NCBI GenBank assembly: GCA_016342455.1
Contig: JAEIOE010000023.1
Span: forward strand, 1-33,758
From: Mycoplasmatota bacterium
GTDB taxonomy: Bacteria > Bacillota_I > Bacilli_A > Izemoplasmatales > Hujiaoplasmataceae
Direction of reading: 5' to 3'
DNA length: 33,758 bases
Position numbers and translations under genes: made by a program. Position 1 is the stretch's first letter; the number at the start of each line of letters is the position of its first letter. Shown piece after piece: positions 1 through 33,758 of the stretch. Under the pieces are notes generated by a model. That model did not search any database, had not been told where the DNA came from, and saw only the letters and a program-made list of their open reading frames with translations.

Positions 1-134
1 GGTATTACTTTATAGTCTATTTGTCTTATGTGCGTCTTAGCACTACAATTCGAACTGTAAAACTGAGGTTATAACATGTTTAGACTAAAATGCAAATGTA
101 TTTACCTTGAATTATTGAAAAAGAAAAAGGCTCT
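1..134. other. left-edge intergenic stretch
   Basis: I see no gene here. It lies downstream of the last operon gene. It contains a small hairpin (GTGC/GCAC arms, 30-33 and 40-43) followed by a 16-bp near-palindrome at 44-59 centred on TTCGAA with one mismatched pair. I checked whether the TTCGAA segment is a tRNA T-arm and it does not fit on either strand. The right end holds the T-rich tail of the probable operon terminator. Confidence 0.5.
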
Positions 135-156
135 CTAAGCTAATAGAAAACCTTTT
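118..156 (-). terminator. probable intrinsic terminator of the long operon
   Basis: On the minus strand an AAAAGG arm (151-156) pairs with CCTTTT (125-130). Inside there is a further TTCT/AGAG pairing with one G-U and an 8-nt loop. A T-rich tract (TTTTTCTTTTTC) follows. The stop codon of the sialate-O-acetylesterase-family gene (135-137) lies inside the hairpin, so the terminator overlaps the gene's end. The stem is weaker than those at 30868 and 32131, so termination may be partial. Confidence 0.5.
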
Positions 157-1673
157 AATTTATTATTTTTTAAGATAATTCTAAAGGGTAACAATGGCAA
201 TGAATTCGATGTGTAAATACCTAAGTTTGGAAAAGCATCATAAGCATATCTCAGTTCTTTAAACCCTTCGATATTTTTTATGATTATTTGATCCCCAACA
301 ATTGTAATATCAGTTATTTTAACTAATTCATCTAAAGTATTTAAACCATACATGCCATAATCATCAGTGTTTTCTAAGTGTAAAGAATTATCATTTAGTT
401 CTGTATCAATTACAATGGTATTCGAATTGATAAATTTATGTAATTTATATCTTGGTGAATGTGAATTTTTACTAGAATGATAGATAAATTCATCTAAAAT
501 CATAAAAACTCTTTTTGCAACAACTGTTTTATTTACTGGATGAATGTTTGCTTCTTCTCCATAATCAATTGCAGTTACTAAGTAATTTGATTGAGAAAAA
601 TCTATCATGGATGCTTGGCTGTCTCTAAGTTTAGCTACTTCTAATCCAGAAGTATCTGAATATAGGTGGCCAGCTATTTGAATATTAACAAAAGGCAAGT
701 CATCTTTAAAAGCAGATCTCCAACTAGCAATTAATTCTTTAATGGCTATCTTATATTCATCTGCTCTTGAAACATCATTTTCACCTTGGTAATAGATAAT
801 TGCTTTTAATGCAAATGGAATCACCTCAGAAAGCATCACTTCATAACAACCCGATGGTCTATTTTGATTCTTTGGACCCATCGGTAAGTAAGGACATGGA
901 TACACTTCATAAGCTTTTTTGTAAACCTCTTCCGATGAATATCCCTCTGCTCTAAATTTGTCTAGTAATCCCCAGAAATTCATTTGAATTGGTACTTGCT
1001 TTTTATAGTAATCATCAAAAGCTTCCAAAGTCTTAAATTCTGTTTCCCAGTTTAAATAGTTATCATAATACTTCTTTAAAACTGGTTGATTTAAAATCAC
1101 ATTTTTTTCTAACCAAGAATATATTGTTGTATCTCCCATATTACAAGAGATTAACCCAACTGGCAGATCGTGTTTTAAGACAATATCTCTTCCCATCATG
1201 TAAGCAATCGCTGAAAATTGTTCAATGTTTGCTTTTTTAGCAACTTTCCAGCTAGGGTTATTGCTATAGAGCCAGTTGAATTCCTTTTCTGCGCCTTTAT
1301 AAGGTAATTTAGGTACTTCATACAGTCTTAAGTTATCAAGGTCCTGATAATCGACATTTATCACATCTTTACAAACATATTGCATATTAGATTGACCACT
1401 ACACAAGAAAACATCTCCAGCTAGACAATCCTTTAGTACTACTGTTTGATTAATTGATTTCAAGGTTACATCAAAAGCATTTTTAATAATAGGCAAAGCC
1501 TCTAATTCAAAACAGAATGTTTCTCCTTTTGTTCTAAAACTATAATACTTATTCAACAACTTGATTTCAATTAAAACCTTGTCTTTACACTCTCCATAGA
1601 TATAGAGTGTCTTTCCATGTTGAAAAACCATAGAATTTGTAAAGATATCTGCTAATATAAAATCTGTTTTCAT
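135..1673 (-). CDS. cytoplasmic sialate-O-acetylesterase-family (SGNH) carbohydrate esterase
   Basis: The 512-aa protein has no signal peptide and matches the SASA/sialate O-acetylesterase fold. Block I is GDVFLCSGQSNM with the likely nucleophile Ser95. A central Gly block reads PVGLISCNMGDTTIYSWL (about 171-188). The YYQGEND motif (294-300) follows, and a D...IHP segment (Asp370, His378) supplies the likely catalytic His. Such enzymes remove O-acetyl groups from sugars; despite the family name nothing here points to sialic acid. In this locus the likely substrate is an acetylated manno-oligosaccharide already imported (inference). It is the last gene of the operon, has a strong AGGAGG site 4 nt before ATG, and is preceded by a hairpin at 1692-1717. 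The family is well supported; the substrate is a guess. Confidence 0.85.
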   Translation of the reverse strand: MKTDFILADIFTNSMVFQHGKTLYIYGECKDKVLIEIKLLNKYYSFRTKGETFCFELEALPIIKNAFDVTLKSINQTVVLKDCLAGDVFLCSGQSNMQYVCKDVINVDYQDLDNLRLYEVPKLPYKGAEKEFNWLYSNNPSWKVAKKANIEQFSAIAYMMGRDIVLKHDLPVGLISCNMGDTTIYSWLEKNVILNQPVLKKYYDNYLNWETEFKTLEAFDDYYKKQVPIQMNFWGLLDKFRAEGYSSEEVYKKAYEVYPCPYLPMGPKNQNRPSGCYEVMLSEVIPFALKAIIYYQGENDVSRADEYKIAIKELIASWRSAFKDDLPFVNIQIAGHLYSDTSGLEVAKLRDSQASMIDFSQSNYLVTAIDYGEEANIHPVNKTVVAKRVFMILDEFIYHSSKNSHSPRYKLHKFINSNTIVIDTELNDNSLHLENTDDYGMYGLNTLDELVKITDITIVGDQIIIKNIEGFKELRYAYDAFPNLGIYTSNSLPLLPFRIILKNNKLKGFLLA

Positions 1674-1691
1674 AATTCCTCCTGTAAGAAT

Positions 1692-1717
1692 GTAAGCACC
1701 AGTTATCTGGTGCCTAC
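1692..1717. other. intergenic hairpin (11-bp arms) before the last gene
   Basis: The arms GTAAGCACCAG (1692-1702) and CTGGTGCCTAC (1707-1717) pair over 11 positions with one G-U and a TTAT loop (plus-strand reading). It sits in the 84-bp gap after the giant lipoprotein gene and about 10 nt upstream of the AGGAGG site of the last gene. On the minus strand no T-run follows, so it is not a classical terminator in the direction of transcription. It may be an mRNA-stability or processing element, or a partial terminator that lowers expression of the esterase. Confidence 0.6.
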
Positions 1718-1757
1718 ACTTTATTTATTATATTTCAGGATTTATTTCTAAATCTAT

Positions 1758-4700
1758 TTATTTGACAACGATATTATCGAATGTTAATGTACCTGAATTT
1801 CCAGATGCTACATTAATCATAACTGAGATTCCTGTAAGGTCAGCTGGTAAGTCTGATACTTTTATCCAAAGATAAGTTCCTTCGTCAGTAGCATCAATAT
1901 CTCCATAAAGAGTATCGATTGAAGCATAACCACCTGCAGTATAGGTAAAGCCTTGGAATAATCTGTTTCCAGTCAATTCTGTAGATGTTTTAAAGTAGAA
2001 TCCTACATATTCAGCATTTAACCCTTCAAGGTATGTTTTTGTAATATTTATTTTAGCTCCTGTAGCTCCAGCACCGAAAGGTATTGAAACTGAATTTCCT
2101 TCAACAGGATCAGTAACTAAAGTACCATTAGAAGCTAACCAACCACTTCCAGATACTCTGAATCCATTAAGCATAGACCAGTTAGCTTTAAAGTCAGCGT
2201 CATCAGTAAATGCTTCAAAGTCTTCTACGATAGATACTATTGATATTGCTAACTCATAAGTGTTTGAAACCGCACCGAAACTATCAGTTGCTACGATTTC
2301 TAGTGTATAAGAACCCATTGCTGGAGTTGTTAAATCAAGACCGTTTAATGTGATCATTGTTTCTAATGCAGCAATTGCTCCATCTTCAGTATCTGCTATA
2401 TCAATCATTCCTAATAGAGTAGGCAAAACAGTGTTTAAATCTATTCCTGCTTCAAAAGTCATTCCAGAAAGAATTGTTTTATTAGCGTCAGAGATGGTAA
2501 CAACTGGAGCCGCATTAATAGGATTTACTTCAGCAAGCATTTTAGATGTTAAAAGAATGTTGTCAAAGTATAATTGTCCAACAACTGTAGAACCACAGTT
2601 TACAACTAGTGAAATAATTACTGTGTCAGCTGAAAGGGCAGATACAGGGATATATACATATGTTCCTGCTGCTAATTTAGTGAAATCACCGATTATTGAA
2701 CTTGTAATTTCAGCATAACCGCCTGCAGCTGTATATTTGAATGATTGGAATTTAACCATTCCAGTTACATCCGATGCTTGAACCCAAATCGCAATATATT
2801 CTACTTGACTAGGAAGTTCAGCTTTTGTAATGCGTATTTTGATACCGTTTGTACCACCAGCTGTGTTTTGTGCTAAGTAAGTATTATCTCCATTGACAGT
2901 TAAAGTAGCGTTTGTTTTTATAAATGCTCCACCTGAAATTCTACTACCTTCCATATTATCATCTGTGATAGCTTGATAATCTGCATTGTCAACATATGAT
3001 TCAAAAGTATTGAATATCACTACGTTTTGATCAACTGATACTAAGTCTAAGATGTTTTTCACAAGTTGTACTTGATAAACTATTAGAGATCCAGTAACAG
3101 GAGATGCTGCCCAGTTATTAAATGAAAGACCAAAGTCAGTTATTTCAAGAGCTGTATGCCCTGAAGCTGAAATATCAACATATGCCCAACCAGACTCACC
3201 AATTGCTGGTAAAGTGATTGTATAAGCATTTTGGTTTCCAGACCAATATAACCATACTGAAGCAGTCGTTACATTTGTATTATTTGTTAAATAGAAAGCT
3301 AAGTATTGACTATCTGCTGTTGCTCCTAAATTAGCTAAAGTTTCATATCTTCTTGCAATAAGCCAACCATTATTTGCTGCTGCTGGTAATTCAAGTATGA
3401 ATGCATCATTTAGAGCATCTAAATTGAATAAGTCAGATGGTGATGTATTTACACCATTTATTCTTTCAGTCCAAGCAACTTCAAATGCTGCTTCATCTGC
3501 ATAAGAAAAGTCGTCAACTAATACTGTATCTACTGAATAAGGAACTCCTTCTTCTTGTAAATAGAAATCTTTAATCATTAAAGAGTTTCCAGCATCTGTA
3601 GATAAATAACCATACATGAATTGGAATTTAGCATTTCCATTAGGAATTGCTTTATCAACTGTGAACGTAAATTCATAAGTTACAAATTCAGTTGATACAT
3701 TAATTGTTTTTAATCCACCATCAAAGTTATCAATCCAAGGATCTACCCATAAAGTCGAACCTATTCTTAAATGAATTTCAGTAGCTGTTGCAGCTTTTAG
3801 AGTGAATACTACTTTATAAGTTTCTCCATTTTCTAAATCAGCTTGGTCAATATAATAAACTAATCTTCCTGTATCCCAGTCGTAGGTAGCAGCTACCATA
3901 TCAGTGATATTTAATTGATCAGTTAAAGCATCATATACTACTGTTGAATGTGCTGTTTCATTTGGTGTGTATAAATCAAATGCATTAACAAATACAGGTC
4001 CTAATTCTTGTAGCATGAAGTCTTTAATAGTAATACTGTTTCCTTCATCTGTTGCTAAGTAACCATACATAAATTGGAATTTTGCATTTCCGTTAGGAAT
4101 TGCTTTATCTACTGTAAATACTAATTCAAATGTTGTGTAATCTGTTCCAACATTAACGGTTTTAAGTCCACCAGTAAAGTTATCAATCCAAGGGTCTACC
4201 CATAAAGTGGAACCTATTCTTAATCTTATTTCTGTAGCAACATCAGATTTAGCTGTAAATTGAATTCTGTAAGTTTGTCCTGCTGTAAGCATTGCTTCAT
4301 CAATATAATAAACTAATCTTCCTGAGTCCCAGTCATAAGTAGCTTCTACCATATTACTAATTACCAAAGCAGCTTCATCTAAATTATAAGAAATAGTTGA
4401 ATTAGCTACTTCGTCAGGTGAATACATATCTGCAATATTAGAGAATTCAGGTAATTTTTCTTGAACTAAATCAAGACTCTTCACATAAATTGTATTTGTA
4501 GCATCTGTTGATAAATATCCGTACATGAATTGGAATTTTGCTGATCCAGCAGGCATATCTTTATCTACTGTGAATATTACACTATAAGTTGCATATTCTG
4601 ATGAAATTGAAACTGTTCTAAGTCCGCCAGTAAAATTATCAATCCATGGGTCAACATATAATGTAGAACCAACACGGAAATATAAATCTGTAGCGATATC

Positions 4701-7433
4701 AGCTTTTACAGTAATTTCAAATTTATAAGTCATACCAGCAACTAAATCTGTACCTGCATCTAAGTAATATACCCATTTTGCATGGTCCCAAGAATCAACT
4801 GCTGTGTCGATAGCTGTAATAACAGTAGCTTCTGCCACTGCATCATAAATAGCTGTTGAATGTGTTGGACCTTCATCAGGAGTTCCTAATGCAACTCTTG
4901 TTGATTCATTCCATTCGATATCTGATACAAAAACAGTAATCGTTTTAACTGCTTCGTTTCCAGCTGCATCTGAAACTGTATAAACAACTTCAAATTCTCC
5001 AACTGCAGAAATTACACCTGCAGTTATAAATGCATCTAAACCAGTAATAACTACTGTAGCACTATCTATCACTCCATCAATATTGTCATTAACAGATAAG
5101 TTAGCAGTTGCATCATATGCATCTCCTAAAGCTCCATCAAAATCGTTTGCTGTGATGTGTGGTGCTTCTTTATCGTTAATAGTAATATCAACTGTAAATA
5201 CTGTAATATTTCCTGCAGAGTCATAAACATTAAAAGTTACTGTATAAACACCAGCTACATTCAAGTTTAATCCACCATCTGAAACCATTGAAGGTGTCAC
5301 AGCAATAATACCATCCACTGCATCATTAGCAGTAACTATTTCATTTAAGTAATAAGGTAATGAAGTGAATTGGTCAAATGAAGTGTTCGCTCCCATGTTT
5401 TTCGTAACAACTGGACCTACTGTATCTGCATTAACTGCAGATAAAACAGTAATAGTTAATGTGTAAGTTGTAGTCATATCATGTGAGTCTGTAGCAGAAA
5501 ATAAAATATCATAAGTACCTGCAACAGCCATGTTTACTGCTGTAGCATCTACTGTAGCTGTTAAAGGTGTTCCTGACATATCTTTAAATGATACGTATTG
5601 AGCCCAATCTTTTGCTACATCACCAACAGCGAAAGTTGTTGGTAAGTCTGCTCCAACTTGTTCTTCGTAAGTTGGTGCTTCATAACTTGTTACTACTTTT
5701 GAAATATAGAAATCTTTAAATGTAGTTGTTCCATCTTTACCAATACTTGAGTAGTTTATTGCTCCCAAGTTAAGTTCGATGATGAATAATTCTGTTCCAT
5801 TACTTGAAACTACGCTATCCAATTTGAAATAATAATTGAAGGTTGTATAATCCGTTGTTAAATCTAATAACATATCTGAAACGCCATTAAAGTCGTCAAC
5901 CCAACCATTTGCTTGGTCAGTTATAAGACCCATTCTGAATCCCATTTGTCTTACAACAGAAGATTTAACAGTAAATGTTAATACATACCATTGATCAGCG
6001 TCAAAAGTATTAGAATCTACTTTGAAGTATGCTCCAGAATATGAAGGACCCCAACCTAAATCAGTTACTAATACTTCCATAGTAGCAGCTGTAGCATCAA
6101 AACTAACTGCTGCTGCTGGTGAATTCTTTGTATAAAATAGACCATCACCATTATTTTGGAAGGTAGGATCAGATACTACACCTGAATCTACTGCATTACC
6201 AACGATAACAGTTCTTGTGAATGTAGATTCATTTCCACCTGCATCACTTACAGAATAGATAACATCATAAGCTCCGACAACAGTTAAGTCTAATAAACCT
6301 AAATCTAATGCGATAGCATTTGTAACATTTCCATCGATATCATCTAAAGCGGTAACTTTAAGATCTAAAATAGCATCTAATTCAGCTTGTGTAGAGTTTA
6401 CTTTGATAGCTACTTCATCAGTAGGTACGTTTAATACTGGAGCTATCATATCTCTCACTTCTGCGAACATTACTGAAATGTCTAAAGCTGAGATTGTTAA
6501 ACCGTTTGTATCTAGGTTAAATGTAGCATCTACTAATGCTGCATCAATAACATAAATAACTTCAAATGAGTCAGCTGCACCTGTAACATCAAAACTAGCA
6601 ATGCTACCAGTTGCTCCATCTAAGTCAAGATCAATTGTACCAGCAGTTGCTGCTGTTACATCAACCATAACTTTAACGTAAGTGAAAGCTGCGATTGAAT
6701 CATTAATCACTCCACCTGAGAATATAGGTGTTGAATAAAAGTCAGCTGCTAAGGTTAAATCACCTATTACATAATCAGTTGCTGCTCCATAAACGAAGTC
6801 CCCATAGCTAACTGTAACAGTTCTTGAAGTTGTAGCTTCATTTCCTGCAGCGTCAGTTGCTGAATATGCTAATACATAATCGCCTTCAGTCCAAACGTCT
6901 ACAGTACCAGTACTTGTAACCGTCACTGTGCCGTCAACCGTATCTGTAGCTGTAACACCTGCTAGAGGATCAAAATCAGCCCCAACATAGATTGTTATAT
7001 TACCAGCTCCTGCTAGTAATGGTGCTTGCGTGTCTGTAAATTCAACTGTAACTGTTCTATCAACAGTTGTTATATTTCCATCGCTGTCTACAACTGTATA
7101 AGTTGCAGTATAAACACCAACAGCCATAGGGTTTACATTACCAGAATAAGTAATACTATCTGTTAATACCCCATCTTCCACATCTGTTGCTGTAACTCCT
7201 GCTAACGGAACAAATGTAGAATTCTTCATAATTGTAATGTCATCAGCACCGCTAATTACAGGATTATTATCAGTTGTTGCAACTACTGTCGTTGTTTGAG
7301 TAGTTGGTGCAACTGTTGTAGGTGCTGCAGTTGTTCCTGCAGTTGTTCCTGTAGCGGTTGTTGAAGTCTCTGTACACCCTATAAAAGCGAGTCCTACAAA
7401 GAATAACATGGTAAATAATAATGCTTTTTTCAT
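1758..7433 (-). CDS. giant modular surface lipoprotein with Ig-like and carbohydrate-binding-like modules, no catalytic domain seen
   Basis: The 1891-aa protein starts with a lipoprotein signal ending in lipobox FIGC (Cys20), then a Thr-rich linker (about 21-56). Approximate layout: two DUF5011-type Ig repeats (57-131, 137-209) with VTATD.xDG and ATDAAGNE-type motifs; a beta-rich segment (213-330); a third DUF5011 (332-413); a CBM4/9-like module (420-585); three more Ig-like repeats (590-838); three tandem near-identical CBM4/9-like modules (840-1298); two other beta-sandwich modules (1300-1455, 1475-1627); another Ig-like unit (1640-1730); and a final beta-sandwich (1733-1891) similar to the 1475-1627 module. 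No glycosidase motif is visible. It probably projects from the membrane and binds the polysaccharide, acting like SusE/F or a scaffold. It has a strong AAGGAGG site and a possible promoter of its own at 7465-7492. The binding role is inferred from architecture and locus. Confidence 0.9.
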   Translation of the reverse strand: MKKALLFTMLFFVGLAFIGCTETSTTATGTTAGTTAAPTTVAPTTQTTTVVATTDNNPVISGADDITIMKNSTFVPLAGVTATDVEDGVLTDSITYSGNVNPMAVGVYTATYTVVDSDGNITTVDRTVTVEFTDTQAPLLAGAGNITIYVGADFDPLAGVTATDTVDGTVTVTSTGTVDVWTEGDYVLAYSATDAAGNEATTSRTVTVSYGDFVYGAATDYVIGDLTLAADFYSTPIFSGGVINDSIAAFTYVKVMVDVTAATAGTIDLDLDGATGSIASFDVTGAADSFEVIYVIDAALVDATFNLDTNGLTISALDISVMFAEVRDMIAPVLNVPTDEVAIKVNSTQAELDAILDLKVTALDDIDGNVTNAIALDLGLLDLTVVGAYDVIYSVSDAGGNESTFTRTVIVGNAVDSGVVSDPTFQNNGDGLFYTKNSPAAAVSFDATAATMEVLVTDLGWGPSYSGAYFKVDSNTFDADQWYVLTFTVKSSVVRQMGFRMGLITDQANGWVDDFNGVSDMLLDLTTDYTTFNYYFKLDSVVSSNGTELFIIELNLGAINYSSIGKDGTTTFKDFYISKVVTSYEAPTYEEQVGADLPTTFAVGDVAKDWAQYVSFKDMSGTPLTATVDATAVNMAVAGTYDILFSATDSHDMTTTYTLTITVLSAVNADTVGPVVTKNMGANTSFDQFTSLPYYLNEIVTANDAVDGIIAVTPSMVSDGGLNLNVAGVYTVTFNVYDSAGNITVFTVDITINDKEAPHITANDFDGALGDAYDATANLSVNDNIDGVIDSATVVITGLDAFITAGVISAVGEFEVVYTVSDAAGNEAVKTITVFVSDIEWNESTRVALGTPDEGPTHSTAIYDAVAEATVITAIDTAVDSWDHAKWVYYLDAGTDLVAGMTYKFEITVKADIATDLYFRVGSTLYVDPWIDNFTGGLRTVSISSEYATYSVIFTVDKDMPAGSAKFQFMYGYLSTDATNTIYVKSLDLVQEKLPEFSNIADMYSPDEVANSTISYNLDEAALVISNMVEATYDWDSGRLVYYIDEAMLTAGQTYRIQFTAKSDVATEIRLRIGSTLWVDPWIDNFTGGLKTVNVGTDYTTFELVFTVDKAIPNGNAKFQFMYGYLATDEGNSITIKDFMLQELGPVFVNAFDLYTPNETAHSTVVYDALTDQLNITDMVAATYDWDTGRLVYYIDQADLENGETYKVVFTLKAATATEIHLRIGSTLWVDPWIDNFDGGLKTINVSTEFVTYEFTFTVDKAIPNGNAKFQFMYGYLSTDAGNSLMIKDFYLQEEGVPYSVDTVLVDDFSYADEAAFEVAWTERINGVNTSPSDLFNLDALNDAFILELPAAANNGWLIARRYETLANLGATADSQYLAFYLTNNTNVTTASVWLYWSGNQNAYTITLPAIGESGWAYVDISASGHTALEITDFGLSFNNWAASPVTGSLIVYQVQLVKNILDLVSVDQNVVIFNTFESYVDNADYQAITDDNMEGSRISGGAFIKTNATLTVNGDNTYLAQNTAGGTNGIKIRITKAELPSQVEYIAIWVQASDVTGMVKFQSFKYTAAGGYAEITSSIIGDFTKLAAGTYVYIPVSALSADTVIISLVVNCGSTVVGQLYFDNILLTSKMLAEVNPINAAPVVTISDANKTILSGMTFEAGIDLNTVLPTLLGMIDIADTEDGAIAALETMITLNGLDLTTPAMGSYTLEIVATDSFGAVSNTYELAISIVSIVEDFEAFTDDADFKANWSMLNGFRVSGSGWLASNGTLVTDPVEGNSVSIPFGAGATGAKINITKTYLEGLNAEYVGFYFKTSTELTGNRLFQGFTYTAGGYASIDTLYGDIDATDEGTYLWIKVSDLPADLTGISVMINVASGNSGTLTFDNIVVK
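3540..4905 (-). repeat. three tandem ~455-bp repeats encoding CBM4/9-like modules
   Basis: Within the giant lipoprotein gene, three consecutive units of about 150 codons (approximately 4455-4905, 4000-4445 and 3540-3995) each encode IGSTLxVDPWIDNFxGGL or a close variant (RVGSTLYVDPW in the first), a VDKxxPxGxAKFQFMYGYL segment, and a start with THST, ANST or AHST. The second and third units are closest to each other, also at the DNA level (for example around 3600-3660 against 4050-4115). This indicates recent tandem duplication. Boundaries are approximate. Confidence 0.85.
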
Positions 7434-7464
7434 ACTTCCTCCTTAAAAAAATTTTCTTTTTATA

Positions 7465-7492
7465 AATATATTTTTTTATTCATCTATATCAA
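7465..7492 (-). promoter_or_regulatory. possible internal promoter for the giant lipoprotein gene
   Basis: On the minus strand TTGATA (7487-7492, overlapping the stop codon of the upstream permease) is followed after 16 nt by TATATT (7465-7470). Each box matches consensus at 5 of 6 positions. It would start transcription about 25 nt before the AAGGAGG site of the lipoprotein gene. The region is very AT-rich, so a chance match is possible. Confidence 0.35.
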
Positions 7493-8445
7493 CCGCCGGC
7501 AATACCGGAACGGTCAACTCCCTCAATAAACCATTTTTGTGCAAAAAGATACACTAGCAGTAATGGTACGATTGAAATTAAAGTCATCGCATATTGAACG
7601 CCAATGTTATAAGTGCTGTTTACAGAATCTAAAGTAACATTACCCTGTGAATACATGGAACTATACAATTGAATAAATGAGTTCAAACTCATTGGTAAGG
7701 TTGTGAGTTCACTACCAAAATATAGCGTTGCTAGTGATGTTTCATTCCAATACCAAACAAATGAATATAGACCAGATATTAAAAAGGCTGGGGCTGCAAG
7801 CGGTATAGATATTGTCAAGAACGTTCTAAAAGTTGATGATCCATCTACTTCTGCAGCTTCTATTAGTTCATCAGGAATTGTCCTAAAGAACTGATAGAAA
7901 ATTAATATAAAGATTGTTTGTCTTATCCCATTTCCAAGTAAGGCAGGGACCCAAAAAGCTCTCACTGAATTCATCAAGTTTAAATTAATTCCAAAAATCT
8001 TTAGATCTCTGTATAAAACCGTTGTTGGAATATAAGTTAAAACGGAAGGAATCAAGAACATTGCAATCATTAAGACTAAAAGAACTTTTTTACCAGGAAA
8101 CTCAAATCGTCCAAATCCATAACCGATTAAGGCAGATGATGTCACCGTTGCCAAAGTCGGATAGATAGAAACCCTTAAGGAATCTAGTAACGCTTCAAAG
8201 AACTTCATATACTCAAAGGCATTCGCGTAATTCTGTAAAGTAATTTCTCTTGGGATCCATGAAATTGAACTATTGATTAAATCTTCAATTGTCATGAAAG
8301 ACTTCGTTAGCATAATTAACAGAGGATATAAGAATATAAAACTAATGCCAATTAACAAAGTATATAGAATTATCTTGAAAATAAGCCCATTTTCGCCGTT
8401 TTTGCCTAATAAAATTTTTCTGACTTTATTCTTTGTACTAGTCAT
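7489..8445 (-). CDS. carbohydrate ABC transporter permease (MalG-type)
   Basis: A 318-aa integral membrane protein with about six hydrophobic helices, the first at about 24-46. The EAA loop that contacts the ATPase is present (EAAEVDGSS, from residue 196), placed before the last two helices as usual for MalG/LplC-type permeases. It pairs with the permease immediately upstream (8461-9501), 15 bp apart; the upstream TAA stop is part of this gene's TAAGGAGG ribosome binding site. It is the second half of the second permease pair in the operon. No ATPase follows; the next gene is the giant lipoprotein. Substrate by context: manno-oligosaccharide. Confidence 0.9.
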   Translation of the reverse strand: MTSTKNKVRKILLGKNGENGLIFKIILYTLLIGISFIFLYPLLIMLTKSFMTIEDLINSSISWIPREITLQNYANAFEYMKFFEALLDSLRVSIYPTLATVTSSALIGYGFGRFEFPGKKVLLVLMIAMFLIPSVLTYIPTTVLYRDLKIFGINLNLMNSVRAFWVPALLGNGIRQTIFILIFYQFFRTIPDELIEAAEVDGSSTFRTFLTISIPLAAPAFLISGLYSFVWYWNETSLATLYFGSELTTLPMSLNSFIQLYSSMYSQGNVTLDSVNSTYNIGVQYAMTLISIVPLLLVYLFAQKWFIEGVDRSGIAGG

Positions 8446-8460
8446 ATATTCACTTCCTCC

Positions 8461-9501
8461 TTAATCATAACGTTTTGATGCTAATCTAATGATTAGTGTA
8501 TAGAAACCAATCACAATCATTTCAATAAAGAATAGCACCCATGATAGAGCAGCTGAATACGCCCTACCGTAGTTAACCTCATCGGTTAATGTTCCTCCTA
8601 ATGAACCTGATTCATCAGAAGTTATTGTAATAATTCGAACCAGTGCATTATTTGAAAGATTCGAATAAACAATCGTTGTGTAGATAATATTGATATATAT
8701 TAAAGGAATCATTGCCGGCAAAGTTATCTTCCAAAACAATTCCCACATCGATGCCCCATCAATCTTCGCTGCTTCATAAATGGATTTATCCATCTTTTGA
8801 AGACCTGCTAGGAAGATGAGTATCTGTACTCCTGATAACCAAAGAATTAACACAATCTTACCAAAAGCTCCAATGATAACATCACTTAAAGCAACCGGTA
8901 AATACTCAGATAACAAACGACTAATCATTCCATTCGCTATTGCTGGTACAGTCAGTAAAGCGTTTCTTTCAAAATTCGCTAACATATTCCCTGAAAGTAA
9001 AATAACCGGGATAAAGAAAATTAATCTAAAAATTGCTCTGCCTTTAATTTTTTGGTTTAACATCATTGCCAATAATAAGGCAAATATTACAACCAGTGGA
9101 ACCACTGTTGAAATATCTTGAAAACTGCTTAAAATTTGCTTCAAATGGAATGGCTCTTCTGTAAAGATTCGCTTAAACTGAGTAAAATTTTGCCACTCCC
9201 CAGTAATCTGCCACCCGACATTGTTAATAAAATAATACTTATCTGATAGGGCCATTCTAATCGACTTGAATAGGATTGGTAAACTGATATAAAGCATTCC
9301 AATGAACCAAGGCGATATAAAGGCTAAGGCATATACTGTTTTTTTAATTCTATTTGGTAATTTCTTAAATTTCTTATTTAGGAACGTCAAGCCTGTATAT
9401 TTAAATATAAACTTGAAACCAGTCCCAATACCCTTTTTAATCTTTAACCAAATACTTTCTATTTGTTTCAATAGGTTTTCTATGATTAGGCTTTTTCTCA
9501 T
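8461..9501 (-). CDS. carbohydrate ABC transporter permease (MalF-type)
   Basis: A 346-aa membrane protein with a basic N-terminal cytoplasmic stretch (about 1-55), a first helix at about 56-78, and the EAA loop YEAAKIDGA (about 242-250). The long N-terminus and size fit MalF/LplB-type permeases that pair with the MalG-type protein encoded next. The ATG overlaps the TGA stop of the DUF5696 gene (ATGA), so translation is probably coupled. A GGGGTGAT site lies upstream. Together the two would form one membrane pore; which of the two binding proteins feeds it is not evident from sequence. Confidence 0.9.
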   Translation of the reverse strand: MRKSLIIENLLKQIESIWLKIKKGIGTGFKFIFKYTGLTFLNKKFKKLPNRIKKTVYALAFISPWFIGMLYISLPILFKSIRMALSDKYYFINNVGWQITGEWQNFTQFKRIFTEEPFHLKQILSSFQDISTVVPLVVIFALLLAMMLNQKIKGRAIFRLIFFIPVILLSGNMLANFERNALLTVPAIANGMISRLLSEYLPVALSDVIIGAFGKIVLILWLSGVQILIFLAGLQKMDKSIYEAAKIDGASMWELFWKITLPAMIPLIYINIIYTTIVYSNLSNNALVRIITITSDESGSLGGTLTDEVNYGRAYSAALSWVLFFIEMIVIGFYTLIIRLASKRYD

Positions 9502-11822
9502 GATAAAATCACCCCATAAGAATTCGCCTTAATCACTCCACCACTAACGAATTGATCGATATTTGTATAGTTTACATAAAGCTTAATACCATTATCATAA
9601 ACTACTTCCGCTACTCCCTCTCTTACATATCTATGATTCAACATTTGCGCGCCTTCCACTCTTTGAAGAGCAGACAAGATATCTTCACTGACATCAACGA
9701 TGGTTGATTTCCATAAATCAAATTCTGATGTGTAGATATACTCAGAATTCGTATATCTTAGTAAATGTGTTGATTCTTTTGTAATTAAGAAAGACGGTGT
9801 AATTCCGTATTCAATCAGTCTTAATTCGAAGATATTATAATCAGAAATATAATTAACATAGCTTGAATACTGATTTACAGAACCACTTAATACTAATTGA
9901 ATAAAAGGAATCGAATCGCTAATATATGCATACTTGTTTGATTCAATTGGCGAATCGTAGTAAGCATTAATATATTTCCATAAATAGGAATTCGGTTCAT
10001 AAAGACCCATTGAATATTCTTCTAAAGAGCTAAGTTCAGCCTCTAATATTTCAATAGATTGATTACGATAAACATTTTCTGAATTGTCTCGATAAGTAAA
10101 TAAATTACTACCCACTGAGTCAAATACAAAGTTATCCATTCCATATTTGCTATAGAAGTCTTCATAGCTTAGCAATGAATCAGCAATCTCATCAGGTGAC
10201 TTAAAGTAAGTAGTTCTAAATAAAGAAGATCTTACTTCGTTCGTCGCAAAATTAGATAAGGTAATCTTTTTTATCGTATGCGATCCCAAAGCCGAAGAAA
10301 AGGCAATTAATGGGTTTGAATAAAATGATATATCCACATCATGAGCTTCTAAGTAGGCTAACATTTCCGAAAAATCTTTCTTCCCACCTAGAATATTCGC
10401 TATTTTTGGACTATCTGTTTGATTATCATAGAAGCCACCCCTATTCCAAGCAAAGTATACTAAGTTTAAATCAGTAAGGTTACTACTAGATAATTGCGCT
10501 ACGATATCAATTACATCAAGATATTGAGTCATCTCAATATAGTTTTTACCGAATAATCCGTTTTTATAATCCATCCCTAATATAAATAGGTTAATGGCAG
10601 TCTTTAACTCTTGTTTTTCTAATTCTAATAACTCCCTGAATTTTAAAGCCATTCCCGAATAACTTGCTTCTTCATTTGATAAGAAGTGATATTCAACAGT
10701 AAAATCTGTTTGGTAAGGCAACTCATTAATCATTTGGAAACTATCACCCTCATTTGTTGAAGTTTGGATAGAATACCTTTCCCTTACTATAAACTTAGCG
10801 AAGGTAGTGTTCATCAGATAGGAGTTATAACCATACGGGTAGGAATGAATCTCAGCGTAAGCATCCCCTTCGGTAATCACCGATAAAAACGCTGCTTGTT
10901 TATAACCATGATTCACTCCAAATACTGGCATGGAAGCTGTTAATTCATCTTGTAAGTAATAGGTTGAATCTTTCGTACTATACTTTAATACTCCTTCATC
11001 TTGACCATAAATTCTTTTTACATAAGCCGTTGATGAACGATTATCGGTATAACGGATTAATCCTCCTGAACCATCAGGAATGAAAGAGTATCCGTTTATT
11101 TCATAATTATTAGATCCAAAATACGGGAAGATATATACTGATTTCAAACGATAACTAATCAATTGCGTATCTGTTGTTCCATCAATATTTAATACTTGTT
11201 TTTCAATATCTCCTTCTGTTAAGGTATCTATTGGTAAATTCACTACTAATTTGTCAGCTGCTATTGATACATTTACATCAAAACTAATCGCTAAATCATT
11301 AAATTCAATATGAGCGACTACTCCATCTTCTAAACTCTCATAATCATAAGTGGTAGACACATTATATTTCGATCCAGATAAATATGATTTTGAGTCATCA
11401 ACCAAAATATTATCTAAATTGTAATACTCAATCACAACCCCTGACTCAACAAAGTACTTAGAAGTACCTGAAAGCATCATTTGACGGTATTCTGGATAAA
11501 CCGAATACCAAAGATAACCAGATGCCTTATCATACACAGCTACATTAAAGTTGCGTTCATAGATATATAGTTCTAAATCATCTGTTTCAGCGACTAACTT
11601 AAAGCCACCAATCAATAATTCTCCTAAGTAATCATCTGGAATACTAACCAATTCTTCATTCTCAGGCTGACCAAAGAAGTTTGAATCTGTAGATATCTCA
11701 TAACTAGTATCAATGGATACTGAAACTTGTTCCGAAATTGCTTTTGCGTTAATTAGGACTGAAGTGATTGCTAGTAAGAATACAACTAAAACAAAACTTA
11801 GGATAATCTTCTTCTTATTCAC
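9498..11822 (-). CDS. DUF5696-type membrane-anchored or exported protein, GH-like fold suspected
   Basis: 774 aa with an N-terminal hydrophobic segment (about 6-25) lacking a lipobox, so probably an uncleaved anchor or ordinary signal peptide. From memory this resembles DUF5696 proteins found beside ABC permeases and Yip1-family proteins in Firmicutes. The N-terminal half is beta-rich (about 60-390) with a NGYSFIPDGSGG segment (243-254). The C-terminal half reads like an alpha/beta barrel: LNLVYFAWNRGG (452-463), DNFVFDSVG (563-571), ISDSIPFIQLVLSG (634-647), and a terminal beta domain ending NSYGVILS. This order recalls clan GH-D/GH101-type hydrolases, but I cannot assign catalytic residues. 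The start is GTG at 11822, chosen because AAGGAAG lies 9 nt upstream; it overlaps the previous stop by 8 bp. The role in the transporter is unknown. Confidence 0.8.
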   Translation of the reverse strand: MNKKKIILSFVLVVFLLAITSVLINAKAISEQVSVSIDTSYEISTDSNFFGQPENEELVSIPDDYLGELLIGGFKLVAETDDLELYIYERNFNVAVYDKASGYLWYSVYPEYRQMMLSGTSKYFVESGVVIEYYNLDNILVDDSKSYLSGSKYNVSTTYDYESLEDGVVAHIEFNDLAISFDVNVSIAADKLVVNLPIDTLTEGDIEKQVLNIDGTTDTQLISYRLKSVYIFPYFGSNNYEINGYSFIPDGSGGLIRYTDNRSSTAYVKRIYGQDEGVLKYSTKDSTYYLQDELTASMPVFGVNHGYKQAAFLSVITEGDAYAEIHSYPYGYNSYLMNTTFAKFIVRERYSIQTSTNEGDSFQMINELPYQTDFTVEYHFLSNEEASYSGMALKFRELLELEKQELKTAINLFILGMDYKNGLFGKNYIEMTQYLDVIDIVAQLSSSNLTDLNLVYFAWNRGGFYDNQTDSPKIANILGGKKDFSEMLAYLEAHDVDISFYSNPLIAFSSALGSHTIKKITLSNFATNEVRSSLFRTTYFKSPDEIADSLLSYEDFYSKYGMDNFVFDSVGSNLFTYRDNSENVYRNQSIEILEAELSSLEEYSMGLYEPNSYLWKYINAYYDSPIESNKYAYISDSIPFIQLVLSGSVNQYSSYVNYISDYNIFELRLIEYGITPSFLITKESTHLLRYTNSEYIYTSEFDLWKSTIVDVSEDILSALQRVEGAQMLNHRYVREGVAEVVYDNGIKLYVNYTNIDQFVSGGVIKANSYGVILS

Positions 11823-13920
11823 GGAGAATCACTTCCTTTATAATGTCTGTTCCAAAGTTCACAACTTGAGTAACCATTAGGTAAACCATTAACAGAATGA
11901 TAATGATAATAATCATAAAGATAATGCTCAAGAAGATATTTACTAAGGTTTGAGACACTGAGTAATTGTGAGTATCTTTAATATTGAAGAACACTAAGAA
12001 TACGCACCAAGCAGTTGCTATAAAAAAGCCTAAATAATAAATAAATGATTCATTCAACGTTAAAACATTAGAAATGATTATTAAAATAGGGTAAATAATA
12101 ATAATTGGCATTAAAGACCCAATTAAGTTAATAAAGGTAGTCTTAAATGTTCCTTCACCTTCCATCAATGAAGACATTAAGTAATTCGATATGATAAATA
12201 TCACAATTGGAATCACTATCTTCAAGCCTTCTTTTACAAGGATGGTTTGTTCTATAATTACATTATTAAAGATAAAGCCTGTATAAAGTAAACTTGCGAT
12301 ATGAATCACAAATAATAAGCCTAAGATAAGCCATGCCGATAACATCGAGGCTCGTTTTTCTACTTTAACTCCATAGATTGCATCAAATGGGTTTTTGATA
12401 AAGTGGAACATATAGAAGAATTGCCGTATTGGTTTTACTTTTAAGACCTTAGTTTTCGTTGTTCCAACAAATCCTAAGTAGTTATATCTTCTATTTGTTA
12501 GTTTTACTAAATTAAACAAAAGAATAAAACCAAATATGAAATAGATAATTGAGGTCATATTCTCTATCAAGAAAATATTCCTAACTTCCCAAAATGCTTC
12601 TGAATAATGTTCTTGATCTCTACATATTTCAAAGTTTTCCATTGCTAATTCATAGTCTTGGTCCATCATACGTCCAAGTCCTATTCCTTGATAAGCAACG
12701 TCTAACATAGAATTGTATCTTAAAACTTCTTCCCAAACTCCAATGCTTTCAGAGTACATTGCATGATTATATAAATCCAATGCTTCATGTACCTTCTTAG
12801 CGAAAAGTGTTTCTCTAAATATTTGAATAGAATTTCTATTCGCATTATCGTCGATAACATAAATATTATTTTTAGAATCTAAAGCTATTGTTGATGCAGA
12901 AACTAATAATCCTAATTTGTCATTTCCAACTCCAGGACCACCCCATGTAAACAAGAGGTTTCCTAAGTTGTCATACTCGAATAAGAATCCTGATGATGTC
13001 ACACAAAATACGTTTTCAACATCTCCAATCCAAGCATCGACAATATTGTTATAAACAAACATATCATCTTCGAAATAATTGATTCCTCCGATGTTAATCT
13101 TTTTCAGATTATCTCCTTGACTGTCTTCATTGCTATTTTGAGTAACAGTGTAAAAATAGCCTTTTCCATCCATCGCTACATTGTAAACAGGTGTTGGAAT
13201 ATTTTTTGTTAAATAGACATTGTCATTGTATTGATAAAGAATTCTTTCAATACGATCCCATAGACTTAAATCAACGTAATTGCTTGCAAAATAATCAACG
13301 AAGCGATTACTTGAATTAATCATCAGTACACCTGAAGTTGTTCCTTCATTAACAACGTACATCGTATGGTTTTTATCTACTGCAATTTTTATAGGTCTAA
13401 ATATGAAATTATCCACTTCTAAGATGTGACTGCTTGGTGTAGAAAAAGTATCTACTAAGGTAATTGAAGTTTCAGGATCAATTGCTTCCTTATCAAATTC
13501 CCATATGTAAATGGAACCAAGATCTTCATTGGTTTTTCCTAAGCCATAATCAGCGACATAGATAAAGTCATCCACTACATGTATCCCTAGTGGTTTCACT
13601 AATAGGTCAGTACCAAATGAAGTAACTACTTCTAAATCAGGGTCTAGTATCACAATTCTTTGATTCCCTGTATCCGCTATGTACATATAATCATCTTCAT
13701 CGATGAACATATCTTTAGCCGAATCTAAAGTGGTCCCATCTGATAGATAACGTATCATATCTATCGCTTCATAAGCTTCACTAGTTTCTACTAACTCATC
13801 TTCTCTATCAAGAGTATAAGTTTTGTAAGCAGATTTCGCTTCTAAAGAAACAGTGAAAGCCATCAGCATTATTAAATTAAGTGTTAGTACTAATAAAAGC
13901 AATAATTTCTTAATTTTCAT
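11815..13920 (-). CDS. NHL-repeat / TPR-like / Yip1-family membrane protein
   Basis: 701 aa. A hydrophobic N-terminal signal or anchor (about 5-28) is followed by a beta-propeller of NHL-like repeats (about 55-375; DEDDYMYIADTGNQRIVILD is one). Next come a short TPR-like helical region (about 378-445; YSESIGVWEEVLR, YELAMENFEICRD), one transmembrane helix (about 453-472) and a C-terminal Yip1-like domain with about five helices (about 500-695; starts near KNPFDAIYGVK). The propeller and TPR would face outside, the Yip1 part sits in the membrane. It lies between two permease pairs and directly before DUF5696, so I infer an accessory subunit of the uptake machinery. Only a weak ribosome binding site (GGGAA) is visible, 1 bp after the previous stop. 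Function is not established. Confidence 0.8.
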   Translation of the reverse strand: MKIKKLLLLLVLTLNLIMLMAFTVSLEAKSAYKTYTLDREDELVETSEAYEAIDMIRYLSDGTTLDSAKDMFIDEDDYMYIADTGNQRIVILDPDLEVVTSFGTDLLVKPLGIHVVDDFIYVADYGLGKTNEDLGSIYIWEFDKEAIDPETSITLVDTFSTPSSHILEVDNFIFRPIKIAVDKNHTMYVVNEGTTSGVLMINSSNRFVDYFASNYVDLSLWDRIERILYQYNDNVYLTKNIPTPVYNVAMDGKGYFYTVTQNSNEDSQGDNLKKINIGGINYFEDDMFVYNNIVDAWIGDVENVFCVTSSGFLFEYDNLGNLLFTWGGPGVGNDKLGLLVSASTIALDSKNNIYVIDDNANRNSIQIFRETLFAKKVHEALDLYNHAMYSESIGVWEEVLRYNSMLDVAYQGIGLGRMMDQDYELAMENFEICRDQEHYSEAFWEVRNIFLIENMTSIIYFIFGFILLFNLVKLTNRRYNYLGFVGTTKTKVLKVKPIRQFFYMFHFIKNPFDAIYGVKVEKRASMLSAWLILGLLFVIHIASLLYTGFIFNNVIIEQTILVKEGLKIVIPIVIFIISNYLMSSLMEGEGTFKTTFINLIGSLMPIIIIYPILIIISNVLTLNESFIYYLGFFIATAWCVFLVFFNIKDTHNYSVSQTLVNIFLSIIFMIIIIIILLMVYLMVTQVVNFGTDIIKEVILRE

Positions 13921-13921
13921 A

Positions 13922-14872
13922 TTATTTTATTCCCGAGTGAGCCATTGTATTCATCACATTTTTCTGTAGTAAGATAAATAATACTATATTTGGAACAAAT
14001 ATTATTAAACTGGCCGCAGCTGACATACCTTGTGCCGCAATCGCAGAGTTACCTAAGGTCAATGTTGAGAAATAATAAGGCAGAGTTTTTAACGCTTCAT
14101 TATCTACATATAATGATGAAGTTTCAATATTGTTCCAAGAAGCTTGGAATGCAAGTATCGCTACTGTCATTAATGCAGGTTTTACTAAAGGCATTACTAT
14201 TTTTGTATAAATTTTCCAGTTATTCGCACCGTCAATAACCGCTGATTCATATAGTTCTCTTGGTACTTGATCCATAAACTGTTTTACTAAGAAAACACCT
14301 ACAGGCATTGCAAGTAACGGAATGATATGACTAAACATATTATTCGTTAATCCGAGTGAACTCATTACAATAAATCTTGGAACTGCGATAGCTACTGGTA
14401 CAATCATAATCGCTATTTGATTTAAACCAAATAGTGCCTTCTTCCCTTTATATTTTAGGAAAGAGAAAGAATAAGCAGCGAGTGAACCAAGCAATATAGA
14501 TAAGAATATCGTAACTGTAGTTGACACCACTGAGTTAAATAGATATCTAAGGAAAGGCACTCCTGTTTGTGAAGCCGCAATAAACAGGCTTCTAAAATTC
14601 TCGAAAGTAATTCTTGATGCAAATATTCTCGGTGGATATGCATATAGTTCCGATAACGGTTTAAATGCATGTGAGAATATATAAATAAGTGGCAAGACTG
14701 TAATAAGAAGCATTGGTAACATTAAAAAGATAAACTTTAGTTGAGAAACATGGAAACAACTAGGATTAATCTTGATTCCTTGGAATCGTTTCATATTTCT
14801 TCTTGCTTTTCTAAGGTATTTTCTTTTTACTCTTTCTGTCTTTGTTAACTCTTGGTTTCTAAGTTTTATCAT
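13922..14872 (-). CDS. carbohydrate ABC transporter permease (MalG-type)
   Basis: 316 aa with a very basic N-terminus (about 1-35), then about six helices. The EAA-type loop reads LYESAVIDGANN (about 207-218), with Glu209 and the Asp-Gly pair kept. It belongs to the MalG side and pairs with the permease encoded just upstream; its ATG overlaps that gene's TGA (ATGA). A GGGGAG site precedes the start. Its loop sequence differs clearly from that of the other MalG-type protein (7489-8445), so the two pairs are not recent duplicates. Confidence 0.9.
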   Translation of the reverse strand: MIKLRNQELTKTERVKRKYLRKARRNMKRFQGIKINPSCFHVSQLKFIFLMLPMLLITVLPLIYIFSHAFKPLSELYAYPPRIFASRITFENFRSLFIAASQTGVPFLRYLFNSVVSTTVTIFLSILLGSLAAYSFSFLKYKGKKALFGLNQIAIMIVPVAIAVPRFIVMSSLGLTNNMFSHIIPLLAMPVGVFLVKQFMDQVPRELYESAVIDGANNWKIYTKIVMPLVKPALMTVAILAFQASWNNIETSSLYVDNEALKTLPYYFSTLTLGNSAIAAQGMSAAASLIIFVPNIVLFILLQKNVMNTMAHSGIK

Positions 14873-15780
14873 CGTATCTTCTTCTCCCCAAATAATTTAA
14901 TGGAGAAACTATAGAACACCATAACAATTGAAAGCAAGACAACTGACATAGCGGAAGCATAACCCATTTCATATCGACCGAAACCATAATCGTTCATATG
15001 GTCAACAATTAGCCAACCGGCTAATTGAGGTGGTGGAATAGAACCGGATAGTGCAGCTGCCAATCCAGCAGCGTTAAATGTACCAACTACAGCCATAACC
15101 GCTCCAAATAACATCTGCGGTTTCATTGATGGGATGGTAATATAGAAAATCTCTTGCCAGCGATTTTTCAATCCATCCACATAGGCTGCTTCATATAAAT
15201 CTTTATCTACATTTAGAATTCCGGATAACATTGCTAGAAATCCTACTGACATAGAAGACCAAAGGCCTACAAATATCATAATTCCAAATATCATTCTTGT
15301 ATCTTGGAGCCATTGAACTGGCTCATTGATAATTCCTAGATTCAATAAGAAGTAATTTAAATATCCTCTCGTATCCCCAGAAAACATAACCTTCCAAATA
15401 ACAGTCATCAACACCCCACTAGTTAAAGAAGGTGAATAGAGAATGATTGCTAAGACAGTACGAAGCTTAGGGGCTACTTGAGCCAATAGCCAAGCCATCA
15501 TAAAGGCGATAATATAACCGATAGGTCCAATGATTAACGCGTATTTAATCGTTGTTGGTAAGGCATATTGCATAAAGTCTGAATCTTGTGTAAATAAGTT
15601 AATGTAATTTTGGAATCCAACAAAAGATGGAAAATTTATTGTATCGTAATAGGTTAGTGATAAAATCACAGATATTAAGATCAATAAGACTACAAAAGTA
15701 AAGAATACAAGGAAGTACGGTAGGATAAACAAATAAGAGTCATTGAATTTCTTTTTCTTCATCGTTGTTTTATTAGTCAT
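14869..15780 (-). CDS. carbohydrate ABC transporter permease (MalF-type), start corrected
   Basis: A MalF-type permease with the EAA loop LYEAAYVDGLKNR at about residue 195-205 and a final segment with FGRYEMGYASAMSVV. An in-frame ATG exists at 15819, but I chose the ATG at 15780 (about 303 aa) because AAGGAGG lies 9 nt upstream of it; the ATG at 15786 is only 3 nt from the same site, and the one at 15819 lies within the upstream gene without such a site. The chosen start overlaps the stop of the 998-aa binding protein by 8 bp (ATGACTAA), so translation is probably coupled. It forms the first permease pair with 13922-14872. Confidence 0.85.
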   Translation of the reverse strand: MTNKTTMKKKKFNDSYLFILPYFLVFFTFVVLLILISVILSLTYYDTINFPSFVGFQNYINLFTQDSDFMQYALPTTIKYALIIGPIGYIIAFMMAWLLAQVAPKLRTVLAIILYSPSLTSGVLMTVIWKVMFSGDTRGYLNYFLLNLGIINEPVQWLQDTRMIFGIMIFVGLWSSMSVGFLAMLSGILNVDKDLYEAAYVDGLKNRWQEIFYITIPSMKPQMLFGAVMAVVGTFNAAGLAAALSGSIPPPQLAGWLIVDHMNDYGFGRYEMGYASAMSVVLLSIVMVFYSFSIKLFGEKKIR

Positions 15781-18769
15781 CGCCATATTCCTCCTTAATC
15801 CAAGTTGAAATGTTTTCATCCATTGGAACTATATAAGGAATTCCGTCTGGATTATTTACTGATAAATATCCAAACTCATCATTCTTTCTTGACAACTCTC
15901 TAATAATCCTAGGAATAGACTCGTTAATCGCAACTAAGACATTGTCTTGGTCAATTACTACTTTATTCCAAATATTAGATAACTCTCTTTCTACTATGTA
16001 ACTACCCGGTGTAACAGCAGGTAATCTAGACCACATCGCTTGTTCAGCTATCGTATCTTTAACGCCTTCGTTCCAAACGGATTGTTTCATTGCGTTCATA
16101 TTCGCTGAGATTAGTAAGTATTTCTCTCCTAAACTCGTTTTAATGTTTTGCATATATTTAATCTGTGTTTCGGTAGAATTCCACCATTTAATTAATGCCC
16201 AAGCTTCTTCTGTCATATTTGAATTTGAGAAGAGAATAGAAGTCTTACCATAAGTAGGTGACCATCTCTCCACAGTATCAGAATCAGCATTATAAGTGCC
16301 AGGAAGCACAGCGACTCCCCATTGTCCTGATAATTCTGGAGCTGCGTATTGTAATTGTAAATATAAATCAATAGTTGAAATACCAATAGGCATATCTCCT
16401 GAACGGAAATGTTCAAAGAAACTAGATACTTGTAATGGTAAATCATAGATAGTAAACAAATCAGTCATGAATTCGACTGCTCTAATCGTGTCTGAATCCA
16501 TTAAAGTTGAATACACACCATTTTCAGTGTAGATTTCTCCACCAAACTGATAAATAAATGGTGAGGTAAATCCAAATCCTTTATAAGAAGTATCTCCACC
16601 TAATGGATGATAAAAATTCATTTGGTGAGACTGTAAGATTGGTAACATATCAATCACATCATCCCAAGTATCTGGAACTTCTAAGTCAAGATATTCCATA
16701 ATATCCTTACGGTAGAACAGTAAAAATACGCTTTGTGTTTCAGGTATTGCATACACCCCATCTTCAAAGATTACAGGAGTAAAATTGTTTGCGTAATAAT
16801 TCGTAGCTACTTCATCGAAACCTTCCAATTTAGACATATCCTCCAACATACCTCTTAATGCATAGGCATATGGAACCCAACTGTCTATTGATAAAACAAC
16901 ATCTGGATTATCGTTCGTTGCGTTCGATAACACCACTTTTTGGGTATTGTTCATAATCGAACACTTCACCGAAACTCCAGTATCGGCCGAAAAGCCTTGG
17001 TCAATCATCGATTGAATAATATCTAAGTATAGGTTTGATTGTCCAACCCATACTTCTAAGGTATCTTCATCGACATCATTATCGTTGTATCTTGTATCAA
17101 AGAAAGAATAAAAGAAACTTCTAATTCCATCCCATACTTTTCTAAAGAATGATCCATTTGGATCTGGTAATTCAACGTTATTTGATAAATAGATACAATC
17201 TACAGATAAGGGTTCTGAAATTAAATAAGAAACAGCATTACCAATTAATTGATAAGCAGAACCTGAACCTTCTGAGAATTCAGTTAATTTAGAGCCAATC
17301 TTATTTGGCGTTCTTGCAATTCTTCTTAATTGCTTCGCCGCTACATTAAGTGTTGTTGCTTCTCCAACGTTGTCAGATCCTGTATCTAAGTCATCAATAA
17401 TAATATAGATTTCTTCTAAGCGAGTTGCGTAAGCTAAGAGTTGTTCCTCTAAATCTGGAATATACTTTAAGATATTCCAGTCCAATGTATCTGTATTATT
17501 TCCACCGGTTATCGTTTGCACTTCTAAACTAATAGCAGAAATAGAATCCATAATTTCATTTAATTCATCAACATAGCTCATATAAGGAGCTACAGTTGAT
17601 TCTATGGTTAAGGTATGCGTACCGCTCTCTAAGTAAAAGAAGAAAGCTCCTGAATCATTTCCTAATGTTACGTTTGAATATTTTTTTGAGGTAGGGAATA
17701 AATATCCTTCTAACTCAGAGAAAGGTATTTCTCCATCAATATAGATATTCTTTGCCGCTGCGATTCCTAAATTCGTATCATGCATCGCTTTGAAAGACAT
17801 ATTGAAGAATCCACTTACTGCTACTTCAAATTCATAAGTAGCTAAGGTTCCACCTCTACTGCTTGAAGATCCATCTAGTTGATTTAAAACTGTATTTTTA
17901 TAACTATAAGGAGTCATCGCTGATTCTTTATAATAACTAGACTTCACTTCTAAGTCATTCTTATAAACAAAAGACTCTCCTTCAATTTGAATAAATGATG
18001 AACTTGTTGTAGAAGTTATGGCTGCATTATCTTGATTTGAATACTCTGAATAATCAATTAAATCAGTTTGTCCTTTAATGTAAGCATCCCCTATATACAT
18101 AGGTATGCTTAAATTGGTAATAGATATTTCATTGACACCTTCATGTAATAAGAATTTGTAGTTATCACTTACATATGAGTTATAGTCATCAAAATAATAC
18201 TTCGACCATGCGATAACAGATTCACTTGTTGGTAATAATTCATTACCATAGCGATTATATCTAGCGTCTTCTGGTAATTCTTTTATTTCCCATAAAACCT
18301 CTAATTCTAATTCAGCTAGTTCGTTATACTGACTTTCTCCATTCACAGTAATACTAATAGTAGGTATCGTATAAAACTCATCAGGAATCAAGAAATCTAT
18401 TCCTAACTCATAAAGACCCTCACTGTCAACAATTACATCAAAACTAAGAGTTTCATCTTCATTAAGAGCAACTACTTTCGTTGAATGGTACTGAGAATCC
18501 ACGAAAAACGTGATATCAGGGTTTGAGCCTTGAAAATCACTAATGCTAATTCTTTCTTCAACTTTCGAAATAAGGTTAAATTCTTCTAACCATTGATTCA
18601 ATCTACGATAGTAGGTATTATTTCGAAAATCGCTTAAATTAAATGAATCATCTGCTTCTAAAACAGTTGATGTATCCGGTAATGTTTTTGATAGAACTGT
18701 AGTTATTCTGAACATAGCTATGATAAAAAAGTTTAGTATGAGTAAAGTAACTAAGAAAAATTTCTTCAT
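15773..18769 (-). CDS. membrane-anchored extracellular solute-binding protein with a large N-terminal beta-rich extension
   Basis: 998 aa from the ATG at 18769. This start gives MKKFFLVTLL directly and has GGGGG 5 nt upstream; an in-frame extension to 18796 would lie inside the hairpin region and is unlikely. The N-terminal helix (about 4-22) has no lipobox Cys, unlike the other binding protein. Residues about 30-260 and 262-420 are beta-rich; the second part begins IQIEGESFVYKND, which resembles CBM6/CBM35-like modules. A helical linker follows (about 420-475). Residues about 565-998 form a type-1 sugar-binding domain (YAIPETQSVFLLFYRKDIME, WALIKWWNS). Normal binding proteins are 400-550 aa, so this one carries over 500 extra residues. 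It may grip a polymer end while loading the permeases (inference). Its ribosome binding site can be hidden in a hairpin (18775-18789). Confidence 0.85.
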   Translation of the reverse strand: MKKFFLVTLLILNFFIIAMFRITTVLSKTLPDTSTVLEADDSFNLSDFRNNTYYRRLNQWLEEFNLISKVEERISISDFQGSNPDITFFVDSQYHSTKVVALNEDETLSFDVIVDSEGLYELGIDFLIPDEFYTIPTISITVNGESQYNELAELELEVLWEIKELPEDARYNRYGNELLPTSESVIAWSKYYFDDYNSYVSDNYKFLLHEGVNEISITNLSIPMYIGDAYIKGQTDLIDYSEYSNQDNAAITSTTSSSFIQIEGESFVYKNDLEVKSSYYKESAMTPYSYKNTVLNQLDGSSSSRGGTLATYEFEVAVSGFFNMSFKAMHDTNLGIAAAKNIYIDGEIPFSELEGYLFPTSKKYSNVTLGNDSGAFFFYLESGTHTLTIESTVAPYMSYVDELNEIMDSISAISLEVQTITGGNNTDTLDWNILKYIPDLEEQLLAYATRLEEIYIIIDDLDTGSDNVGEATTLNVAAKQLRRIARTPNKIGSKLTEFSEGSGSAYQLIGNAVSYLISEPLSVDCIYLSNNVELPDPNGSFFRKVWDGIRSFFYSFFDTRYNDNDVDEDTLEVWVGQSNLYLDIIQSMIDQGFSADTGVSVKCSIMNNTQKVVLSNATNDNPDVVLSIDSWVPYAYALRGMLEDMSKLEGFDEVATNYYANNFTPVIFEDGVYAIPETQSVFLLFYRKDIMEYLDLEVPDTWDDVIDMLPILQSHQMNFYHPLGGDTSYKGFGFTSPFIYQFGGEIYTENGVYSTLMDSDTIRAVEFMTDLFTIYDLPLQVSSFFEHFRSGDMPIGISTIDLYLQLQYAAPELSGQWGVAVLPGTYNADSDTVERWSPTYGKTSILFSNSNMTEEAWALIKWWNSTETQIKYMQNIKTSLGEKYLLISANMNAMKQSVWNEGVKDTIAEQAMWSRLPAVTPGSYIVERELSNIWNKVVIDQDNVLVAINESIPRIIRELSRKNDEFGYLSVNNPDGIPYIVPMDENISTWIKEEYGDD

Positions 18770-18774
18770 GTTTT

Positions 18775-18789
18775 CCCCCTTCAAGGGGG
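18775..18789 (-). promoter_or_regulatory. hairpin that can hide the ribosome binding site of the 998-aa binding protein
   Basis: On the minus strand CCCCC (18785-18789) faces GGGGG (18775-18779) across TTGAA; the whole 15-mer is palindromic apart from its centre. GGGGG is the only Shine-Dalgarno-like element of the downstream gene, 5 nt before its ATG at 18769. When folded, initiation should be reduced. The CCCCC arm shares 2 nt with the neighbouring GC-rich hairpin (18788-18805), so the two compete slightly. Confidence 0.65.
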
Positions 18790-18805
18790 CCGCCAATCGG
18801 CGGCC
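18788..18805 (-). other. GC-rich intergenic hairpin after the binding-protein gene
   Basis: GGCCGCC and GGCGGCC arms form a perfect 7-bp, all-GC stem with a 4-nt loop, 7 nt after the stop codon of the solute-binding protein gene. No T-run follows, so it is not a standard terminator. In other sugar operons, stable hairpins just after the binding-protein gene block 3' exonucleases and raise binding-protein levels over permease levels; the position here fits that role (inference). Such a GC-only element stands out strongly in this AT-rich DNA. Confidence 0.7.
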
Positions 18806-18812
18806 TATTTAT

Positions 18813-20351
18813 TTAACCGTTTAAATCATCAATTAATACTTGTAATATTTCTTTTGCATTTTCCATTGCTGCTTGTGCTTCTGTTTGTAATGTATCTTTT
18901 ATCGCTGCGTAAGAAGTATCACCAATTCTTGTATTGTATAGGTATGAATACGCAACTGAATATGCTTCATCAAAACCAACTGATTCTTTGTTGATCCAAT
19001 ATGCACCATTTTTAAGTGATTCGATAAATTCTGGAGAAACAAATCCAGGAGCTGTAATTCCATAAGGGATTTTTTCCCATATTTCATTAACACCTTGACC
19101 ATTAATTCCGTAATCTACTACTGGATAACCATAGTTATTCGCTGATATAAATACTTGTGTAGAAAAATCTTCGAATAATTGATATCTTGTTAATAAGCCT
19201 TCTTGGCTAAAAGACATCCATTTCAGTAATTGATAAGCTGCTTTTGGGTTTTCAGAAGTGGAAGAGATACCTGCGATATCTGTATTACCACCGGTAACAC
19301 CATTTGGTCCAGGATAAACATCCCATTCAAATAACATTTGGTCGAAATAATCTTTTACAAACCATGATGCATCGGCCCACATAGCTACTTTACCATTATA
19401 AGCAGGTTCAAAGCTTGAATCTAAGTACCAATCTTCTAAATCTTCAGGTCCAAGTTCTCCAACTAAGAATCCTTCGTTAATCGCATCAGTCATCATATTC
19501 ATAGCTGATAAGAAAGCAGGATCATCAAAATGGAAATTCGTACCATCAAAACCTAAAGCTTGCCATTTGTTCGCTGCTTCTAATTCAGCAGGGGTAGTTG
19601 CTGCTTCAATTTTTAATACTTTTGCTAATTCTCTTTCATAAAAACTTGTATTGTAAGTACCAATGATATGGTAGTTTTCATTTGTAGTTGCACGAGCAAT
19701 AGCTTCCATTTGTTGGTAAGTCCAATCATATCCTGGTGCTGCAACACCTGCTGCATCTAAGATATCTAAGTTTACAATCCAAACTCTTGGATAGATAAAG
19801 GTAGGAATTGCATATCTTTTTTCGTTATACATACCTAATTCACTAACTGAATCAAATACATATTGAGTATCAGGATCATTGTCATAATATTCCGTCATAT
19901 CCGCTAAGATATTATAAGGCAAGAAACTTGCGATACGGTTTACTAAGAATGCATCTGGTAATGTTCCAGCTTCTGAAGCTGCGATAAAGTTTGCATCCCA
20001 TTCTTCTGAAGAAGCACCCATCATTTGAATTTCTACCGTAATATTAGGGTATTTTTCTTCAAAGGCATTAATCATTAAAGATTCAATAGTTACCACATCA
20101 GCTGATGTATGTTGCCAAGTTGAATACGTTAAGGTAATTTCTTGTTCTGTCCAATCTTCAATACCATTTGCATCTTCATCCCAGTAAGTTGCTACAAGTG
20201 GTGCTGTCGTTTGAGTTCCGTTTTGCGTAGTTGTATCATTCACTCCACTAGTCGTTACAGTAGTTTGACCCTCTGAAGTTGTCTCTTCTCCACAACTTAG
20301 AATACTAAAGGCTGAGAATACAAGTACCAAAGCAATTATTATTTTTTTCAT
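18813..20351 (-). CDS. lipoprotein solute-binding protein of a sugar ABC transporter
   Basis: 512 aa with a lipoprotein signal and lipobox ILSC (Cys20), followed by a Thr-rich linker (about 27-52). The mature protein is a type-1 extracellular binding protein: LTYSTWQHTSADVV and EKYPNITVEIQMMG near the start, the hinge-region YAIPTFIYPRVWIVNLD, and the C-terminal NPKAAYQLLKWMS. A short ...YWDEDANGIEDWTEQ insert precedes the domain. It would bind the imported oligosaccharide outside the membrane and deliver it to one of the permease pairs. The gene lies between the second DUF5060 enzyme gene and the 998-aa binding protein gene, and is followed by the strong hairpin at 18788-18805. Confidence 0.9.
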   Translation of the reverse strand: MKKIIIALVLVFSAFSILSCGEETTSEGQTTVTTSGVNDTTTQNGTQTTAPLVATYWDEDANGIEDWTEQEITLTYSTWQHTSADVVTIESLMINAFEEKYPNITVEIQMMGASSEEWDANFIAASEAGTLPDAFLVNRIASFLPYNILADMTEYYDNDPDTQYVFDSVSELGMYNEKRYAIPTFIYPRVWIVNLDILDAAGVAAPGYDWTYQQMEAIARATTNENYHIIGTYNTSFYERELAKVLKIEAATTPAELEAANKWQALGFDGTNFHFDDPAFLSAMNMMTDAINEGFLVGELGPEDLEDWYLDSSFEPAYNGKVAMWADASWFVKDYFDQMLFEWDVYPGPNGVTGGNTDIAGISSTSENPKAAYQLLKWMSFSQEGLLTRYQLFEDFSTQVFISANNYGYPVVDYGINGQGVNEIWEKIPYGITAPGFVSPEFIESLKNGAYWINKESVGFDEAYSVAYSYLYNTRIGDTSYAAIKDTLQTEAQAAMENAKEILQVLIDDLNG

Positions 20352-20363
20352 ATTTTTCCTCTC

Positions 20364-22277
20364 TCACTTCAAGATAAAAGCGTAATCTTCGCTAATATCT
20401 AAATTTTCTATTGTAAATACTCCATTTGTAATTGTAACTGTAGTAACTGATAAGATATCACCTGTTTTGGTGTCAAAAACAGATAGAGTATAAGTTCCAT
20501 TGTCGAATGGTATCTCCACTGTGATATCTTGTATCACATCAGGAGAACTATTCCAGTAATTCCACATCTTATTGTAAATTAGTCCATAGATTTCATTTTC
20601 TAAGAGATAACCGATTATGAAGATATCATCATCACTTGTTGTTACTTGATTATTCTCTTGTAGTAACGTGTAGTTCTTATTGGCAACATCCATGTAAGTA
20701 GCGTAGGTGGAAGCCCCTTCCATTTGGAACCATAGATCATATCTATCAATCCAAGTGTCCCACCACCATTGATTCGCAGAACCAGCACTAGAGAGTAAGC
20801 CTCCCCACATACCTTGGTGGATTGTTATTCCTTGATAATCTGAACTATAGGTAGAACTACCTGCTTGCCAATCAATACCAACTTCACCAAATAGTACAGG
20901 TTTTTGGTATTTATCCCAAAGTTTAGTCATTTCATCATTTAACATTTCATAGTAAATTTCATTAGCGAAACCATAACTATGAAACGTTGCGAAATCTAAA
21001 GAGTCTAAATCAAAGCCAGGAGTTCCAAATGTATATTTATAACTTGTGGTTACTAAATGATTATATGGATCGTTCGCATGAATAAACTGTGCCATTTCAT
21101 CTTTCCAACGAGTTACTACTAAAGATGAATAACCATCTACCCAGTCTGTTTCATTGAACAGTTCCCAGGCAAAGATATTTTCCGAGTAGCCAAATCGAGA
21201 AATCAAATACATCAATTCATTCTTATAAGCAGTTTTTGCTTCTTCATTATAGAAGAATTGTATTGGATATTCTAGCATTCCTCCATTAGCTTCGTTATAA
21301 GGATTTTCAGCCCATTCAGGATTTGTAATCGCTGAGAACTGACCATGATTAATCAATGTTAGTAATACATAGACATCAAACTCTTTTGCAGTTTCGAATA
21401 AGTAATCTAATCTTGCTAAGATGTTTTGTCTTGAATCAAAATCATCATAGGAATATTTATGTAATGAGTAAGACCAGTTTGCTAACCAAATCCTCCCCAT
21501 GTTTGCATTCACTTCATTAAGTTCTTTGAACCAGTTATAGTAATCATGTGTTGAAAGCGTTGTACTTGGCCATCCAAGATTCACTCCATTTGGAAAATAA
21601 GATTCATCACTGGCTGAAAAGATAAAGTTTCTTTTGTTTACTTGATCCACTTCGATAAATCCAGCGCTTCTTTCTGAATTATCAGAAACAGAAAAAGTAC
21701 CAGTAGTTGTTTGAAGCGTCTCTCCTCTAACAACTATCGCTGCAGAATAATTCCAAAGTCCAGCTTCATCAGGGTTGATTCTTACACGATAATGATTCGG
21801 TGTTTCATTATCCATTGTTACATGTTCTTGACCAGCTGTATAAAAGCCTTCATCATCTATTACTTCACCAACTACTCTTATTGCCAAGTACTCTTGAATC
21901 CAAAAAGCTGTTTGAGTGACACTGCATCCAGATGGTTTTGTAAACTCTACTACTACTTTTATTTCGTTATAATCATAAGGATTATAATTATCTGCTATTT
22001 TTAAATCTTCTATATCTTCAAAAAAATCTATCTCTAGTAAATTGTCTACTGAAATGTGTTCAGTAACAATTGTTGAATCAGAAAATTCAACTGCTATTAT
22101 TTCTTTGGTTGTAACTGTTTCTTCGGTTGTTTCAATCACAGTTGTTTCCACTGTATTACTTGTTGTGTCATCAGCCATAGTAGTTGTCCTTTCTGTATCA
22201 TTAGGATTACAAGCAATCATCAATACACTAATAGTTAGTATGAGTATACAGGATACTAACCTTTTGTATTTGATCAT
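20364..22277 (-). CDS. lipid-anchored DUF5060 + GH-A (GH5-like) glycoside hydrolase
   Basis: 637 aa with lipobox MIAC (Cys23) and a Thr/Glu-rich linker (about 29-58). Residues about 85-200 form a DUF5060-like beta-sandwich. Residues about 208-540 form a (beta/alpha)8 barrel with clan GH-A landmarks: RIWLANW (262-268), WELFNETDW with likely acid/base Glu376, FHSYG with His433 and Tyr435, and KPVLFGEVG with likely nucleophile Glu465. A WWWDTWID segment (505-512) is an aromatic patch that may line the sugar subsites. A small beta domain ends the protein. It should cut polysaccharide at the cell surface by a retaining mechanism; mannan is inferred only from neighbours. It overlaps the upstream GH130 gene by ATGA. 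No classical GH26, GH113 or clear GH5_7 mannanase is present, so this enzyme and 23320-25749 are the main candidates. Confidence 0.88.
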   Translation of the reverse strand: MIKYKRLVSCILILTISVLMIACNPNDTERTTTMADDTTSNTVETTVIETTEETVTTKEIIAVEFSDSTIVTEHISVDNLLEIDFFEDIEDLKIADNYNPYDYNEIKVVVEFTKPSGCSVTQTAFWIQEYLAIRVVGEVIDDEGFYTAGQEHVTMDNETPNHYRVRINPDEAGLWNYSAAIVVRGETLQTTTGTFSVSDNSERSAGFIEVDQVNKRNFIFSASDESYFPNGVNLGWPSTTLSTHDYYNWFKELNEVNANMGRIWLANWSYSLHKYSYDDFDSRQNILARLDYLFETAKEFDVYVLLTLINHGQFSAITNPEWAENPYNEANGGMLEYPIQFFYNEEAKTAYKNELMYLISRFGYSENIFAWELFNETDWVDGYSSLVVTRWKDEMAQFIHANDPYNHLVTTSYKYTFGTPGFDLDSLDFATFHSYGFANEIYYEMLNDEMTKLWDKYQKPVLFGEVGIDWQAGSSTYSSDYQGITIHQGMWGGLLSSAGSANQWWWDTWIDRYDLWFQMEGASTYATYMDVANKNYTLLQENNQVTTSDDDIFIIGYLLENEIYGLIYNKMWNYWNSSPDVIQDITVEIPFDNGTYTLSVFDTKTGDILSVTTVTITNGVFTIENLDISEDYAFILK

Positions 22278-23296
22278 TTCCCTATTTCTCCATCACGTCC
22301 AACAGACTCATGATTTTCTTTAATATAATCTACAATGTCATCAATTGTAGTATAGGCAAGTGCAACATAAGAATCAGCTGCCCCATAGTATATTGCAATT
22401 CTTCCTGTTTTTGGGTCATGAATCGTAGCACAAGGGAAGACAACATTTGATACAAACCCTCGTTCTTCATATTCTTTTTCAGGAGTTAACACATAGTTTC
22501 TACAGCGGTACTTCACCTTTGAAGGTTCATCCTTATCTAGAATAGCAGCTCCCATTGAGTAAACATAACCATTACAAGTGTTACAAACACCATGATAGAA
22601 CATTAACCATCCTTCAGATGTTTCAATAGGTGCAGGTCCTCCACCAATCTTAAGACCTTGCCACCAACCTTCGCCACCACTTTGCATGACATGACGATGT
22701 TTTCCCCAGTATACTAAATCTGGACTTTGTGATAAGAAGATATCTCCAAAAGGAGTATGTCCATTATCAGAAGCTCTTGAAAGCATTTGATAATTATTGT
22801 TAATCTTTCTTGGGAACATGACCCCATTTCTATTAAAAGGTATAAATGGATTTTCTAATCTAACAAAAGTTTTAAAATCTTTTGTTTTAGCTAAACCAAT
22901 AGCTGGTCCATGTGCTTCTGTACACCAGATAACGAAGTATTCATCATCTATTTTTACAACACGAGGGTCGTAAGCATAATATGGATTCCATGATTTTCCT
23001 GATTCATCAACCATCTCTAGTTGTTTATCTTCAAAATGCCATTGAATACCATCATTAGATCTACCTACTCTTAAATGAGGTAGGGTATAAACTGTTTCGG
23101 CTCTAAATACACCGATAAATGTTCCATCTCTCCAGGTAACGACAGCTGAATTAAAAATTCTCGCTATCCCTTTTATTGGATTTCTTTTCACAATTGGATT
23201 GTGAACAGAACGCCACATTGGCTCAATGCAGTTAAGAGGTTTATCCTCCCAAGGCATATTCTCTATTTCTTCGCTTATTATTTTATATTTGCTCAT
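22274..23296 (-). CDS. GH130 beta-mannoside phosphorylase-like enzyme (1)
   Basis: 340 aa, no signal peptide, so cytoplasmic. The five-bladed propeller pattern of GH130 is clear: RNPIKGIARIFNSAVV, RVGRSNDGIQWHF, AYDPRVV with the likely general-acid Asp, KIGGGPAPIET, FYHGVCNTCNGYVYSMGAA, VVFPCATIHD, and the closing YYGAADSYVALA. Characterised GH130 members cleave beta-mannosides, mostly by phosphorolysis to mannose-1-phosphate, which saves ATP; some subgroups are hydrolases. The TCNGxVYSMGAA segment suggests the mannooligosaccharide-phosphorylase branch (GH130_2), recalled from family knowledge and not checked. AAGGA lies 7 nt before the ATG. It stands between the two DUF5060 enzyme genes. Confidence 0.9.
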   Translation of the reverse strand: MSKYKIISEEIENMPWEDKPLNCIEPMWRSVHNPIVKRNPIKGIARIFNSAVVTWRDGTFIGVFRAETVYTLPHLRVGRSNDGIQWHFEDKQLEMVDESGKSWNPYYAYDPRVVKIDDEYFVIWCTEAHGPAIGLAKTKDFKTFVRLENPFIPFNRNGVMFPRKINNNYQMLSRASDNGHTPFGDIFLSQSPDLVYWGKHRHVMQSGGEGWWQGLKIGGGPAPIETSEGWLMFYHGVCNTCNGYVYSMGAAILDKDEPSKVKYRCRNYVLTPEKEYEERGFVSNVVFPCATIHDPKTGRIAIYYGAADSYVALAYTTIDDIVDYIKENHESVGRDGEIGK

Positions 23297-23319
23297 AACG
23301 TGTTCCTTTCTATCATAAC

Positions 23320-25749
23320 TTAAGCCGTTTTTACGAACTTAATTGCTAAATCAATATTAAAGTTTGGTAAGGTAATTGTGTAATCTCCAGTCATACCAAC
23401 AATAACCGTTTCTGTATACAGGATTGCTCCTGTAAAAGTGTCATATACTTCATAACTATAAATTCCCGCAGCACAATCAGGTATTTCGATAGTAACTGCT
23501 TGTTTTAAGCTAACAGATTGGTTATTTAGTTCATAGTCTTCATCATATACATATAGATAAAGTCTATCTTCTACTAAATATCCCATATAGCTAACATTAT
23601 TATTAGAAACATCTAATAGATCACTAAAGATATCTTCTGAATAAACAAATTGATAATCACTTCCTGATAAATCCATGTCTTCGGTAAATACTGCTACTCC
23701 TTGATACTCAGAATAGAAATCGTATTTATCAATCCAAGATTCCCACCACCAATTCATTCCAGTACCTGCACCGCCTCCAAGGGCTCCGCCCCATAGAGCT
23801 TGGTGTAGGGTTACATTGTTTGGGTCGGCTTCTACTTGTTGCTGACCACCCCAACCTTGGTAACCTACTTCGTCATAAAGAACCGGTTTGTTAAAGATGT
23901 TGAAACAATAGTTTTGTTTTACTGCTAAGTAATCTGTATGATCATAAATTCCATATCGATGAATCGAGATAAAATCGATATTGTCATCATTATAGACAGT
24001 AAAATTACTAGAAAAGAACGATTCATTGATATGTGATGTTGTGATTAAGTGTTTATATGGGTCCGTATTTTTAATAAAAGCTGCCATTTCACTATGCCAA
24101 GCAACACCATCAGTTGCATTATAAGTTTCTATCCAATCTACTTCGTTGAATAGTTCGAAACTCATAATCATATCGCTGTAACCATATCTTGCTATGGTAT
24201 AAATTAATTGATTTTTATATAGAGACTTCATTTCATCATCAGAGAAGAAATCTCCTGAATCACTGATTACGGTTGAATAAGGATTTACTCCATATCTACT
24301 GATGTACCAGTTGTTTTCAGTGTTTGGCCACATTGGATTGGTTTCTGCTGAGAACATTCCATGATTTAATAAACATAATTGAATATAGATATCAAATTCA
24401 TCTGCGTAATCCATCGTCCTGTCCATTGAGTACATTCTTGTTTGTCTGTCATCGTAATCATATAAATCATCCCAGAATATTGAATAACCCCAAGGTGCCA
24501 TCCAAAGTCTTGCATAATTCATTCCAACTGATTCCATTTGTTCAAACCATGAAAGAAAATCGTAATGCATTCTTTGAGTTGATGTATACCAAGCGACATT
24601 TTGTCCTACAGGGATATAAGTAGCTCCTGAATCAAAGACAAAGTGTCGGTTATTTGTTTCGTCTACTTTAACAAATCCTTTGAAGTCATCTGTAGTGCTT
24701 TCATTAACGGTAAAGGATTTATTGAAGCTTTGAATAATTTGACCATCTACTTCAACTACAATAGTTGCCTCATAATCTCCTATACTTTCTGGTAAGTATC
24801 TTAATCTGTAATGAGCATCTCCAATTTGTTCGAATGAAACTTGAACATCATAGTCTCTGTCAGTATCATTAACCTTACCTTCTGTATTAAATGAAGATAT
24901 GATGGAAACTGCTTTTGCAGTTTCTTTGTAATCAACATACCAGAATGCAGGCATCTTCATTACAACACCGTCTGGTGTTGTAAATAATCCATAAACATTA
25001 ATTTGTTCATAGTCATAAACATTTACAACAGCTAAGAATTCTTCTAAATTGCTTTTTGTTAAAGCAAATTCTATTTTCTCACCAACTATATTTTCAGTAT
25101 TCAAGTTAATACAGTCAATAAATAATGATTTTTCTTGTATTTCGTCTAACACATAAACTTCAAAACTATAAGTATTTCCGTTATAATCGAATTCAACGAA
25201 TTGAGAACCTGTTTGATCTGAATCATAATTAGAAATCATTTCCGCTGTTATGGGAATCTCTTCTAATACAATTTGACCATCATAACTTATAATCTTCGCT
25301 CCAAATAAATTTAAATTCTCTCCTAATTGGTAAATTGTTTTATTAGGAGGAGAAATCTCTACTTGGTCTGTTACAGTCACTAACATTGTTTTGTAAAGTT
25401 CTTCGCTATATCTCACTGTAATAGTAGCTTCACCAACACTTAGTCCTTTTACAACACCCAATGCTGAAACAGAAGCCACAGCTGAGTTAGAACTTACAAA
25501 AGTGATTGTATCTGTTGCAAGAAGTTCAAAGTTTAAAGTATATTCAATTAAGTATTCTCCATCTACTGCGATTACTCTTGTTTCATCATCTAACACTAAG
25601 TCAAAGTCATCAGTAGATAAAGTTGTATTTTGCAAAGTTGTATTAGTACTTACTACTTCAGTGGTTGTAGTTGTTTTATTAAATAAATCACAACTCACAA
25701 CCGTAAAACTAAGTAATATTACTAAAATAAGTAAGAATATCTTTTTCAT
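23320..25749 (-). CDS. lipid-anchored Ig + DUF5060 + GH-A (GH5-like) glycoside hydrolase
   Basis: 809 aa with lipobox VVSC (Cys20) and a Thr-rich linker. Domains: a Big_2-like Ig (about 50-127; FVSSNSAVASVSALGVVKG), a Big_3-like Ig (about 130-201), a DUF5060 beta-sandwich (about 205-350), a GH-A barrel (about 358-690), and a C-terminal beta domain. Barrel motifs: ARLWMAPWG (413-421), FELFNEVDW with likely acid/base Glu536, IHRYG with His597 and Tyr599, KPVLYDEVG with likely nucleophile Glu627, and NWWWESWID (666-674). It is a clear paralogue of 20364-22277 with two extra Ig domains and a different loop between WPNTE and YGVNPYS (about 475-490), hinting at division of labour. Ribosome binding site GAGGT overlaps the stop of the regulator gene 7 bp upstream. 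Substrate inferred: beta-mannan. Confidence 0.88.
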   Translation of the reverse strand: MKKIFLLILVILLSFTVVSCDLFNKTTTTTEVVSTNTTLQNTTLSTDDFDLVLDDETRVIAVDGEYLIEYTLNFELLATDTITFVSSNSAVASVSALGVVKGLSVGEATITVRYSEELYKTMLVTVTDQVEISPPNKTIYQLGENLNLFGAKIISYDGQIVLEEIPITAEMISNYDSDQTGSQFVEFDYNGNTYSFEVYVLDEIQEKSLFIDCINLNTENIVGEKIEFALTKSNLEEFLAVVNVYDYEQINVYGLFTTPDGVVMKMPAFWYVDYKETAKAVSIISSFNTEGKVNDTDRDYDVQVSFEQIGDAHYRLRYLPESIGDYEATIVVEVDGQIIQSFNKSFTVNESTTDDFKGFVKVDETNNRHFVFDSGATYIPVGQNVAWYTSTQRMHYDFLSWFEQMESVGMNYARLWMAPWGYSIFWDDLYDYDDRQTRMYSMDRTMDYADEFDIYIQLCLLNHGMFSAETNPMWPNTENNWYISRYGVNPYSTVISDSGDFFSDDEMKSLYKNQLIYTIARYGYSDMIMSFELFNEVDWIETYNATDGVAWHSEMAAFIKNTDPYKHLITTSHINESFFSSNFTVYNDDNIDFISIHRYGIYDHTDYLAVKQNYCFNIFNKPVLYDEVGYQGWGGQQQVEADPNNVTLHQALWGGALGGGAGTGMNWWWESWIDKYDFYSEYQGVAVFTEDMDLSGSDYQFVYSEDIFSDLLDVSNNNVSYMGYLVEDRLYLYVYDEDYELNNQSVSLKQAVTIEIPDCAAGIYSYEVYDTFTGAILYTETVIVGMTGDYTITLPNFNIDLAIKFVKTA

Positions 25750-25756
25750 AGTTACC

Positions 25757-26761
25757 TCAATTTATTTTTTCTACTGAATCCTTATATATGATAGTTCCTG
25801 GTATCAGGATACGGTCATATACTTTCTTTGGATTATCAATCATTTTATTAATGACCTTAACAGCTGTTGACACCATTTTTTCTATATTATGATCTACTGT
25901 TGTTATTTTAGGGTTTGATATATTCGAGAATAAAGAATTATCAAAGCCGACTACTGAACAATCTCTTGGGATTTCTACTCCCATTGATTTTAATTTTTCC
26001 ATTAATGTAAATGCGACTCTATCGCAATTACATACAAAAGCACTAGGTAATACTTTAGGAACTTCTATATCGATTAGAATCCCATGTTCATTACGGTCTT
26101 CAATAATAATAGATTTGTCTAATTCAATTTCTTTTGTAATAAGTGCTTTGTAGTATCCTAGATATCTATCTTGGATACTAGTTGTTGCATTAATAGAACC
26201 AACAAAGGCTATTTCTCTATGTCCGTTTTCTATTAAGTATTCCGTTAAACGATACCCTGAATAGAAATTGTCAGCTTGGATTGAATTTACATCAGATTTA
26301 TTTAAATAAAAATCAAAATATATTAATGGAATAGAGATATTTTCTAATAGTCTTAAGTAAGGGATTGAAAGTTGTCCAAGAACGATGATTCCATCTACTT
26401 TTTTCTCGTTGTACACTCGTGGCATGATTCCTGCTTCTTCCGTTTCTTCTTTAATAATTTCCATTATTCCAGAAGTACCGATTGTATCAAGCTTTTTGAT
26501 GATTTCTCCGCATACAGAGAAATAATAAGCTTCTTGATCTAGTACATATTTTTCGGCAATTAAAATACCAATATTGTATTGTCTATCTGTTTTCAAACTT
26601 CTCGCAGCGATATTCATTCGGTAGCCCATGTTTTCGGCTACTTCTTTTACCCTAACTCTCAGTTCTTCAGATACTCCTTCTTTGTCTGATAAAGCTTTTG
26701 AAACTGAAACTTTACTTATACCTAGTTTCTCAGCTATTTCAGACATTCCGATTCTTTTCAT
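25757..26761 (-). CDS. LacI-family transcriptional regulator
   Basis: 334 aa. The N-terminal helix-turn-helix (about 4-50) reads MSEIAEKLGISKVSVSKALS, followed by the hinge AARSLKT and a periplasmic-binding-like sensor domain with IGILIAEKY, VDGIIVLGQL, RLTEYLIENGHREIAFVG and DCSVVGFDNS, all typical of LacI/GalR proteins. It most likely senses an oligosaccharide or sugar-phosphate from this pathway and controls the promoter at 30807-30835, with 30787-30803 as a candidate operator (inference). It is the third gene of the operon and has no promoter of its own in the 19-bp gap, so it would be made together with its targets. A GGGGGT ribosome binding site precedes the ATG. Confidence 0.93.
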   Translation of the reverse strand: MKRIGMSEIAEKLGISKVSVSKALSDKEGVSEELRVRVKEVAENMGYRMNIAARSLKTDRQYNIGILIAEKYVLDQEAYYFSVCGEIIKKLDTIGTSGIMEIIKEETEEAGIMPRVYNEKKVDGIIVLGQLSIPYLRLLENISIPLIYFDFYLNKSDVNSIQADNFYSGYRLTEYLIENGHREIAFVGSINATTSIQDRYLGYYKALITKEIELDKSIIIEDRNEHGILIDIEVPKVLPSAFVCNCDRVAFTLMEKLKSMGVEIPRDCSVVGFDNSLFSNISNPKITTVDHNIEKMVSTAVKVINKMIDNPKKVYDRILIPGTIIYKDSVEKIN

Positions 26762-26780
26762 AATTTACCCCCATTTGATA

Positions 26781-29216
26781 TTAAAAACTATCTATTAATG
26801 ATTTAATTTCTAAGTCTCCTAGCAATAAATCTTCTTGTGTAATTATCTCAATTGTTTTTGAGTAATTTGGAATTAAGTTAAAATAGTTATCGCTAAAACG
26901 AATATCTAAATCTTTAAACGATAGTTCTACGAATTTAGCATATTGATCAGTCGTTAATTCTATTTGGTAACCTGTTTCCGTTTTATTCAATGCAGTAGTT
27001 ATATTAGGCTTTTTAAAGTGTATGTATTTATCAGGAACAAAAGATACTTCATTCGTGTAAGTTAAGTCTTTATTATCTAAAAACTTGACATATAGCACTT
27101 TATCCATTGCTTGTGTTTTTGTCAAAGCAAAGTTTAATTTAATAAATTTAGTGGAACTTTGTTTCAACACTTCAACTGCTAAATGATCCGCTTGTAAGAT
27201 ATTACCTTCTAAGTCTAGAAGTTCCCAAGAAAGCTCTCCAGAAAGATGCTCTAAAGAATCATTTGTAATATAGATATTAGCTTTAGAATCCTCTTCTTCT
27301 ATAGACACTAAAACTGGTTGATAGAACTTCTTTGAATGGTAATGCAATACTTTCCATCTGTGGAAGTAGTCAATACTTGACCAAGAAGCTACAGGCCAAC
27401 AATCATTTAATTGCCAGTAAAGAATTCCCATGCATCTTCCTAAGTTTCTTCGCCAGTGTTCGACACCATAGCGAATTCCTTCTGCTTGAATGATTTGTGA
27501 TACATAGAGTAAGCTTTCAAAGTCTTGTGGGTATTGGAACATCTTCCCAACATAATTTAAAATTTTTGAGTTTGAAGTTTTATTCTTTTGATGTTGTTCC
27601 ATTACATAAGAAAAAATGTTTAAGTCTTTTTCTTCCGCAAAAGTTTTAATTGTTTTTAAAGTAGGGAATGATTGTAAACCAAACTCACTCATAAATCTTG
27701 GATAATGATGACGGTAGTATGTAATAGGTTCATTTGCATGCCACACACCCCAGTAATGCATATCACCATAATCATCAGAATTGGTATCTTTAAACAATTC
27801 TTTTGATGATGGTGAAGAACGCCAGTAATCCATATTTGGATAATATTCTTTTACGATGTCAGCTAATACTGTTACATAGTGTTTGATATATAGTTTTTTA
27901 GCTTTTTCTTTATGTGGAACATTCCAACATTCAATCGCTGTTTCATTTTCGTTATTTCCACAAATTAAAGCAATTGATGGATGGTTTCTTATTCTAATTA
28001 TATTGTCAATGATTTCTTGTTTCATTGTTTCTAAGAACACTGGATTATCTACATCATAGGCAGAACAAGCAAACATTAAATCTTGCCAAACTAGTAAGCC
28101 TAACTCATCACATAAGTCATAGAAGTAATCCGGTGGATAGATTCCACCACCCCAAACTCTAACCATATTGTGATTCGCAAGTTTTGCGGATACTAATAAG
28201 TCTTTGGTTAAGTCATAGTTTGTTCTTGCTAGTAAGTTATCTTCTGGAATATAATTCGCTCCTTTAGAGAAAACATCTATTCCATTAACCCTAAAAAAGA
28301 AACTCTCCCCAAATTGATCTGCTTCTTTAATTAGCTTTATCGTTCTTAAACCAATTTTATGTGTTATTTCATCAATGACTTCTCCTTCTTGAAGAAGAGA
28401 TACTGTCACTTGATAAAGTGGTTGTAAGCCTAAGTTTACTGGATACCATTTTTTTGGATTAGCTATTTTTATAATATTGGAATTTTCTATATGAGAAATC
28501 GTTTCATTAACTAATTCGCCTAAATCATCTGTGATAATTACTTTTTTTAGTAAATCTGTAGAAGATGTAGCGAAACGTACTTTTGTTTCAACATTTAACT
28601 CAACAAAATCATCGTAATGATTTTGTGTAATGAAGACATTTTCTAAAGAAGCGTCATTTATCGATTCTATAAATATACTTCTCCAAATACCAGCATCTGG
28701 TAATTGAGGACCCCAGTCCCAACCAAACATAGAGCTACCTTTTCTAAGGTGAGGATAACCGGCAACCGCATCACTTGCTTGAAATAATTCTATTTTGCAA
28801 GCTGCTTTTTCATTTGCAATATATTTTAAACATGATTTGAAAACTATTTTTATCTTGTTTAAACCATTTTTTAACTGTTCTCCTAATTCAAAACGATAGG
28901 TTCTATGCATATTGTCTGTAGAAGCAATTAGAAAATCGTTTAAATAGATATCCGCTAAGGTGTCTAAACCGTTACAAACTAAGAAGTTTCTTCTGTTTTG
29001 AAAAGAAACTTCAAATTCTCTTTCATAGCTATAATCATAGTTCATATACTCTCTTACGAGATATTCATTATCTTGAAAGAAAGGATCTGGTATTAAGTTT
29101 TCCTTTAGTAGGTCGTTATAGACAGAGCCTGGAACTGTTGCCTTTATTGGTTTAGCGATTTTTTCGCTAGATAAAAGCCAAGTTCCTCCTAGATTAAATT
29201 TAATAACTTTATTCAT
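26781..29216 (-). CDS. GH2 beta-mannosidase
   Basis: 811 aa, no signal peptide, so intracellular. The order is GH2 sugar-binding domain (about 1-185; FNLGGTWLLSS, VPGSVYNDLL, WDWGPQLPDAGIWR), Ig-like domain (about 188-295), and a TIM barrel. Beta-mannosidase signatures: KGANYIPEDNLLAR (318-331), MVRVWGGGIYPPDYFYDLCD (351-370), WQDLMFAC, ICGNNENE with likely acid/base Glu423, and FMSEFGLQSFP with likely nucleophile Glu511. The length fits the family. It would release mannose from the non-reducing end of imported manno-oligosaccharides. This is the strongest evidence in the window that the substrate is a beta-mannan. ATG overlaps the stop of the esterase gene by 8 bp (ATGAATAA), so translation is likely coupled. 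Confidence 0.93.
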   Translation of the reverse strand: MNKVIKFNLGGTWLLSSEKIAKPIKATVPGSVYNDLLKENLIPDPFFQDNEYLVREYMNYDYSYEREFEVSFQNRRNFLVCNGLDTLADIYLNDFLIASTDNMHRTYRFELGEQLKNGLNKIKIVFKSCLKYIANEKAACKIELFQASDAVAGYPHLRKGSSMFGWDWGPQLPDAGIWRSIFIESINDASLENVFITQNHYDDFVELNVETKVRFATSSTDLLKKVIITDDLGELVNETISHIENSNIIKIANPKKWYPVNLGLQPLYQVTVSLLQEGEVIDEITHKIGLRTIKLIKEADQFGESFFFRVNGIDVFSKGANYIPEDNLLARTNYDLTKDLLVSAKLANHNMVRVWGGGIYPPDYFYDLCDELGLLVWQDLMFACSAYDVDNPVFLETMKQEIIDNIIRIRNHPSIALICGNNENETAIECWNVPHKEKAKKLYIKHYVTVLADIVKEYYPNMDYWRSSPSSKELFKDTNSDDYGDMHYWGVWHANEPITYYRHHYPRFMSEFGLQSFPTLKTIKTFAEEKDLNIFSYVMEQHQKNKTSNSKILNYVGKMFQYPQDFESLLYVSQIIQAEGIRYGVEHWRRNLGRCMGILYWQLNDCWPVASWSSIDYFHRWKVLHYHSKKFYQPVLVSIEEEDSKANIYITNDSLEHLSGELSWELLDLEGNILQADHLAVEVLKQSSTKFIKLNFALTKTQAMDKVLYVKFLDNKDLTYTNEVSFVPDKYIHFKKPNITTALNKTETGYQIELTTDQYAKFVELSFKDLDIRFSDNYFNLIPNYSKTIEIITQEDLLLGDLEIKSLIDSF

Positions 29217-30765
29217 TATCTATCATGTCTCTCAGTATCTCTCTACCTGTGATCGTATGGATTAATTCAGCTAAGTCTTCAGCTACATTCATAGAGGTTT
29301 GTACATTTGGATGATACCCTACACCGAATGCATTTGAATTGGAACCAGCCGCTTCCATTAAAAACTCAAATACTGCAGTATATCCAATTGTATTGTTTGC
29401 ATTTGTAATTACTGTTTGTGTGATTGTTCCTAAGGTAGTCGCTTCATTCATTAAACCATAAGCAACTATCAGTTTTGCGTTAGGATACATATTGTTTAGT
29501 AAGACTAAGAAATTAACGTAATCAGTAATGAATCTTTCTGACATGGCTGCTTTATCGATAGTAGACATTGATGTGTAGCCAGAAGCATTAAAGTCATTGG
29601 TACCTAAATTTATTACGATAACATCTGGAATATAATCAGTAAAATCCCAATCTCCAACTTCGAAAACTCTGTTTGTATCATTTATTGCAATGTTGACAAA
29701 GGCGTTCGGAATATTTTGTGTAGCTGAGATATTGCCGTTTGTGTTATAACCTCTAGATACTCCCCATCCGCTAGCTGCGAATATCGATGTATCAGCATCT
29801 AATAAATAGGATGTTAAGAATGCATAAGCTCTTAAGCCGTCTGAATTCGTTGTTGTTTTACCATCTGATAGGGTACCTAAGTTACCATAACCAGTTGATG
29901 ATGACGCTGCGATGTATTGAATTCTAAATGTTTTTGCAGCGGGTGGCGTTGTGAAATAGCCATTCGTTTCTATTTGTACGATTGAAGTATCCGAATCAGA
30001 CGCTTCACTTCTTTTTAACAGTTTAAGTGTATGAAAGCCATTCTCAAGTCCTGATGCTAAAGTGATTGTTTGGATTCCTTCCGTTAATCTGATAGTAGTT
30101 CCGTTATTGGGATTTTCTTCACCATCAATAAAAACGACGACATAAGCTTGTTTGGAATCTAGCAAATAATTGTTTGCTTGTATGGTAACTTGAAGTTCCG
30201 TCCCAAAGAAGGTAACTTCAAAGCCAGATGCTGTGAAGAAAAAGTATTTTGCTTGTTCTAACGAGTTGTAGTAGGTTCTACCTAACCATCTTACGTATTC
30301 AAGATTATTCATATCGTCCCCCACTAAAATGTTCGTTCGAGATTCATCAACAATGGAAAAATTGGTTAATTCTGACAATTCAGAATCTAAATAACCAGGA
30401 GCGGTTGCTTTAAGTTGATAGCTATAGTCTCCCACATCCATCAGTAACGATAAGTCAAAACCACTTGTGATGTTAAATTCTCCAGATAAACCAGTTAGTT
30501 CTTCATAGAGGAATATCCTGTACTTTGTAGCATTGTCTACTTCTGTAAAAGTAATAACATTATTTGTAATTTGAATATTTGTAGGCGTAGATAAAACACC
30601 CATAGAAGTTGTTTCTAAAACAGTTGTTTGGGTGCTTTGAGTAGTTGTAATACTTTCAGTTGTAAGAGATTCTGCTGTTGTAACCACTTGAGTTGTTGCG
30701 TTGTCACAAGCTGTGAACATTCCGAACAAAAAAAAGGCTGTTATTACCAAAATCAGTTTTTTCAT
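29209..30765 (-). CDS. lipid-anchored SGNH esterase, CE2-like, with divergent block I
   Basis: 518 aa with lipobox FTAC (Cys20) and a Thr/Ser-rich linker (about 24-55). A fibronectin-III-like domain (about 58-140) precedes a CE2-type jelly-roll (about 145-275) and an SGNH domain (about 278-515). Block III is GTND (388-391) and the C-terminal His is in YHPN (His485). Block I is unusual: where CE2 enzymes have IGDSITxGYG, this protein has IAASSSTGYG (285-294), keeping the aligned Ser288 but losing Gly and Asp of the GDS motif. CE2 enzymes use a Ser-His dyad, so activity is possible. Probable role: removing acetyl groups from mannan at the cell surface. First gene of the operon, about 35 nt after the predicted start site. 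Confidence 0.85.
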   Translation of the reverse strand: MKKLILVITAFFLFGMFTACDNATTQVVTTAESLTTESITTTQSTQTTVLETTSMGVLSTPTNIQITNNVITFTEVDNATKYRIFLYEELTGLSGEFNITSGFDLSLLMDVGDYSYQLKATAPGYLDSELSELTNFSIVDESRTNILVGDDMNNLEYVRWLGRTYYNSLEQAKYFFFTASGFEVTFFGTELQVTIQANNYLLDSKQAYVVVFIDGEENPNNGTTIRLTEGIQTITLASGLENGFHTLKLLKRSEASDSDTSIVQIETNGYFTTPPAAKTFRIQYIAASSSTGYGNLGTLSDGKTTTNSDGLRAYAFLTSYLLDADTSIFAASGWGVSRGYNTNGNISATQNIPNAFVNIAINDTNRVFEVGDWDFTDYIPDVIVINLGTNDFNASGYTSMSTIDKAAMSERFITDYVNFLVLLNNMYPNAKLIVAYGLMNEATTLGTITQTVITNANNTIGYTAVFEFLMEAAGSNSNAFGVGYHPNVQTSMNVAEDLAELIHTITGREILRDMIDNE

Positions 30766-30786
30766 TTATGACTCCTATTTAATTCT

Positions 30787-30803
30787 GTAACTTTATCGGT
30801 TAC
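30787..30803. promoter_or_regulatory. candidate operator (17-bp inverted repeat at the start site)
   Basis: GTAAC-7 nt-GTTAC forms an inverted repeat, flanked symmetrically by AATT 2 nt outside each arm. It overlaps the predicted transcription start (about 30800), an ideal place for repressor binding. The likely ligand is the LacI-type regulator encoded at 25757-26761. The spacing (odd centre) is not classical for LacI operators. It could instead fold as a small hairpin at the mRNA 5' end. Confidence 0.5.
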
Positions 30804-30806
30804 TTA

Positions 30807-30835
30807 ATTATAAAAGGGTTTACATTGTTTGTCAA
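30807..30835 (-). promoter_or_regulatory. consensus sigma-70-type promoter of the long operon
   Basis: On the minus strand TTGACA (30830-30835) and TATAAT (30807-30812) match consensus at all 12 positions, with an optimal 17-nt spacer. It lies between the terminator of the GH130 gene and the esterase gene, and points into the 16-gene operon. A promoter this strong needs repression, which fits the inverted repeat just downstream. Confidence 0.88.
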
Positions 30836-30867
30836 TAAAAGATTGTATTTTTTTTAAATTTTCATAA

Positions 30868-30891
30868 AAAAAGCGGATTTCTCCGCTTTTT
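30868..30891. terminator. intrinsic terminator (A-tract/T-tract, reads in both directions)
   Basis: A 10-bp stem (AAAAAGCGGA paired with TCCGCTTTTT) with a GAAA loop on the minus strand, followed by a T-run. The stem begins inside the TAA stop of the GH130 gene. It separates that gene from the operon promoter about 33 nt further on. Because A- and T-tracts flank both sides it could also stop plus-strand transcription. Confidence 0.9.
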
Positions 30892-31900
30892 ATTTTTCGT
30901 TTAGCATTTCATTTAGCAAATCGGTAAAGTTACAAGTCGCTACACAAACAAAAGTATCTGCCGCTCCATAATAGACATATAAAATGTTATCTTTCACAAC
31001 ATTTCCAGTTGGGAATACACAACCATTGTAAACACCTTTTGTTTCAAAGTCCGCTTCCGGAACCATAATTGGCTCTTTTGTTCTTGCAATGATTTTATCA
31101 GGGTTATTAAGATCCATCAAGATTGCACCTACTCGGTAAGAATCGTCTTTCTTAGAAACACCATGGGTAATCATAAACCAACCCTTATCGGTTTTAATCG
31201 GTGGACAAGATCCGCCTAATTTTTTTGATTCCCACCAATACTCACTTTGCATTAGTAATCTTCTACCTTGCCATTCTAGTAAGTCGTCTGAGTCAGATAT
31301 CCAAATTGCTGGATTTTTGTTTTCATAACCTTTACCACAGGCAAACATCGGTCTAGAAATTCTATAGTATCTTCCATTGATTTTTTCAGGGAAGATATAT
31401 ACATCTCTATCATCTTCTCTTGAATCAGTCATTCTTCCTAAACGTTTATAAGTTTTAAAGTCTTGCGTAATTGCTAAATAAGTTACAGTATTGTTCCATT
31501 TTAAAAATAACGGGCCATCTTTTGGAGGGTTTACCCAAGGTTTAGGTTCGTCTAACCAATATCTACCTGGTGCATATGGTCTTGATGCATAAGTCAAGTA
31601 ATACCAGTCACCCATTTTAACAAGTCGAGGATCTTCTACTCCTCCGCCATCTTCTCCATCAAATATTGGAGCTAGATTAGGTTCATCTGATTGTCTTACA
31701 AAGTGAAAGCCATCTTTTGATGTTGCTAAGCCTAAATAAATGTAGTGTTTTAAATCATCACCAGCTGCACGGTATAGCATTACAAATTCTTTTTTTGCTT
31801 CATCATAGATTACAGCGGGATTTAAGACACAGTAATTTTCCCATTGATTTTTTGGGTTTGGTTTTAATATTGGATTAAATTCATATTTTGTTAGTTTCAT
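30890..31900 (-). CDS. GH130 beta-mannoside phosphorylase-like enzyme (2)
   Basis: 336 aa from the ATG at 31900, chosen because AAAGGA lies 6 nt upstream; an in-frame GTG at 31915 has no such site. No signal peptide. GH130 landmarks: NPILKPNPKNQWE, NPAVIYDE, MLYRAAGDD, GGGVEDPRLVK with the likely catalytic Asp, FPEKINGRYYRISRP, KLGGSCPPIKTDKGW, THGVSKKDDSYRVGAILMD, and YYGAADTFVCVA. It is clearly different from the other GH130 here (EDPR instead of YDPR, and no TCNGxVYS segment), so it likely belongs to another subgroup with another acceptor, for example mannosyl-glucose or beta-1,2/1,4-mannobiose types. It forms its own transcription unit, ended by the terminator at 30868-30891. Confidence 0.9.
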   Translation of the reverse strand: MKLTKYEFNPILKPNPKNQWENYCVLNPAVIYDEAKKEFVMLYRAAGDDLKHYIYLGLATSKDGFHFVRQSDEPNLAPIFDGEDGGGVEDPRLVKMGDWYYLTYASRPYAPGRYWLDEPKPWVNPPKDGPLFLKWNNTVTYLAITQDFKTYKRLGRMTDSREDDRDVYIFPEKINGRYYRISRPMFACGKGYENKNPAIWISDSDDLLEWQGRRLLMQSEYWWESKKLGGSCPPIKTDKGWFMITHGVSKKDDSYRVGAILMDLNNPDKIIARTKEPIMVPEADFETKGVYNGCVFPTGNVVKDNILYVYYGAADTFVCVATCNFTDLLNEMLNEK

Positions 31901-32130
31901 ATAATTTCCTTTCACAACAGTTCTATTTAAATAGTATCATATTTTTTTTAGTCCTAAAATAGTTTTTTTTAACTTTTATATATTCAAATATTTTGAAAAT
32001 TATAATAATGTATATTTAATAAAAGAATTTTACTTAATATTAATAATATAATTTTATTCCGGTTTTTTCTACTCAAATATAGTTATTAATGAAATTATAT
32101 ATAATAAAATATTTTATTAATTTTATGAAA
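31901..32130 (-). promoter_or_regulatory. AT-rich intergenic region with possible promoters for the GH130 gene
   Basis: No gene is visible. Two -10-like boxes occur on the minus strand: TATGAT (31936-31941) and TATAAT (31999-32004); neither has a convincing -35 box. Short palindromes sit where transcription would start: CTATTTAAATAG (31923-31934, perfect) and TTCAAA-3-TTTGAA (31983-31997). A further perfect 18-bp AT palindrome lies at 32102-32119. In such AT-rich DNA palindromes arise easily by chance. Confidence 0.35.
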
Positions 32131-32152
32131 AAAGCAGAGGACACTCTGCTTT
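32131..32152 (-). terminator. intrinsic terminator of the EEP-family gene
   Basis: AAAGCAGAG pairs perfectly with CTCTGCTTT over 9 bp with a TGTC loop, followed by T residues on the minus strand. The stem starts in the TAA stop codon of the upstream gene (32151-32153), as with the terminator at 30868. Confidence 0.88.
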
Positions 32153-32912
32153 ATAATTCTATTTCTATATATAAGCCGTAGTGATCACTGACTCTTTCAT
32201 CAATAAACAGGATTTCTTCTTTTAAAACTTCAACATGTTTATTTGTCATAATGTAGTCTAATCTTCTTACTTCTTTATGCTCTGTATCATCGCCTCTAAA
32301 GGTAGATAAATACACATTATCTTTAGTAGGAATAGATAAGTTTATCCAATTCTTAGACATAATGTGTTTATATTCTTTAGAACTTGGAACGACATTATAG
32401 TCACCTGCAAGTATGAATAGATTCTCAACCATTTTTGATTTCGTTGCTAAATCAAATTGATCTTCAAATACTTCAACTTCATCTGTCCAACCAAAATGAG
32501 TCGTAGCTAAGGTAATTAATTTTCCTTTAAGACTTAAATTATAACCTAAGACTTTTCTACGTTTCCAGTTTTCATAATCATCTACTTTAGAGATTAATCT
32601 AGAAAAAGCCTTGGCTAAAGGATATTTAGAAAGAATAGCTAAGCCTTCATCATATACTCCAAAACTTTTTTTGATTGGTTCGTAGTATAAGAAGTAATGA
32701 AGTCCTTTTTCTCTTAAAAGTTCTAATAGTTTAAGACCATAGTTATCCGACTTCACATCTGTTAAATTGTCAGAGTGAGTTTGCGCTACTTCTTGCATGA
32801 AAATAATATCAATATCTCTTTTCGCAATTTCATCTGCGATTGTTTTTTGTTTCGTTTCTATGTCTTCTTCTACTAAACAATGTAGGTTTTGACTAAGTAG
32901 TTTTAATTTCAT
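32151..32912 (-). CDS. endonuclease/exonuclease/phosphatase-family protein
   Basis: 253 aa, no signal peptide. It follows the EEP (DNase I/AP-endonuclease-like) pattern: LLSQNLHC at the start, IDIIFMQEVA with the metal-binding Glu, ATTHFGW, LAGDYNVVPSS, RRLDYIMTN, and the terminal VSDHYGLYIEI with the catalytic Asp-His. The family hydrolyses phosphodiester or phosphomonoester bonds in nucleic acids, lipids or sugar phosphates; I cannot choose. No hairpin lies in the 50-bp gap after the DUF4886 gene, so the two may be cotranscribed. A GAGGAAG site is 7 nt before the ATG. Its link to glycan use is unclear. Confidence 0.85.
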   Translation of the reverse strand: MKLKLLSQNLHCLVEEDIETKQKTIADEIAKRDIDIIFMQEVAQTHSDNLTDVKSDNYGLKLLELLREKGLHYFLYYEPIKKSFGVYDEGLAILSKYPLAKAFSRLISKVDDYENWKRRKVLGYNLSLKGKLITLATTHFGWTDEVEVFEDQFDLATKSKMVENLFILAGDYNVVPSSKEYKHIMSKNWINLSIPTKDNVYLSTFRGDDTEHKEVRRLDYIMTNKHVEVLKEEILFIDERVSDHYGLYIEIEL

Positions 32913-32962
32913 TTTTGTACTTCCTCGCTTTTATATGGTTGTTTTATTGCTTTCTTTACTGC

Positions 32963-33673
32963 TTAAATCGCTTGGGCTAATTCCTTATCTGTTACATTTT
33001 CTGGTTTGAACTTCAATTTATCTATATCTAGGTCTGTTAGTTGATGAACCCAACACATTGAAGCAACAAACCTTCCTAAATTAAAACTTAAGTGAAAGCC
33101 ATCTCTTGTTAGATTATCCAATCCACTGATAGATCTCATATTTTGAATCGCTGTTCCAGAAGGGATAATTTCTATAAATTCTTTTTTTGGCAAAATGATA
33201 TCTTGTACTGTTTTAACAATTTCATGATACATCTCTTCTTGCTTATTGTTATATAATGCAAATCCACCATGATTCGCACGCTCTTGATAAGCCCAAGTCA
33301 TATGCCAAATGTATTTTACTGAATTATTGTTACTATTTTCAGTAACATATTTTAGTAATTTGTCTAAATTAGGTTGATAAGTATCTGCTTTGCCACAGGC
33401 ATAACTCACTTGTTGGAAAGAAATCAAATCCCATTCACTGTCCATTAAGCCGTCCAACAAGCTAGAATGATAGGTTTCAATCCAAGTACCAGATGTATTT
33501 TTGTAATAGACATAATCTGATAAATGATTTTCTATTTGAAAAATGTGGTCATCTAAAGAAGCGCCGCCAATATATAGATTACCTAAAATAATTTCTTCAA
33601 GACCTAAGTCTTTAGCTATTTCATATATATATTGCATTGCATCTACTGAAAAACTATTTCCTATAGAAAGCAC
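32963..33673 (-). CDS. DUF4886 SGNH-like protein, start codon uncertain
   Basis: 236 aa as read from a GTG at 33673. The N-terminus carries SGNH block I (LSIGNSFSVDAM), then LYIGGASL, WDLISFQQVS and near the end DGFHLS (Asp-x-x-His), all in agreement with DUF4886 proteins, which are predicted hydrolases or esterases. No signal peptide. The GTG has no ribosome binding site at proper distance. Reading in-frame upstream gives D-K-R-L-R before the V, then a stop, with no ATG; adding one G at 33685/33686 would create ATG and give MKRLRVLSIGNS, the usual family beginning. The start may therefore be damaged or misread. It might act as another deacetylase for the glycan (inference). Confidence 0.7.
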   Translation of the reverse strand: MLSIGNSFSVDAMQYIYEIAKDLGLEEIILGNLYIGGASLDDHIFQIENHLSDYVYYKNTSGTWIETYHSSLLDGLMDSEWDLISFQQVSYACGKADTYQPNLDKLLKYVTENSNNNSVKYIWHMTWAYQERANHGGFALYNNKQEEMYHEIVKTVQDIILPKKEFIEIIPSGTAIQNMRSISGLDNLTRDGFHLSFNLGRFVASMCWVHQLTDLDIDKLKFKPENVTDKELAQAI

Positions 33674-33714
33674 CCTAAGTCTTTTATCTTAACTTTTGCA
33701 GTTCAAATATATAT

Positions 33715-33756
33715 AAAGCACGTTTAATGGCCTAAAACGGACAAAAATCGTGCTTT
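33715..33756. other. long-loop hairpin at the right edge
   Basis: AAAGCACG (33715-33722) pairs with CGTGCTTT (33749-33756), 8 bp, enclosing 26 nt that can partly pair further (TGTCC with GGCCA). On the minus strand it could be the terminator of a gene outside the window, though the T-run after it is interrupted (TTTATATATATTT). On the plus strand it ends in TTTTT, but nothing is seen for it to terminate. Confidence 0.45.
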
Positions 33757-33758
33757 TT

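Follow-up and report, generated by a model that had tools for sequence, protein, structure and literature searches.

An eight-gene cassette encoding two solute-binding proteins, two permease pairs, an NHL-TPR-Yip1 protein and a DUF5696 protein was characterised here in a Mycoplasmatota bacterium (Hujiaoplasmataceae), and was found with the same gene order in dozens of Gram-positive lineages, wall-less ones included. The window, i.e. the whole stretch of DNA that was analysed, is the entire contig JAEIOE010000023.1 (33,758 bases). With somewhat better than even confidence, the cassette is considered to be a cargo-neutral machine in which two CUT1 importers would share the accessory proteins Y and D as well as one MalK/MsmX-type ATPase. 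It may be a route for large sugar fragments into these bacteria.

Gene content of the window and probable cargo

According to open reading frames and Pfam matches, eight abutting genes occupied positions 20351 to 7489 in the transcription order s, B, F, G, Y, D, f and g; neighbouring genes overlapped or almost touched, and all genes under discussion in the window were located on the minus strand (Table 1). Both methods confirmed every element of the original prediction, which had announced a composite importer composed of two binding proteins, four permeases, an NHL-TPR-Yip1 protein and a DUF5696 protein. The span given there, 9498 to 20351, was nevertheless too short at its lower limit, as the second permease pair runs to 7489. 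Three copies of Y and three copies of D were present in the genome, all inside cassettes. The two paralogous loci displayed the same gene order with DUF5696 proteins that were only 29-31% identical to the window copy; since the arrangement recurs there and in more than 150 other loci, it is not attributable to chance.

Table 1. Features of the window
Feature	Coordinates	Strand	Evidence
CE2 acetyl esterase, surface	29209-30765	-	Pfam
Second GH130	30890..31915	-	PF04041; 9fj8
GH2 mannosidase-like	26781-29216	-	Pfam
LacI-type regulator	25757..26761	-	PF00356, PF13377
Lipoprotein, 809 aa	23320-25749	-	Big_2/Big_3 domains
GH130, cytoplasmic, nearest beta-1,4-mannooligosaccharide phosphorylase	22274..23296	-	PF04041 E 3.4e-75; 5ayd E 4.5e-117
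DUF5060/GH5-like lipoprotein, probable endo-mannanase	20364..22277	-	PF16586; PDB 9gmj and several GH5 endo-beta-1,4-mannanases
s: small lipoprotein solute-binding protein, 512 aa	18813..20351	-	PF01547 E 2.9e-14; lipobox ending Cys20
B: 1007-aa binding protein with N-terminal TM anchor	15773..18796	-	PF01547 at 595-878; AF2 pLDDT 84.7
F: pair 1 permease, MalF type	14869..15819	-	PF00528 E 2.2e-11; EAAYVDG loop
G: pair 1 permease, MalG type	13922..14872	-	PF00528 E 1.1e-16; ESAVIDG loop
Y: signal/TM, NHL propeller, TPR and multi-TM Yip1 domain, 701 aa	11815..13920	-	PF01436, PF04893
D: DUF5696 protein, 774 aa, single N-terminal TM/signal segment	9498..11822	-	PF18952 E 1.3e-134
f: pair 2 permease, MalF type	8461..9501	-	PF00528 E 2e-9; EAAKIDG loop
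g: pair 2 permease, MalG type	7489..8445	-	PF00528 E 4.2e-15; EAAEVDG loop
Lipoprotein, 1891 aa	1758-7433	-	Ig-like and CBM_4_9 domains
SASA-type esterase, no signal segment found	135..1673	-	PF03629

Judging from the neighbouring enzymes, the cargo of the window copy is probably acetylated beta-1,4-mannan. Degrading enzymes that are expected outside displayed lipoprotein or signal segments, which were absent from the GH130, GH2 and SASA proteins of the window, and the SASA-type esterase may thus be devoted to cytoplasmic deacetylation. The 809-aa lipoprotein is a paralogue of the DUF5060/GH5-like protein and is probably a second surface mannanase. The 1891-aa lipoprotein is encoded directly after g, and similar giant proteins followed the cassette in related mannan loci.

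Other loci displayed other neighbours. GH144-type glucanases and enzymes of the 1,2-beta-oligoglucan phosphorylase type were found beside the cassette in 50 out of 139 loci and GH16 in 21 out of 139, followed by GH66, GH13, GH130/GH5 and others, while GH10/GH43, GH32, GH30, GH76 or alpha-L-arabinofuranosidase accompanied single Paenibacillus and other loci. The corresponding polymers were beta-mannan (here), beta-1,2-glucan, laminarin, dextran, starch, xylan, fructan and muramyl sugars. As neighbouring enzymes vary by locus, the module is not tied to one sugar, in line with cargo-neutral oligosaccharide import. Cassettes with a split Y gene were located beside NamZ, GH3, a BadF-type kinase, MurQ and NagB in five loci (L037:5981-11901, L041, L204, L205 and L283), and the sequences of these neighbours suggest a variant that handles muramyl sugars or fragments of the cell wall.

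Conservation of the cassette

The order B-F-G-Y-D-f-g was displayed by 162 complete loci (156 exact and six near-exact), a count that includes duplicates, some loci having been entered twice via two collections; distinct cassettes with unsplit genes numbered 106. They were encountered in Izemoplasma, Acholeplasma, Haloplasma, Bacillus, Lederbergia, Sutcliffiella, Paenibacillus, Halolactibacillus and Clostridiales. Gene overlaps were frequent at the junctions B-F (86%), Y-D (88%) and D-f (78%).

Eighty loci in named genomes were found via B and are consequently biased towards an intact B, so that searches based on DUF5696 constituted an independent test. A DUF5696 search detected this family in 43 of the 61 considered relatives. 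The neighbourhoods examined were those of the DUF5696 genes of the relatives, of 36 further ones from the phylum and of the complete DUF5696 set of one Paenibacillus genome, and they displayed B-F-G-Y-D-f-g nearly without exception; in the Paenibacillus genome, all ten genes were located in cassettes. The positions of Y and D in 20 more distant genomes were taken from coordinates only. Four weak and partial DUF5696 matches (35-54 bits), situated outside any cassette, were treated as other proteins of ~600 aa. A conservation limited to close relatives was rejected, the cassette having been found in distant lineages by B-based and DUF5696-based searches alike.

Co-occurrence was assessed in 399 genomes sampled from the phylum of Paenibacillus castaneae, using a threshold of E<1e-20 for D. 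D was present in 37 of them, all of which (37/37) contained Y, and Y was present in 38 in total (Fisher p 1.7e-51); its match in the single genome devoid of D was fragmentary.

Gene-deficient loci stopped at contig edges, with the sole exception of a decayed cassette (L091:9403-12508), of which only f, g and a 3' portion of D were left between GH30-like and GH16-like genes. In one clade, Y was represented by two genes, one for the NHL-TPR part and the other for the Yip1 part. The genes f and g were fused in five loci, including L089, L227, L230 and L232, and this ~620-aa fusion supports the view that f and g act as a pair.

Neither a description of the cassette nor a DUF5696 paper was found in the open-access literature searched. 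Together with the near-invariant order and the near-perfect co-occurrence of Y and D, this strongly supports the earlier proposal of a conserved but undescribed module. The original prediction was to fall if these families had no conserved neighbourhood in other genomes; the 162 loci revealed a strongly conserved one.

Components of the putative importers

The EAA loops were intact and all different in the four permeases of the window. Among the 106 distinct cassettes, the loop was present in F of 106, G of 94, f of 104 and g of 104; being kept in both pairs, it suggests that both should engage ATPases. In a permease tree including nine stand-alone permeases, F, G, f and g formed one clade each and F joined stand-alone CUT1 permeases, not f. 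A recent duplication of a permease pair was rejected on these grounds, as had been anticipated from the EAA loops in the original prediction.

No dedicated ATPase gene for the cassette was found in the window, and the genome contained exactly one OB_MalK ATPase gene (C84). Where an ATPase was linked, it was a single MalK-type gene (L078, L276). One clade within the same family carried, after the cassette, three genes, for a VTC-domain protein, a probable DUF4956 protein and another small product (L078:12997-16206 and L082:3576-6737), followed in turn by genes for a MalK-type ATPase, phosphoglycerate kinase and triosephosphate isomerase. With PF01547 in s and B, EAA permease pairs and a MalK-type OB/TOBE ATPase in the genome, the system displays the features of CUT1 importers, except that the binding protein and the permease pair are doubled and are joined by Y and D in an order that does not change.

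The predicted architecture of B comprised an N-terminal membrane helix, two beta-sandwich regions, a helical bundle, an amphipathic helix and a C-terminal solute-binding domain; its start codon is likelier to be the ATG at codon 10 than the TTG. Foldseek matched the model best to 5ci5 and then to the beta-1,2-glucooligosaccharide binding protein 5yse.

Pairwise-distance correlations between components across 91 cassettes were all high (0.71-0.89), as expected of a unit inherited together. Partial correlations of evolutionary distances, computed over 61 groups and to which similar evolutionary rates could add (s, Y, f and g being fast; B, F and G slow), were higher for s with f (0.20) and g (0.35) than with F (0.08) and G (-0.03), and for B with F (0.22) and G (0.32) than with f (0.14) and g (0.05). 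At either grouping level, 99% or more of the resamples gave a positive preference of s for f/g; that of B for F/G was weaker, being positive in 99% of resamples but in 82% with only 21 groups. Where the small binding protein gene was relocated from its position upstream of B, it was found beside f/g (L044, L116, L273 and L276) or one gene downstream (L211). Distance statistics and gene relocations thus suggest two partnerships, one of s and f/g and one of B and F/G. Y displayed partial correlations with both B (0.25) and s (0.27), and may be linked to both sides.

The Yip1 (PF04893) match of the window copy of Y reached 28.0 bits, with a Pfam cut-off of 28.6. Profile matches to NHL propellers and to consensus-TPR structures in the PDB were found, and TM-like segments at 6, 449, 527, 559, 599, 626 and 662 correspond to an N-terminal TM or signal segment and six segments after the NHL-TPR part. 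YknW, a Yip1-family protein, is mentioned in PMC4887032 (citing Yamada et al. 2012) as modulating assembly of the YknXYZ ABC transporter. By analogy with this precedent, an organising role of Y is plausible, and Y may be a scaffold.

D yielded a confident model (AF2 pLDDT 86.9), whose best PDB match by Foldseek, over the whole length, was the GH129 enzyme 5opq (E 6.3e-33, TM 0.61/0.71), and its sequence was weakly similar to that of ZgGH129 (E 5e-6). The predicted model thus adopts the GH129 fold, but the catalytic nucleophile and acid/base that GH129 enzymes have where beta4 and beta5 end are not conserved: with positions mapped from predicted strands rather than superposed coordinates, 52% of 151 sequences carried D or E at site 568 (beta4 end), and site 609 (beta5 end) was mostly Q, N, R or K. 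Residues P249, D250, G251, G253, Y388, P639, N657 and N751 were conserved in the same sequences and look structural. Modelling therefore indicates that D is likely a glycan-binding pseudo-glycosidase of GH129 fold, presumably non-catalytic, so that a likely structure and role can be assigned to DUF5696. Longer DUF5696 proteins, of 1037-1317 aa instead of the usual 750-870, were encountered in L213, L217, L218, L223, L226 and L231, whose cassettes belong to other families within the class.

Proposed working and known systems

The composite character announced by the original prediction holds for the two binding proteins and two permease pairs, which are best read as two importers sharing two extra proteins. 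Importer 1 would consist of B and F/G and importer 2 of s and f/g, both drawing energy from the one MalK/MsmX-type ATPase of the genome, whose gene lies elsewhere. Y, with its NHL propeller and TPR outside and its multi-span Yip1 domain in the membrane, would hold or organise the two importers, and D, as an anchored pseudo-glycosidase, would bind glycan near the translocators. Surface lipoprotein endo-enzymes would cut the polymer, the binding proteins and D would retain fragments at the membrane, and these would enter via one or both permease pairs before cytoplasmic enzymes complete their breakdown. Indirect support for the earlier idea of a surface machine that takes up long oligosaccharides comes from the polysaccharide-degrading enzymes encoded nearby in most classified loci; long cargo and a physical complex are putative elements of this model. 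A more elaborate version is advanced only tentatively: a physically joined, double-barrelled ABC importer with two complete CUT1 translocators, two different binding proteins, an NHL-TPR-Yip1 bridge and a dead glycosidase as glycan arm, serving general large-oligosaccharide uptake in Gram-positive lineages.

The cassette might instead be two ordinary CUT1 importers in one operon, importer 1 for longer and importer 2 for shorter or differently decorated products of the same polymer, with Y and D as assembly or anchoring factors and no joint machine. The separate origin of the permease pairs, their intact EAA loops and the binding protein that tracks each pair in evolution fit this reading. It is nonetheless rather unlikely, since independent importers are expected to separate at times, whereas order and content were fixed over very distant lineages and many cargos, and Y and D were not found with a single pair in intact loci.

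The two other readings concern the accessory proteins. It is improbable that D acts as a glycoside hydrolase, either GH129-like or novel in type, and trims glycans at the importer mouth: the whole-length fold, the weak similarity to ZgGH129 and the frequent acid at the beta4-end site point to such an activity, but no acid is conserved at the beta4/beta5 ends, and its members, found with alpha- and beta-linked cargos alike, share no active site that would match them. A conventional glycosidase was therefore not favoured, and some members might still be active, roughly half of the family having kept D or E at site 568. It is highly improbable that Y (and D), instead of taking part in transport, form a sensor that signals the capture of glycans to the cell. 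An extracytoplasmic propeller/TPR part joined to a multi-span membrane domain would suit a sensor, as would the LacI regulators near many loci; however, these regulators differ in type and place, the cassette encodes neither a conserved signalling domain nor a partner regulator of its own, and the Y and D genes lie between the two permease pairs.

Two importers sharing Y and D resemble CUT1 importers (MalEFGK2; MsmX-dependent ones of B. subtilis) by their family-1 binding proteins, BPD_transp_1 pairs with EAA loops and a shared MalK/MsmX-type ATPase encoded elsewhere. They differ from them by the doubled binding proteins and permease pairs and by Y and D, which standard CUT1 importers lack. 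YknWXYZ of B. subtilis and B. amyloliquefaciens likewise combines a Yip1-type membrane protein with an ABC transporter, but there a MacB-like exporter, YknYZ, is accompanied by a membrane fusion protein. The cassette comprises importer permeases, its Yip1 domain bears an NHL-TPR outside part, and neither a MacB-like permease nor a membrane fusion protein was found among its genes. GH129 enzymes (ZgGH129, 5opq/8rzk; NagBb, 5wzn) share the predicted whole-length fold of DUF5696, which in contrast lacks the conserved catalytic acids, carries an N-terminal membrane anchor and always accompanies an importer cassette.

Loci of GH161/GH94 beta-glucan phosphorylases, including those of Acholeplasma laidlawii, were described as containing ABC genes without ATPase, the permeases being regarded as ordinary or incomplete ABC transporters (PMC6484121). 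Permease and binding protein genes, beta-glucan enzymes and the absence of a linked ATPase are common to both, whereas Y and D are not mentioned in that description. The pair of adjacent clusters of A. laidlawii may be a cassette of the same kind, and several published 'incomplete' ABC transporters are worth rechecking.

The likeness to SusC/SusD of Bacteroidota is limited to the proposed role, surface capture coupled to oligosaccharide uptake. The cassette is ATP-driven and has no TonB-dependent channel, SusD fold or outer membrane; Pfam detected neither TonB-dependent SusC nor SusD lipoprotein families in the window. Capture and import of large glycans by single-membrane bacteria are far less understood than SusCD in Bacteroidota, and the cassette, with at least eight kinds of polymer, up to ten copies per genome and two families without assigned role, offers a defined and testable system.
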